Assembly: GCA_027346925.1 (NCBI GenBank)
Contig: DAIERH010000002.1
Span: forward strand, 1-58,362
Source of the DNA: Geobacter sp.
GTDB lineage: Bacteria > Desulfobacterota > Desulfuromonadia > Geobacterales > Pseudopelobacteraceae
Direction: 5' to 3'
Length of the DNA stretch: 58,362 nt
Below, in pieces: positions 1 through 58,362 of this stretch. Within the stretch, counting starts at the first letter, position 1. Each line of letters starts with the position of its first letter. Below the pieces are notes generated by a model. The model searched no databases. It was given only the letters and a program-made list of their open reading frames with translations, and had not been told where the DNA came from. The translations under genes and the position numbers were made by a program.

Positions 1-2
1 CG

Positions 3-362
3 TTATGCTGGGTAAAGCTGTATCTCGATTACATCCTGAGATAGTGGCTTTGCCCTCTCGATAAAGCACTGCACCGGAGATTCGGCCAGCACTCGCCCCA
101 CATCCATCATTACTGCCCGGTATCCGTACCGCTGGAGGGTGGCATACTCAGAGGGAGTGAACCAGCGCCGCAATTGCTCCAGAGTCAAACATGCGCTCCC
201 CATTGCCATGCCGAGGATGCCGCGTTGATCCACCCGGCCAAACTCAACATACCACGGCGGCAGATTGTCCCAATCCTCGCGCTCTTCCGCCCACCGCTGA
301 GAAAATCCGGGTTTCCACGGTCCTCTACCGTCCTTGTCCTGCACTCTGTAAACTGTCGGCAT
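3..362 (-). CDS. cassette protein, unknown function
   Basis: ORF; internal ATG at 360-362 preceded (minus strand) by AGGAGGAATTGAGG; TAA stop lies in GTTA core at 2-5. Confidence 0.7.
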   Translation of the reverse strand: MPTVYRVQDKDGRGPWKPGFSQRWAEEREDWDNLPPWYVEFGRVDQRGILGMAMGSACLTLEQLRRWFTPSEYATLQRYGYRAVMMDVGRVLAESPVQCFIERAKPLSQDVIEIQLYPA

Positions 363-388
363 CCTCAATTCCTCCTGCGAAATCAGCA

Positions 389-445
389 TAACCACGATGG
401 TGGACAGGGGCCGAAACTACCCGGCCCGTCACCACGTGGCCGTTA
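389..445 (+). repeat. attC-like site 1
   Basis: TAACCACGATGGTGGAC...GTCACCACGTGGCCGTTA; hairpin with extra a and g in the 5' arm. Confidence 0.8.
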
Positions 446-928
446 GATTACTTCGTTCACCACCACGCCGAGGCCGGACTTTTTCAAAATCTCCAGATTG
501 TCCTTACCGTAGGCCACCAAGCAGATCGGTGCGCCAGAGTTGAAATCCGCCCGTTTGCCGTCAACGAAGTGGAAGTGTGGCCGCCCTTTGAGGAACAGTA
601 CACCGTCAGCCTTGCCCCACACCGTCTCGTAAAACATGGCAGTCTCGGTGCGGGCCGGTATCAAGGCAATACCGTTGCCATGCTCGGCCATCCGTTTCAG
701 CCAGGAGACGGCAAATTTCCCAAAAGGCGGGTTGCACCATACCCGGCCATGCCACGGCTGATTGAGCCCGTTGTCCTGCACCGTGTAATGCTTGGCCGCT
801 GTCGGCCACGGACGGTTGACCGGGCTGCATGGGTCAAGATCGAACTGCCCCAACTTCGCCAGGATCTCCGGTGGTGTCAGCCACTCGTCATTTTTCATTG
901 CTGCACTTTGATGCCCTGATAATCCCAT
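443..928 (-). CDS. phage DNA N-6-adenine methyltransferase (Dam-like, WCNPPFG motif)
   Basis: WLTPPEI...DPCSPVNRPWPTAAKHYTVQDNGL...VWCNPPFG; RBS GGAGGCAGGA. Confidence 0.85.
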   Translation of the reverse strand: MGLSGHQSAAMKNDEWLTPPEILAKLGQFDLDPCSPVNRPWPTAAKHYTVQDNGLNQPWHGRVWCNPPFGKFAVSWLKRMAEHGNGIALIPARTETAMFYETVWGKADGVLFLKGRPHFHFVDGKRADFNSGAPICLVAYGKDNLEILKKSGLGVVVNEVI

Positions 929-945
929 TCCTGCCTCCAGTAATC

Positions 946-1011
946 TAACCAGGCGTAGCAGACGGATTCCGTTCCGCTGCGCTCCACTTCACCGCTGTAC
1001 TCAAGCCGTTA
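946..1011 (+). repeat. attC-like site 2
   Basis: TAACCAGGCGTAGCAGACGG...CCGCTGTACTCAAGCCGTTA; gta-G-cag-A-cgg pairs with ccgctgtac. Confidence 0.85.
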
Positions 1012-1014
1012 TGC

Positions 1015-1239
1015 TCACCATTGACAGGTACAACCTTGTTTTCCGTCGTAGGAAGGAGCACCACACTCCTGACAAAAACCCAACGGTTGCAACCCTCCTG
1101 TTCTTTCCTTTAAGCCAATAGTTCGATTAAACAAAGTTTGCCTTGGTATTACTCTGTCCGAACATGTTTTATAGACGTACCCATCCAGACAATTTCCATC
1201 CCAAGTTCTACCATGGCATTTTTTGTTTTGGCATTTCAT
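1015..1239 (-). CDS. small Cys-rich (zinc-ribbon-like) cassette protein
   Basis: ORF with CxxxxC...CxxC pairs. Confidence 0.55.
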   Translation of the reverse strand: MKCQNKKCHGRTWDGNCLDGYVYKTCSDRVIPRQTLFNRTIGLKERTGGLQPLGFCQECGAPSYDGKQGCTCQW

Positions 1240-1549
1240 GCTACCACCCCTTTCCCCTTACAGGCATAGCAGGCATATGAACCGCCATCTTCATCGCCGT
1301 CCTCTCCAGTCCCATCACAATAAGTGCACAGACGAGATTCAACTATCAATTCCTTGCCGATCTCCAAACAATCGTCATCGTCAACCCAGTCATGCAGAAG
1401 ACGATTTCCTGTTCGGTATAATAGCAACCGGAGATTGTAAACTTCTTCCGCCAGAGTATTTAATCGCTTATTTGTATTTGTAAGGCATTTGTCACAATTC
1501 CCATTCAAGGTGCCTCTTACAGGTTTTCCATATTGCTTCGTTGAATTCA
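1236..1549 (-). CDS. cassette protein with CxxCxGTGEDGD zinc motif; paralogue of 53599-53970
   Basis: YNLRLLLYRTGNRL...CTYCDGTGEDGDEDGGSYACYACKGKG. Confidence 0.7.
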
Positions 1550-1577
1550 TCTTTCCTCCTCTTGCCGCAGACTGGCA

Positions 1578-1631
1578 TAACCAGTCGCGGCACACGGTCT
1601 GCGCTCCGATTGCCGGTGCGCTTTGTCGTTA
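1578..1631 (+). repeat. attC-like site 3
   Basis: TAACCAGTCGCGGCACACGG...CCGGTGCGCTTTGTCGTTA; gcg-G-cac-A-cgg / ccggtgcgc. Confidence 0.85.
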
Positions 1632-2357
1632 TAAATCTAATTGAGATTGCGGCAGCTCCCAAACCGGCGCGGAATTATGCCGCTCGATCCTCCACGCCAA
1701 CACTTCCGATTTTTGACTTGCTGAAATATCCGTGTAGCACCCTTTCCAGCGTTCGGTGTTGCCGTTGTTTCTGCCACAGTTGCACGAATCGGCAGACCCT
1801 AAGGGCAGCAGCTTAAATATGTCCGGGTTCAACATTCGGAGTCCGTGAACCTTGCACCGTGGGCGGCCTTGATCGTCACACACAACGGCCATCACTTCCG
1901 CCATTCTCGCCCACCATGATTTTGTCCCCGGCGTCGGCCACTGGCCAGAGCTGCCGATTGCAATTCGTGGGTAATTGTCAACGAGCCTTTCCAGATGCTC
2001 CATTGATTCGTGCATGTGGTAGACCGGCACGCCAAAGGGTGCTTTGCGACCGTACTGAAACATCAGCCGCCAGTTGTCATCCTCGGTGCCATCAATGATG
2101 TCCGGTATCAGGTGCCAGTCGTAACCAGGATGCGCCACCCACTCATTCACCCACCGATAGTATTCATCCCAATCGGGGGTTTTGCCGCCCTTCCAGAAGG
2201 TAAAAGCACCGTTGTCCAGCACGAAAGAGGCGCACGTTGCCGCCACTATGTTCATATCCTGCTGGTTTGCGAAAGAGACAAGCGCGTGTTTCCCTGACAA
2301 AAATCGGGCGATTTCAACGCTATTCCCGCCTATCGGTGTTCCATGATATGCAATCAA
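1629..2357 (-). CDS. cassette protein, possible TGT/DpdA-like TIM-barrel (low-confidence fold guess)
   Basis: SFVLDNGAFTFWKGG...DWHLIPDIIDGT; motif impression only. Confidence 0.4.
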   Translation of the reverse strand: MIAYHGTPIGGNSVEIARFLSGKHALVSFANQQDMNIVAATCASFVLDNGAFTFWKGGKTPDWDEYYRWVNEWVAHPGYDWHLIPDIIDGTEDDNWRLMFQYGRKAPFGVPVYHMHESMEHLERLVDNYPRIAIGSSGQWPTPGTKSWWARMAEVMAVVCDDQGRPRCKVHGLRMLNPDIFKLLPLGSADSCNCGRNNGNTERWKGCYTDISASQKSEVLAWRIERHNSAPVWELPQSQLDL

Positions 2358-2392
2358 AATCTAGCCCTCACTTCGTAGCCGCCACCGATTTA

Positions 2393-2441
2393 TAACCAGT
2401 CGCGGCACACAGTCGCTTCGCGCTGGTGCGCTTTGTCGTTA
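2393..2441 (+). repeat. attC-like site 4
   Basis: TAACCAGTCGCGGCACACAG...CTGGTGCGCTTTGTCGTTA; near-identical arms to site 3. Confidence 0.85.
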
Positions 2442-2840
2442 TACCCTGAACTTCAAAAACGCTTCTGGCAGTGCCACGTTTGCCGGAATTTCATATTCAA
2501 AGAACAAAGGTGCTATCTGTTTCGCTTTGTATCCAGCCAAGCCGCAGCCAATCTGTGTGACCAGAAAAAAGAGTTGGGGGTTCTGCTTGGCAAACTTAAT
2601 GAACTTGCCTATTTGCGCCGATATTGCCGAAAGAGGCAGAGTTTCCAGCCTTGCGCCTTTAGTGGCTATCCCGTAGGACTGCCCCATCAAGCCAACACCT
2701 TGCCCTGCTTTCGCTCCAAACTTACGCATCGCCAGCAGAGCAGCACCCTTGCCGTGCCTTCCGGAGTAGTTGGAGCCAAAGACGAAGATTTCATTGCCTT
2801 CGAGTTTGGTGATATTGTCGGGTGCTACTTTGATTTCCAT
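2439..2840 (-). CDS. phage non-structural protein, A1S_2505-family/macrodomain-like
   Basis: EIFVFGSNYSGRHGKGAALLAMRKFGAKAGQGVGLMGQSYGIATK. Confidence 0.65.
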   Translation of the reverse strand: MEIKVAPDNITKLEGNEIFVFGSNYSGRHGKGAALLAMRKFGAKAGQGVGLMGQSYGIATKGARLETLPLSAISAQIGKFIKFAKQNPQLFFLVTQIGCGLAGYKAKQIAPLFFEYEIPANVALPEAFLKFRV

Positions 2841-2857
2841 AAGTCCCTCCAAGGGTA

Positions 2858-2913
2858 TAACCAGCTTATTGGTGCTGTCTGCGCTGCGCTTCACAGCACA
2901 GCTAGATACGTTA
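2858..2913 (+). repeat. attC-like site 5
   Basis: TAACCAGCT...TGCTGT/ACAGCA...AGCTAGATACGTTA. Confidence 0.7.
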
Positions 2914-3111
2914 TGGTACTCCACATATATCGCATTGGACGGCGCATGGCTTGTTGTCGCGGAACACCAGTGGGCAATTAGCGTTCAGATTGCCCTCATG
3001 GAACAAACGTGATTGCATCTCCAGTGCCTTCTGTGCAGCTTCCCCCAATGTTTCGGCATGCACCCCGATACCCTGCGCCATGCCTTTTCGGTCAAAATTG
3101 TATCGTTGCAT
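2911..3111 (-). CDS. small cassette protein (MQRYNFDRKGMAQG...)
   Basis: ORF between attC sites; stop in GTTA core. Confidence 0.55.
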   Translation of the reverse strand: MQRYNFDRKGMAQGIGVHAETLGEAAQKALEMQSRLFHEGNLNANCPLVFRDNKPCAVQCDICGVP

Positions 3112-3128
3112 CTGGCACCTCCGTACCA

Positions 3129-3177
3129 TAACCACTGCATCCACGCCGACCTCCGGCGCGTGATGCGCGGCCCGTTA
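3129..3177 (+). repeat. attC-like site 6 (last of array B)
   Basis: TAACCACTGCATCCACGCC...GGCGCGTGATGCGCGGCCCGTTA; gcatc-C-acg bulge in 5' arm. Confidence 0.75.
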
Positions 3178-4629
3178 CTCAAACAACCCCTTCCCCGAAC
3201 TCCGCCCCTGCCGCCTCATATTCCACTTCACATAAGCCCACTTGGGATCATATCCCCGCCGCTTTGCCAGAGCCTGCAGTTCCTCCAGCGTCTTGCACAT
3301 GCCTTCTTCCCGCTTCTTATCGGCAGCGGCCCGCCGTTCTTCAATCTGCCGAAACCGCTCAACGTCAAGTTCTTCCAGGTCGCCGTCAACCTGCTCGATC
3401 TTGCGGGTGTTTGCCTCATGGAGGTGCCCACAGTAGGGACATTTAGGGCCAGGCGGCAGGTAGACAGCATAGCACTTCTCGCATTGCTTCGTGCGAAGAC
3501 TTTTCTCGGTGTCTGACTTTTTGGTCCGTTTCGCTTCGCCGTCCAGGGACCACTCTATATCGCCGTCTGGATGCCCGAGCAGATGCAGCCCGTGGCGGTC
3601 GACATTGCTGACGTGGTCCAGAATCCAAGCACAGTCCTTGCCAGGGGAAACCCGCAACGTCCGGCCAATCTGCTGCATCACCAGCGACAACGAGGCGGTC
3701 GGGCGTAGTAGGATGCCGGCGGCCACCACCGGAACGTCTGTCCCCTCTGATATCAGGTCGCAACTCGTCAGGACGTTCAGTTGACCATTCCCAAGGGCCG
3801 AAATGCGGTTTTTCCTATCCACGTCCGACATAGTGCCATCGACGGACGTTGCTTGAAACCCGGCGGCCCGGAACTGATCGGCTACATGCTCGGCATGGGC
3901 TACAGAGGCACAGAAGGCAATGGCCGGAGCTCCGCTGCATATCCTCCGATAGTGGTCAACAGCGCAACCCGTGATCACCGGTTTGTCCATGACTGCTGTT
4001 ACTTCGCCTTGTTTGTACTCGCCAAAGCGTTTGTGTAACCCCGACAGGTCGGCGCCAACGGGCGGAGCGTAGATCCTGGGTGGGGACAGGAAACCACGCC
4101 GTATCAACTCCGACATGGGGGGGCCGGCCACCATGGAGTCAAAATGCCCACCGCAATGACGACCAAGCCCGCGGCCATCCATGCGGCACGGAGTGGCGGT
4201 CACGCCTAGTAGCTTCGCTGCCGAGTAATGCCTTATGATCTTGTCCCACGATGCGGCCACGGAGTGATGGCATTCGTCGCTGACGATCAACTGCGGTGCC
4301 GGGTACTTACCCAGCCTTAGCACCAGTGTCTGGACACTGGCAACCTGGACGGGCATAAATGGGTCAGGGGTAAAACTAGGGGCAATGATGCCATGGTGGA
4401 CACTGAGTTCGTGTAGAGCTTCAGAAAATTGTCGGATAAGTTCCTGCCGATGAACAAGAAACCATACACGATTATTCCGTTTTACGGCGCCTTCTGCAAT
4501 GTGACTTGCCACCACGGTCTTGCCCCCGCCTGTACTAAGCTGATACAGCACAGCCTGGTCACCCTGCCGAAAACGATTCCTGATGTGTTGCACGTCGCGG
4601 GATTGGTAATCACGAAGGGCGAATTTCAT
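3175..4629 (-). CDS. DEAD/DEAH-box superfamily II helicase with C-terminal zinc ribbon
   Basis: LRDYQSRDVQHIR...STGGGKTVVA, DECHH, QQIGRTLRV; CEKCYAVYLPPGPKCPYCGH. Confidence 0.9.
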   Translation of the reverse strand: MKFALRDYQSRDVQHIRNRFRQGDQAVLYQLSTGGGKTVVASHIAEGAVKRNNRVWFLVHRQELIRQFSEALHELSVHHGIIAPSFTPDPFMPVQVASVQTLVLRLGKYPAPQLIVSDECHHSVAASWDKIIRHYSAAKLLGVTATPCRMDGRGLGRHCGGHFDSMVAGPPMSELIRRGFLSPPRIYAPPVGADLSGLHKRFGEYKQGEVTAVMDKPVITGCAVDHYRRICSGAPAIAFCASVAHAEHVADQFRAAGFQATSVDGTMSDVDRKNRISALGNGQLNVLTSCDLISEGTDVPVVAAGILLRPTASLSLVMQQIGRTLRVSPGKDCAWILDHVSNVDRHGLHLLGHPDGDIEWSLDGEAKRTKKSDTEKSLRTKQCEKCYAVYLPPGPKCPYCGHLHEANTRKIEQVDGDLEELDVERFRQIEERRAAADKKREEGMCKTLEELQALAKRRGYDPKWAYVKWNMRRQGRSSGKGLFE

Positions 4630-4892
4630 TCGAGATAGTACCCCCGGTCTAGGTTGTTGTCTATGACCTCCTCTCTAGCCAGATCGATGTCCGCACCCCG
4701 GCCGGAGAGTATCCTGTGCAGGGTTTCGGTGCTCTGTTTGACATCCCATGCCTCGGCGGCCGCGTGCTGGAGATTGCCGACCAGAAGCGCGCGGCCCACC
4801 TCCAGAACCTCGGAAAGCAGGTGCCACCACTGGCGCCAGAGGGAATTGGTTACGAATCGGGTGGGAGGGAACTGGTATAAGGGCTTGTTCAC
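4626..4892 (-). CDS. hypothetical protein between helicase and integrase
   Basis: ORF overlapping both neighbours by 4 nt. Confidence 0.6.
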   Translation of the reverse strand: MNKPLYQFPPTRFVTNSLWRQWWHLLSEVLEVGRALLVGNLQHAAAEAWDVKQSTETLHRILSGRGADIDLAREEVIDNNLDRGYYLE

Positions 4893-6052
4893 AGCATGCC
4901 TCCCTGGGCAACGCCGGCCAGGATCTGACAGGCGTCTTCGGCAGGGGTGAGCCCGAGGCGGGCAGCGTGGGCTATGAGCCAGCGCCGGATATCATCGGGC
5001 ACGACTACTTCGATAGCATCTCCAGCGAGACCAAGCAGCCGATCCAGGGGGCTGCGGATGCCAACCGAGCGGGTGAACTGGGTATAGGTTTCGGTGGTCT
5101 TGACGTTGCGATGGCCGAGCATGCGCTGCAGCTGACGAATATCAAGGCCATCTTCGAGCATGTGGGTGGCGAAACTGTGCCGCATGCAGTGGGGCGTGGC
5201 GTGCTTGAGGACATGGGCTTTTCTTCTGGCGATCTGAAATGCCTCCTGCACTGCGGTGACATGGATGTGCGGCCGACCTTGGCTGCCGTCTTCGGCGCTC
5301 CAGCGTGACTGAGCCGGGAAAAGGAACTGCCAACCGAATTCCTTTGATGCTGACCGGTATTTGCGGGCAAGGGCATCCGGCAGTTCTACGCAGCCGAATC
5401 CTTCGGCCAGATCGGCGTCATGGATGCGTTTTGCTTCGGCAATTTGTTCCCGCAGCGGCTCTATGAGCATCTGGGGAATATCGAGTACCCGGGCGGTGCC
5501 ATGTTTGCTCTCGCGGATGTCCAATTTGCCCCGGTCAAGATCCACATCCTTGACTCTGATCTCCAGACAATCGACCTCTACCCGGAGACCACAGCCGTAC
5601 ATGAGGGAGTTGATGAGCCGGTAAACCCCGGTTGAAGCGGTGATGATGCCGCGCACTTCTTCACGGGAGAGGATGACGTACAGATGCTGGGAGCGTTTGG
5701 CCCGGGCAGCGTCGATCTTGCCCGGCTCGGTTTTCAGGACGTTGCGATAGAAGAAGAGCAGGGCGTTGAATGCCTGGTTCTGGGTGCTGGCCGAGACATG
5801 CCGGACCTCGGCCAGATAGGTGAGGTACTTGCGGATGGCGGTTTCAGACACGTCCATGCAATGGGTGCGGTATTTCCAGCAGATAAAGTCGACGGCCCAG
5901 CAGCGGTATGCTTTGCGGGTGGATTTTTTAGAATGATGCAGGGCAAATTCCTTTTCCAAATCTGACAGCCAGACAACAACAGACGGCCTTTTCAGTGTTT
6001 CATTATCCGCTGCATTTCGGTTGTTGTGGTTGTCATTCCGGTATATTGCCAT
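4889..6052 (-). CDS. intI-like: integron-type tyrosine recombinase (IntI-like)
   Basis: Catalytic GLRVE, HCMRHSFATHML, MLGHRNVKTT, YTQF; IntI-specific insert GCVELPDALARKYRSASKEFGWQFLFPAQSRW and C-terminal GIRSPLDRL; start MAIYR with upstream RBS AAGGAG. Confidence 0.92.
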   Translation of the reverse strand: MAIYRNDNHNNRNAADNETLKRPSVVVWLSDLEKEFALHHSKKSTRKAYRCWAVDFICWKYRTHCMDVSETAIRKYLTYLAEVRHVSASTQNQAFNALLFFYRNVLKTEPGKIDAARAKRSQHLYVILSREEVRGIITASTGVYRLINSLMYGCGLRVEVDCLEIRVKDVDLDRGKLDIRESKHGTARVLDIPQMLIEPLREQIAEAKRIHDADLAEGFGCVELPDALARKYRSASKEFGWQFLFPAQSRWSAEDGSQGRPHIHVTAVQEAFQIARRKAHVLKHATPHCMRHSFATHMLEDGLDIRQLQRMLGHRNVKTTETYTQFTRSVGIRSPLDRLLGLAGDAIEVVVPDDIRRWLIAHAARLGLTPAEDACQILAGVAQGGML

Positions 6053-6105
6053 GATTCGCTCCTTTCTGCTTATACAGACCCGGTTGGTGGTGTAATCAAT
6101 GGTTA
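6040..6105 (+). other. attI-like site C (upstream of intI)
   Basis: CTTATACAGACCCGGTTGGTGGTGTAATCAATGGTTA; similar to 53355-53433 and 57659-57736. Confidence 0.65.
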
Positions 6106-6372
6106 TGCCAAATCTTGAAATTCTTCGATGTCGGTGTATTCGGGAACGTACTCCCCGTTTCTGGCTTTGATGCCCTCTTTGACGCCTAAGAGGAATAAAT
6201 TTTCCAGACGGTTCAAGAGTTCCTTGTCGTCCAATGACTTGATGCCACACGCCGCCTTAATTACTGCCATTTTGCAAACGGTCACAAGGTCGCTAGGCTC
6301 ATTCGCCGTACATGACGCGCATGGAGTCCCCCGACAATCGTTCTCACTGTCCAGACCGAAATAACATGCCAT
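6103..6372 (-). CDS. cassette protein, unknown function
   Basis: MACYFGLDSENDCRGTPC...; TAA stop in attI-like GTTA core. Confidence 0.6.
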   Translation of the reverse strand: MACYFGLDSENDCRGTPCASCTANEPSDLVTVCKMAVIKAACGIKSLDDKELLNRLENLFLLGVKEGIKARNGEYVPEYTDIEEFQDLA

Positions 6373-6405
6373 TTTCAACTGCTCCTTTCTGCCACCGAAA
6401 TGGCA

Positions 6406-6453
6406 TAACCAAAAAGATGCACCGTTTGACAACGGTGATCTTCTGGCCCGTTA
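6406..6453 (+). repeat. attC-like site 7
   Basis: TAACCAAAAAGATGCACCGTTTGACAACGGTGATCTTCTGGCCCGTTA; aagat-G-caccgtt / aacggtgatctt. Confidence 0.85.
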
Positions 6454-6466
6454 TAAATCTTGCGCC

Positions 6467-7213
6467 CTATGGCCTTCCGGCCAGCAAGCCCCATGCTCGC
6501 TTGACCAAGAGCGGATTCTGTCCATTTCCAATGGCTTTAAGCCGCTCCATCCCTTCGGCCACTGCATCAGGATTTCGTTTGATTCTGGTGTAATCATCCT
6601 GTGAAAGACCCTCGCAAATTGCTCCTGTATGTTGCCGTCTGAGTGATTCTTCCGCACAAGCGAAGACAACTTTAGAAAAGTCCAAGCTTTCCAACATTGT
6701 GCAGTCGGCCTGAGCAGCGACAATCCAAAGTCGCTCGCCGTTACAGCAACTATCGGTGGCGTAACTTCCCAACACACACCAGTTCGCATCATACCCGCTC
6801 TCGGCCAGGTCTCCGAATATGCGCTGTATGTAGTCGAAAACAAGCAAGCCTGGGACGTTTTCCAAGAGCGCGAATCGTGGTCGTATGATGCGTATGCACT
6901 CGATAGTGGCCGGCCACATGTTGCGGGGGTCGTCTTCGCCCTGTTGGTGCCCGCTGACACTAAATGGCTGGCAGGGGAAACCGGCGCTAAGGACATCAAC
7001 CATTCCCGTATAGCTTGCGGCGTACCCTTCACCAATGAATGCACGGACATCGCAGAAGATGGGGGCATTGTCGAGCAATCCGTCTCTGATTCGCTGTGCT
7101 GTAACTTTCTGGCAGTGTTCGTTCCATTCGACATATCCGCAATGCCTCCAACCAAGTAACTTCGTGCCAAGTATCCCGCCGCCGCTGCCTGTGAATAGTG
7201 ATATTTCCCGCAT
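6467..7213 (-). CDS. DNA cytosine-5 methyltransferase
   Basis: LFTGSGGGILG, GFPCQPFSVSGHQ, ENVPGLL, AIGNGQNP. Confidence 0.9.
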   Translation of the reverse strand: MREISLFTGSGGGILGTKLLGWRHCGYVEWNEHCQKVTAQRIRDGLLDNAPIFCDVRAFIGEGYAASYTGMVDVLSAGFPCQPFSVSGHQQGEDDPRNMWPATIECIRIIRPRFALLENVPGLLVFDYIQRIFGDLAESGYDANWCVLGSYATDSCCNGERLWIVAAQADCTMLESLDFSKVVFACAEESLRRQHTGAICEGLSQDDYTRIKRNPDAVAEGMERLKAIGNGQNPLLVKRAWGLLAGRP

Positions 7214-7255
7214 TCTATGGGCCTCCGGCCCAGCCTTCGGCGGGCGCAAAATTTC

Positions 7256-7307
7256 TAACCAAACGTAGCAGCGGGCGAAAAGCCCCGCCGCTGTACTCAA
7301 GCCGTTA
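7256..7307 (+). repeat. attC-like site 8
   Basis: TAACCAAACGTAGCAGCGGGC...GCCCCGCCGCTGTACTCAAGCCGTTA; gta-G-cagcgg bulge. Confidence 0.85.
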
Positions 7308-7976
7308 TAGGGCTAATTGTAGCTGACTCAGTTCTTGTTCTATCCGTTTGCAAGCCTTCTCAAAATATCCGGCATCCTTTTCAATGCCAATGAAGCGGCG
7401 ACCGGAGCGGATGCAGGCGATTCCAGTTGTGGCACTTCCCATGTACGGATCAAGAACCGTTCCGCCTTCTGGCACCTTTGCCTTTTCGAGGCACCACGCC
7501 ATCAACGGCACCGGTTTCTGTGTGGGGTGCATCCGCGTCAAGGTTTCGCCGGTCAGGGATAAATCACGCTTGCAGTACACCCCATGCCCGCCCTTCATCC
7601 ATGCAATCTCGGCATCAGAGAGAAAGGAGCCGAACGCCTGATCGTACCGCTTAATCCAAACTAACTGCGTCCCCACCGGCACCCGCTGCCCAAAGTGGTT
7701 GACTCCCCACAAAATCACCTTGTCAAAGTTCAGCCAGGGCGAAGGGTCGAACGGCTGATCGTCACCAATAATCGGCGCACCGTTCGCCGTGCCTACATTG
7801 TTCCCGCGCTTCGCAACGCTGGCAGTGTTCCCGCCAGAAAAGCGGCTGTTGTCCGTGTTCAGGTTCATCCCATAGGGCGGGTCAGAAATAACCGCATCCA
7901 CGCAAGAGAGGAGCGGCAGCACGTCGAGGCAATCAGCGTGCCAGAGGGTTACATTTTCAAATTCGACTTTGCGCAT
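7305..7976 (-). CDS. site-specific DNA methyltransferase (N4/N6 type, SDPPYG)
   Basis: VISDPPYGMNL...THPTQKP-like HPTQKPVPL...DPYMGSATTGIA. Confidence 0.88.
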   Translation of the reverse strand: MRKVEFENVTLWHADCLDVLPLLSCVDAVISDPPYGMNLNTDNSRFSGGNTASVAKRGNNVGTANGAPIIGDDQPFDPSPWLNFDKVILWGVNHFGQRVPVGTQLVWIKRYDQAFGSFLSDAEIAWMKGGHGVYCKRDLSLTGETLTRMHPTQKPVPLMAWCLEKAKVPEGGTVLDPYMGSATTGIACIRSGRRFIGIEKDAGYFEKACKRIEQELSQLQLAL

Positions 7977-7994
7977 AAATTCCCTTACGCCCTA

Positions 7995-8047
7995 TAACAA
8001 CGCCTCGCAGCGGGCGATAAGGCCCGCCGCTGAAGGCGCAGCCGTTA
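7995..8047 (+). repeat. attC-like site 9 (VCR-like sequence)
   Basis: TAACAACGCCTCGCAGCGGGCGATAAGGCCCGCCGCTGAAGGCGCAGCCGTTA. Confidence 0.88.
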
Positions 8048-8051
8048 TATT

Positions 8052-8273
8052 CTAGTCGTCTTCATCCTCGTCAGGGAAAACGGCGTCTTCGTCCCAGAAA
8101 CCGCCCTCAGCGAATGCAACATGAATATCAGAGGAGCGATTCATCACCACGATATCGCAACCCTTACCCTCGTACTCCTGATTCAGCTCCAACTCAGGAT
8201 CGAGCAACGACAATTCCCTGATTGCCTCGCCGACAGTTCTAACATTGATGTTCCATTTCCCATTACTGAACAT
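8052..8273 (-). CDS. small acidic cassette protein
   Basis: ORF with C-terminal DEDAVFPDEDEDD. Confidence 0.6.
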   Translation of the reverse strand: MFSNGKWNINVRTVGEAIRELSLLDPELELNQEYEGKGCDIVVMNRSSDIHVAFAEGGFWDEDAVFPDEDEDD

Positions 8274-8307
8274 GGTGCTCCTCCGATCAAAGTTACCCGA
8301 TGGAATA

Positions 8308-8366
8308 TAACCATCGGGTGCTATGGGATGGCGATGAAGCCGCCACCCCAGACCCTCAGGCCGTTA
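8308..8366 (+). repeat. attC-like site 10
   Basis: TAACCATCGGGTGCTATGGG...CCCCAGACCCTCAGGCCGTTA. Confidence 0.75.
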
Positions 8367-8573
8367 TATTTCTAATCCGAATTTTTCCCGAATTGCTTCG
8401 ATTGCCTGATCCCTGTAGATAACCGGCTCATTCTCTTTTGGCGGCTGGAACCAGAATAGTGACAGCAATAAGTCCTCGATTTCCCTTGCAGCCTTTTTCC
8501 GTTCTTCGGCCATCGCGGGGCAGAATGAACAACTATCGTCAGTGCCCCTATTGTCTGTTTCCGAATCTGTCAT
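8364..8573 (-). CDS. small cassette protein
   Basis: ORF; TAA in GTTA core. Confidence 0.55.
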   Translation of the reverse strand: MTDSETDNRGTDDSCSFCPAMAEERKKAAREIEDLLLSLFWFQPPKENEPVIYRDQAIEAIREKFGLEI

Positions 8574-8593
8574 ACTGCCTCCCCAGCGAAATA

Positions 8594-8641
8594 TAACCAG
8601 GAAGATGCAGCCGTTGACACGGCTGATCTCCCAGGCCGTTA
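8594..8641 (+). repeat. attC-like site 11
   Basis: TAACCAGGAAGATGCAGCCGTTGACACGGCTGATCTCCCAGGCCGTTA; agat-G-cagccg / cggctgatct. Confidence 0.85.
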
Positions 8642-8935
8642 GCGGGACAACACCGGCACCTGAATTTCCCGGCGTTCCGCTGTGTACGCTCCGATTGCAA
8701 GGCGTTTGCCGCTGATCGCCACCGCATAGTTTTCAATGGCATCTTCTTCGGTGCGACCGTTGCCATATTCGCCAATTAGACAGCCACCTCGCATTACTTC
8801 AGCCCGTTCAAAGTGGGCATAAAACCGATCATCGGTGTCTCTCGGATGGCGCTCTCTGATTTCCATGGTTAGATTGTACATGTTGGCAAACTCTTCAATG
8901 GTCATCCGGTCAAGATTGTATCGTTTGATTTTCAT
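8639..8935 (-). CDS. cassette protein, unknown
   Basis: ORF; TAA in GTTA core. Confidence 0.6.
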   Translation of the reverse strand: MKIKRYNLDRMTIEEFANMYNLTMEIRERHPRDTDDRFYAHFERAEVMRGGCLIGEYGNGRTEEDAIENYAVAISGKRLAIGAYTAERREIQVPVLSR

Positions 8936-8953
8936 AAACACCCTTTCCGCCGC

Positions 8954-9003
8954 TAACCAGCGGCAGGACGGGCCGAAAAGCCCGCCCGTCAGCCTTATCG
9001 TTA
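8954..9003 (+). repeat. attC-like site 12
   Basis: TAACCAGCGGCAGGACGGGCCGAAAAGCCCGCCCGTCAGCCTTATCGTTA. Confidence 0.8.
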
Positions 9004-9007
9004 TGCC

Positions 9008-9214
9008 TTATTTTGCAACAAAAAAGAACTTCGGCGGGCAATACAGCGCCGTGCAGATCTTCTCCAGACTTTCGATGCTAGGCGATCCGGCGCCAGTTTA
9101 CCACCGGGACACCAGTTGTACTTTGACCCCTGCAACATCGGCAAGCCACTGCTGGGTAACGCCGCGCACTTTCCGAGCAGTCTTGATCTTTGCGTGGTCA
9201 AATTTCCAATTCAT
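9008..9214 (-). pseudogene. XRE-family HTH cassette interrupted by in-frame TAA at 9098-9100
   Basis: MNWKFDHAKIKTARKVRGVTQQWLADVAGVKVQLVSRW*TGAGSPSIESLEKICTALYCPPKFFFVAK*; one stop where HTH_3 proteins have E. Confidence 0.7.
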
Positions 9215-9260
9215 AACCTCTCCGTTAATCCGCATCTCTACTCCGTGGCCCAAAAAATTA

Positions 9261-9287
9261 TAACTAGCCGCAGCAGACGGACGGTTA
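9261..9287 (+). repeat. very short attC remnant (site 13)
   Basis: TAACTAGCCGCAGCAGACGGACGGTTA. Confidence 0.5.
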
Positions 9288-9557
9288 GTCTGATCTCCTA
9301 CGAATTGCCCTAGCCGCACTCATGCGAACGTCACCACACGGAGAGTTTTCATACCATGTTCCTCCATCGCCGGAGCATCGTCGAGCCGGTTTCCCATCCA
9401 TTGTTATCCTCTCCCCCTCTGCAATGAGAGCGCACTGCTCGCGCTCGATCTCAACCATTTTTCGCCAATAGCATACGTCGCACAGCTCAGAATAGATGCC
9501 CGGTACTCGTCCATGAAGATGTTCATTAATCGCGTACGATCCACATTTGCATTGCAT
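9285..9557 (-). CDS. Cys-containing cassette protein
   Basis: MQCKCGSYAINEHLHG...; TAA in GTTA core. Confidence 0.6.
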   Translation of the reverse strand: MQCKCGSYAINEHLHGRVPGIYSELCDVCYWRKMVEIEREQCALIAEGERITMDGKPARRCSGDGGTWYENSPCGDVRMSAARAIRRRSD

Positions 9558-9576
9558 AAAAACCTCCAAATCTGAC

Positions 9577-9625
9577 TAACCAGGACGCTGGAAATTGCCG
9601 GAGAGGTTCAGCGCCATGGCCGTTA
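9577..9625 (+). repeat. attC-like site 14
   Basis: TAACCAGGACGCTGGAA...TTCAGCGCCATGGCCGTTA; gg-A-cgct-G-gaa / ttcagcgcc. Confidence 0.82.
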
Positions 9626-9631
9626 AACCGA

Positions 9632-9932
9632 TCACCACTCACTAGCCCAATCCGATTTATAGAACCGGTAGAAATCCTGCATTTTGATACCACCCAGCAA
9701 CTCACATGCGCGGCTACCGGTAATCAACTCAGCATCAAAGAGACGACAAACGCAGAGGCGGAGTCTATCGGTTGCATCCTCCAACTCGGCCAGATGTTTA
9801 TCGTTTGTCTCCTGCAAATACTGGATTTGTCCGTCTGCCACCTCACCGGCCTGCAACCTGTTCGCGCTCCACCATTTGCAGGATGTTGCAGGAGTTTCCC
9901 TGTGAGTCCTCGTAACGCTTTGATAAATCCAT
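9632..9932 (-). pseudogene. probable frameshifted cassette ORF
   Basis: RBS-preceded frame MDLSKRYEDSQGNSCNILQMVEREQVAGR* stops early; another frame continues ...ANRLQAGEVADGQIQYLQETNDKHLAELEDATDRLRL... Confidence 0.5.
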
Positions 9933-9951
9933 AGATCCTCCTGAACTGGTT

Positions 9952-10001
9952 TAACCAGGCTATTCCAGCGGCCGGAGCCGCTGAACGCCCGGCCGTCGTT
10001 G
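9952..10001 (+). repeat. attC-like site 15 (right core degenerate GTTG)
   Basis: TAACCAGGCTATTCCAGCGGCCGGAGCCGCTGAACGCCCGGCCGTCGTTG; bulged C in 5' arm. Confidence 0.75.
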
Positions 10002-10012
10002 TACATCTCTAG

Positions 10013-10387
10013 TCACTTGGTCAGTAATTCCGGGTTTTCGTAGATGTTGCCGACGATATCGCAATATACGGGCATATCACTTGGGCAACCCGCCATAATC
10101 CAACCCTCGGCATCATCCCACTTCACCGAAAAATAATATGGCGGCAGCGCTTCGATTTCGGCGCGGCTCTTCACTGCGGAGCGGTTCCATTCGTATTTGT
10201 CGAATTCAAGGATATCACCTTCAAAAATCTCTTTGCCGTTTTTGTCGCAGAGGTTTGTGGATTGCATTATTTCGACGGGTTGACCTTCGGCGGCCCACTT
10301 AAACACCTCGCCTTGATAACCCTGGTCACAACTTTGTAGCATCTGTTTTGCGCCTTCATGCCATGCCCTGAACTTGAATTTTCTCAT
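10013..10387 (-). CDS. YopX-family phage protein
   Basis: MRKFKFRAWHEGAKQML...NLCDKNGKEIFEGDILEF...VIGNIYENPELL-type. Confidence 0.85.
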   Translation of the reverse strand: MRKFKFRAWHEGAKQMLQSCDQGYQGEVFKWAAEGQPVEIMQSTNLCDKNGKEIFEGDILEFDKYEWNRSAVKSRAEIEALPPYYFSVKWDDAEGWIMAGCPSDMPVYCDIVGNIYENPELLTK

Positions 10388-10450
10388 CTCCGTTGCACCG
10401 TCCTTTCGATGTACACGGACGCGATGAACCTGCGCCGGTCAGCTTGATTG

Positions 10451-10639
10451 TTATACCAATAATCCTGGCTTGACTTTCAGCGCCTTAGCAATCTTCTTAA
10501 TGCTCCCCAAAGAAACCTTCTCACCATTCTCCGCCTTAGAAATGGTCCCCTGCGTTACCCCGGCCATAACTGCCAGCTCTGTCTGCGACAAAAAACGTTT
10601 TTCCCGGAAATCCTTCAACTTAGTAATCGGTTTGCTCAT
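10451..10639 (-). CDS. XRE-family HTH repressor
   Basis: LKDFREKRFLSQTELAVMAGVTQGTISKAENGEKVSLGSIKKIAKALKV. Confidence 0.85.
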   Translation of the reverse strand: MSKPITKLKDFREKRFLSQTELAVMAGVTQGTISKAENGEKVSLGSIKKIAKALKVKPGLLV

Positions 10640-10726
10640 ATTAGCACCTCCCATTCGGATAGAATCGTAAACTGGACAGCGGGCCGTGTCAATTATTTTT
10701 TATCGTAAAAATATTATTTTTTATTC

Positions 10727-10755
10727 TTGACACTGCACCGCAACAAAGATACTGT
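10727..10755 (+). promoter_or_regulatory. sigma70-like promoter for the plus-strand recombination operon
   Basis: TTGACA-N17-TACTGT; AT-rich candidate operator at 10690-10725 between divergent genes. Confidence 0.6.
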
Positions 10756-10761
10756 CAGGAC

Positions 10762-11574
10762 ATGGATATTCGAGCCAGCATGCTATCTAGTTACGCAGAT
10801 TGCCCCCGCCGGGCTGCAGCAAAGCAGTTTCGCAAATTGTTTGCTGCTGATGGCTACGAGTTTCGGCAACTAGCGCCATCGGTGGGGTCGGCTGCCGGAA
10901 CCGCTCTGCACGTCATCACTGGAGAGATGAACCGGGCCGTATGGAACGGGGAACAGTTCCGGCTGGACGATGCGCTGCAGATGGCTTTCCAGGGGTTCAG
11001 TGAAGGGATTGCCGAAGGGTGCGAGTGGGACGCAACCACGCCGAACACGAACACCGCCGAATACCAGATCCGCAGGATGGCGGCCGTGTACAAGCCACGA
11101 ATGCCGCTGACCATTGATGGTGCCCCAGCGATAGAGATCGGCGGAGAATACGGAATCAGGGCGAATGCTGGCGACGGCTGGACGCTCTCCGGCCATCCGG
11201 ACCTGATCGGCGCCGACGCTGCCGTGGATGACACCAAGAGCGGTGTGGTGTTGCGGCCTCACCAACCGCAATTAGGGGGATATTCTCTGCTTCTACGGAG
11301 CAACAACCTTGTGCGGCCGACGCGGATCGGGCTCACGTTCATCCAGCGGATAGCCAAGACCAAGCCGCAGAAACCGCCCGTCATCGTCGAATACTCCATT
11401 CCGGAGGCGGAGCGGTACGCAATGGGGGTGATCAAGCGGATTAAGTCCGACATGGCAACGTACAAGGAGACTGGCGACCTGGAGCAATCGTTTCTCGTCA
11501 ATCCGTGCTCGATGATGTGTTCACCGAAGTTTTGCCCAGCACACGGGACTGATTTTTGCCCGATAACCAAGTAA
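10762..11574 (+). CDS. PD-(D/E)XK (RecB/Cas4-like) nuclease
   Basis: SMLSSYADCPRRAAAKQF...VDDTKSG; C-terminal Cys cluster. Confidence 0.75.
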   Translation: MDIRASMLSSYADCPRRAAAKQFRKLFAADGYEFRQLAPSVGSAAGTALHVITGEMNRAVWNGEQFRLDDALQMAFQGFSEGIAEGCEWDATTPNTNTAEYQIRRMAAVYKPRMPLTIDGAPAIEIGGEYGIRANAGDGWTLSGHPDLIGADAAVDDTKSGVVLRPHQPQLGGYSLLLRSNNLVRPTRIGLTFIQRIAKTKPQKPPVIVEYSIPEAERYAMGVIKRIKSDMATYKETGDLEQSFLVNPCSMMCSPKFCPAHGTDFCPITK

Positions 11575-11586
11575 CAGGAGGATTTC

Positions 11587-12498
11587 ATGTCTGACGACAA
11601 CAAGCAACTGGTAGTAACACAGCAGCAGAACCTGACCGCCTTTTCCGGCCCGGTCGGTTTCGAATCTGCCCAACGCATGGCCATGGCCCTGGTCAGTTCA
11701 ACAATGGTGCCCGAATCGTATCGGGGGAAGGATAACATCGGCAATGCCATTATTGCCCTGGAGATGGCACAGCGCATGGGGGCATCTCCCATGGCCGTCA
11801 TGCAGAACCTGCATGTGATCGAGGGGCGGCCGTCGTGGAGTTCGTCCTTCATCATCGGTGCCCTGAACTCCTGCAACCGGTTTTCTCCCCTGCGGTTCCG
11901 GATTGAAGACCGGGGCGAGAAGTCCGTTTCCTATGAATTCTGGGATGGTCCGAAGGGAAGCCGCCAGAAGAAAACCGGCACGCTAAAAATCCAGGACAAG
12001 GCGTGCATTGCCTGGGCTTACGACCGGGCCACCAATGACATTCTAGAAGGGCCGGAAGCATCCCTGGAGATGGCCATCAAGGAAGGCTGGTACACCAAGA
12101 ACGGCAGTAAGTGGCAAACCATGCCTGACTTGATGCTCCGTTACCGGGCTGCTGCGTTCTTTGGCCGGTTGTACGCCCCGGACGTGCTCATGGGGATGCA
12201 CACGGAGGAAGAGGTTATTGATATCGGTCCGCAGCCTGACGCCGTTGTGGCGCCGACGCTGGTTGAACCTGCCGTGGTGGAGCCGCCTAAGAAGCCTCGG
12301 GCCACCAGACAGACGAAGGTCGTTGAACAGGAAGGCCCGGTGGAGGAGATCGCCACACATGAAGTCGTCGACACCGCGACGGGCGAAGTGATCGACGGGG
12401 AGCCATTGGCTGAGACGGAGCCAGAAAGTGGCGAACTGCCTGAGTTGGCAGGGGTGACCGGTGGAGGTGATCCGGCAGAAGAAGGCGACCTGTTCTAG
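11587..12498 (+). CDS. RecT-like recombination/single-strand annealing protein
   Basis: IALEMAQRMGASPMAVMQNLHVIEGRPSWSSSFIIGALN; downstream of nuclease. Confidence 0.7.
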   Translation: MSDDNKQLVVTQQQNLTAFSGPVGFESAQRMAMALVSSTMVPESYRGKDNIGNAIIALEMAQRMGASPMAVMQNLHVIEGRPSWSSSFIIGALNSCNRFSPLRFRIEDRGEKSVSYEFWDGPKGSRQKKTGTLKIQDKACIAWAYDRATNDILEGPEASLEMAIKEGWYTKNGSKWQTMPDLMLRYRAAAFFGRLYAPDVLMGMHTEEEVIDIGPQPDAVVAPTLVEPAVVEPPKKPRATRQTKVVEQEGPVEEIATHEVVDTATGEVIDGEPLAETEPESGELPELAGVTGGGDPAEEGDLF

Positions 12499-12522
12499 CG
12501 ATATCCCAAGGAGGAACACCAG

Positions 12523-14307
12523 ATGCAAGCAACAATCACCAACTACAGAGGGGTGGCGCAAGCCACCCTTGACCTCACCAAGATCGCCCTGGTCGCCGGG
12601 CCGAACGCTGCCGGCAAGTCGTCTACCGCCCAGGCCGTTGCCGCCGCCCTGACTGGCGACGGTACGCCTATTCCCGGCATCAAAAAAGCGACCGCCGGAA
12701 CGCTCGTCCGCTCGGGGACGGCCAGCGGGTCGATCACCCTCGGCAATGACAAGGGGCAGACCACCGTTGTCTGGCCGGCCGCCAGCGTAAAGACCACCGG
12801 CATCCCGCCGCAATCATCCGTCTACGGGGCCGGGCTGCGCTCCATCGTCGACCTGGACGACAAGACGCGGGTGCAAGTGCTGACCGAATACCTTGCAGCG
12901 ACTCCCACGCTGGCCGACCTGGAGAAGAAACTGACCGAACTGGGGTTCCCTGAGCCGACCATCACCAAACTGTGGGAGTTGATCGAGCTCCAGGGGTGGG
13001 ACGGTGCACACGCTCAGGTTAAGGAGAAGGGCGCCAAGCTCAAGGGCCAGTGGGAAATGGTCACCAACGACCGCTACGGCACCAAGAAGGCAGAGACGTG
13101 GATACCTGAAGGGTATGAGCCCAACCTGGAGTCGTCCAGCGAGACAACGCTGCAGTCATTCGTCACCGATGCCCGGGACATGCTGGAGGCTGCCATTGCG
13201 GCAAGTGCCGTTGATGCCAGCAAGAGGGAAGAATGGGAAGGTTTGTCGGCTAAACTCGGTGAGCGACAGTCCGCCCTGGCTGGTGCGAAAGCGGTCAAGG
13301 TCGAAAAACCGGCCGTGCTCACCGATTTAGAGCAGCAGTTGGCAGATGCACGCCGGACTGTAGCCGATGCCATCAAGTTCCGTGACTCCATCAAGACCGA
13401 ACTTGAAAGTGGTAAATCGGCGTCAAAACCCTATGATCGCGCTCATTGCCCTCAGTGCAAGACGCTGTTGCACATCGACAGTAACTCAGCCGGCCATGTG
13501 CTTCGGCGAGTGGAGGACGAACAGCCTACCTTAACCAATGCTGACGAGATCAAGTCGCGACTTGCCCAGGCGGAGGAATCTCTGGCTGAGTACACCAAGA
13601 TCCGCGATGACCTTGATATTAAGTGTGCGGAGGAAAATGGCAAATACACTTCAGCGTTGGCGGCACAGTCTCGGGCCGTCCATGAAGCGGAGCGCTTGGC
13701 GAAGGAGTCAGAAGAAGCCACCAGGGAGTTGAAGGCAGTTCCTCAGTCAGCCGGTCCATCTGCGTCGGTCGAGGACTGCCGGAAGTCGCTACATGTGGCG
13801 GAGACCCGGCTGAAGGCGTACCAGTCGAAGACCAATGCCGACTGGCTGCACAAGGCGATCAGCCAGAATCAGGAACTGCTGGCCGTGTTGGCGCCGGACG
13901 GTATCAGGGGTGACGTGCTGACAAAATCATTGGCCGGGTTCAACACCATCCTGGCTGCCCACACCACCGTTGCCAATTGGCGGCCCGTGGAGATCACGCC
14001 GGAATTCACTGCCACTTATGGCGGCACTCCGTACTACCTGTGCAGCGAGAGCGAAAAATACCGCGTCCGGGTGGCGCTGCAGATCGGCATGGCAGCGAAG
14101 GACAACAGCCAGGTTCTCGTGATTGACGGGGCTGATATCCTGGACAAGGGCGGACGAAACGGGCTGTTCGGCCTGCTGCGGCATGTCGGCAAGTCGGCGT
14201 TGGTCTGCATGACGCTTGACAGTCTGGAGATCGTGCCGAACCTTGCCAAGGCTGGGCGTGGAGTGTCGTACTGGATTGGCAGCGATGGCGTGGTTAGGGA
14301 GGTGTAG
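12523..14307 (+). CDS. SMC/RecF/SbcC-like AAA ATPase with zinc hook
   Basis: Walker A GPNAAGKSS, coiled coil, CPQCKTLL, QVLVIDGADILD. Confidence 0.8.
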   Translation: MQATITNYRGVAQATLDLTKIALVAGPNAAGKSSTAQAVAAALTGDGTPIPGIKKATAGTLVRSGTASGSITLGNDKGQTTVVWPAASVKTTGIPPQSSVYGAGLRSIVDLDDKTRVQVLTEYLAATPTLADLEKKLTELGFPEPTITKLWELIELQGWDGAHAQVKEKGAKLKGQWEMVTNDRYGTKKAETWIPEGYEPNLESSSETTLQSFVTDARDMLEAAIAASAVDASKREEWEGLSAKLGERQSALAGAKAVKVEKPAVLTDLEQQLADARRTVADAIKFRDSIKTELESGKSASKPYDRAHCPQCKTLLHIDSNSAGHVLRRVEDEQPTLTNADEIKSRLAQAEESLAEYTKIRDDLDIKCAEENGKYTSALAAQSRAVHEAERLAKESEEATRELKAVPQSAGPSASVEDCRKSLHVAETRLKAYQSKTNADWLHKAISQNQELLAVLAPDGIRGDVLTKSLAGFNTILAAHTTVANWRPVEITPEFTATYGGTPYYLCSESEKYRVRVALQIGMAAKDNSQVLVIDGADILDKGGRNGLFGLLRHVGKSALVCMTLDSLEIVPNLAKAGRGVSYWIGSDGVVREV

Positions 14308-14311
14308 AGGG

Positions 14312-14542
14312 ATGATCACCGGTCAAGTATATCGAATCAGAACCGTGCCAAGAACAAACGATACGTCCCACGGTGCCCGCAAGGGCTCTCTGGCAGTCGT
14401 GCTCGGTCCATGCCCTTACGACTACGGTCATTTCCTTGCCCAGGCGCCACATTCTGTTACGGGGCGTCCGGTAGTCTGGAGTCTGCGCCCATGCGACTTG
14501 CAACGACTGCCAGACCACGAGGAGATCAACGGTGGATGCTGA
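14312..14542 (+). CDS. hypothetical protein
   Basis: ATG after ...GTAGAGGG; reads to 14542. Confidence 0.45.
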   Translation: MITGQVYRIRTVPRTNDTSHGARKGSLAVVLGPCPYDYGHFLAQAPHSVTGRPVVWSLRPCDLQRLPDHEEINGGC

Positions 14543-14735
14543 AACCATGCTCCATCAACGACGTATGCCGGCATGGCTCCAGGGGAGCGGGGTACCGATC
14601 ACCGTCGAGATAGACCCGGTGACACTGTCCACATTCAGACAGATACTGTCCGTTGACGGCTGGTCAGTGGAAGAAGGTATTGAACGGCTGGTCAATCATG
14701 TGGTAGGACTTTACGAGAACCGGCAGAGCCGGTAA
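14532..14735 (+). CDS. hypothetical protein
   Basis: ORF in operon register. Confidence 0.45.
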   Translation: MDAETMLHQRRMPAWLQGSGVPITVEIDPVTLSTFRQILSVDGWSVEEGIERLVNHVVGLYENRQSR

Positions 14736-14756
14736 TTTCACGACGGAGGTAACAAG

Positions 14757-14969
14757 ATGACGAGAATTAAAGAAATCCTGAGTCAGATCGAACTGGCGGC
14801 AGTCAACGACCCTGCCGCCATCAAGGGGCTGTGCGACGAAGCCAGGGCAGTGCTTGACGGTGAGCAGCCCGCCGCCGAAGCGTCAGAGCCTGCGCCGGTA
14901 GTCGAACCGGAGACTACTGTGGCACCGGCTCCTGAGCAGTCCGCCGCCGAAGCGTCAGAGCCTGCGTAG
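14757..14969 (+). CDS. hypothetical protein with internal AAEASEPA repeat
   Basis: RBS CGGAGG; direct DNA repeat GCCGCCGAAGCGTCAGAGCCTGCG x2. Confidence 0.55.
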   Translation: MTRIKEILSQIELAAVNDPAAIKGLCDEARAVLDGEQPAAEASEPAPVVEPETTVAPAPEQSAAEASEPA

Positions 14970-15153
14970 CGTACCAGATATCTTTCGGACGGTCGTTTTC
15001 TTTCAAAAAAGGTCCGCCATAGCCTCGGATGATTTCAAAGTCATTTTCGGCTTGGCGGATTTTTTGTTGGAGATCTTCCAGCGCCTCTTGGGGTTGGCCG
15101 CCTTCGCCCCAGAAGATATTGTACCCTTCTACTGGTTTTGCTTCTCGTAGCAT
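14914..15153 (-). CDS. small hypothetical protein, convergent overlap with 14757-14969
   Basis: RBS GAGGAGG upstream of ATG. Confidence 0.5.
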   Translation of the reverse strand: MLREAKPVEGYNIFWGEGGQPQEALEDLQQKIRQAENDFEIIRGYGGPFLKENDRPKDIWYATQALTLRRRTAQEPVPQ

Positions 15154-15174
15154 GGATGCCTCCTCTTTTTGTGC

Positions 15175-15202
15175 TTGCAGTTTTTGCGTGAACCAGTATA
15201 AT
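15175..15202 (+). promoter_or_regulatory. sigma70-like promoter for pentamer-array locus
   Basis: TTGCAG-N16-TATAAT. Confidence 0.5.
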
Positions 15203-15238
15203 TGATTTTGCTCACATTGGGAATAAAGTTATCAACAG

Positions 15239-15310
15239 AAGCATGAGAATCGGGTAGCCGCGAGGCCCCGGCCCTCCCAAGGGTGAGCGTTCTCATGCTT
15301 TTTATTTTGC
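15239..15310 (+). terminator. structured leader / attenuator-like hairpin with U-tract
   Basis: AAGCATGAGAA...TTCTCATGCTT perfect 11-bp arms, then TTTTATTTT. Confidence 0.6.
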
Positions 15311-15315
15311 ACACT

Positions 15316-15420
15316 GCCCAGTTTGGTAAGGCGGGGCGTGGCCGGGTAAGGCGAAGCACGGTTATGTGAGGTAGAGCATTGCGGACTCGGGCGGCGCACA
15401 GCAGGGCGTGGCAACGCGAG
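15316..15420 (+). repeat. 5' degenerate pentanucleotide array (GYRNN), 21 units in register
   Basis: gccca gtttg gtaag gcggg gcgtg gccgg gtaag gcgaa gcacg gttat gtgag gtaga gcatt gcgga ctcgg gcggc gcaca gcagg gcgtg gcaac gcgag. Confidence 0.85.
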
Positions 15421-15430
15421 GAGATTTACT

Positions 15431-15997
15431 ATGCAAATCAAAGTCACGATTCAAGGAGTCACACCGTTGTTGATGAACAGGTTTACGGAGCAGAATGAAA
15501 TCAAAGTCAGTTCCGGCCTTTCGGGAGTCCATGTTGGCGGCAAACCGGCCCCGCGTGAACAGGCCAAGCAGAAGGCGTACATGGATGAAGAGGGGAATCT
15601 TTTTCTCCCCGGCCCAAACCTTTTCTCCTGCCTCATCCAAGCTGGTACGTTTCACAAATCCGGTAAATCCAAAGTAACGACTATGAAAAGCTCCCTCATC
15701 CCGGCTGGTATGTGTGTTATGGACATTGTTTGCCCGCTCAACAGCACGGAGTTTGAGGTTGATAGCAGATCGGTAGTCATCCCTTCCACGGGTGGCAGAA
15801 TTATGTGTCATCGCCCCCGATTGGACAAGTGGAGTCTTAGTTTTACTCTGGATATTGACACTGAAATGTTCAGCCCTCAGTTTGTCCGGCTGCTTGTCGA
15901 TGACGCTGGCCGTAAAATTGGCCTGGGGGATTTCCGACCAGCGCGTAAAGGCCCGTTTGGAAAGTTTGTCGTTGTGGGGTGGGAAGAGGTTTGGTAG
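15431..15997 (+). CDS. 188-aa protein, possible RRM/RAMP-like fold
   Basis: MQIKVTIQGVTPLLMNRF... and Gly-rich C-terminal KIGLGDFRPARKGPFGKFVV; RBS GGAG. Confidence 0.65.
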   Translation: MQIKVTIQGVTPLLMNRFTEQNEIKVSSGLSGVHVGGKPAPREQAKQKAYMDEEGNLFLPGPNLFSCLIQAGTFHKSGKSKVTTMKSSLIPAGMCVMDIVCPLNSTEFEVDSRSVVIPSTGGRIMCHRPRLDKWSLSFTLDIDTEMFSPQFVRLLVDDAGRKIGLGDFRPARKGPFGKFVVVGWEEVW

Positions 15998-15999
15998 GG

Positions 16000-16085
16000 G
16001 TGCCGCACCGATTTGGCGTTGTTTTGTCCGGCGATGTGTGGCGGTGCTTGGTGGTGCGAGGAATGGCAAGGCGACGCAAGGAATG
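16000..16085 (+). repeat. 3' degenerate pentanucleotide array (G-first), ~17 units
   Basis: gtgcc gcacc gattt (g) gcgtt gtttt gtccg gcgat gtgtg gcggt gcttg gtggt gcgag gaatg gcaag gcgac gcaag gaatg. Confidence 0.8.
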
Positions 16086-16117
16086 GGCGGGAATTCCCCG
16101 CCCATTAGCCTTTTTTA
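16082..16117 (+). terminator. rho-independent terminator
   Basis: AATGGGCGGG-AATTC-CCCGCCCATT followed by AGCCTTTTTT. Confidence 0.8.
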
Positions 16118-17415
16118 CCGGACTTCAGCCCCACCCCGTATTTGTCCGCCAACTCCAGTTTCTCATCAAGATCATCGAACACATTTGCGTTGAAATCCTT
16201 GCCGATGCAATCTATCTTTTGCGCCGACTCAATGGCCTGCTGCTGAGACTCTTCCAGGGTCGAACCGAAGCCTATCGCTTCTGCCATAAAACCACAGTTA
16301 GATAGGATGGCAAAGAACTGCATGGTTCCGTCTTTCTGTTTGGCTTGGCAAATGTTCCCCATCTTTACCCGTTTCAGATCCTTTTCCTTGACCTCTAACG
16401 GAAGAGTGGTCTGTTCATTCTTGGTGACAGAAGAATGGATGATGATCTCTGAAGCATAAGGCTTTTTCTTGTCATATTCAGGGACTACGGCTTCACCTTT
16501 GGCGACTCCCAAAACCATCGGCCCAAAGTTGGTGTATCGCGCTGAAGATATGCCTGAAGGTGGGCGTCCAGCTCTTTGGCAAGCGTCAATAAAATGCGGT
16601 TTCTTGTCTGGTCCTATCCGCAATTCAGACGACATCATGCCTCTGATGTCGTATTTCGCGTACACTGGCCTCATGGCATTTTCCACCAACAAAACCGGCT
16701 TGGGAAGGTCGTTGAAATCAAGGCTTATGCAACTATACCCCTCGCCTTTGGCCTCAAACCCGTACATGCAATTAGCAAGGTAGTTCCCATTGGTAAAAAA
16801 ACGGTCGCAGCCTGGTTCTACTCCATCCTTGGGGTGTATCGGGTCTTCAATCATAAAGACCTGCTCTTCGCGAAGGAAACCAAGATCGTGCGCCCACTTG
16901 TCCACCGTTGACATGCTGTTAATCCAGTTTTTATGGTGGAACGATTCCAAGACGCCCCTTGCGTTGTTGTCTACCTTGATCCACTTATCTTGTTCAGACT
17001 TGAGCACCTTCACTAGGGATTCAACCCCCGTCACCATTTGGTATTTACCAGTGGGCAGACCACGCCCAGCAAGCACCTTCTTGAACAGACCTCGCTTGCC
17101 CTCAAGGATCTCTCCGTCGCCACAGCCGAAAACCAGTTTCCCGCTACGGCGCAACCGTTCCTGCATATCCCCATTCCCAACGTCGAAGAACACCCATAGA
17201 TCAACACTGTCGTCGTCTTCTTCAAAGCTGTCAATCCTGGTCAGCCCTGGGATTCCTGAGCCAATCATTTGCAGCTCAGGCGTGGAAAACGGCGACACCC
17301 AAGGAGTGAAGTATTCGACGACCCCAAAGTATTCAGCCAAAGCTGCGGCCAGGTGGGTAAAAAGCCCAAGGTCGTAAACACGGACCTTCATTTTGCTATA
17401 GGGTTTCTGGATCAT
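16105..17415 (-). CDS. ATP-grasp-like ligase
   Basis: KRGLFKKVLAGRGLPTGKY...DKWIKVDNN...YAKYDIRGMMSSELRIGPDKKPHFIDACQRAGRPPS. Confidence 0.6.
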   Translation of the reverse strand: MIQKPYSKMKVRVYDLGLFTHLAAALAEYFGVVEYFTPWVSPFSTPELQMIGSGIPGLTRIDSFEEDDDSVDLWVFFDVGNGDMQERLRRSGKLVFGCGDGEILEGKRGLFKKVLAGRGLPTGKYQMVTGVESLVKVLKSEQDKWIKVDNNARGVLESFHHKNWINSMSTVDKWAHDLGFLREEQVFMIEDPIHPKDGVEPGCDRFFTNGNYLANCMYGFEAKGEGYSCISLDFNDLPKPVLLVENAMRPVYAKYDIRGMMSSELRIGPDKKPHFIDACQRAGRPPSGISSARYTNFGPMVLGVAKGEAVVPEYDKKKPYASEIIIHSSVTKNEQTTLPLEVKEKDLKRVKMGNICQAKQKDGTMQFFAILSNCGFMAEAIGFGSTLEESQQQAIESAQKIDCIGKDFNANVFDDLDEKLELADKYGVGLKSGKKG

Positions 17416-17418
17416 GGG

Positions 17419-20400
17419 TTACTCCCTGATAATCTCAAGATATCGCTCTCGCTCTTCCTGCGTCAGCCCCTTAGAGTTGCGGAACTTCTTCCGGAAAGCC
17501 GGTTTCAACTCCTCCACCACGTCACTCGGGGCATTCTCCATGATGTCGGCCAGCTTGTCAATCTGCATACGCTTGACCTTGGCCATATCCAGGGGGAGCT
17601 TGCCCCGCTGGCCCGGTATGTCGGCCTGTAAAATTTGCCACAAGTTGCGCTGTTCACGGGGGATCTGCTCGTCGCCGGCCATGTCCGTCATCTTGGATAT
17701 CCGGCGAAGGTCGGGCGGAACAAGCAGCGACTCGGCGAACTGGCCGCCCCATTGCCCCGCGCTTTCCGCAGTTCGCATCGCCTCGCCCATCCGAACCGGC
17801 TGTTCAAAGAACGGCACCTCCTCAATTACCCCTTTGGCGCCGGCAAACACCCCAGCCGCCGTGCCGTGCTCCTTACCCTTCTCTGCATAGTGGTCCTCCA
17901 CCCGGCGCAGAGTGGCACCAATCTGCAGCACCTCCAGTGCGGGAGTATGCAGAGCCCACCGTGGCATGTCGACACCAAATACCCGGAGCCCGCCGGCCTT
18001 GACATCGTCCTGCTTGCGGCGTTCGCCCTGCTGATAGTAACCACCGATGGAATCTGCGGCCAGGTAGCCAAGGACCAGTACGGCCGCGCCGATGCCCTGC
18101 TTCTTGAGCGCCCTCATCACGTAATCGGCTTCCTCGGGTTTCAGCCCCTCGATACCTTTGGCGCCGATCACCTTGGCGATAGCCTTGGCTCCGCCTGCAG
18201 CATAGGACAGCGTTTCCGCCACAAAGTTCGTCGGGATCTTCACAATTGGCATGACCATTTGCAGACCGGTAGCCGCCGCCCGGCCGCCAGTCCCTTTGTG
18301 CCGGGCATAGTTGATCAGCATCCGGTACGCCGTCACCATGGCGTTGTCCTGCATGAAGATTGCCCGGTTGGCGTCGACATACGATTCAGCAAACAGAGTC
18401 GCCTGCGTCACCGGGTCGGACACGTCATAGCCGTTCTTCATGTACCACTCGGTGCGTTTCTGCAGCGACCGATTGAACTCGGCACGCTTAGGCATAATCT
18501 TGAGTGCCCCGTGGATGTGACCGAAGAACTCGATAGCCTCGGGCGGCAGATCGTGCTTTTTGCCGTAGAGTCGATCCAGTTCGCCCCGGCCGGTCTTGAT
18601 CACGTCCCAGGCGTCCATGTAGGTCTGTTTGGCGAACCACTGCCGCATGGCCGCAGCCTCAGCCCGGACGTTCAGCCCGCCACCCTCTCGGGGCGCCTTG
18701 GCTGCAATGCGTGAAATGTACGGGGTATGCGACAGAACACCACCCACCAACTCTTCCAGCGGCGTGGTGATCTGCCGCAGAGACGCCGCCGTGGTGAGTT
18801 TGCCGATGGTCTGGGCCCCGGAGAGGATCACCGCTCGGCGCCACTTCACCAGCCAGTCAAGCCCCCTCTGCGCCGCCGTCCGGTTGGCCAGTTCCTGCTT
18901 GCGGATCTCCGTGTTGATGGCTTCCTTCAGCCGCTCCGTCTCGGCCTTCAGTCGGATAGCTTCCGGGTCCATCTTCAGCACGCGTCGGGCCGACTTCTCG
19001 TAGTTGCCCGTGTTCAGCATCTCCTGCAGGTCAGCAATCCGCTTCATCGTCCGGGTCTTGTACGCCTTCAATGCAACCTGTTCCGGGTCAACGGCGGGCT
19101 TTGCGTCCCGCTGCATCTGCTTGTACTGTTCGGCTAGGGCGTCCCGGCGGTCACGGAGTGCCTTCAGTTCGGGCGTCTCGGGAGTCGCAGATGTCTTTTT
19201 GCCAGGCGCTAAGTCGTTTTCCTTGATCCTCCGTGTGTATTCGTCTAGAGACCGCTGTGCGGCATCAGTTGCGGCTTTTACTTGCCGTTCAGTGTCAGCC
19301 ATGAATTTCTTGAGTTGCTGCATTTCTGGCGATTCATCAGGAACTTGCTTCTTCTGCATTTCCTGGTAGGCCTTGCGGAGTTCGTCTCGTTTGGAGCGGA
19401 GACCATCTCTTTTCTTCCGGAGTGCTTGTAGCTCGGGTGTCTCGGGAGGAGTGCTTGTTTTCGGATGTGGCAAGACATCACGGGTCTTTATTTGTCGGTC
19501 GAGTTCTGTAATCGACTTCTCCACCGCATTCGTGGCGATCCTCACCCGCTGCTCGTCGGAGAGCCCCGGTTTGCCCTCGATGTCCTCCAGGGCCTTCTTC
19601 AGCCGGTCCCGTTCGGCCTTCAGCGCGTTGGCCTCTTCGTCGTACTTGAGCCCGATCTTCTTCGGCGTCTTTTTGCCGGTCTTGATCTGCTCGGTGATGT
19701 CGTGAATCTGGTTCCGCAGTCGGGTCTTGGCCGCGTCCAGGGAAGTCTTCCACTGCTCTTCCGGCGTCCGGGTCGACTGGCTGTCAATGCCACTGGCTTT
19801 CATCGCCTCCTTGACCTGGTGCTGCAGGTCGCGGACGGTATCGGAAACCGGGTCACGCTGGAGCCCGGAATGGAGCGGGGGCTGGCCGGCTTCGGCATCC
19901 TCCAGGGCGGAAATCAGCCGCATCTGCCGGCGGGCCTCCCGCATTTCGACCTGGATTTCCTCCTGGCTCATCTTGTAGGAGTGTCCATAGCCGGAGATGG
20001 CGTCCCGGATGTCCCGCTTCTCCAGGTCCGGAATGTCCTTCAACTCTTCGTAGATGTCGTCAATGATGGCCTTGGCGTCGGTGATGCCGGCGATCACCCG
20101 GTTGCGGGCCATTTCCGCTAGGACCACCACTGCTTCCGGGTCGAAGTTCATAGTCAGTTTGTTGGGGGAGAGGATCGACCGGAGTTTCCCAGCCAGTGAC
20201 TTGAATTCCGTGTCCATCGATTTGCGGGCAACGGCCTTCTCTCCGGCCCGCTGCCTCCGGGGGGCGCTGGCTTCCTCGTTGTGGATCTTCGTGACCTTGC
20301 GCTGCGCCTCCAGTTCGGCTATCCGCTCCTCATGTGCCTTGGATTTCGCCATGGCCTCGTCAAGTTGCTTCGTCAGCGCCTCAATCTTGGTGCGGACGGC

Positions 20401-23400
20401 TTCCGGTATCTCCGGCTTACCGATGGCCACCCGTACCCGCTGGATCGACCGCGCCAAGGAGTAATCCTCGGCAATCATCATCTTGCGGGCGGCCAGGCCC
20501 AGCCCCTGTTCGTAACCTGTGCGCCGGGCGGCCTCATCGTTGGTGTTGATGTCGTCTTCGATCTTGGCCAGCCGCTGCCGGTTCTCTGCCAGGGATACCT
20601 GGTCGCCGGCTGCGGTCGCCTTCTCGATCTGCTCCATGACGGCCACATGGTCGTTCTGTAGCCTCATGCGGTCATAGATCAGCGTCACCGACTCCTCAGC
20701 GGACAGGGCGCGGGGCTTCTCTGCCAGTGACGCAGCCAGAAGTCGGGGGTCTACCTGGCCAGAATCCACCAAGGCTTTCCCTCTCTCGAACGCATCCCCG
20801 AATGTGCGCCGGGTTTCGACCTCAACCGGTGACTTGCCGATGGTGTCCCGTTCCTCTTCGGTGACATCGTTCTTGATGCCCGTGGTCCGCTGCTGAGAGG
20901 TCGGCTTGACCGACAGGGGGATGACGTTGCTCTTCTCCGGCCGGATCTGCTTGGCCAGTTCGTCGGCCCGGGCGAGCCACTTCAGGGCGGTTTCCTCGTC
21001 GCCCCTGGTCACCGCCTCGTCGGCCTTGTCGAGGAATTCGTTGTGGCGCCGGATCAGTACCTTGCGAAGGTCATCGCCTTCGGTGGAGCCACGCTCGTTG
21101 CCGACTATGCGCTTGACGTTCTCCCAGGTCGCTTGAATCAGCCCTTTGAAACGGTCCCACAGGTCGCCCAACTTCTCCTTCATGGAGCGGGTGAAGTCCT
21201 GGTATTTGCGGGCACCATCCTCGTAAGCGGCACGGCCTATGGCTTCCAGGTGGGGCATGGCTTCCCGGCCGGATTTGGCGAGTTTGGTGAGTTCCTTCAG
21301 TGCAAGAGGGACAACGGAGGTGATGTCGTAGAGTTCGGTGCCTTTGGGTGTCTGGTGATTGGCTGTCTCGCCTTTCGGTACCTTTAGCGCCTTCATCTCT
21401 GCCGAAAGCGTATGCTCTCTGACCGGCATAACGACCGCCACCGGCCCACCGTTCTCATAGAACAGCACCGGACCCTGTTTGTTGCCGTCGGCATATATCT
21501 CGGCGTTCGGATAGTGCTGTTTGGCATACAGGAAATAATCCTGGTCCACGTATACGTCGGGCTTGCCTTCGACTCTCAGTCGGGCATACGCCTTGTCCGC
21601 CGTGTCGATAGGGTTGCCAGATACGGCCAGCACTTCGCCGTTCTTGCCACCGGCACCAGCCGTGCCGTGCCCGACAAAATCTATATTCTCCACCCTGTCC
21701 AGATTCTTCTTGTCTGGAAGCATCCGGCTTATATCGGGTGGGTTGGCTTTCCATGCTTCATTGCGCTCGTTTACCGTCTTGTCCTTGGACGGCTTTATCT
21801 TGATCTGCGGTTCGCCTTTCACCATGAGATGTCCGGTACCGTGCCACGTTCCCAACTCACCAGTGAAGACCCCAGCCCCTTCCAGTGGGGGGGGCTTCAC
21901 TGTCGTCTGCTTCGGCAGGTTCCCGTATCCGGTTGACTTCGCCTGGGCTTTCTCGGCAGAGGGGAACAGCGTTTCAACCTGCTTCTTGAAGTTCTGGAGT
22001 GCATTCTTGGAGTTGTAAACCTCGAACGTCCCATCGTCAGGGACATGGATTGTCACATAGGCGCTGGCATCGCGGAGTGCCTGTTGTGCTGCCTTTATCT
22101 GTGGCGTAACCCTCTTCATATCAGCATCGGCAACATCATGAGCCGATTGGAATTGGGCTATCATCTCCTGCCGGCGTTCGGGTGTGCTATCCTGGAAATA
22201 CTGAGGATCTTTCCAGAGGTTGAGTTTTGTTCCAGCCTCATCTTTGCGATTGTGAGCATCGGTCAGGGCTCCGCGCAAGTCGCCCAGTTCATTTTGTAGC
22301 TTCATCCGCTCGGGAGTCGGTGCGTCCGGTGCCTCCTTGATTGCATCCTCAATGTTCGCCAAAAGGTACTTCTTCTGTTCCTTGAGGGGCGTTCCTTCCT
22401 TTTTGGCGGTCTTGACGGCTTCGGCCACCACCTCTGCCGGCGTATCCTGCCCCGTCACCCTGGCGGCTTCGTAGTCGGCGCGGGCCTTCCGCGTCTCAAT
22501 GTACCGGGCAAGGTCCATTTTCTCCTGACCGGCGGCCCGTGCCCCTTCATTCGACACTGCCGCCGCAGTCCGCCGCCCACCGCCGTTGAACTCCCGTTCC
22601 CCGGCTTTCTGCAACGATGCAATCTCACCACCCAGCCGTTCAAGGCGCTCCTCCAGTTCAGGGACGGACATTTTGCCGTAACGTCTTTCAAGTTCGGCGT
22701 CCTGTTTGGCGGTCGCTTTGTCAAACCGCTGTTGCTTGGTCAGCCGCTCAGATTCGGGCATCTTGTCATAGGCTGCGCTGGCCCGTTCAATGGCGTCCTC
22801 TTTGGTGTTGGCCGTGAAGAAATTACCCTGTTCGTGGCTGAATTTGTACTTCCACAGGTCGTTACGGGGGTCGTGGTAGAGCAGGCCAGCGTCGATTAAC
22901 GTGTCCTCGCTTACCTCGGATTTCTGAGACATGGCTGACTGTTCCGGCTCCATATCTTGCACCCGCGTGAAATACTCCTCCACCGCCGCGTCGGTCCCCT
23001 TGACCGTCCTGGGCAGTTTCTCCCCGGTCCGGCTGGCGAACTCGGCTCGGAGCCCCTTGTTGTCCATGTGCAGGAGGTCTTTCATCCCGGCGATGTCGCG
23101 GGCGTCCCATGCGGCGTTGAATTTCTCCTGGGCCTTGGGGTGCAGGGCGGTGAACTCAGGGGCGGGCTGTTTGGTCGGTTTCTCCGGGCGGGTGGTGCCG
23201 TCCATGCGGAGGGGGGCGGGCTTCTCGTTCAATGAACCAGATTCTTCCCCCTTCTCCATCTCGATCAGCCTTGCATTCGCCCCAGTCGTCCGCAACTGCG
23301 TCCGGTCCGTAAACGTCCCTTCCGGCAGCTTCTCTTCACTGGCCCCGTTGTCCTCCAGCCACTGTTTGAACTCAGCGTGCTTCTTCTGGTTCCCGAAAGA

Positions 23401-26400
23401 ACCCTCCCCGACGATGGCCACCAGCTTCCCGCCGGGCTTCAGCAACTCGTAAGCGTGCCTTACATGTTCGATGTCGGCGGAAAATGGCGGATTAAGTATT
23501 ACCGAATCGTATATTGCCCCCGGCTCGTAGTCCAAGAAGTCCCGGCCAACCAGGTTGAAGCCCTTCGCCTCCAACACCTCCCGGAGCGGTTCCGAAATCT
23601 CAGCCACGTCCACGTCGGCGCCAGTGTCCCGCATCTTCTCGGCAATGTTGCCAGTCCCGCCGCCGGGCTCCAGCACCTTCATGCCTGGCTTGATCCCGGC
23701 CCGCTCCACCATGTCAGCGGCCACCTCGGGGGGAGTGGGGAAGAAGTCAACGCCCACGTTCTTACCGACCAGTGCCCGTTCAAGCTGCTTTGCCTTGTCG
23801 GCCTTCGGACCCTCGTCTTTGAACTGCAGGTATTCCCGGAGTCCGGCGCGGAGGGTGGGGAGATCCACCAGCCCCATTTTCTGGAGACGCTTGTAGTTCA
23901 CCATCCTGTCGACGGTGTTCTCCACGTCGTACTTGATGTCACGGTTCGTAGTCCCGGCCTTCTTTAAGGCACCTTCCAGCCGTTCTATGTCGACCTGATT
24001 ACGGAACTCCACGCCCCATTCTGGTCCGCCGGGCTCCTTGTACTTCTTCATCAACCAGTCGCCATCACGGACCCCGCCGGGCTTCTGTTGAAGATACTGG
24101 CCGATCTTGCGAAGGTTGTCCCGGTGTGCAGCGGGGTAGGGGTACTCGACATGCTCAATGTCATCGGTATTGGGCGGCCTGTGGCGTTCCTCGGAAACGC
24201 TCCAGCCGTCCTTGCCGTTCTTCTGGAGATTGCGGAACTTGGCCATGTTCAGGATGCTATCCAGCGTCTCCACATGCGTCCCGGCGCTGATCCCTTCGAG
24301 GTGCTTCGCCTCGCCCTCCTGGATAGCCTCTGCAATGTTCCTGATCGTCTTCGCCAGGGCAATCTGCTTGCGGGCGGCATCCTCGGTGCTGTTCGCCTGT
24401 GCGGCACGCTTCGCCGTGTTCGTCAGCCGATCGGCATTCAATACCCCGTTGGCCTTCTCCTCCATGGACTCAGCCAGGGCGGTCAGTCGCTCGGCGGCGT
24501 TCTCCTTCCGCGTCTCCTGCTTCGTCTCGATCCGGTCCTTGACCGCTTCGGTCGCTGCCTCGGTGTCGCCGGTCAGGTACTTCTGGAACGCCTCGGCGTT
24601 CTCCTTGGTCTTGAACTGAAAACCCGGCACGGCACCGCCCTTCGCATAGGACGAGTACCAGCCGCCCAGCCGCTTGGCCGTGGTGTTCCACTCGTTGTAC
24701 ACGTCCCGTTCGACCCGTTCCGCCGTCTTCACCACGAACAGGTCTTCACCGGTCTTCGTGTGCTTCGTCTCCACGATGGACGACTCAACCGTGCCACTGG
24801 CGGCCCGCACTGTCGCCTTGCGTTCGGTCTGCTTGGCCGCTACCTCCTTGTTGTGCTCGGCGTGAAGCTCGTCGTAGAGGTCGCGCTTCTCCTGCGGCAG
24901 GTCCTCGATCTTGTAGCCCAACTGCTTGTACTTCTGGAAGTCCTCCCACGTCTCTGGGTTCTTGATCGCCTTGACGTAGCCCTCCCGGCGCTGGCGGTAC
25001 TCCTCGCGCTGCTGCGCTATCTTCTCAGCGTGGGCCTTCAGGTTTTCCGGCGTGATCCGGTCCACCCGCTTCTGCACCGCCTCGGCCATGGCGTCCTTGC
25101 CCATGCTATAGGAAAGCATACCGTTGCCATCCAGGTAGGCAAAGTCCGTCACCATGTCGTTGTAGACGGCGCTGACGATGGTCGCCTTCTTCTCGCCCTT
25201 GTAGCGGGCGGCACCGAAGCTACCCATACGCTTCAGTAGCTCGGGGATGGTGGACTTGGCCAGTTCGGCCTTGATTGCTTCCTTGTTCTCGCGGAGGGAC
25301 TTGAACGCCTGCTGGACGGTGGCCGGTTCGACTGGCTCACCGTCGGCAAGAACTTTCATGAGGTCGTCATGGGCGGCCGTGGTGTACTGCTCGGGAAGGG
25401 TGTGGGATAGCCTTACTTCTTCTGCTGCGCTTCCGCCTCCAGCTTGTCCAGCACCTGCGTCATCCCGGATGTCTGCGGCTTGTCGTTGGTCGGCTTCTGC
25501 TCTTTCATCAGTTCCTCGACTGTCATTTGCTCCTCCTTCCAGCCATTCCCCTTTGCGGTAGACGACTGTCGCTTTGTTGATCGGCGCCGGAACGGGGCTC
25601 TGGACGTGCAGTGCGTTATCTTTGCCACGTTCGGACGGCACCTGAACAGTAAACTCTCCATGAACGTCAGCCGGCGAGATCCGGTACACAATCAGGTTAT
25701 CGCCATCCTCGGAGTTGTCCAGTACCCGCTTGGCATCCTCCAGGGACGTGGTGAAGGAATGGACCTTGGCGGACTGGCCCTTGGCGAATTGGTGCTTATA
25801 GCCGTCGAAACCGTTGTCCAGCCCGTTGCCGATGCTCTTGATGTTGGCGACCCGGTAAAGATTGCCGTCACCATACTTATCGACATAAGCCTGAATATCT
25901 TGAGCGGTGGCGTGATAATATTTTCCCTTTTCGGCTTTCGAGGGGGTGAGCTTGGCGGTGTCGGCTGGCAATTTCTCCTTGGTGATTGCCTGGGGTTCGA
26001 AGGTGCGCTTTATTTCTCCCCTGCCTGCCTCATCGCCGCCGCTACCGCTTGCCGGTGCGCCTGCTTCCGGCTTTCTGGCTGGCTGTTGCCGATCTTGCCC
26101 GTCTGGTCGAATTTCGCCATCATTTCCCGGATGTTCTGTGACACCACCCGGTTGGATTTGCCCTTCCTCAACGGCATTCTGTACCTCCTCTGTTGCAGCG
26201 TTCAAGTCCTGGCTGTGCAGCTCCCCGGCCGCTCCCTCTCCGTTCTCCTTCACCCATGCGTCGTACAGTTCGGGCTGATTCTGCTTCATCCAGTCCTTGG
26301 CTTCAGCGCGGGTCATGAACTCGCCATCGCCAGCCACAAAGCCGCGCTCGTGGTCTGGACCGATGCCGTTGGCGTCGATTATCTCGGGGTGGGTTGATCC

Positions 26401-27597
26401 CGGGGCACCAACAATGGTGTCGTTTCCTTCTCGAATAGCTGGGCGGAGGGTGTCGGCTGGCGTGGCGGGTTCCTCCTCGGGCGCGACAGTCTCAACCGAT
26501 TTTCCTTTTCCCTGTTCCTGATCACTGGGGGGGGCTCCTTCCTCGTCTTCGATGACAAACCGGCGGCTCTTGATCTGCTCTGCCAGGTCACTTGCCTTCG
26601 GTTTTTCTTCTGGGGTGTACGGTAACTGCTTCTGTTCGACCGGTGCCGGCGCGGTGGGCTTATCCTTTGCCACAACAGGCTTCGGCTGCGTCCTCGGTGG
26701 CATGGTGCGCTCTTGTGCTATTGGCGCTTCCGGTGCCACACCTTCAACGGCCATCCTCTTCTTGAGTGCAGCCTGAAAGCTCTCCGGGTCAAGGCGGGCA
26801 ATTTTTGCCTCTGCCTCCCCCTCGCTCATGCCGTTTTTGACCAGTCCGGCCCTAACGTCGTCGATGCTCTGGATGACCAACCCGCGCTCTCTGTTGGTCA
26901 TCATCCGCCACCAGTCAGAGTTGCGGACGGCGCCGGGGATCTCCGTGGCACCAGTGAGCAAGCCTGCGCTGGCACCGCCTACAATTGCCTCGTCAGCTAT
27001 ATCCCGGCCAGAATTTGACGCCTCAGTCGCCCCAACAATGCTGCCGGTCGCCGCCTGGGTGACAATACGACCGATCCTCCCGGCATTAGCAAGGCCGAAC
27101 GTGGCATTGACAGCACTGGCGATGCCTTCCCATGGGGCGATCACGCCAGCAAATTGGCCAGCGACTTCTGCGCCCTTGCTCGGGGTTAACCCGATTGACG
27201 GCATGGCTTCGGTAGCCTTGTCTATCTGCTTTCCGGCCAAACCAAGGGTAAGCCCACGGGCGACCCCCATTGAGCCGCTCACTGCCATACCACCCAATTC
27301 GCTGGCAGCCTGCCGTGTTTCTTCCGGAGTCTTGAATACACGACGCCCGCCAGATATGCCCATCACGTCGCGGGCAGAACTTAATGGCGTGACTCTGGTC
27401 GGTGAGAATACCCGCTGGTATGTGGGTTGTGCTTGTTGTTGGGGCTGCAGTGACTGCTGAGGTGGTTGCTGCACCGGTTGCTGTTGGGGAGGGGATGTAG
27501 CCGGCTCATCTTCAATGACAAACCGGCTGCTGGATATGGGTGCACGGGCTGGGGGTGTGTTTTCGGCGTCGTCCTCAATTACAAACCGACCGGCCAT
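17419..27597 (-). CDS. giant polyvalent virion-associated protein with SAM-dependent methyltransferase domain
   Basis: 3392 aa; DFFPTPPEVAADMVERAGIKPGMKVLEPGGGTGNIAEKM...VILNPPFSADIEH; RFVIED motifs; long coiled coil. Confidence 0.8.
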   Translation of the reverse strand: MAGRFVIEDDAENTPPARAPISSSRFVIEDEPATSPPQQQPVQQPPQQSLQPQQQAQPTYQRVFSPTRVTPLSSARDVMGISGGRRVFKTPEETRQAASELGGMAVSGSMGVARGLTLGLAGKQIDKATEAMPSIGLTPSKGAEVAGQFAGVIAPWEGIASAVNATFGLANAGRIGRIVTQAATGSIVGATEASNSGRDIADEAIVGGASAGLLTGATEIPGAVRNSDWWRMMTNRERGLVIQSIDDVRAGLVKNGMSEGEAEAKIARLDPESFQAALKKRMAVEGVAPEAPIAQERTMPPRTQPKPVVAKDKPTAPAPVEQKQLPYTPEEKPKASDLAEQIKSRRFVIEDEEGAPPSDQEQGKGKSVETVAPEEEPATPADTLRPAIREGNDTIVGAPGSTHPEIIDANGIGPDHERGFVAGDGEFMTRAEAKDWMKQNQPELYDAWVKENGEGAAGELHSQDLNAATEEVQNAVEEGQIQPGGVTEHPGNDGEIRPDGQDRQQPARKPEAGAPASGSGGDEAGRGEIKRTFEPQAITKEKLPADTAKLTPSKAEKGKYYHATAQDIQAYVDKYGDGNLYRVANIKSIGNGLDNGFDGYKHQFAKGQSAKVHSFTTSLEDAKRVLDNSEDGDNLIVYRISPADVHGEFTVQVPSERGKDNALHVQSPVPAPINKATVVYRKGEWLEGGANDSRGTDERAEADQRQAADIRDDAGAGQAGGGSAAEEVRLSHTLPEQYTTAAHDDLMKVLADGEPVEPATVQQAFKSLRENKEAIKAELAKSTIPELLKRMGSFGAARYKGEKKATIVSAVYNDMVTDFAYLDGNGMLSYSMGKDAMAEAVQKRVDRITPENLKAHAEKIAQQREEYRQRREGYVKAIKNPETWEDFQKYKQLGYKIEDLPQEKRDLYDELHAEHNKEVAAKQTERKATVRAASGTVESSIVETKHTKTGEDLFVVKTAERVERDVYNEWNTTAKRLGGWYSSYAKGGAVPGFQFKTKENAEAFQKYLTGDTEAATEAVKDRIETKQETRKENAAERLTALAESMEEKANGVLNADRLTNTAKRAAQANSTEDAARKQIALAKTIRNIAEAIQEGEAKHLEGISAGTHVETLDSILNMAKFRNLQKNGKDGWSVSEERHRPPNTDDIEHVEYPYPAAHRDNLRKIGQYLQQKPGGVRDGDWLMKKYKEPGGPEWGVEFRNQVDIERLEGALKKAGTTNRDIKYDVENTVDRMVNYKRLQKMGLVDLPTLRAGLREYLQFKDEGPKADKAKQLERALVGKNVGVDFFPTPPEVAADMVERAGIKPGMKVLEPGGGTGNIAEKMRDTGADVDVAEISEPLREVLEAKGFNLVGRDFLDYEPGAIYDSVILNPPFSADIEHVRHAYELLKPGGKLVAIVGEGSFGNQKKHAEFKQWLEDNGASEEKLPEGTFTDRTQLRTTGANARLIEMEKGEESGSLNEKPAPLRMDGTTRPEKPTKQPAPEFTALHPKAQEKFNAAWDARDIAGMKDLLHMDNKGLRAEFASRTGEKLPRTVKGTDAAVEEYFTRVQDMEPEQSAMSQKSEVSEDTLIDAGLLYHDPRNDLWKYKFSHEQGNFFTANTKEDAIERASAAYDKMPESERLTKQQRFDKATAKQDAELERRYGKMSVPELEERLERLGGEIASLQKAGEREFNGGGRRTAAAVSNEGARAAGQEKMDLARYIETRKARADYEAARVTGQDTPAEVVAEAVKTAKKEGTPLKEQKKYLLANIEDAIKEAPDAPTPERMKLQNELGDLRGALTDAHNRKDEAGTKLNLWKDPQYFQDSTPERRQEMIAQFQSAHDVADADMKRVTPQIKAAQQALRDASAYVTIHVPDDGTFEVYNSKNALQNFKKQVETLFPSAEKAQAKSTGYGNLPKQTTVKPPPLEGAGVFTGELGTWHGTGHLMVKGEPQIKIKPSKDKTVNERNEAWKANPPDISRMLPDKKNLDRVENIDFVGHGTAGAGGKNGEVLAVSGNPIDTADKAYARLRVEGKPDVYVDQDYFLYAKQHYPNAEIYADGNKQGPVLFYENGGPVAVVMPVREHTLSAEMKALKVPKGETANHQTPKGTELYDITSVVPLALKELTKLAKSGREAMPHLEAIGRAAYEDGARKYQDFTRSMKEKLGDLWDRFKGLIQATWENVKRIVGNERGSTEGDDLRKVLIRRHNEFLDKADEAVTRGDEETALKWLARADELAKQIRPEKSNVIPLSVKPTSQQRTTGIKNDVTEEERDTIGKSPVEVETRRTFGDAFERGKALVDSGQVDPRLLAASLAEKPRALSAEESVTLIYDRMRLQNDHVAVMEQIEKATAAGDQVSLAENRQRLAKIEDDINTNDEAARRTGYEQGLGLAARKMMIAEDYSLARSIQRVRVAIGKPEIPEAVRTKIEALTKQLDEAMAKSKAHEERIAELEAQRKVTKIHNEEASAPRRQRAGEKAVARKSMDTEFKSLAGKLRSILSPNKLTMNFDPEAVVVLAEMARNRVIAGITDAKAIIDDIYEELKDIPDLEKRDIRDAISGYGHSYKMSQEEIQVEMREARRQMRLISALEDAEAGQPPLHSGLQRDPVSDTVRDLQHQVKEAMKASGIDSQSTRTPEEQWKTSLDAAKTRLRNQIHDITEQIKTGKKTPKKIGLKYDEEANALKAERDRLKKALEDIEGKPGLSDEQRVRIATNAVEKSITELDRQIKTRDVLPHPKTSTPPETPELQALRKKRDGLRSKRDELRKAYQEMQKKQVPDESPEMQQLKKFMADTERQVKAATDAAQRSLDEYTRRIKENDLAPGKKTSATPETPELKALRDRRDALAEQYKQMQRDAKPAVDPEQVALKAYKTRTMKRIADLQEMLNTGNYEKSARRVLKMDPEAIRLKAETERLKEAINTEIRKQELANRTAAQRGLDWLVKWRRAVILSGAQTIGKLTTAASLRQITTPLEELVGGVLSHTPYISRIAAKAPREGGGLNVRAEAAAMRQWFAKQTYMDAWDVIKTGRGELDRLYGKKHDLPPEAIEFFGHIHGALKIMPKRAEFNRSLQKRTEWYMKNGYDVSDPVTQATLFAESYVDANRAIFMQDNAMVTAYRMLINYARHKGTGGRAAATGLQMVMPIVKIPTNFVAETLSYAAGGAKAIAKVIGAKGIEGLKPEEADYVMRALKKQGIGAAVLVLGYLAADSIGGYYQQGERRKQDDVKAGGLRVFGVDMPRWALHTPALEVLQIGATLRRVEDHYAEKGKEHGTAAGVFAGAKGVIEEVPFFEQPVRMGEAMRTAESAGQWGGQFAESLLVPPDLRRISKMTDMAGDEQIPREQRNLWQILQADIPGQRGKLPLDMAKVKRMQIDKLADIMENAPSDVVEELKPAFRKKFRNSKGLTQEERERYLEIIRE

Positions 27598-27608
27598 GGG
27601 GACCTCGA

Positions 27609-29318
27609 TTAGTTTATTTCAACCCACTGATTACCGTTCGATTTATACCGCTTTCCCGTCTGTTTGTCACGTAGAACCTTGCCGTTGTACAGCGCAGCGT
27701 TTGGCATGGAACTGAAACCGTTCCTTGAATCATCCTGGACGGTACGTTCGTTCTTCTTCTGGACGCTGCCGCTGTTTTTTTGGTAATACTTCTCGACTTC
27801 GGCTTGCACCTCCTTGTTTTTGGACGCCTTGGCCGCTGCACGAACATCTCCCTCGGACCATTTGTCCGCGGCACTCTTCACATCCGCCTCGATGTCGTCA
27901 CCAAACACGCCCCCCTTCTTGCCTTTGAAGTAGTCCACCAAGGGGCTATTGCTCGGGGTATCCTGTCTTGGAGCCGGTCGGCCTTCAATCTGTGCATCCG
28001 CCTGCCGTTCTGCCTCACTTTGCCGTTCGGCAAATTCCTTGCCCTCCCAATCGGGATCTTTGCTCAAAAGCGCCAGTTTCTCTTTAACCAGGGCGTCCCG
28101 GCGTTTGCTGCTGTTGTCGCGGTTTTCCATCCGGAGTTCTCTCTGATTGGCGCGACGGTCTGCGCCTTCTTCCCGGATGGTCGCTCTCTTGTCGGCGTGC
28201 TCCTCGCGTATTTCGGCTCTGCGATCCAGTGCCCTTTCTTTGGCGTCGGGGTCAGGGGCTCCTGGTCTGAGATTGCCCTGTTCGGTGAGATAACTGAACC
28301 CGGTAGGTGAATCCTTGTCCGCGACGATGTCTCTTGTGAGCTTGTCCTTGGGGAACCGGGCTTCAGCGTCCTTTTCGGTAACCGAGTAGCCCGCTTTACC
28401 CATGAGCTTGATGTACTGTTTCCGTGCCTCCACTGGGTCCGTATCAGCGTCGATCTGCTCCAAAACAGTTGCATCGGCCTGTGCCCGCTGCCGCGTTTCT
28501 CCCGCCTTTTTGACCTCCTCCATGAGTTTGCCATTGCCCTCCACCTGCGCCAAAGCAGGCAGTAGCAGGTTGCCGAAAGCGGCCCCCTTGGAGACGTACT
28601 GCTGGAGAATTGAAAGCGGTATCTGGTGGATCGTAGACTTGTCGCCTTCGCCTTTGGTCAGGGGGGTGGGCTTGCCCTCTTCGCCCTTGATGATCGGGAT
28701 AACGGAACCCTGGTCCATGTCGATCAGGAATGATTCAGCCTCTTTGCCGTTGAGCAGCCGCTTAAACGCCACGTTGAAATTGTCGACTAGCCCCGGCGCG
28801 TTCTGGTCGCTGATCCTGACCTTACGCTGTCCTTGCGGCATCTGTTGTGCCTGTTGAACCAGTGCCGGGGTGATCTGGCCCATGGTCTGCTGCAAATTGT
28901 GCAAGGCCGACACCTGTACCGTGGCCTCCTTGGGGTCGTCAGACAACATCGGTGCTTGCTTCTGGAGGTGCAGCACTGCGTCGATTTCTTCAGGGGAGTA
29001 TTCCGGCTGCGTCCCGTTCGCCATGGCCTGATAGTTCTTGGTCATGGCTGATGTGATGGGACCTTGAAGTATCTTGTGTTCTGCCTGAAGTTTCAGCGCC
29101 TGATTCTGTGCGGCTACGGCGGGCCGGTCTTCCTGTTCCCACTGCTGCTTCTGCCGCTCTTCCGACATGCGGAGGTCATTCATCTGCCGGCGCTGGGCTG
29201 CGTCTTGCTTCTCAATCTCCAAGCGGTCGTTTTGGTTGAAGACCTGATTGAGCTTGGCGAAGGAATCAATACCGGCTTCTATGGGGTTGGCGAATGGGGA
29301 AAGACCGAAACGGGCCAT
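27609..29318 (-). CDS. coiled-coil virion (ejection-type) protein
   Basis: 569 aa, Q/E-rich; adjacent to the giant protein. Confidence 0.5.
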   Translation of the reverse strand: MARFGLSPFANPIEAGIDSFAKLNQVFNQNDRLEIEKQDAAQRRQMNDLRMSEERQKQQWEQEDRPAVAAQNQALKLQAEHKILQGPITSAMTKNYQAMANGTQPEYSPEEIDAVLHLQKQAPMLSDDPKEATVQVSALHNLQQTMGQITPALVQQAQQMPQGQRKVRISDQNAPGLVDNFNVAFKRLLNGKEAESFLIDMDQGSVIPIIKGEEGKPTPLTKGEGDKSTIHQIPLSILQQYVSKGAAFGNLLLPALAQVEGNGKLMEEVKKAGETRQRAQADATVLEQIDADTDPVEARKQYIKLMGKAGYSVTEKDAEARFPKDKLTRDIVADKDSPTGFSYLTEQGNLRPGAPDPDAKERALDRRAEIREEHADKRATIREEGADRRANQRELRMENRDNSSKRRDALVKEKLALLSKDPDWEGKEFAERQSEAERQADAQIEGRPAPRQDTPSNSPLVDYFKGKKGGVFGDDIEADVKSAADKWSEGDVRAAAKASKNKEVQAEVEKYYQKNSGSVQKKNERTVQDDSRNGFSSMPNAALYNGKVLRDKQTGKRYKSNGNQWVEIN

Positions 29319-29329
29319 GGGGGGCTCCT

Positions 29330-29521
29330 TTACATTGCATTGATGGCGATCATGGCAATCAAGGACGCTGCCGAAGCGCCCATACTGATTTCCTGCTGTT
29401 TCTGCGCCTCGTCCAGTTGCTTATTGGCCGTCTGCCGCTCCTGCTCCTGGGCGCTGAGTCGGGCAAATCCGCTCAAAGCGTTCCTTTCGTACCCCGTGCC
29501 GGCTCCGATCATTCCAGGCAT
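29330..29521 (-). CDS. small hypothetical virion protein
   Basis: ORF in operon register. Confidence 0.5.
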   Translation of the reverse strand: MPGMIGAGTGYERNALSGFARLSAQEQERQTANKQLDEAQKQQEISMGASAASLIAMIAINAM

Positions 29522-29522
29522 G

Positions 29523-30089
29523 TCACCCTCCCTGTGTGTACTTGGCGTTCGTGCTGCTCTGGACTATATTGGGATTCGGGGCACTCCCCAGCGCGATCAA
29601 CTCATCCTGAGTAGCCACATTGGCCCGCGCCCTGTTTTCCGCACCGGCCACCCCGGCAGCTCGCGACAGGCTCCGTATCCTGTCTGATACCTGCTGCTGC
29701 TGCGCGTTCGGGGCGATACCCCGGGCAGCCAATTGTCGTCGCTCTACTCCGGCCAGCGTGTCAAACGTTTGATTTGCCGCATTGCCTGCTTGTCCCACCG
29801 CCTGTGTGAGAACCTGCGGGTTGTTCAAGGACGACTGCCCCAACAGATTCAATTCTACCGGCTTGAACACGCTCTCCCAGTTGGCAAACTCAGAAGCAAG
29901 AATGTTGGCCGCCATGTTTTGAGCGTTCCCAGAAGTGTTGAGGGGGATATAATTGTTGCCGGCATAAGTCCCTCTCATGGCATATTCATCGGTGTTTCCA
30001 GTAGAACCAAGATTACTGGGTATCCTGCGGCCTGGGGGAATAACGTATGTCTGACCAGGTTCGACTGGTCCGTCATATTGGCCTTGCAT
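29523..30089 (-). CDS. virion-module hypothetical protein
   Basis: ORF in operon register. Confidence 0.55.
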   Translation of the reverse strand: MQGQYDGPVEPGQTYVIPPGRRIPSNLGSTGNTDEYAMRGTYAGNNYIPLNTSGNAQNMAANILASEFANWESVFKPVELNLLGQSSLNNPQVLTQAVGQAGNAANQTFDTLAGVERRQLAARGIAPNAQQQQVSDRIRSLSRAAGVAGAENRARANVATQDELIALGSAPNPNIVQSSTNAKYTQGG

Positions 30090-30098
30090 ACATCCTCC

Positions 30099-30746
30099 TT
30101 ATCGTGCCGCGGAAAACCATGGCCGGGTGTTGAACGCCGGCAGGTTCTCATCGCTCTGCATCACACCGTAACTGTCGGCAGGCGCTGCATTCATGTCGCT
30201 CTGCAATACACCAAAGCTGCCCGTTGTCGCCGGACGACTCATATACCTGTTAACCCCAGCCACAGTAGCCCCAGCGATAGACCCGGCCGCATTTTCGTAT
30301 GCGGCTTCTGTCTGCAGGTCCGCTTCCTTGTCCCGGATGGCCGACTGCACCGACTGCCCGGCGATCTGTTCCTGCGTCTGCTGCGCCGTGGTCTGCTGCC
30401 CTCGGCCGATGTCGACGATATTCTGCAGCGAGCCAAGTTGTCGCTGTCTCAGCTTGCCTTGAGCATTGGCCTGCGCCTCAGTGGCCGCTTCCCCCACGTT
30501 ATCCATCTGCTTGGTGACGGCGACGGGGTTCGACTGGCGGGTGATGGCCCCCTTCATGACCTCGGCGTTGACCTGGCCGGCAACGTTCCTGGCCTGTGCG
30601 GGCGTAGAGGTATTGGTGACAGTCTGTTTGATGTGCTTGTCGATGAAGGGTTTGTACGACTCCTGGTAGTAGTTCCAGAGCTTCGTGTTGTTCTTCTGCT
30701 CCTGAATCTGGTCCTGCGTCTCCTGGACTCCGCCGCCACCGTCCAT
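30099..30746 (-). CDS. virion-module hypothetical protein
   Basis: ORF in operon register. Confidence 0.55.
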   Translation of the reverse strand: MDGGGGVQETQDQIQEQKNNTKLWNYYQESYKPFIDKHIKQTVTNTSTPAQARNVAGQVNAEVMKGAITRQSNPVAVTKQMDNVGEAATEAQANAQGKLRQRQLGSLQNIVDIGRGQQTTAQQTQEQIAGQSVQSAIRDKEADLQTEAAYENAAGSIAGATVAGVNRYMSRPATTGSFGVLQSDMNAAPADSYGVMQSDENLPAFNTRPWFSAAR

Positions 30747-30747
30747 C

Positions 30748-31131
30748 TCACACCTCCGCCACGTAAGTGGTCATGCCGCGTCGCCACCCCGGCATCCGGT
30801 CGAATCCCCGCCTGGGTGATCCCATCTCGATCCTCGTCGCCCCGGCATTGCGGGCAATCTCTTTGAGAAAACTCATATTTCTATCCCTTTTACCATTTTC
30901 GCCGTAGGCAATCCAGACAAAAAGGATTTTCACGCCCTGCCGCTCCTTCACTTTCACGATGGCGAAGCTGTCGTCCTCGTCATTACAGAACAGGAACGCT
31001 TTCTGATCCTGGCAGGCGGTGAACACCTCATCCTCGGTCCAGTCGCAAAGGTCGATGTACCGGTTCCGGATGGCCGTGATTCGCCCAACGATGGCGGGCC
31101 AGGCATCTTCCAGTGGATAGGTCACGATCAT
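30748..31131 (-). CDS. GNAT-like / phage internal protein
   Basis: 127 aa ...EIARNAGATRIEMGSPRRGFDRMPGWRRG. Confidence 0.5.
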   Translation of the reverse strand: MIVTYPLEDAWPAIVGRITAIRNRYIDLCDWTEDEVFTACQDQKAFLFCNDEDDSFAIVKVKERQGVKILFVWIAYGENGKRDRNMSFLKEIARNAGATRIEMGSPRRGFDRMPGWRRGMTTYVAEV

Positions 31132-31469
31132 TTGGAGACCACCTCCAACTGCCAGTAGTCGGAACCGTCCGGGTTCAGCCCCATGAACCGAACCTGGATA
31201 TTGGCTCCCTTGCCGGTCCCGCCGACATCCACCAGCCCGGACACGACCGTTACCACCGTGTTCTGCGTGACCGTCGTTGTCGTCCCTCCGGATACCAGTT
31301 TGCCGATGGCCGATAACTGTGCGTCGGTGACATAGCGACGATCCTTGCTGTCGTTGACGTTGGCTGTGGTCAGCACCGACTGCGTCTCGTTGAAGTACGC
31401 CCGGATGTTGTTCAGGGCGCGGATACAGTCGTCCAGAGTCCGTACGAAGCCGATCACTGGCCCTTTCAT
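31128..31469 (-). CDS. hypothetical virion protein
   Basis: MKGPVIGFVRTLDDCIRALNNIRAYFN; overlaps neighbours by 4 nt. Confidence 0.55.
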   Translation of the reverse strand: MKGPVIGFVRTLDDCIRALNNIRAYFNETQSVLTTANVNDSKDRRYVTDAQLSAIGKLVSGGTTTTVTQNTVVTVVSGLVDVGGTGKGANIQVRFMGLNPDGSDYWQLEVVSK

Positions 31470-33817
31470 ACCGGCAACTCCTGCATGGTGCTCGCCAGGT
31501 AGATAGCCGTCACGCCCCCCTGGATGATAACGTCGCATTCCTCGGTCAGGTCCATGTCGGGGTGCCGGAAAGCGTCACGTGACGTGGCCGTGAGCGACAC
31601 TATGCTTGTGCCCCCGTCCGAGTTGTAGTACGTGACTTGGACCGTTACCGGGTACGCCGTGGCGATGATCTTAGCCGCCCTGAAAGTCGTTGGATGGAAC
31701 CGATATCGCTTCGTGGTGACGCTCATGGTTCGGAGCGTTGTCCCCCGGGCGAACGCAACGACATTGCCCCCCACTACGAGGTACAGAGCCCCTGAGACGG
31801 GATCGGCATAGCCGGCCGTGGCGTAGAAGTCCAGGGGGACGAAGTCGCCCGTCTGGGGGTCGAAATAGAAGCCGGCCTGGGTGGCACCGTTGGTGTAAAA
31901 GCCAACGTACTTCTCCTCCCAGAGGTACCCGGAAAGGGTTGTCGGGTTGTACGTGTCGCGCCACTCGTCTGGGGAGATGATGTCTTTGGTGACGATGGTG
32001 GCAGAGTTGATGCCCATCATGGCCAGGCCGTCCGTGCTGGCATAGATGACAGCCGGCCCGACCTGAACCACGCTCCTCTTCGAGATACAGCCGAAACCGA
32101 CACCGAGCTTATCCATGACATAGTTGGAAGGGGCATTACCGGTGACCAAATATGGGACGCCCTGAGTCAGTACCAGCACCGAAGTACCAAAGGCGCCGAG
32201 TCCCATCACGGGAACGTCTGTCGGTTTCTGGTAGCTTACCGGCCAAGCGTAGGGGAAGCCCGGCACGCTGAACAGTACGAGGTTGCCGGAGAAGGCTGCC
32301 ACCGTCTCATTGGCCAGGGGGGTGAGCCCTTCCACTCCGGCGGGCGGGCCGTCCCATTCGGTGGACTGCAGCACCTCGCCAAGGGCAGCCGACAACGTGG
32401 TGTCGCTGTAGGTGCCGGTCGCCAGGGGGATATTGACCAGGAACTGAAGGATCTCGTTGCCGGCGGCGTCCACGTTCGATCGATAGATGTTCTTGCTGAC
32501 GATGTTGTAGTTCGGATCAGCGGTGACATTGGTGTCCGTAATGGCCACGGCGTCACCATCGAAGACATCCACGATGTTCGATGCCAGAGATGGCGGCCCT
32601 TCGTTGCCGTATCCGTTCACCAGCGTTTCTACGTAGTATCTTGACTGGATCAGCGTCCGATCAAGGACCGGCGTAAATACTGGCGTGACCTTGAAATTGC
32701 CCGACACGAATGTCCCGAACGCCGTGCTGTCAATGCCGTCAAGGGTGAAATTATTTGCGTCGGCAACGGTGATCGTAGTTTGCACGGTGGCAAGCTGTGT
32801 CATGCCGACCATGGTATTGAAGGTAACCACTGTGCCGTTGATGAGCCCGTGGTTTGCGGCCGTCACCTGTGCCGGGTTGGCTTTGGTGACGGCCGACATG
32901 GCTACATTAGAATAGTAGGTGGAGTAGTCGCGGGCTATCAGTGTCCAAGTGCCCCCGCCAAAGGCAGGAGTGTAGGTTGTTGTATCGATACCTATACTGA
33001 AACTGTTGGCATCAATCCTGGTTATCGTGCATTCATATCCGTAATTCACCAGCAGGCTGAGCCCAATAATCTTCAGGTGAACCTTATCCCCAGTGGTAAG
33101 CCCATGGTTTGCGCTGGTGACTACCCCGGGGTTTGCTTGGGTGATATTCTGGATGTCGCCAGTCGGCATAGCGAAGAGCCCGTTGAGTAGGAATGACTCT
33201 TGTGGGCCGCTGAACACTGTAGGGTACTGGAACGACAGTGTTTTGCCGTCAATGGACGGTATCCCAGTGCCTGAGAATTTTAGTTGTAGCTGGCTGTTCT
33301 GAGATGTCAGACCGGCTACGGCGCCTGACACCTCAGTCACCCGTGTTGATGCCGTTGTTGTATCAAAGAAGTCTTTGGTGATCGATGTAATGGCATTGAA
33401 CTCAGGGATGGTCGAGCTAACCGCAGACAAGGCATGTGTTGGTGCCGGAGGCGACGGGTAATACCACTTCTCTGGGTAGGCAGTCCCGCCTGAGTTGTAC
33501 AGCGTCGAATCCGTGACCTTGAGCGTCCCACTCTCGGTGTAGAACACCCGGTGGAACGAGTCGTTCGCCAGGGGGGCGGTCATGGCCTTAACATCGCTGT
33601 TCCACGCCAGGAACTTGCCGGCATATTGATATAGGAACAGACTGAGCAACGGGCCGACGTTGGCCGGAGTGTTGTTGAACAGGTCAGCAAGCAGTGCCTC
33701 GACCCCGCCATGGTCGAACCGGCAGTCAACGGCCGCCTGTGACTTCCCATCGGGGAGCAGGAGCGGGTCTTTGATCTTCGGCAGGATGCCGCCGAACTTC
33801 GCAATGGTCAGGAGCAT
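31466..33817 (-). CDS. large tail/stabilisation protein
   Basis: 783 aa, beta-rich, in tail module. Confidence 0.55.
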   Translation of the reverse strand: MLLTIAKFGGILPKIKDPLLLPDGKSQAAVDCRFDHGGVEALLADLFNNTPANVGPLLSLFLYQYAGKFLAWNSDVKAMTAPLANDSFHRVFYTESGTLKVTDSTLYNSGGTAYPEKWYYPSPPAPTHALSAVSSTIPEFNAITSITKDFFDTTTASTRVTEVSGAVAGLTSQNSQLQLKFSGTGIPSIDGKTLSFQYPTVFSGPQESFLLNGLFAMPTGDIQNITQANPGVVTSANHGLTTGDKVHLKIIGLSLLVNYGYECTITRIDANSFSIGIDTTTYTPAFGGGTWTLIARDYSTYYSNVAMSAVTKANPAQVTAANHGLINGTVVTFNTMVGMTQLATVQTTITVADANNFTLDGIDSTAFGTFVSGNFKVTPVFTPVLDRTLIQSRYYVETLVNGYGNEGPPSLASNIVDVFDGDAVAITDTNVTADPNYNIVSKNIYRSNVDAAGNEILQFLVNIPLATGTYSDTTLSAALGEVLQSTEWDGPPAGVEGLTPLANETVAAFSGNLVLFSVPGFPYAWPVSYQKPTDVPVMGLGAFGTSVLVLTQGVPYLVTGNAPSNYVMDKLGVGFGCISKRSVVQVGPAVIYASTDGLAMMGINSATIVTKDIISPDEWRDTYNPTTLSGYLWEEKYVGFYTNGATQAGFYFDPQTGDFVPLDFYATAGYADPVSGALYLVVGGNVVAFARGTTLRTMSVTTKRYRFHPTTFRAAKIIATAYPVTVQVTYYNSDGGTSIVSLTATSRDAFRHPDMDLTEECDVIIQGGVTAIYLASTMQELPV

Positions 33818-34546
33818 CTACATACCCTCAGCGTCTGACTTCGCCTTTGCCGCTTTACCGGCTCCGAGCTTCTGCAGGAACATCTGGTAGAAGGCTGTCC
33901 CTTTGGCCTGGGCGTTGGGGATCTCCGTCTCTTCCACCAGACACCGGTAGATGATGTAGTCCACGATGGCCGGCACGTAGGAGTTGTCCAGCGGGAAGTC
34001 CGTGGGAGTCACGTTGTCGTTCTGGACGAGAGATGTGACTTCTGCCGGGTAGCAGGAACAGATAAGCGAAGCGGCTTGCGTAGTCGTAGGGGGAGGCGGG
34101 GGAAAGACATAGAACACCTCCGGGTTGCGGTCATCCCGCATGACGTACTGAATGGTGTCATCACCGGCAAAAGCGTACCAGCCGGGAAAAAGCCGGTCCA
34201 TCTGTGCCTTGGTAATCAACTGGACGCTAGAAGTCAGGTTATTGCTGAGGTTTACGACCCCCTCGACATCGACGAGGAACAGCGCCCCAGGTGGAAGGTT
34301 TTGCCGCGGTCCGGCGGCAAGTTGAACGTTGCCGAACGTTACGGCGTAGGCTTCCGGCTTTAGGTTGACGATCTCCTTTACACCAAGGTTCAGGTACGGG
34401 AACGTCTTGGTCGTAGACCAGGTAACCTTGGTGATGTCCTTCAGTTGGGTACCTACGATATCGAGGATCTGGGCACATGTGTCGGCATTGATCTGTAACG
34501 GTTCAGCCCCACCGCCCGGCCCGCCTCCGTCAATTATCTGTGGCAT
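33818..34546 (-). CDS. head-tail adaptor/tail hypothetical protein
   Basis: ORF in tail module. Confidence 0.55.
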   Translation of the reverse strand: MPQIIDGGGPGGGAEPLQINADTCAQILDIVGTQLKDITKVTWSTTKTFPYLNLGVKEIVNLKPEAYAVTFGNVQLAAGPRQNLPPGALFLVDVEGVVNLSNNLTSSVQLITKAQMDRLFPGWYAFAGDDTIQYVMRDDRNPEVFYVFPPPPPTTTQAASLICSCYPAEVTSLVQNDNVTPTDFPLDNSYVPAIVDYIIYRCLVEETEIPNAQAKGTAFYQMFLQKLGAGKAAKAKSDAEGM

Positions 34547-34718
34547 CGCTCCCCCTCGCGCTTCCGTGTTCAATTTCCTTACGTTTTACCATACTTGTCA
34601 GGCACTCACAACAGTGATCACACGGCGCCGTTGTGAGATAGTGGCACTGCGGACAGACATGGGTGAGATGCCATAAACCGCCTGGTGCCATCGGTACGTC
34701 GCAGTTGGGGCAGTTCAT
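34530..34718 (-). CDS. zinc-ribbon mini-protein downstream of a G12 tract
   Basis: MNCPNCDVPMAPGG...CPQCHYLTTAPCDHCCEC. Confidence 0.65.
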   Translation of the reverse strand: MNCPNCDVPMAPGGLWHLTHVCPQCHYLTTAPCDHCCECLTSMVKRKEIEHGSARGSDATDN

Positions 34719-34865
34719 AGTTCCCCCCCCCCCCGGGGGGGCGATTATAGCCACCCGCCTTTTTGCAACGTGCTGCTGTCACAGTTGGGGCATTCCATTT
34801 ATTGGTAGGTTCCAATACCCGACGCAAGAGCATCCATTGCTCCGGCACAACGTTCATGAGGCACA

Positions 34866-36839
34866 TTAGTAGCCATACCATTCTGTAGTTATATAAAATG
34901 TTGTCGAACCGGTAGATAACACACTCGTATTACCGCCTGTTGTCGTAAGTCGTGCATAAATAGTAGTTGCATAACCATCCCAGGTAGGAAATGACCCGCC
35001 CTGGATGGCATTAGCCCTGTTAATCAAAGATCCAAGTTGCGAGTCATTCGTCCCGACTGTAATCGGAACAGTTAAAACATCGTGGCTTAATAAAAGATTA
35101 TTACTACCAGCGCTTGTGCCTACTATTAAAGCTGCTGACGATACCCCACCTCCCGTATATGGTGTTGTGGTTTCTGCAACTATGTTAGTTATCTTGGACC
35201 TGTTCGGTATTGTCCCGATCAATACGTCAGCTGTTGTACTAGCTGCGGAAAAAGCATTATGTGCAACTGTAACAATATAGGTTTGGGTGTTAATACGTCC
35301 ATTGGCATTAACCGTTATTCCGGTGCCGGATGCCGGAGTTACATTCAAGGTTTTGTCATATAGTGGCACATTTGTACTGTTGGCCTTCCAAGTAAAACCC
35401 AAGTCAGTATTATTAAGCGTTATTGTTTCGGTGCCATTATCAGTAAATGTTCCACCGATTCTGACATTGGTGAAAGCGTTGCCTCGTGCGGATGGCTTAA
35501 TAGTAATATCCCCGGTTGTCCCACCATCCACTCTATTCTGCGCGGAAGTAGCATCAAAAGTAATTTCAGTAGCAGCCGTGTTTGTTGCGTAGTTAAAAAT
35601 ATTGGATAACAAATTTTTTGATCCGCTAACCAATATCTTGCCCGCTTCAGCATTAGTCCCATTAACCGTATTATCGTGCGAGTTTTGACCTAATTCTATG
35701 TTGGTGGTGTTTTGTTCGATCGTTCCGCCATAAATATTATTACTGAAAGCGTTGTTGACTAGCAAACCACGCCCCGAAACTCCCTCTATAACCGGGTTTA
35801 CAATAGTTACCCCTGTTGTCGAGTCACCGTTCCCAGAAGTCCCGCCAAGAACAATTCCGTTTACAGGCGTAACCGTGAACACTCCCTGGTTCAAAGATAC
35901 GCTAAAATTATCCAGTTTCCCGATAACAGTAAAATCGCTTTTAAATCCATCCGCCGATACATCACTAATGCTGACATCACGTATAGTCCAATGGTGAACG
36001 TCGTTAATATATATACCGTTTGTCGCACTCGCGGTGCCCTTTATCATGAAATTAGACAAAGAAACATTCAGCTGCCCACTACCAGACAAATTAACACAAT
36101 TGCCAGTTCCGGCAAACCTCAATACTGTGGACACCCCATCACCGTGGATATTGATGCCCGTTTTTGCCCAGGCTGGTGCCGTGGAGTAAGAATAATTACC
36201 GGCTGGGAAATAGTAATCCACCCCCGCCGCCCACGGGGTGACAGTATCCCAGCCAGACCAGGGAGACGATGAAGAACCATTTCCGCTAGTGCTAAACCAC
36301 GGTATTCTGATATGATCCAAACCGGAAACCGACCCTGTCCCAGCAAACGCCTGATAATCTCCTATCTGCGGCTGAGACTGGAACGTCAGCGTCTTGCCGC
36401 TGGCGATGGTGATAATAGCCCCATTGACTGGCTGAAGTGTGATGTTGCTTGGGATTGTGAGGTTATTCACGTTCTGGTTCGTCGCATATTGCAAAGTTGC
36501 TGGAGTTGAACCAATCGCAGCCTTGGCAGTAGACAAATTACCGAACTTCTCGACATGGAAAGCAGGGCCAGACGAAACAGCATAGTTGGCCACACCGCTG
36601 GTGTTCTTAAATACTGCACCATAAGGCAATGTTGACCATGTACTGACACCATCGCCAACCTTCAGGAGCCCCGTATCCGTCTCGTAGCCAGGCTCCCCGT
36701 TCTGGAGGACAGGATTGGCTGCAAGCCATTGAGCCAATGTGCCGCGTTTGAAGATGATGCTGACACCGGTCGCGGCGAGAGTACATGCACATGTGGCAAG
36801 GACCAGCATGGATGCGATCCACATAATTCTAATTTTCAT
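34866..36839 (-). CDS. tailspike / tail fibre with beta-helix-like body
   Basis: FKRGTLAQWLAANPVLQNGEPGYETDTGLLKVGDGVSTWSTLPY then NGIYINDVHHWTIRDVSISDVSADGF repeats. Confidence 0.75.
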   Translation of the reverse strand: MKIRIMWIASMLVLATCACTLAATGVSIIFKRGTLAQWLAANPVLQNGEPGYETDTGLLKVGDGVSTWSTLPYGAVFKNTSGVANYAVSSGPAFHVEKFGNLSTAKAAIGSTPATLQYATNQNVNNLTIPSNITLQPVNGAIITIASGKTLTFQSQPQIGDYQAFAGTGSVSGLDHIRIPWFSTSGNGSSSSPWSGWDTVTPWAAGVDYYFPAGNYSYSTAPAWAKTGINIHGDGVSTVLRFAGTGNCVNLSGSGQLNVSLSNFMIKGTASATNGIYINDVHHWTIRDVSISDVSADGFKSDFTVIGKLDNFSVSLNQGVFTVTPVNGIVLGGTSGNGDSTTGVTIVNPVIEGVSGRGLLVNNAFSNNIYGGTIEQNTTNIELGQNSHDNTVNGTNAEAGKILVSGSKNLLSNIFNYATNTAATEITFDATSAQNRVDGGTTGDITIKPSARGNAFTNVRIGGTFTDNGTETITLNNTDLGFTWKANSTNVPLYDKTLNVTPASGTGITVNANGRINTQTYIVTVAHNAFSAASTTADVLIGTIPNRSKITNIVAETTTPYTGGGVSSAALIVGTSAGSNNLLLSHDVLTVPITVGTNDSQLGSLINRANAIQGGSFPTWDGYATTIYARLTTTGGNTSVLSTGSTTFYITTEWYGY

Positions 36840-36932
36840 TGCAATTTTCTCCTTTTGACTTTTCGTCAGACATCACACCTGTTCTTTTCGTGAACTCGTT
36901 CATCCACCACGATCACGTCAAAGGGTTGAAGC

Positions 36933-37034
36933 TCAATCATCGTCATCTCCATTCATGCCGCTGCAAACCTGGATGATAGCCCCGATACCAATCGCCACCA
37001 CGAGCAAGAGGATGCAGACAGTTGAGCCGGTCAT
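36933..37034 (-). CDS. 33-aa single-TM mini-protein
   Basis: MTGSTVCILLLVVAIGIGAIIQVCSGMNGDDDD; ATGA overlap with upstream gene. Confidence 0.45.
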   Translation of the reverse strand: MTGSTVCILLLVVAIGIGAIIQVCSGMNGDDDD

Positions 37035-37711
37035 AGTCCGCAAAACCTCTTGAATACGTCTGCCAAACCCAACAGATCGGCCACGCTGGTATCGGTCGGG
37101 ATTACGGCATAGGTGAGCCGCAGATACTCATTTTCTACTCGGGAAGCCGCGGCTCCCACGCGCTGGTTCTCGGAGATCAACCAAGTAGCAAACTGTTGAG
37201 CCGACATTCCCAGGTTGGCCCCCATGCCGGCGAGATAAGCACTGGCTGTTTGACCGTTTTTCGTAATGGTGGTGTCACCGGCCCCCGCCAGCACCGCCTG
37301 TGCCGCTTGATAGTTCTGCTCATAGACCGCGATCACGCCGGCATTGTCGCTAGTGACCTTTGATAATCCCAGCTTGCGGACGGCCAAGACATCGGCGGAG
37401 ACCTGCGCCCGAAGAGTCGGGCAGGCTGCCAGGACCTGGCCATCCGTGGCCGTACCGGCAGAATCCTCCCAGACCTCGGTACGCCGGTTGGCGCTGCTAC
37501 TGTAGATCGAAAACCCAGGAGAAAAACAGACTGGACGGGACACACTGGATGGATATTTTGGAGCAGGACCATTATTAAGCCGCGTCTCTGGCCCCGTGGT
37601 GCCATGCACACTCACATACTGCGGAGTCACTTGATCACGGACAACAATGGTGTATCCAGCGTGAGCCGTGGTGGGTATGACGAGGAAAAGAAAAACTAAC
37701 GATGCTTTCAT
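37031..37711 (-). CDS. secreted/signal-peptide hypothetical protein
   Basis: MKASLVFLFLVIPTTAHAGY N-terminus. Confidence 0.55.
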   Translation of the reverse strand: MKASLVFLFLVIPTTAHAGYTIVVRDQVTPQYVSVHGTTGPETRLNNGPAPKYPSSVSRPVCFSPGFSIYSSSANRRTEVWEDSAGTATDGQVLAACPTLRAQVSADVLAVRKLGLSKVTSDNAGVIAVYEQNYQAAQAVLAGAGDTTITKNGQTASAYLAGMGANLGMSAQQFATWLISENQRVGAAASRVENEYLRLTYAVIPTDTSVADLLGLADVFKRFCGL

Positions 37712-37726
37712 GTTGCAATGCCTCCC

Positions 37727-37900
37727 TTATGGGGGGAAGGGGCAATACGGGGCCCCAACAGTGATGGTCCTGGGGCATGGTGTACCCCATACTCGGTAAC
37801 AGGGCTGTCTAGCCGGTGCTTCGTAGGGGCAACAGAGCAGTCCAACGGTGGACAGCAAAACCAGTGTCAGCATCACCAAGAAGAAGTCGCGGTCTCTCAC
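37727..37900 (-). CDS. small lipoprotein-like/spanin-like protein (GTG start)
   Basis: VRDRDFFLVMLTLVLLSTVGLLCCPYEAP. Confidence 0.4.
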   Translation of the reverse strand: MRDRDFFLVMLTLVLLSTVGLLCCPYEAPARQPCYRVWGTPCPRTITVGAPYCPFPP

Positions 37901-38919
37901 TGGATCACCACTGTCCCGGAACTGTAGACTTGAAATGACAAGGTCGTCCCATTACCTCGGTATTGCTTCTCGTAGCCATCAGAAGTCTTTTGCCATCGAA
38001 GGTGGTTGGTTGAATCTCGCATCTCTAGTGCCCATGTGGTTGGGTTTATCGCAATCCGAACGTACCCGTTCAAGTCGAGAAGCGATATTGTGCCATCGCC
38101 AGAAACAAACCATCGAACATTGCCTACCAGATCTCGCACCTGATACATACTGGTGCTATCCGTCTGTGGTGCGAGTGGTTGGCGGTCAACTGGGTTACCT
38201 CCTGCTGCAGCCAATGTAGATAGTATTTGTGCTTGCGTAATAGTGCCCGGGTTTCCCGGGTCCCCCTTGTCACCTTTCGGACCAATTTTGAGAGCCGCTA
38301 TTGGTGCAATGGCGGTGCATGTCCTGCCACCGTAGCTCAAGTCTACAGATACCCAGTTATCGGTTTTGCTTGCTGAATAGGTGCCAAACCTGGCAGGCTG
38401 GAATGTTGATTGCGTGCTGTACGTATCAAACGACAACAGGGTGTTGGACGTAGGGACATGCCAGTGGTATGAGCCTGGGGTTTTCAGCAGTCCCGACTCA
38501 TACAGCTTCGCGGTATAGGGGAACATAGCCGGGACAGGAGAAAGCCCGTAAGTGTCATAGGTGAACGCCATAGGCCCAGAATCGATAACGCATTGCAAAG
38601 CAGGTGTACCATCCGCTCCGGTTGCCCCAGTCGCCCCAGTTGCCCCAGTTGCCCCAGTCGCCCCAGGTGCCCCTGGGGCACCGTCAAAAACATCTACGCA
38701 TGCCTGTGCTGTGGCACCATTAATTGTCAGTGTCTTGCCGCTGGTGCTAACACTGGAACTGCCTGTAGCAATCACGCGCAACGTATCATTGACCGTCGTG
38801 GACTTGATGTTCCCGCCGGCTGCCGAGATGTTGCCAAAACTGATCGTAGGGCCGATGACCGTGGCGCTGGCCAGGGCCGGCAGGGCAAGGCATAGCAGTA
38901 TGGCTAGGACGAGTCTCAC
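37897..38919 (-). CDS. collagen-like tail fibre
   Basis: GAPGAPGATGATGATGATGATGADG, signal-like N-terminus. Confidence 0.7.
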   Translation of the reverse strand: MRLVLAILLCLALPALASATVIGPTISFGNISAAGGNIKSTTVNDTLRVIATGSSSVSTSGKTLTINGATAQACVDVFDGAPGAPGATGATGATGATGATGADGTPALQCVIDSGPMAFTYDTYGLSPVPAMFPYTAKLYESGLLKTPGSYHWHVPTSNTLLSFDTYSTQSTFQPARFGTYSASKTDNWVSVDLSYGGRTCTAIAPIAALKIGPKGDKGDPGNPGTITQAQILSTLAAAGGNPVDRQPLAPQTDSTSMYQVRDLVGNVRWFVSGDGTISLLDLNGYVRIAINPTTWALEMRDSTNHLRWQKTSDGYEKQYRGNGTTLSFQVYSSGTVVIQ

Positions 38920-39773
38920 AGAAACGTACTCCTATTGGTCCGCCGGTTGGGCGTCAGGTGAACTCTTGAGTTAACCACCGTCTCAACCTCCCGGTGGACG
39001 AAGGAAAGGAACGTCGGGTCCGCGTCGGGCATCGCCATACCCTCTACGATGATCTTCACGCAGCCTTCACGGTACACCTCGTCAAACAGACTGTTGAACG
39101 GGAGAACGTCGGCGGGAACTGTGACCCTAGCCGGCTGCTGGAAATAACGCCCCTTCAGGCTGATATCCCACACCACCTTCGGCCGAATGAACATGGTCGT
39201 GTTGATGATCTTCATCTTGTGCGGCAGCGTCCCGGACGGCTCCCACGACTCGCCATTGAGTCCGTACCACTCCCACCAGCCGTATTCATTGTGGTCGTAG
39301 TCGTCGTTCAGGTAGGACGGCTGCAGGTGCTGGTGCTGCTGTGAGGCGGTCAGCCCGTCGATGATGCCCTGGACGTTTGCCACCAGGGGCTGCGCGGTGA
39401 CGATGGCCTGAATGTTGGAAACCAGCGTGCCGGAACTGGCCAGCAGGTTGTTGATCATGGTGAGGTTCGGTCCGGTGAGCCCGGCCGTGGTGAGTTGTGT
39501 GGTTAGACTGGTTACCAGACCTTCCACGGCCACGGCATACGGCTTCTCTGCCGGTGACAGGAAGTCGGTAGGCAGGGTGAAACTGTACTGGCCGGCCGGG
39601 ATGATGGCCGAGAGACTACCCGTCGCCAAGAGGTCAGAGTTGCGCTCCAGGAGCTTCTTGAAGATGATGCTGGTAATGGAGTTGGCGGCGCCGAAAACGG
39701 TGATCCCTGTGGGCTTCGCGTTGCCGACGCGGGGGAGAATATCGAACAGCAACTGGCTAGCGGTGTAGGCCAT
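38916..39773 (-). CDS. tail/neck hypothetical protein
   Basis: 285 aa in tail module. Confidence 0.5.
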   Translation of the reverse strand: MAYTASQLLFDILPRVGNAKPTGITVFGAANSITSIIFKKLLERNSDLLATGSLSAIIPAGQYSFTLPTDFLSPAEKPYAVAVEGLVTSLTTQLTTAGLTGPNLTMINNLLASSGTLVSNIQAIVTAQPLVANVQGIIDGLTASQQHQHLQPSYLNDDYDHNEYGWWEWYGLNGESWEPSGTLPHKMKIINTTMFIRPKVVWDISLKGRYFQQPARVTVPADVLPFNSLFDEVYREGCVKIIVEGMAMPDADPTFLSFVHREVETVVNSRVHLTPNRRTNRSTFL

Positions 39774-39776
39774 GGG

Positions 39777-40061
39777 CTAGTCTCCTTCGCTGGTTCTCAT
39801 CACGTCTGTTGCCCGTGTGTGCGCATGCTTGCCGCAAGTGGTGCAAGTCCCATTCTCGACCCTTGTCCGGTGTTCGGCCCATAGCGCGGAAAGGTCCTTT
39901 TCGAGCTTGCCGAGCCGGGCAAAAACTTCGGTGTTGAACCTGATGAAAGAATCTTTCATCTCCTTGATGTCCCCTTTGATCCCCATGAAAATCACGGCAA
40001 TCAGCGACTGCACCAGCAAAATCAACCCTCCGATGATGGACATCAACACCTGTGGACTCAT
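39777..40061 (-). CDS. small membrane protein (lysis module)
   Basis: MSPQVLMSIIGGLILLVQSLIAVIFMGI TM segment plus CTTC. Confidence 0.5.
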   Translation of the reverse strand: MSPQVLMSIIGGLILLVQSLIAVIFMGIKGDIKEMKDSFIRFNTEVFARLGKLEKDLSALWAEHRTRVENGTCTTCGKHAHTRATDVMRTSEGD

Positions 40062-40139
40062 GCACCCCCCTCTTCCTGTGTCATTCTGGATGTGCGGCAA
40101 ATAGCACGCACATCCAGCCTTAATAATTGATTTCGGGAG

Positions 40140-40535
40140 TTATCCGTTCTGCGCGGCCTGGATTTCGGGAGGAATTTCGCTCGACGTGGAAATCGACTGA
40201 GCTAGGGAATCAATCAAGGTCATACCCGAAATGATTCCCAGCCCAGTCCATTGCGCCTGGTGCAGAGATTCCCCGTTCTGGTTGGCTGCAGTCAGGGCGT
40301 TTGTGACCACCCCCGAGGCTTTCTTGATACCGTCCATAAGCGCAGACACTGGTACAGGATCAGTCTGCTCGGCCACGATGGCAGAAAGCGCCATGGGGAT
40401 CGCCGCGAACGCCGCGCCCTGATAGTCGGAACTGTGCATACTAGTCCCGGTCTGTTGCGACTGTGCATAACTGGCGGCCAGAGATAGACCGACAACCTCA
40501 GCAGCCTGGAGCAATTTGGAAAGGTCAATCTTCAT
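40140..40535 (-). CDS. lysis-module hypothetical protein
   Basis: ORF in operon register. Confidence 0.5.
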   Translation of the reverse strand: MKIDLSKLLQAAEVVGLSLAASYAQSQQTGTSMHSSDYQGAAFAAIPMALSAIVAEQTDPVPVSALMDGIKKASGVVTNALTAANQNGESLHQAQWTGLGIISGMTLIDSLAQSISTSSEIPPEIQAAQNG

Positions 40536-40537
40536 CT

Positions 40538-40768
40538 CTACTCTCCTTTCGATTGTGGGGCTTCCGCCCCTTGGTCGTTTGGGCTTGCGCTCTGCTTCAT
40601 TTGGCCTGTCATGTAGCCGGCCAGCGCAGACAGTGCGTTGCTGCCGATCACGACAAAAACGGTAATGACGGAGTCTACCTTGCCCATTGCTGCCAATATA
40701 CCACCCATCAGGACGCTAACCACGCCAAGAATGATGATACCCTTTACCGCAATTTCGTTTGTGTCCAT
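40538..40768 (-). CDS. putative holin
   Basis: two TM segments, beside endolysin. Confidence 0.55.
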   Translation of the reverse strand: MDTNEIAVKGIIILGVVSVLMGGILAAMGKVDSVITVFVVIGSNALSALAGYMTGQMKQSASPNDQGAEAPQSKGE

Positions 40769-40801
40769 GATTTGCGTGTTCCTCCTTATGGTTTTCTTAT
40801 C

Positions 40802-41359
40802 CTATACCGCAGACGAAAATGCTTTTTCGATACCCGCGGCGTACTTGGCGATGATTGCAGCGCAGTCAGTGCCATTGATGATCTTCCTTGCCGACACATA
40901 GTCACAGGCGTCATCATGGATGTACATGGACAACCTTGCCCCCGTGAAAGAGCCCCTGCGCATACCATGGCTCATGATCAGGTAAGCATCTTCTGGCACC
41001 ATGACCAATTCCGGGTGGCTGACAAAATCTTTCCCCAGTACTCGCCCCATGGCGGCGTAATTGTCTTTCCATGTCAACTGGACATAGCCCCGTCCGTAAT
41101 ATGCCTTACCTGTGCCGGGGTCAGGTACACCGTACTTGTGACCGGTCCCCTTGCCGTACTCCTCTATAGGTTGGAGGGTCTTACCCGTCTCGTGCCAGGC
41201 AGTGGCAAGCATATAAGCAGCATGACGAATGTCAGTGACATTGTCGTCCGCTTCCAACTGGTCAATCAGGAAATTGAGCCCGGACAACTGGTTCGTATTC
41301 AAGGTCCCGAACGGCCCTTGGAAGGCGAATAGGAATTTTTCTCTATCGATGGCTTGCAT
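40802..41359 (-). CDS. GH19-like endolysin
   Basis: AAYMLATAWHETGKTLQPIEEYG...YYGRGYVQLTWKDNYAAMG. Confidence 0.85.
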   Translation of the reverse strand: MQAIDREKFLFAFQGPFGTLNTNQLSGLNFLIDQLEADDNVTDIRHAAYMLATAWHETGKTLQPIEEYGKGTGHKYGVPDPGTGKAYYGRGYVQLTWKDNYAAMGRVLGKDFVSHPELVMVPEDAYLIMSHGMRRGSFTGARLSMYIHDDACDYVSARKIINGTDCAAIIAKYAAGIEKAFSSAV

Positions 41360-41829
41360 CAGAATATCTCCGCCAGAGGGTTTGGGTCTTTTCCCGTTTC
41401 AGGTGGTGCCATCGCCGGGGATTCGGCCGGAACAGCGGTTTTCTTGCGCCCGGGGGAGGCAACCGGCTGCGGAGTATCAACTACCACTTGCGCCGCCTCA
41501 ACCCGCTTCTGCTCCATAGCAATCAGTTCTTCCTGCGTCATGGTCTTGCGGAGTTCACGCCAGGCTTCAAATTCGGCCTTCTCTGCCGCGTCCATATCGA
41601 CCTTGGCACCAGGCTTCGGCTCATACTTGCGGTAATACTGGGAGCACATACGATCCTTCAGCAGGTAGTCGCGGTGCTCCTGGGAGATGACTACACAGAC
41701 GCTCGCTTGCATGTCGCCGGTCAGTTCCGGCCGGGGCGCGAATACGTACTGTACTTTGCCAATGTGGAAAATCGTGGCGCCTTCTCTCTCGATCAGGCAT
41801 TCAACCATGTTGTCGAACACGCTACTCAT
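41359..41829 (-). CDS. hypothetical protein
   Basis: ORF in operon register. Confidence 0.5.
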   Translation of the reverse strand: MSSVFDNMVECLIEREGATIFHIGKVQYVFAPRPELTGDMQASVCVVISQEHRDYLLKDRMCSQYYRKYEPKPGAKVDMDAAEKAEFEAWRELRKTMTQEELIAMEQKRVEAAQVVVDTPQPVASPGRKKTAVPAESPAMAPPETGKDPNPLAEIF

Positions 41830-41904
41830 AACTCCTCCTGTCCTTTTGTGGTGAAGTCAGGGGGGGGGGACTGCCCCCCCCCTCTTGGTTCTTTTTTCTG
41901 TCGG

Positions 41905-42345
41905 CTAGTCGCCGTACAAGAGCCACATGCTGATACTGCGTGCTCCACTGCCGGTTTTGGTCCAGGTACCCCTGACGTACTGGCAGTAGCTGTCAACGTT
42001 AAAAAGGGTGGAAGTGGTGGCGGAGACAGCGTTTGCTCCGACATCCTTACTGGTTACCCACGGGCCGGAGCTGGTCGGAGCGCACTGCAGCGTAGCCGTG
42101 CCGGGCAGGGATGCCAAGGTGTCGGTTCCATTCGTGGAATAGCCGACAAAGATGGCCGTTTTCTTGGTGTTACGGTCGACTTTTTGCGCGGCGCTGTACC
42201 GGGCTGTAGAACCCAGACCTGTGTACTGGCTGAAGACCTGCGTCATGTACGCACCGGAGGGATTGTTGATCCTCTCTGCCATGGCAATTGCTGCAACACC
42301 AAGGCAGAGGGTCATGACCGTGAAAAACAACAGGAACTTTCTCAT
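41905..42345 (-). CDS. secreted-like virion protein
   Basis: signal-like N-terminus. Confidence 0.5.
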   Translation of the reverse strand: MRKFLLFFTVMTLCLGVAAIAMAERINNPSGAYMTQVFSQYTGLGSTARYSAAQKVDRNTKKTAIFVGYSTNGTDTLASLPGTATLQCAPTSSGPWVTSKDVGANAVSATTSTLFNVDSYCQYVRGTWTKTGSGARSISMWLLYGD

Positions 42346-42376
42346 AATGGACTCTCCTTTGTCCTGACTATGGGGG

Positions 42377-42925
42377 TTAATCCCCGTTGGATGCGCGGTA
42401 ACTGAAGACCAGCGACAGAACGGCGTTGGCGTTAAGCCCCGCGGCGCCAGCAGCGATCTTGATGCCGATCCACCGCGGGTAGGCTACGGCCGGCAGGCGA
42501 AGCCCGTCGACGACCGATGCTCGGGCAACCCCACCGGCCTGGCCGACAGTGGATGCCGTGATCAGGTTAGTGCTGGCCACGATGTCGGTAAAGTCCTGCT
42601 TGAGGGCCGCAACGGTCATGGTCAGGCCGGCACCAGTATCGATGTCGTCCGCGCAGAGGATGCAGTCGACCGGTACGTGATACGCCGGCAGCGGCAGTGC
42701 CACGTAGATGTCATTGGTGGCAAGCGGATCAACGGCGGCGGTCAGGGTGATCTTGCTTTCGACGGTAACCGTCTGAGCATCATGCACCGCGGTAATGGCC
42801 GGATACGTCCCATCTGCGGGGACGTTGGTAGTAGCATCGCCGGCAGTCGGTGCCCCGGTGGCGGTGTTGCTGGTCGCCGGGGTGACTCCGGTTGCCTTGT
42901 CCATGTAACGAATGGTCTGTGCCAT
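42377..42925 (-). CDS. capsid decoration/head protein candidate
   Basis: 182 aa directly downstream of capsid. Confidence 0.45.
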   Translation of the reverse strand: MAQTIRYMDKATGVTPATSNTATGAPTAGDATTNVPADGTYPAITAVHDAQTVTVESKITLTAAVDPLATNDIYVALPLPAYHVPVDCILCADDIDTGAGLTMTVAALKQDFTDIVASTNLITASTVGQAGGVARASVVDGLRLPAVAYPRWIGIKIAAGAAGLNANAVLSLVFSYRASNGD

Positions 42926-42974
42926 GTCTTTTCCTCCGAAAAAGGGGTTAGAGGGGCGTCACCGCCCCTCGTGA

Positions 42975-44078
42975 TTACGGTTTCTTCGCGGCAGTATCAA
43001 CCGCCATGACACCAAAGTCAAGGCCGTTGAAGGTAACCTTCTTGATCCCCATGATGACGTTGGTGTAGATGGCAATCTTATTGCCGGCGTCCTTTTCCTC
43101 TTCGCGCCAGCCGAAGCGAAGATCCTTGCCCGGGGAGCCGAAGGCGATGGTGGCAGCCTGGACACCGCAGAACAGTGCGCGGCTGGCGGAGACGTTGGAA
43201 CCGGCGCCGTAGTCGGTGAACCGGATCACATTCTGGTGCTTGTGCATGACAACATCGTTGTGGATACCGATGGCACCGGTGATGAATGCCGACTTGTTCC
43301 CCAGGGCGGTGGCCAGGGCTTTCTGGATTTCGGCCCAGCCGTTGGTGTCGGTCCCGTTACGGAGGTCGAACGACTGGTAGGGGTCCATGACGCAGAGGTA
43401 ACGCTTCTCGCCCTCCACCTCGGCCGGCTGGATCTGCGGGATACCCTGTGTACCACCGCCCATCATCTCAGCGTAGGCCACGCAACGATCGATGGCTGCC
43501 AGGCTCATCTTGTCAGTCGCGGCCAGGTTGGCCTTGGCCGTTGCCGTGCCACCGTAAACGATGTGCTGGCTGTCCGGAGAGGTGAAGCTGTTGTTGGCGT
43601 AGCCGGCGAATGCCGTGCTCTCGATGAACTCGGCGTTGGTCCCCCGGGAACCGGACAGGTACATGAAGAAGGTCTCGTCGAAGAGCCGAGCCCAGTAGTC
43701 GGTCTGCCTGGCCTTACCGATCTTCCGCAGGTCGTGCAGGGTCCGCTTGCGGGTCATACGTCCACCGCAGTCAACCCCGTGCCGCAACTGGTCGATGTAC
43801 ACCACGTCGGTGTAGAAGTTCAGTTGCTCCTCTTTGCCCTCGATCACATTGTCGCCCTGGGTTGGAGCGGCCTTGAGCTGCATCGACAGGTCGTAGGTGA
43901 TCTGCTCGCCGGAATCCGCTTCCAGGTCCGTGAGCCTCCAGATGGGCTTGGTGGGCACTTCGCCGGACCCCATGAACTTGTTGGTCCAGTACCCCTTCCG
44001 CCCGATGTCGACCGCCAGATTACCGGAGTAAATCTTGACGGCCATGGCGTTGTTCAAACCGATAATCGTCTGTGCCAT
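42975..44078 (-). CDS. N4-gp56-like major capsid protein
   Basis: MAQTIIGLNNAMAVKIYSGNLAVD...KFMGSGEVPTKPIWRLTDLEADSGEQITYDL. Confidence 0.8.
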   Translation of the reverse strand: MAQTIIGLNNAMAVKIYSGNLAVDIGRKGYWTNKFMGSGEVPTKPIWRLTDLEADSGEQITYDLSMQLKAAPTQGDNVIEGKEEQLNFYTDVVYIDQLRHGVDCGGRMTRKRTLHDLRKIGKARQTDYWARLFDETFFMYLSGSRGTNAEFIESTAFAGYANNSFTSPDSQHIVYGGTATAKANLAATDKMSLAAIDRCVAYAEMMGGGTQGIPQIQPAEVEGEKRYLCVMDPYQSFDLRNGTDTNGWAEIQKALATALGNKSAFITGAIGIHNDVVMHKHQNVIRFTDYGAGSNVSASRALFCGVQAATIAFGSPGKDLRFGWREEEKDAGNKIAIYTNVIMGIKKVTFNGLDFGVMAVDTAAKKP

Positions 44079-44141
44079 GTGCTGCCTCCCTTGTGGTTTA
44101 CCGGCGGTCGTCGGCCGATGGATTTTGCGGCAGTGCCGCGC

Positions 44142-44609
44142 TTATGCAGGTAGATACCCTGTCTCGAATGCTTTGGCTGGGCTGTAGCTCTGGTAGCCGT
44201 CGTCGTAGACCACGAACCATCCACCCTCTTCCGGGTTGTGATTGGCCAGCCATGAGTCATCTACGGTGACGCTTTGGCCGATAAGCCCGAAATGGAGCGT
44301 GGCCGTGGCGCACTTGACGATGCTGTCATCCTGGTTGTGTAGGTCTATCTTCGTGATCTTGGCTGCCTGTACCATCTTGTGACACCGGTACACCGGCAGT
44401 GTGCATCCTTCAGCCATGTCCGCCTCCTCAAATTTGGTCAGCTTCATGTGCCGGATAGGTATGGACGGGTCGGCTCGGATCACCATGATATTGGCCGGCC
44501 TCGCACGCCTCACCATGACGATAGATATTCGTCTTGTGGCGTGACTGGCGATATGCGACAGGTCAAATACCAGCTCGTCACCGTCGTTGATGATCTTGGT
44601 CAGGGACAT
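44142..44609 (-). CDS. hypothetical protein
   Basis: ORF in head module. Confidence 0.5.
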   Translation of the reverse strand: MSLTKIINDGDELVFDLSHIASHATRRISIVMVRRARPANIMVIRADPSIPIRHMKLTKFEEADMAEGCTLPVYRCHKMVQAAKITKIDLHNQDDSIVKCATATLHFGLIGQSVTVDDSWLANHNPEEGGWFVVYDDGYQSYSPAKAFETGYLPA

Positions 44610-44612
44610 GGG

Positions 44613-45665
44613 CTACATCCTCGCCAACATGGCTTCCCGCTGTGCCGGGCTCATCTGTTCAAGCGCCTTCTCGAACTTTTCCCCGGACAGGCGGGTGATG
44701 GCTGAGAAGGGGTTGCCGACCTGCTCGGCTTCGGCCACGGGAACGTTGGAGAGCGTCTGCACTGTGCGGGTGGCAGCGGCCGGTTTTGTCTCAGCGGCGG
44801 CTGGTTTCGTTGCGGCCGGGGCAGTAGCCACCGCCGGTTTTGCAGTCGCGCCGGGCAGCGGCAGCCCGAATGCCTGCCGCACCAGTTTGTCAGCCTCCAG
44901 AAGGATCTGCATACCAGACTTGGCTGCGTTGGCAGGGATGGAGTTCAGCCGCTCTACCTGCTTCGAGAGGGCGCCAAACATGGCATCCGCCCGAATGGAA
45001 AAGGTCTTGCCATCGGCTTCCAACTCCCGGTAGTCGGGCCGAGCAGCCACGAACGCCGCCTGCTCCTTCTGCCAAGTGAGGTCGTCCTTGGCGATGTCCC
45101 GCTGCTGGATCTGGTAGTGCATGACCTCCCGATTGAGCTTGTTGGTCTCGGCCCGGTAGGCGCTGGCTTCAATGTCGCCGTCGGTGAACTGCTGCTCCAG
45201 CGCGTCGAACTTGGCTTGAATCTCGGCCGGCACCTCGTCGGACAGCGGGATCTCAGAGTCGGAAATCCTGGGCCGGAACGAAAGTAATTCGTCGTCGGTA
45301 GGCAGTGTGCCGGTCTCGATCGGGGCGGACTCCACCTCAGCGGCAGCCTCGGCCACAGGTTCAACCTCCGGCGCGGAATCCTCTTCCACCTCGGCAGGCT
45401 TCGGCTCCTCGCCGGCGATGGCCGCCAGGGTGTCCTCATCGAAATCCATCGATTCTTCCTCGTACTCGGTGCCATCCCCAAGCACTTGGTGCGCACCTTC
45501 GCCCTCGTCGGTCTCCACTAGGGCTTCACGCTCGAAATCGGACAGACCTTCCCACTCGTCTTCTGAGACATGGGTGGGGCGTTCGGGGACGGAAGCAACA
45601 CCGCCACCGCCTGCCTCTGCTGTGTCTCTCAAAATCATCGGTCTCATACCAAAAACCAGTTTCAT
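44613..45665 (-). CDS. putative scaffold protein
   Basis: acidic, coiled coil, between portal and capsid. Confidence 0.6.
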   Translation of the reverse strand: MKLVFGMRPMILRDTAEAGGGGVASVPERPTHVSEDEWEGLSDFEREALVETDEGEGAHQVLGDGTEYEEESMDFDEDTLAAIAGEEPKPAEVEEDSAPEVEPVAEAAAEVESAPIETGTLPTDDELLSFRPRISDSEIPLSDEVPAEIQAKFDALEQQFTDGDIEASAYRAETNKLNREVMHYQIQQRDIAKDDLTWQKEQAAFVAARPDYRELEADGKTFSIRADAMFGALSKQVERLNSIPANAAKSGMQILLEADKLVRQAFGLPLPGATAKPAVATAPAATKPAAAETKPAAATRTVQTLSNVPVAEAEQVGNPFSAITRLSGEKFEKALEQMSPAQREAMLARM

Positions 45666-45686
45666 GTGCTCCTCCTTGACTCGTGG

Positions 45687-45938
45687 TTACTCCGCAGCCA
45701 GACCCATATCGATCATAGCTTGCGCTTCTTCCTTTTTGCGCTTCGACTCCTCTATCTTGCATGCGGCCATCTTCTGGCACTTCTTCATCCGCTCGGGGTC
45801 TTTCTTGACTGCCTCGGCCCGGCACAGGGCGTCCAAGTCGCGCTCGATCTCCCACCGCTCGTCACTGTAGGGCATATCAGCTATGGTAGCCGTTGGCTTC
45901 CGCGCCCTCTTCCGTTTCCTCTCGCCCACTATCGCCAT
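45687..45938 (-). CDS. small hypothetical protein
   Basis: ORF in operon register. Confidence 0.5.
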   Translation of the reverse strand: MAIVGERKRKRARKPTATIADMPYSDERWEIERDLDALCRAEAVKKDPERMKKCQKMAACKIEESKRKKEEAQAMIDMGLAAE

Positions 45939-45942
45939 GTCC

Positions 45943-48156
45943 CTACCCTCCGATCTGTTGTGCCTGTTCGATTATCGTGTCAGCCCCGTCGACGATCTGA
46001 GGGGCAACGTGGATCATGCCGGCGGTCTCCATGGCCTTCATGAACATGTCAACCTTCTTGACCATGGCGGAGACGCTATCCATGGCAGCCTTGCTCTGTT
46101 TGCCGGCTGCGTCGGCCTCCTTGGTGGCGATCTCCGCCTCCTTCAGTCGCATCTCCAGTTGCAGCATCTGCTCTTTGATGGCCTGTTCCTGCTGCTGTTG
46201 CGCCATCTTGGCCTGTTGCTCCTGTTGCTTCTTGGCCTGCTCATCAGGCGTCATACCCTCATCCGGGCCTTCCTGTCCGTTGATCTTTCGAATCCTGGCG
46301 ACCATCTCGTCTTTGCCCGGTAGCTCGTCCATCATGTCGACAACCATGTCAAGCAGCGCCAGGGCAACATTGCCCATACCGGCGCCGGCCAGCGACTGCA
46401 CCAGTGTGTTGAGCGTATCGAACATCGCCAGGCGGATAGTCTCCCTGAAATCCTGTTTACTGACGATAAAATCAGACTTCCACCGCAGGATGGAGTTGGT
46501 GAACCCCTCGGGGGCATTCATGTCGTTCAACTTGACGAACTCATCCTTGCGCTCGTCTCCGGTGACGCGGATCTCTTTTTCCTGGTCCCAGTACTGTTCC
46601 ATGAGGGCCAGGATGCACTCCCCTTGCTGCTGGAACGAGTGGTAGTAGTTGTCGAACACAATGCCGCTGGTGGTGTGCCCCTGGAGCTGTCGGGCCTCGA
46701 TGGCTTTGCCGGACGTGGCGTTGGTCCTCTTGCCCAGATTTTCGTCGGTGACGCCGGCAATGTCCTGGATGAACTTGGCGTCATCCTGTGCCAGTTGGAT
46801 ATGGGCGGCGGCCAAGGGCTGCTCGTTGATGAAATGAATCTTGCCAGATGTGAGCGCCCCGGCGTTGGCCTCAGCTAGGGTATCTGGTCTGTCCATCTCG
46901 GCCCGGAATGCTGCCGGGTCGTCGATGGCGCCCTTCTCATAGGCCACCTTGTGCATTGCCAGGATGCTCAACGACTTCGACCGGCGTTTGTTCAGGTCGG
47001 ACTGCGGGTCACGGATGTCCCGGATGATGCCGTAGGGCATACCGTCCCGTCTGCGCCGATAGCAGAAGATCGGGAAGAAGGGGAACGACTCGTGGTCGTA
47101 GGGAGTCAGCGAGTCATGCAGGAACGTGGCACCGGCCCACATGGCAACGCGGGTGGTCATTTTCACGGTGTCGTACAGGGTGGCGTACTTCCCGCGGACC
47201 AGGTACTCGTGTTCCTCTTCGCCCGGGCGGAAAATGACGTTGTGCCGGGTGCCGTAGGGCGTCTGGTCATCCCGGATCTGCATCAACTTGACCCGGGCAG
47301 GCGTCCGATACCACATTTCGCACAGCTTGACCCGCTCGCGGAGACCGTCATAGGCGCCGCCGAGCAGCGCGTCCACGTCGGTCTCGATGTCGAACTCGCT
47401 GGCATTGTCGCTCATGATTGGATCTTCAGGCAGATACGGATAGAGCGAGTTGACGCCAGATGACAGAAGCTCCAGCGCGTCGGCCCGGGCTGGGAACATG
47501 TTCTGCGCCACGTCCAGGTCGGTCCACTTCTCCCGCAACACGTAGCGCCATGCGTTGATATCGTCACCGCCCAGGTGGTCGAACCACATGTAGCGCCAGT
47601 TCTCCTTGCGGTAGTAGATCGGTTCATCGCCGGGGTGTGCACCTATCTCGATCCAGCCGAGTCCGGCCCGGACGGCATCGGCGAACGCCTCAGACCGGAT
47701 ATACTCCCCATAGCTGAGATCCTGCACGTACTTGATGCCCTTGGTCTTGGTTTTGGCGTCCTGAATGTCGGTTTTGCGCCGGGGCTTGACGGAGAAGTCA
47801 ATCCGTGACTTGCGCTCAGTGCCCAGAATCCAGTTGACGGTGTTCTTCGTGAGGTTGAAAACGAGGGGATCTTGACCGCGCCCGGTCAGGATGTTGATGT
47901 CGTCGGCTTCCAGTTGGATACCATCATAGAAATCCTCATCGATGGCCATCTGCTCTCGGTTCTCAGCCTGTGCCACCCGCGCCTGCCGGCGGTAGCGCAT
48001 CAGCTCCCGCAGACGGTCCTGCATCGCATCAGAATCCAGGGGGTGCTGGCCGTCAGAGTCGACCTTACCCGCCCGGGCTTCGATAGGAACTGCTGTTGGT
48101 CTGTCGGGTGCTGTGCTCTTGTTCATGGGTACCTGGAAAAAAGAAAGGGCCACCAT
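45943..48156 (-). CDS. P22-like portal protein
   Basis: DINILTGRGQDPLVFNLTKNTVNWILGTERKSRIDFSVKPRR...RRRRDGMPYGIIRDIRDPQSDLNKRRSK. Confidence 0.88.
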   Translation of the reverse strand: MVALSFFQVPMNKSTAPDRPTAVPIEARAGKVDSDGQHPLDSDAMQDRLRELMRYRRQARVAQAENREQMAIDEDFYDGIQLEADDINILTGRGQDPLVFNLTKNTVNWILGTERKSRIDFSVKPRRKTDIQDAKTKTKGIKYVQDLSYGEYIRSEAFADAVRAGLGWIEIGAHPGDEPIYYRKENWRYMWFDHLGGDDINAWRYVLREKWTDLDVAQNMFPARADALELLSSGVNSLYPYLPEDPIMSDNASEFDIETDVDALLGGAYDGLRERVKLCEMWYRTPARVKLMQIRDDQTPYGTRHNVIFRPGEEEHEYLVRGKYATLYDTVKMTTRVAMWAGATFLHDSLTPYDHESFPFFPIFCYRRRRDGMPYGIIRDIRDPQSDLNKRRSKSLSILAMHKVAYEKGAIDDPAAFRAEMDRPDTLAEANAGALTSGKIHFINEQPLAAAHIQLAQDDAKFIQDIAGVTDENLGKRTNATSGKAIEARQLQGHTTSGIVFDNYYHSFQQQGECILALMEQYWDQEKEIRVTGDERKDEFVKLNDMNAPEGFTNSILRWKSDFIVSKQDFRETIRLAMFDTLNTLVQSLAGAGMGNVALALLDMVVDMMDELPGKDEMVARIRKINGQEGPDEGMTPDEQAKKQQEQQAKMAQQQQEQAIKEQMLQLEMRLKEAEIATKEADAAGKQSKAAMDSVSAMVKKVDMFMKAMETAGMIHVAPQIVDGADTIIEQAQQIGG

Positions 48157-48253
48157 AGCTTAACCGGTTGTGTCCGGTGCTTGCTTTGGTGGCCCTTCGT
48201 CGCTCCTCACCTTGTTGGCTGAGGTGAGTCTGGAATCCGTGGGTTGTGGGTGA

Positions 48254-48406
48254 CTACACTCTCTCGGTGAAACCTATCTCTGCGTTGGTCATGCCACCCT
48301 GGTTCAGGTTGATGGTCAGGACTACTTGACCAGTGGCATTCGTGGGGATCTTGCCTGCCCTCACCAACATATCGATGATCGTTCTCAGTATGCCCTTGGC
48401 TGTCAT
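48254..48406 (-). CDS. 50-aa hypothetical protein
   Basis: MTAKGILRTIIDMLVRAGKIPTNATGQVVLTINLNQGGMTNAEIGFTERV. Confidence 0.5.
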   Translation of the reverse strand: MTAKGILRTIIDMLVRAGKIPTNATGQVVLTINLNQGGMTNAEIGFTERV

Positions 48407-48449
48407 TTACTCCTCCTTAGCATTTATACAGAAAGCATGTCAACAAAAA

Positions 48450-49040
48450 TTATGAGCCACTGTCGAAAACATCCTGCGCCTGGTCGGTCTCTGTCATCTC
48501 GGCCGGGACGTGATACGTTTTGCCGTCGATCCGGATAATGGCCTCGCCGATCTCCCGCTTATTCTCCGCCTCGGCCGGCTTCATGGCCTTCAGGTCGTCC
48601 AGACCATCCTGGATAAACAGCATCAACTGCACCAGAGCCTGAGAGGAGACGGTGATGTCGAGTAACTGACACGCCTTGAACAGGGAAAACCCGGTGCAGA
48701 GCAGCACTCCACTTCCGGCACTCAGCGACTCGGCAAACACGATGGCCGCGGCGTCCTCATTGGCCTGCTGCAGCGCATGGCCGATGGACAGCTTCCGTCG
48801 CCAGTAGATCTTGGTTGCCAGTTCATCGAACTGCTTCCGGTCCCACTCCATCACGTCCTTGTTGGCCTTGGGCTCCATGTACTTCCACATGGCCGAGAGT
48901 GGCACCATGAAGGAACGCCCAGGTCGGTCGTCACGGATCAGGACCATTGCCGGTTCGTAATCCTCGTGCCCTTCACCGGTCAGGGTCTTGACGTGGTGGA
49001 ACTCTTTCCGGAGTCCACCGAGTGCATTAAGGTGTGCCAT
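48450..49040 (-). CDS. hypothetical protein
   Basis: ORF in operon register. Confidence 0.5.
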   Translation of the reverse strand: MAHLNALGGLRKEFHHVKTLTGEGHEDYEPAMVLIRDDRPGRSFMVPLSAMWKYMEPKANKDVMEWDRKQFDELATKIYWRRKLSIGHALQQANEDAAAIVFAESLSAGSGVLLCTGFSLFKACQLLDITVSSQALVQLMLFIQDGLDDLKAMKPAEAENKREIGEAIIRIDGKTYHVPAEMTETDQAQDVFDSGS

Positions 49041-49052
49041 CTGTCCCTCCTC

Positions 49053-49241
49053 CTATGTCGCCAGCATCATCTTGAGCACCCGGTTGAACTCGTCAATCCT
49101 GCGGGCAAACCGTGCTCTGCTGGCCGTAAAAATAAACCGTTCCCTCGCTCCTGGCAACTGGTTTTTGCCCATGTCGCGGTAATACCGCTTCGGGAGCTTA
49201 TGGTGTCGGTACCAGTCGGCGTAGATTATCTTGATCGCCAT
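49053..49241 (-). CDS. small hypothetical protein
   Basis: ORF overlapping TerL. Confidence 0.45.
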   Translation of the reverse strand: MAIKIIYADWYRHHKLPKRYYRDMGKNQLPGARERFIFTASRARFARRIDEFNRVLKMMLAT

Positions 49242-50701
49242 GAGCCCGCCTTTGGTTGAGTGTCACGCCAGGCGGAACCGGCACCATGGTCAGCCTTGGT
49301 CTGTGCAACCCCCAGCCCCGACATGATCAGGTACCGTGTGGCGTCCATCAGGTGGTCGTTCTCCTTCACCACCTTGCCGTTCTGGTCCCGGCGGTAGATC
49401 CGGAACTCGTTCAGCCATGGAGTCAGTGACCGGAACACCTTCAACCGGCCCGTGCTCATCCTGGTCCAGACTTGGTATATCCCCGCCTCAACCGCATTGT
49501 TGGCCACTGTCAGGTTGAGTCCGCAGTCCTGATAGACCTGCAGGATATGCTCACCGTCCTTCTGCGACCGTCCCCGGGCGGCCGGGTCAATCACGCCCGG
49601 TATCCACTCACCTCGGGCACGGATGGCAGCGGCGTGAATCACAGGCTCTGCCTTCCCCTCGTAGTGACATGACCCCAGATAAACCACGTCGCTCTCCCGG
49701 TCCCATCCCGCCCACACGGCAGCAGTACGGTTCCAGCCCACGTCCATCCCATAGCAGCGTGGCCAGTGCTCGGGCACTTTGAAATCATCGACCAGAATAG
49801 ACTCCTCAAGCACGGGGTAGATGGCACCTGAACCGAGTTGAGGTGTGCCCTTTGAACGCGCTTCCCGCTCATGGACCGGAATAGCAGCCATAAGCTGCTC
49901 CTTGACCTCGCGGGTGAGATGCGGGACATCGTCCCATCCGGCGAACACCACGTAGCGTTTGAGCGTACCTCGATCTTCGGGTGGCTTGCCTCCGGGCATG
50001 TACAGCAAAACGACATCAGAGAGACCTTCCAGTGGCGTGAACGTGCACATAACCATGCCATTGCAGGTCATGGTCCGAATCAGCCCCTCCGTGTACACGT
50101 CGGCCGGCGGTTCCTCGTCGAACCAGATGATGTCTTTTTCCGTGCCTTCGAACGCGCCCCGACCCTGGTCATACGACTTGAATCCTACGCGGGAAATCTT
50201 GCCCGATATATGCCGAACCTGCAGCGTGTCGATGCAGTTGGCTACTGAGCCCGACGCCAGGGTGTGGCCAACGATGAACTCACCAGGAATGACGCCAGTC
50301 CCCCACTCGGCCTTCTGGTCAGGAGGCCCGACCAGCTTCGCCTGCATGATGTCGCGGGTGGTCTTAAGGGTCTTTCCCGCGCACCAGCAGTCAATGGCCT
50401 TGGTGAACCGGCGCCCTTGCCACCAGTGGGGATAGATGCCGGTGAGATGGCAGGTCAGTTCATAGCCGCCAATTGATTCGGTCTTGCCGATACGGTTACC
50501 GGCGATGATTGCCCGCTCTCGATACTCCTGGCCAGCAGCAAAAAACTCCAAGTGCTTGCGATAGAGTTCGCGGCGGTATTCGCCTTCATCGGGGAAATAG
50601 TCAGAAAATTTCCGGCGAGAGTTGCGCCGGTTGAGTTCCTGCAGGAGCAGGAGGAGGTTGATGTTGCGTTCGCGTTCGTCGACGACCGCTGGTTGTGCCA
50701 T
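49226..50701 (-). CDS. terL: terminase large subunit
   Basis: IIAGNRIGKTESIGGYE, DIIWFDEEP, YGMDVGWNRTAAVWAGWD. Confidence 0.92.
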   Translation of the reverse strand: MAQPAVVDERERNINLLLLLQELNRRNSRRKFSDYFPDEGEYRRELYRKHLEFFAAGQEYRERAIIAGNRIGKTESIGGYELTCHLTGIYPHWWQGRRFTKAIDCWCAGKTLKTTRDIMQAKLVGPPDQKAEWGTGVIPGEFIVGHTLASGSVANCIDTLQVRHISGKISRVGFKSYDQGRGAFEGTEKDIIWFDEEPPADVYTEGLIRTMTCNGMVMCTFTPLEGLSDVVLLYMPGGKPPEDRGTLKRYVVFAGWDDVPHLTREVKEQLMAAIPVHEREARSKGTPQLGSGAIYPVLEESILVDDFKVPEHWPRCYGMDVGWNRTAAVWAGWDRESDVVYLGSCHYEGKAEPVIHAAAIRARGEWIPGVIDPAARGRSQKDGEHILQVYQDCGLNLTVANNAVEAGIYQVWTRMSTGRLKVFRSLTPWLNEFRIYRRDQNGKVVKENDHLMDATRYLIMSGLGVAQTKADHGAGSAWRDTQPKAGSWRSR

Positions 50702-50704
50702 GTA

Positions 50705-51250
50705 TCACCCGTTGATGACCTTGAGGTGAGGAACCTGCTTGACGCCCAGTCGTTCAAACTCAGCCTGGATCGTGGCGCGGAGTTCGTCGTCCTTGAGCTG
50801 TTCGTAGCTGTGCTTGACGTTGAGGTTGATGTTTTCGGAGAACATGCCGATGTGTTTACCGATCAACTGCAATGCCTGGTTGGCGCCCTTGGAGTCAAAC
50901 TGCCACACGTCCCGGCCTTCCTCGTCGGTGGCCTGGACCATGGACTTTGCCGTGGGGTCAAACGTCATCACAGGGATTTTTTGCAGGCACCGCTGGGAAA
51001 CTTCCACCAGGTTTTTCAGTACCCATTCTGCGTCGATTTCCAGCTTCTCCTGGCGCTGAGTAGTCAGGATGGCTACTGCACGGGCCACCATGTCTTGAGA
51101 TAACAGCCGTGAAGCCTGCTCTTGCGCCGTATTAGGCGAGTATCCCGCACGAATAGCGGCCTGAGTGCCATTAAGGTCAACAAGGTATTCCCGGACAAAC
51201 ATCTGCCGTTTGGGCGATAAATCCAGAAATTCTTGGGGCATAGGTTCCAT
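50705..51250 (-). CDS. terS: terminase small subunit
   Basis: LSPKRQMFVREYLVDLNGTQAAIRAGYSPNTAQEQASRLLS. Confidence 0.92.
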   Translation of the reverse strand: MEPMPQEFLDLSPKRQMFVREYLVDLNGTQAAIRAGYSPNTAQEQASRLLSQDMVARAVAILTTQRQEKLEIDAEWVLKNLVEVSQRCLQKIPVMTFDPTAKSMVQATDEEGRDVWQFDSKGANQALQLIGKHIGMFSENINLNVKHSYEQLKDDELRATIQAEFERLGVKQVPHLKVING

Positions 51251-51309
51251 GGTTCGGAAGATTACCGTAAAAAGGGGGGCTCGTCAACAAAAACTTGCAA
51301 AAACAACCG

Positions 51310-51562
51310 GTTACAAAGCTGTTACAAATAATTTCAATAACTTAGCTCATGCCGTAACAAGGGCTGTTACGGCAAAAAAGTCAATAATTTCAGAAAGTAA
51401 GCCCCCGTAAGTAAGTAAATGTAACTGTAACATTATTAATTATTATAAGGGGATTTACGTTATTTTCTCTTTCATATATTCTTATTCTCTCTTATAGTCT
51501 TTTTCTATTTTTCATGTTCTCTCATAGTCTAATTTCCGCCGTTACAGCGTTACATTGTTACA
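51310..51562. promoter_or_regulatory. GTTAC iteron-like divergent regulatory region / candidate origin
   Basis: nine GTTAC/GTAAC motifs, palindrome GCCGTAACA-AGGGC-TGTTACGGC at 51351-51373, AT-rich and Y-rich tracts. Confidence 0.55.
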
Positions 51563-51658
51563 ATGTTGAAATCATTGAAGAATTTTTATGCTTGACGTAA
51601 CGCATATAATTTAGTAGTATCGCTTCAGGCTTAATAAAATATATCAGGAGAAATCGGA

Positions 51659-52213
51659 ATGACCAAAAAGCAGCTACTCGTACTTATCCCTGATGAACTG
51701 AAGACCAGATTTAAGGCGTTTTGCGAAATAAGGGAGATGTCGCTCCAGCGTGCAGTGGAGTGCTTAATCCATCAGGCGCTTGATAATTCTCCCAAAGTGA
51801 GCTTTGAGCCATTCCATCACAAATGTAAATCATGCGGCAAAGAATGGTCGTCAGGAAAAGCTGATCCTCGCGTTTGCCCTGCCTGTAAATCCTATCGATG
51901 GCAAGATGACCCATTCACGCATACATGTCTCGCCTGCCGCTACACATGGCACAATTACAAGGTGCATCCGGCCACTTGCCCTAAGTGCCGGTCCAACGAA
52001 TGGGACTCATTCCGGATGACTCCAGAGTACCGGGCATTCCGCTCCATCTGGATAGAAACCGCCATGCCATGGGATTACGTAGCGCACCTGCTCGGAACCA
52101 CAATGGAAAAACTCATGCCGTACATTCAAGGCGATAAGCCGCTCACACAAGCGCACGTCGACAAACTCAAGGAGGTCTGGGAAAATGCAAAAAATGCTAA
52201 AGCATCTCGCTAA
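51659..52213 (+). CDS. ribbon-helix-helix plus tandem zinc-ribbon DNA-binding protein
   Basis: LLVLIPDELKTRFKAFCEIREMSLQRAVECLIHQAL; CKSCG...CPACKS...CLACR...CPKCRS. Confidence 0.7.
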   Translation: MTKKQLLVLIPDELKTRFKAFCEIREMSLQRAVECLIHQALDNSPKVSFEPFHHKCKSCGKEWSSGKADPRVCPACKSYRWQDDPFTHTCLACRYTWHNYKVHPATCPKCRSNEWDSFRMTPEYRAFRSIWIETAMPWDYVAHLLGTTMEKLMPYIQGDKPLTQAHVDKLKEVWENAKNAKASR

Positions 52214-52379
52214 CTGGCTCATCCTAGTCGCCATCATCCTGGCCGGCACCTACTGCCTGATCCACGTCTCTGACTGGGTATTCGACCAGGCCGACCGGAA
52301 AGAACCGAAGCCAACGACCGCCGAACTGCGGCGGCAGACCGCCATTGTCAACCGATGGCACGAAAGGGAGGGGAAATGA
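52185..52379 (+). CDS. small TM protein
   Basis: LANWLILVAIILAGTYCLIHV. Confidence 0.55.
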   Translation: MQKMLKHLANWLILVAIILAGTYCLIHVSDWVFDQADRKEPKPTTAELRRQTAIVNRWHEREGK

Positions 52380-52492
52380 CACCAGTATGGATTGCATTTG
52401 CTGCAGGCTGTTTCCTGGGAGGGACTGGGGGAATTATCACCATGTGTCTCATGGTCATGGCAGGCAAGACCAGCCGGGAGATGGGCGAATGA
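52376..52492 (+). CDS. 38-aa TM mini-protein
   Basis: MTPVWIAFAAGCFLGGTGGIITMCLMVMAGKTSREMGE; ATGA overlaps. Confidence 0.6.
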   Translation: MTPVWIAFAAGCFLGGTGGIITMCLMVMAGKTSREMGE

Positions 52493-52650
52493 AGTGCACA
52501 TGCGGAGAGGCCATGATCTACGACGTGCACCACGACGACTTGGGCGTCATCAAACGGTGCCTGAAGTGCGGGCACTGGGAGCGGGTAAGGGAGGACGTAT
52601 GGGCTTCAAATAACCGACTGCGCCGTCTGCGCGAAGGGTGGCAACGGTGA
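52489..52650 (+). CDS. zinc-ribbon mini-protein
   Basis: MKCTCGEAMIYDVHHDDLGVIKRCLKCGHWERV. Confidence 0.65.
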   Translation: MKCTCGEAMIYDVHHDDLGVIKRCLKCGHWERVREDVWASNNRLRRLREGWQR

Positions 52651-52731
52651 CCAGTCTTGCCCGTGCGGCAAGAGCATCAAACAGCCAAAACAGTCCAACT
52701 GCACGTTGGGCACCAAAAAGGAGGAGTAGCC

Positions 52732-52920
52732 ATGTCCATGATGTTCACAACCGAAGAAGAAGACAAAATCATCGCCTCCGCTCGGGCACTCGGCCTTGAC
52801 CCGCTCATCGAGATCATCGGCCGCCTGGACGGCGAGGTATCCCGCCTGGACAAAGAGCGGGACCAATTGGCGGAGACGGTGGAGTTGCTGGAGAAGAAAC
52901 TCCGGGAGGTGGGGCAATGA
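52732..52920 (+). CDS. coiled-coil mini-protein
   Basis: RBS AGGAGGAG; MSMMFTTEEEDKIIASARALGLDP. Confidence 0.65.
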   Translation: MSMMFTTEEEDKIIASARALGLDPLIEIIGRLDGEVSRLDKERDQLAETVELLEKKLREVGQ

Positions 52921-53039
52921 CACGGCGCCACTGCAACCCGACTTGTGAGGACGAGGGCCACAGTTGGCGTTATTTGACCGCGAAAGACGGCACGGTCATC
53001 TGGGTATGCCGCCGGTGCGGAAAGGAGGTGGAGGGGTGA
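52917..53039 (+). CDS. zinc-ribbon mini-protein
   Basis: MTRRHCNPTCEDEGHSWRYLTAKDGTVIWVCRRCGKEVEG. Confidence 0.6.
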   Translation: MTRRHCNPTCEDEGHSWRYLTAKDGTVIWVCRRCGKEVEG

Positions 53040-53167
53040 AAATCGAATGTGCGTGGTGCAAACGCGACATGGGGGAGAAAGAGGGGGGCACGGACGACCA
53101 AGTGACCCACGGGATCTGCCCCGAGTGCCAAGAGAAGCATTTCCCCGGGGTGGTCATTCCAACATAA
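53036..53167 (+). CDS. zinc-ribbon mini-protein (GTG start)
   Basis: VKIECAWCKRDMGEKEGGTDDQVTHGICPECQEKHFPG. Confidence 0.6.
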   Translation: MKIECAWCKRDMGEKEGGTDDQVTHGICPECQEKHFPGVVIPT

Positions 53168-53169
53168 AA

Positions 53170-53212
53170 AGCGAGGGGGGGCGCCCTGCCAAGAACGCCC
53201 CCCCTCGTTGCG
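53170..53212 (+). terminator. hairpin terminator-like inverted repeat
   Basis: GCGAGGGGGGGCG...CGCCCCCCCTCG. Confidence 0.6.
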
Positions 53213-53354
53213 CCACAAACATGGTATCCCATGTCAGATTGTATTCATGCGTTCCCTCCCTGATTGAATTCGCCGTTCACCCATCCGACCGCAGGTTTGC
53301 TTTATGGTTTTTCCCGGCATTCGGGCTGCGTATTTTGTCGGTCGGTGCGCTTTT

Positions 53355-53433
53355 GGCATATTCTCTGCATTTTCTGCCTTTACCGCTACTTATCCACTTA
53401 TCCCCGCCAGCATGGCGGTATAATCAATGGTTA
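53355..53433 (+). other. attI-like site A
   Basis: GGCATATTCTCTGC...TTATCCACTTATCCCC...GGTATAATCAATGGTTA. Confidence 0.6.
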
Positions 53434-53452
53434 TAGTGCTCTATGCACAGTG

Positions 53453-53602
53453 TCAGAACTGCCGCTTGATGTCTTCCAAGGCATTCATGGCAACACGTAA
53501 CGCAGGCGTTTCTTCCGTCTCGTCGGTAAGTGCCGGATCAAAATCAAATCTGACTTTCACCGTTCCATCATCCGTATCGTGCAGAGTGATCGTTATCTTC
53601 AT
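53453..53602 (-). CDS. 49-aa cassette protein
   Basis: MKITITLHDTDDGTVKVRFDFDPALTDETEETPALRVAMNALEDIKRQF. Confidence 0.65.
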   Translation of the reverse strand: MKITITLHDTDDGTVKVRFDFDPALTDETEETPALRVAMNALEDIKRQF

Positions 53603-53970
53603 GCCACCGGCCTCCCATGCTTCGTGTAGTCAATGACTGGCGGGTTTGGCGGTCGGTTGCTTTTCTCCGTCGCATGCGGGCAAGGATAGCCAGCGTCAAG
53701 TTTTGCCTCTATACTGGCATTCATAGGCGGCATCCGTTGCCCGCACTTGCAGACCTCAAAGATCGCCTTTCCGCCACAGGTGGAACAGGCATAGGAACCA
53801 CCGTCAGGGTCGCCGTCTTCCCCGGTTCCGTCGCAGTGCGGGCATACCAGAGATTCGGCTATAAGTTGCTTGCCAAGGTTCACCAACTCATCATCGTCAA
53901 GGGTGTCGCCTTCGAGCCGCTGGCCTGTCCGATACATCAACAGCCGGAGATTGTATTCAGCTTCTGTCAT
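53599..53970 (-). CDS. cassette protein with CxxCxGTGEDGD motif; paralogue of 1236-1549
   Basis: YNLRLLMYRTGQRLEGDTLDDDELVNLGKQLIAESLVCPHCDGTGEDGDPDGGSYACSTCGGKA. Confidence 0.75.
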   Translation of the reverse strand: MTEAEYNLRLLMYRTGQRLEGDTLDDDELVNLGKQLIAESLVCPHCDGTGEDGDPDGGSYACSTCGGKAIFEVCKCGQRMPPMNASIEAKLDAGYPCPHATEKSNRPPNPPVIDYTKHGRPVA

Positions 53971-53989
53971 AAATCCTCCTTTCGCACTA

Positions 53990-54046
53990 TAACCAGTGGC
54001 CGGACGCCGCCCGATGAAGCCCGGCGGGTCAGCCACAGGCCCGTTA
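53990..54046 (+). repeat. attC-like site 16
   Basis: TAACCAGTGGCCGGACGCCGCCCGATGAAGCCCGGCGGGTCAGCCACAGGCCCGTTA. Confidence 0.85.
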
Positions 54047-54475
54047 GCGAGACTCCGAGCGTTTCAAGATCTCCAGCATCAAATTGCTGAGTGTCGTTCG
54101 GAGTTCCGCGTTTTCCTCTTCCAGTTTCAAATTGTCGGCTGTCAGGGTTGCATTATCGTCTTGCCGTGCTTTCTTTTCTGCCGCCAGCGCTTCAGTCAGT
54201 TCCTTTTCATAGGGGATTGCCTGCTTCAACCCAGCCTGGAATCCCATGTTCCAGCGGGCCGGGAGCTTATCCAAGGCATTCTTGGCAATGGTTTGCACCT
54301 TCTTTAATGCCTCTTCGCGCTCTGGAGCGTACTTGTAGCCCTGTCGGTCAAACAAATCCATGATGCGCTCAGCGGTTTTAATGGCGGCAGACGGCAGTGT
54401 TTTGTTTCCAGATGCCTCGTCGTATTCGCAGAGCATCCCTGTGATGATTTCTTTTGTCTGTGTGTGCACCGACAT
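54044..54475 (-). CDS. coiled-coil cassette protein
   Basis: ORF between attC sites; TAA in GTTA core. Confidence 0.6.
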   Translation of the reverse strand: MSVHTQTKEIITGMLCEYDEASGNKTLPSAAIKTAERIMDLFDRQGYKYAPEREEALKKVQTIAKNALDKLPARWNMGFQAGLKQAIPYEKELTEALAAEKKARQDDNATLTADNLKLEEENAELRTTLSNLMLEILKRSESR

Positions 54476-54486
54476 AAAATCCTCGC

Positions 54487-54535
54487 TAACCAGTGGCACG
54501 ACCGGCCCGAAGGCCGTTCAGCCACCGGCCCGTTA
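54487..54535 (+). repeat. attC-like site 17 (last of array A)
   Basis: TAACCAGTGGCACGACCGGCCCGAAGGCCGTTCAGCCACCGGCCCGTTA. Confidence 0.85.
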
Positions 54536-57196
54536 GGCCACATATCGTATCGGCAACAGCACCGACCGCGACACATGCCCAGCCCCAAACCGGACAGGCG
54601 ACGACGATTTCTGCGCCCCTTCCAGCCGAGAAATCACATTGCACCACGACGTTGCCCACGGCGTTTTCTGCAGGAACATGGCCAGCGTCGGGTGGTTGTT
54701 CGACACCCAGAACCCATCCATAAAATCCAACCTGATACCGATGCGTTTCAACTCCGCCGTGGCCGCCTCTTTCGTTACGTGCTCATGAACAGCCTCCTCT
54801 CCCCATTGGGCTGCGATCTGAATCAACTCCCCTACTGGCACATCAAACGACCCCATGCGACATTGTACCCGCGCCCGGCCGGCCAGGATTGCCTGCAGAC
54901 ATCGCAGTTCGTCTTTCTGTTCCGCCGTCGTGGAATGTCCCTCCCAGTCCTGCTTGTCCACAAAATCCTGTGCCTCGTCCAGCGTGACGACGGTATTTTT
55001 GAACAGCGAGTAGGAACACGCCAGGAGAGATCCGTACTGGTCCCCGTCGCGCCGACTGCCGAGCTTTTTGGACACTGCCTCCTGGAACACGTCGGCATTT
55101 TTGTTGATCGTCGGGATCTGCAAGATGGCCCGCGCCCGGAGCCCACGCGCAAATGCCGGCGTGAGCGTCGATACGCAGAAAGGCTTGATCACCTGGTCAA
55201 AATACTTCGAGTCGCCCTTGACCAGAGACAGCACCGACACACGGGACGTGTCCGCCCGCTGCGACATCTTGACGTTGACCGACGCAACCCCGATACAGGA
55301 CCGGGGCTGGAACGAGTCCACCCCATCACCGCCCTGCCGGGCCTTGTAGATTTTGGAGTCGTTGTTGCTGGAACAGGGACGGGCGAACTCCAGGATGGAC
55401 TGAATACGTTGCTCGGCATGGTGGTCTTCTGCGTCGAACTCGTCGAAGATCACCGAGAAAGCGTTGTTGCGGAGCACCCGACGCATACCGGCCTCCGTGG
55501 TAGTCCCCAGCATCCCCTTCAGGTGTCGGCCGGCGACGTGCTTGATGATGTTGTCGATCACGAACGACTTGCCCGTGCCGGCCGGGCCAGTCAGCCAGAT
55601 ATGCGGCCGCCACTGCAATGCACCACAGACGATAGACGCCACGATCCAGCCAGCCAGCAACCGGCTATTGATCGGCTTCTCCCATGACAGCATATCACAA
55701 AGTTGTACCAGCTTGTTGGCGTCCTTGGCCGACAACGGTTGTGTCTCCTCGTCGGAAATCGGAATGGCCCGCTCGTAGATGAATTTCGACTTCATGTCGG
55801 GCAGTGCGACCCGCTCTCCGTCCACACGGAGGAAATCCCCCAAGTGGAGCACCGACCGGCCGTCATCCTCCCATGCCCCCAGACCGCGCACTCGGTCGCT
55901 ATCGTAGATTCCCAGGTCGTGCGTTGTCTGTATCAGCCAATTTTTGGCCCCGAGTTCGTTGAATCCGCCGCCACTTTTCTTTCCGTCCGTGAACTTCCCC
56001 TCCCACCAGTTCAGTGGGGCCAGCGTGAGCAAGTGCGCGGCCGTGTGTTTGTCGGCCGTCAACCCTTTCACCTGGCCGGTTCCGTGCGAGAGGTAGAAAT
56101 ACTCCCCCCGGTCGTACCCGAGTCGCTGGAAGAAGGGGCAATCCAGTGTGTCATGTTGGACAGGCTCTGCCGCAAATTCAGGAGGTGGCACCTCGTATGC
56201 CTGGTCAGCCTGTTCCTCTTCTGGTTGTGCCTCGAACTGTAGTCGTACCGCGTCCAGCCCCTCTAGGTAGGCCAGGTCGTTGAAGTCGGTCGGATGGTCG
56301 GTGGTGTCGGCAAACTGCGGTACCACAACCCGGCCGCCGACTGCCTCCGCCGCTTCCTTGGCCTTGGTGACGCCAGTGTTCACCCGGCGTTTGCCAGCGA
56401 CATTGCACGGTACCCGCTTGTGCTCGATCTCGCCTGATTCCAGAGTGATCTTGCACCAGGCATCATTGTCGGCGGCAATGATGATGATCAGGTTCGGGCG
56501 CTTCGACCGGACGAGTTCCGCTACAGGCTGCAGGTTGCCGGCGTCGAATGCCACCAGGACCGGTAGGCCTGTTGCGGCGTTGATGCTGGCTCCCGTCGCG
56601 TACCCCTCACAAATCACGATGGTATCCGTGATGGTGCCGATGCGGAAGCAGTTGGCCACCTTGGCAGATCCGGTCTTGAACTTCTTAGTGCCGTCAGGGG
56701 ATATGAACTGAATGCCATGGATGGTGCCATCCAGCGCCTTGATCGGCACCATGAGAGCGCCAGCATCGTCTTGAGTCCGGTACAGCCGTAACTCGCCCGG
56801 GGGTATCTGCTTTCGCACCAAGTACGGGTGATCAGCCGGTACCGGGGGGGCTGTCTCCCATGTCTTCGCGCACCACGCCCTACATTCCGCTGCAACCCGC
56901 TCCGCCTCGGTCTCCCGCGCCTGCTTCGCCGCCTCCATGCGCTTGGCGTAGGCACGCTTCTCCTCGGTGGTGAGTGTCTTGGGCGACTTGCCGCACCATG
57001 TCTCGCTGATGCCCATCTTCCAGTCACCGAAGGCGCCGGCCGGTAGGTCGGAATCATCGTAATAGACGTACCAGGAGTTTTTTGACTTGCCATGCGATTC
57101 AGCGGAGAAGCGGTGCAACTTGCCGTCTGGGATTATCTCTGCCGGGGGAACGATGCCCGCGGCAATAGCCTCGCGGAACTGGTCAATGGGATGCAA
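54533..57196 (-). CDS. primase (TOPRIM) - DUF927-like helicase fusion
   Basis: VICEGYATGASINAATGLPVLVAFDAGNL...IIIAADND; WLTGPAGTGKSFVIDNII. Confidence 0.85.
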   Translation of the reverse strand: MHPIDQFREAIAAGIVPPAEIIPDGKLHRFSAESHGKSKNSWYVYYDDSDLPAGAFGDWKMGISETWCGKSPKTLTTEEKRAYAKRMEAAKQARETEAERVAAECRAWCAKTWETAPPVPADHPYLVRKQIPPGELRLYRTQDDAGALMVPIKALDGTIHGIQFISPDGTKKFKTGSAKVANCFRIGTITDTIVICEGYATGASINAATGLPVLVAFDAGNLQPVAELVRSKRPNLIIIIAADNDAWCKITLESGEIEHKRVPCNVAGKRRVNTGVTKAKEAAEAVGGRVVVPQFADTTDHPTDFNDLAYLEGLDAVRLQFEAQPEEEQADQAYEVPPPEFAAEPVQHDTLDCPFFQRLGYDRGEYFYLSHGTGQVKGLTADKHTAAHLLTLAPLNWWEGKFTDGKKSGGGFNELGAKNWLIQTTHDLGIYDSDRVRGLGAWEDDGRSVLHLGDFLRVDGERVALPDMKSKFIYERAIPISDEETQPLSAKDANKLVQLCDMLSWEKPINSRLLAGWIVASIVCGALQWRPHIWLTGPAGTGKSFVIDNIIKHVAGRHLKGMLGTTTEAGMRRVLRNNAFSVIFDEFDAEDHHAEQRIQSILEFARPCSSNNDSKIYKARQGGDGVDSFQPRSCIGVASVNVKMSQRADTSRVSVLSLVKGDSKYFDQVIKPFCVSTLTPAFARGLRARAILQIPTINKNADVFQEAVSKKLGSRRDGDQYGSLLACSYSLFKNTVVTLDEAQDFVDKQDWEGHSTTAEQKDELRCLQAILAGRARVQCRMGSFDVPVGELIQIAAQWGEEAVHEHVTKEAATAELKRIGIRLDFMDGFWVSNNHPTLAMFLQKTPWATSWCNVISRLEGAQKSSSPVRFGAGHVSRSVLLPIRYVA

Positions 57197-57212
57197 GGTG
57201 GACCTCCTGGAG

Positions 57213-57641
57213 TCAGAACAAATTAATTTGGCATGCGGCTATCGCCTCGTCGGCACTTCGGGCTACAGTGGCAAAACCACCGGCGGCCCGGACTTGATCG
57301 ATGAAATTGTGTTGTGCTTCACTCACCTTGCCTGCTGCCGTCTTGACCTCAATGGCGGTGAACACACCCAGCGTCATCCCCACCATTTCAGGGGTGACCG
57401 TGACAGGGGTGATGCCGATCCGGTCACTGGAACCCTCACAGAGCCCGAACTTGACCAACGACGCATGGACGCCCATCTTTTTTGCCAAGGCGATCAAGGC
57501 TGTTGATACTTTGGTGAATGCGCCCCCTCGTGCCGATATAGCGATCCCGACCCCGACGTTGTTGCGCCAAGTAATGATTTTACCGTTGCTGGTACGGCTG
57601 ATACTTGCTGCTATCTTCTTGCTTAGTGCTGATTCGCTCAC
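57213..57641 (-). CDS. VRR-NUC domain nuclease (GTG start)
   Basis: GSSDRIGITPVTV...GVFTAIEVKTAAGKVSEAQHNFIDQVRAAGGFATVARSADEA. Confidence 0.8.
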   Translation of the reverse strand: MSESALSKKIAASISRTSNGKIITWRNNVGVGIAISARGGAFTKVSTALIALAKKMGVHASLVKFGLCEGSSDRIGITPVTVTPEMVGMTLGVFTAIEVKTAAGKVSEAQHNFIDQVRAAGGFATVARSADEAIAACQINLF

Positions 57642-57658
57642 GGGTGTCCCTCCTTTTT

Positions 57659-57736
57659 GGTATATTCCCTGCATTTCTGCTTTTCCTGCCATTTATCCAC
57701 TTATCCCAGTCAGTTGCCGAGTGTAATCAATGGTTA
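57659..57736 (+). other. attI-like site B
   Basis: GGTATATTCCCTGC...TTATCCACTTATCCCAGTCAGTTGCCGAGTGTAATCAATGGTTA. Confidence 0.6.
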
Positions 57737-57738
57737 GA

Positions 57739-58209
57739 TTACTCTGCCAACATCGCCAAAGTTTCACGCACCCGATGAACCGTCATGACGCTGTTTTCGT
57801 ATTCAAACGTATCATCCAGCCAATATTCCATCTTTCTTTTCAGCGAGTCAGAGCCCATCTTAAATGCCAGTTTCAGCGCCTGCTGTTCATCGTTCGACGG
57901 GCTTTCAATCAACGTGTCTTCTCCATCGCGGAACAGGTAGTCAATTGAATCCTGTATCAGCGTGGCGCACGCCGTGCGGTCATGTGTCAGTTTCCGCTGT
58001 TCCAGTTGGATAGGCAGCGTTTCCAGAAGCAGTCGTAACAGGCAGTTTGCATCGTGCTTGCTTTGCACCTTCTGCCGCAGTAATTCAAGGGCAGCCGGTT
58101 CAGTGTACGGCTTGCCCCGCAGAGATTCGCGGAATGCTATGTCATCGCAGACCGCGCAATCGCAGGTTGCTTCGTGTCCGTATGAATTTTGCTTTGAAGC
58201 CTCACTCAT
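57739..58209 (-). CDS. cassette protein, unknown
   Basis: MSEASKQNSYGHEATCDCAVCDDIAFRES... Confidence 0.65.
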   Translation of the reverse strand: MSEASKQNSYGHEATCDCAVCDDIAFRESLRGKPYTEPAALELLRQKVQSKHDANCLLRLLLETLPIQLEQRKLTHDRTACATLIQDSIDYLFRDGEDTLIESPSNDEQQALKLAFKMGSDSLKRKMEYWLDDTFEYENSVMTVHRVRETLAMLAE

Positions 58210-58321
58210 AATCACTCTCCTTGCACATACCACTGCCGCCGATGGTGATACTTTCCAGTGTGCAGCCTTGCAGCCCACGATACTTGCATTTCAAATTCCA
58301 GCACTCTACATGCACGATCAT
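58202..58321 (-). CDS. 39-aa Cys-containing cassette mini-protein
   Basis: MIVHVECWNLKCKYRGLQGCTLESITIGGSGMCKESDYE. Confidence 0.55.
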   Translation of the reverse strand: MIVHVECWNLKCKYRGLQGCTLESITIGGSGMCKESDYE

Positions 58322-58339
58322 TGTGTCTCCTTCGTAATC

Positions 58340-58362
58340 TAACCAGTGGCCGGACACCGCCC
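58340..58362 (+). repeat. truncated attC-like site at contig end
   Basis: TAACCAGTGGCCGGACACCGCCC, matches left arm of site 16; position 1 begins CGTTATGC, a right core. Confidence 0.75.

Follow-up and report, generated by a model that had tools for sequence, protein, structure and literature searches.

Known integrons and the phage locus

Integrons of bacterial chromosomes and mobile elements, for which IntI1 and VchIntIA (IntI4) serve as reference points here, possess an integrase of the IntI family, an attI site adjoining intI, attC sites with the arrangement R''-L''-L'-R' and an extra base in L'', cassette boxes that are chained from one site to the next, and an intI gene that is transcribed away from attI. 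The extra base in the L'' arm fixes the polarity of attC. Within integron arrays, each R' box is the complement of the R'' box in the following attC, because both come together in the free circular cassette. All of these features are shared by the locus described here. Unlike chromosomal and mobile integrons, however, the locus resides on phage genomes, its cassette genes are reversed relative to attC and attI, it possesses three attI-like sites, its integrase carries a ribbon-helix-helix (RHH)-like C-terminal extension, and its arrays are interleaved with phage replication genes.

Integrons on phage genomes are the subject of one paper found in our search of the literature (Qi et al. 2023, PMC9892861); preprints and most subscription papers were outside the search, and priority is uncertain. 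The integrons of that study likewise comprise IntI, attI and attC on phage genomes, and include methyltransferase cassettes. The complete examples resemble host integrons, being a subset of a Vibrio array or class 1 integrons on P1, and a Shewanella-phage IntI is 95% identical to that of S. oneidensis. In contrast, the lineage described here stands apart as a phage-associated IntI clade whose attI is its own and whose cassettes are reversed. The 'atypical' integrons of Treponema (PMC3607928) resemble the phage locus in that intI and the cassette genes are transcribed in the same direction, but there intI is transcribed toward attI, whereas in the phage integron intI points away from attI and it is the genes inside the cassettes that are flipped. 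Two features in particular set the phage locus apart from known integrons, the reversed cassette genes and, in a 13-member subclade, the RHH-like C-terminus of the integrase.

The phage genome

The window, by which we mean the whole 58,362-nucleotide stretch of DNA analysed, is a single contig from a draft genome (G000:C222). Its genes for both terminase subunits (large and small), the portal, the major head protein, a primase, an annealing protein of the RecT type and an internal virion protein identify this 58-kb contig as the genome of a tailed phage. On the minus strand are the genes for the terminase large subunit (49226-50701; phrog_2/phrog_5653, with phrog_31467 also assigned), the portal protein (45943-48156; phrog_156, 1e-149) and the major head protein (42975-44078; phrog_334, 1e-104). 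A phage helicase (3175-4629, minus; phrog_16 DNA helicase) lies downstream of intI and bounds array 2, and a phage primase (54533-57196, minus; phrog_35358 DNA primase) bounds array 3. At its start the contig has an R' box, and its end falls within an attC; since each of these chains with its neighbour, the genome is inferred to be probably circular and split within an attC. In the rest of the draft genome no other IntI was found, the only matches to the integrase being partial and limited to the catalytic domain. Among the virion genes, positions 17419-27597 form a single ORF of 3392 aa.

An integrase of the IntI class

The intI ORF (4889-6052, minus strand) starts with an ATG at 6052, preceded by AAAGGAG, and ends with a stop codon at 4889-4891, encoding 387 aa. 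The ORF scores 316 bits against the NCBIfam model TIGR02249 'integron integrase' (curated cut-off 265) in an end-to-end match over residues 29-339, whereas the XerC and XerD models score far under their own cut-offs. The closest solved structure by sequence is IntI4 (2a3v; E 1.4e-57), which is also the best structural match of an AlphaFold (AF2) monomer model with a mean pLDDT of 85.6 (E 6.9e-24, TM 0.72 over the query). Residues R157, K183, H288, R291, H314 and Y323 align with R135, K160, H267, R270, H293 and Y302 of IntI4, and by this alignment all six catalytic residues are intact in the phage integrase. The IntI insert is also present, with W241 corresponding to W219 of IntI4, and the EVDC stretch has a one-residue insertion relative to IntI4 that is common to the phage clade. 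By curated model, structure and phylogeny, the gene encodes a genuine integrase of the IntI class; that the protein is an active recombinase is an inference from its sequence.

A preliminary description of the gene had placed it in the IntI class, as opposed to ordinary phage integrases, and this assignment held in three analyses: the model search, the AlphaFold comparison and a phylogeny, which places the integrase among IntI proteins and apart from Xer, in a tree without generic phage integrases. The R/H-x-x-R/H/Y residues and IntI-specific insertion claimed there are borne out by the six catalytic residues and the insert with W241, and every motif that it quoted, including GIRSPLD and SKHGTARV, is found in the ORF. 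The last of these was said to replace GKGxKDR, as a sign of divergence; the motif is present but still holds the catalytic lysine, since K183 aligns with K160 of IntI4. The claim of a C-terminal extension of ~45 aa was correct, the extension being kept in 12 relatives, as was that of a divergent lineage, in the form of a 13-member clade inside a 20-member phage clade among IntIs. What the description missed was the phage-borne nature of the lineage, the attC cassette arrays and attI sites, and the RHH-like character of the extension.

A clade of phage-borne integrases

Relatives were sought in viral contigs and a species-level genome set. Twelve have the C-terminal extension, and seven more, at about 50% identity, lack it. 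In a tree of 95 sequences, the 13 extended integrases form one clade (support 100/99) that nests in the 20-member clade (100/95), placed among IntI proteins. The deep branches of this tree are poorly resolved, and the Xer sequences fall elsewhere, on long unstable branches. Members of the 20-member clade come only from viral contigs or from MAG contigs with phage genes. The integrase and attI are found again in about 20 phage contigs, many with cassette arrays, and throughout the clade both the intI ORF and attI are conserved. In the INPHARED phage set, the best relative of the integrase is 40% identical. A second scan, with the L155 integrase, returned no more close RHH-bearing members.

The terminases found beside clade integrases include phrog_15 in L007, L009, L150, L159 and L162, phrog_38 in L008, and phrog_5909/phrog_2 in L070. 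Because these belong to several unrelated families, we infer that the integrase module has moved between unrelated phages. More distant integrases (47%) on the phage contigs L233 (3637-4722) and L235 (2714-3805) have the same attI core, TAACTACTGATTATCCCGCAA, and the lineage is therefore wider than the 20 members of the tree. The IntI of complete genome G156, considered as a prophage-borne candidate, was rejected as it belongs to an ordinary cellular integron.

The C-terminal extension

Residues ~345-387 form an extension that is common to the 13 members. A profile of the extension is weakly similar to VapB/FitA-type ribbon-helix-helix proteins (PDB 3h87 chain C, E 0.011), and the Pfam model PF22513 (FitA-like RHH) matches three of the 13 members, also weakly (best 0.0023). 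In the AF2 monomer, an extended stretch is followed by helices at 353-366 and 370-382, placed as such a fold would require, but without a strand. The extension is thus likely to be a ribbon-helix-helix domain, with the reservation that sequence support is weak and that the monomer lacks the strand; its function is open. What it shares with the FitA/VapB-like antitoxins is the weak profile similarity over the C-terminal ~40 residues and the helix-helix pattern of the model, but unlike those proteins it is fused to a recombinase, and no toxin partner gene was identified. C-terminal matches to the extension in L165-L167 were discarded, the tblastn alignment having run beyond the stop codon.

attI sites

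The site directly upstream of intI, attI1 (6064-6108), has the R box GTTATGC (6102-6108) and a layout common to 18 relatives. Over these 19 contigs, the sequence upstream of intI reads NNNTAAC, then a short inverted box (in most cases TGATTAT or ATTATC), and then a second TA-rich box ahead of the ribosome-binding site. In 11 of the 12 contigs compared, the R box of attI and the R'' of the first attC agree exactly. Two further copies in the window, each at the head of its own array, are attI-like: attI2 (57695-57739; R box GTTAGAT at 57733-57739) has the TAACCATTGATTACAC repeat, and the homology of its first cassette to L069 stops at the site, while attI3 (53392-53436; R box GTTATAG at 53430-53436) has the TAACCATTGATTATAC repeat, its R box being complementary to the R'' box CTATAAC at 53987. 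The attI assignments rest on conservation, sequence and position alone, in the absence of recombination data. A scan of viral contigs with the attI word alone was unspecific, and the contigs that it returned were reused as a background set.

attC sites and their chaining

Fifteen clear attC-type sites lie in the leftward early operon, along with a few degenerate or cut ones and the three attI-like sites. All of the attC sites given here are on the plus strand. Array 1 begins after attI1 with sites at 6403-6456 (hairpin z -3.7), 7253-7310 (covariance model, 14.7 bits), 7992-8050 (18.9 bits; hairpin z -3.3), 8305-8369 (10.5 bits), 8591-8644 (hairpin z -5.2) and 8951-9006 (12.8 bits), all but the third of which are listed on the basis of direct search and a chain test. 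It continues with a short, degenerate site at 9258-9290, whose R' box GTTAGTC complements GACTAAC, the R'' of the site that follows, a site at 9574-9628 (direct search, with the boxes read in the sequence), and a site with the variant R' box GTTGTAC at 9949-10004, whose R'' GTTTAAC is complementary to the R' GTTAAAC at 9622. The array ends in a degenerate attC-like element (10411-10456) that is 93% identical to attC sites of L150 and L157. Array 2 comprises sites at 386-448, 943-1014, 1575-1634 (17.6 bits; 95% identical to an L158 attC), 2390-2444 (18.5 bits), 2855-2916 and 3126-3180 (11.5 bits), the R' box of the final site containing the stop codon of the helicase gene. In array 3, the sites are at 53987-54049 (95% identical to an L008 attC) and 54484-54538, where the R' box contains the primase stop codon. 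All sites of arrays 2 and 3 were found by direct search and the chain test. The 33-bp element at 9258-9290 has both R boxes and hardly any stem, and is possibly a collapsed attC. A small ORF resembling helix-turn-helix repressors (10451-10654) opens the leftward operon and is a candidate regulator of the cassettes in it.

A first attC scanner, with strict RYYYAAC/GTTRRRY rules, returned nothing above threshold in the window. The window sites use NNNTAAC/GTTANNN boxes, and were recovered by a covariance model and the chain test. The model was built from 40 sites beside other IntI genes, mostly cellular IntI loci. Its eight top-scoring window matches all fall on the plus strand, which relative to intI is the canonical one, and seven of the ten best are array sites. 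Individually, these seven are weak (E 0.016-2.3). In contigs of the phage clade, all 12 matches are in the canonical orientation and upstream of intI, whereas 388 kb of other viral contigs gave no match at E up to 10. The direct search of the window yielded 15 attC-type elements on the plus strand and none on the minus strand, compared with 1.2 in shuffles. The sites cluster densely in 1-10.5 kb, and the stretch from 10.5 to 53.4 kb has none.

The polarity and chaining of the sites are likewise those of attC. Of the 15 window sites, 14 carry the extra base of the L'' arm on the canonical side and one is a tie; for the clade, the count is 32 of 35 sites. The window has 10 exact chains between the R' box of one element and the R'' box of the next, for instance GTTAGAT/ATCTAAC, GTTATGC/GCATAAC and GTTATAG/CTATAAC, while R'' and R' within one element are mostly mismatched and pair only partially. 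Chained arrays are also present in L007, L008, L069, L070, L150, L157, L159 and L160, and no R-box chain was found in 730 kb of other viral contigs. Degeneracy or poor folding as an isolated strand affects some window sites, and the case for attC stands on the number, orientation and chaining of the sites, not on single matches.

Cassette contents, boundaries and orientation

The cassettes are mostly single-gene, bounded by attC, within the leftward early operon. On the minus strand, they encode a Dam-type DNA methyltransferase (443-928; PF05869), a C5 cytosine DNA methyltransferase (6467-7300; PF00145), an N6/N4 DNA methyltransferase (7305-7976; PF01555), a protein of no assigned function (1629-2357), and a product that by homology is shared with L069 and L159 (57739-58278). 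Window cassettes also encode YopX and proteins of no assigned function, and those of relatives include N6/N4 methyltransferases and one NADAR protein. PADLOC recognised the methyltransferases alone; an anti-restriction role for them is plausible, but remains an inference.

Homologous cassettes in different phages lose their similarity exactly at the predicted crossover, a result that is shown for the sequences, the crossover itself being inferred. For instance, the window and L069 cassettes share 79% identity in the 200 nt that lead up to TAA^C, falling to 50% beyond, where the window has attI and L069 has attC. Similar breaks across TAA^C are seen between L010 and L151 (84% then 52%) and between L149 and L159 (79% then 51%). 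Many other matches between phages cover nothing but the attC (56-61 bp, 85-98% identity).

The genes are opposite to attC in 17 of 17 window cassettes and in 28 of 30 cassettes of the phage clade, with sites from a relaxed search, as against 6 of 31 chained cassettes of cellular integrons, where the longest ORF runs with attC in the remaining 25 (sites of the first scanner). The usual integron trait of cassette genes oriented with attC is thus unmet in the phage clade, although, given the cellular exceptions, the trait is not strictly defining. The 3' ends of the cassette genes point toward attI, and in most cassettes the TAA stop codon is within the R box. Because of this orientation, expression from a Pc promoter in the intI/attI region is unlikely in the phage integron, and an upstream phage promoter would have to express the cassette genes.

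A probable phage-native integron and alternative explanations

The gene is very likely the integrase of a phage-native integron, a mechanism that is inferred from sequence, no recombination having been observed. IntI would fold and cut the bottom strand of attC (here the minus strand) at G^TT and join it to attI, by which phages would capture, lose and swap early genes. As cassette genes are opposite to attC, an inserted gene would end with TAA inside the R box of attI or attC and bring its own ribosome-binding site. It would be co-directional with intI, and an upstream phage early promoter would replace the usual Pc, although no array promoter was identified. The RHH-like C-terminus would dimerise and bind DNA, an inference without binding data, and might act either at attI, with a part in directing synapsis, or as an autoregulator of the operon.

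One alternative is that the gene is an ordinary lysogeny integrase from the IntI branch, and that terminators or processing sites account for the hairpins that separate early genes. Tyrosine recombinases often serve lysogeny, no second integrase was noticed in the window, and the repressor-like ORF at 10451-10654 would fit such a role. However, simple stem-loops should pair with themselves, whereas here the exact pairing of R boxes is from one element to the next and that inside an element is only partial, the attC-type orientation and position of the extra base are maintained, and homologous cassettes break at the predicted crossover; this explanation is very unlikely, and is largely refuted by the chaining and the cassette boundaries. 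It is also very unlikely that a bacterial integron was passively captured by a phage, for which there is precedent in the documented captures by Vibrio, Shewanella and P1 phages (Qi et al. 2023, PMC9892861). Against it are the confinement of the integrase clade to viral contigs or MAG contigs with phage genes, the several unrelated terminase families, a cassette gene orientation unlike that of cellular integrons, and the lack of another IntI match in the host bin.

Less easily dismissed, but still unlikely, is the possibility that the arrays are relics of old cassette entry, which the integrase no longer moves. Several attC sites are degenerate, cassettes shared between phages are just 75-84% identical, and the attC-only matches with differing neighbour genes could be old events. 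On the other hand, the integrase has retained every catalytic residue, the clade as a whole has kept its intI ORFs and attI, and most pairs of R boxes still chain exactly.

The reading of a phage-native integron can be extended to a bolder one that we consider likely: a viral integron lineage across unrelated tailed phages, with flipped cassette polarity and early promoters in place of Pc, several attI per genome as insertion points between core genes, an added RHH domain, and a shared exchange of early genes that includes likely anti-restriction methyltransferases. What the sequences suggest is a phage family that trades genes such as DNA methyltransferases via its own integron, built unlike bacterial ones. 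Phage mosaicism is usually ascribed to homologous or illegitimate recombination. A dedicated site-specific cassette system in phage early operons would, if the extended reading is true, add a further driver of phage evolution and might let genes pass between phages and bacterial integrons. It also prompts the question of whether viruses were the origin of some integron cassettes and IntI features. The phage integron also provides a natural test of attC polarity against gene expression.

Other IntI-bearing viral contigs

IntI-bearing viral contigs with matches to the attC model also occur outside the phage clade (L023, L032, L168, L183, L179 and others), some of which may be host integrons or other phage integrons. 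In the case of L004 (Virus Rctr41k, KX853513.1), a phage from a methane-oxidising enrichment, an IntI-like integrase is present at 4680-5678, and a simple scanner gave two attC-like matches downstream of it, at ~6641-8545, without covariance-model support.
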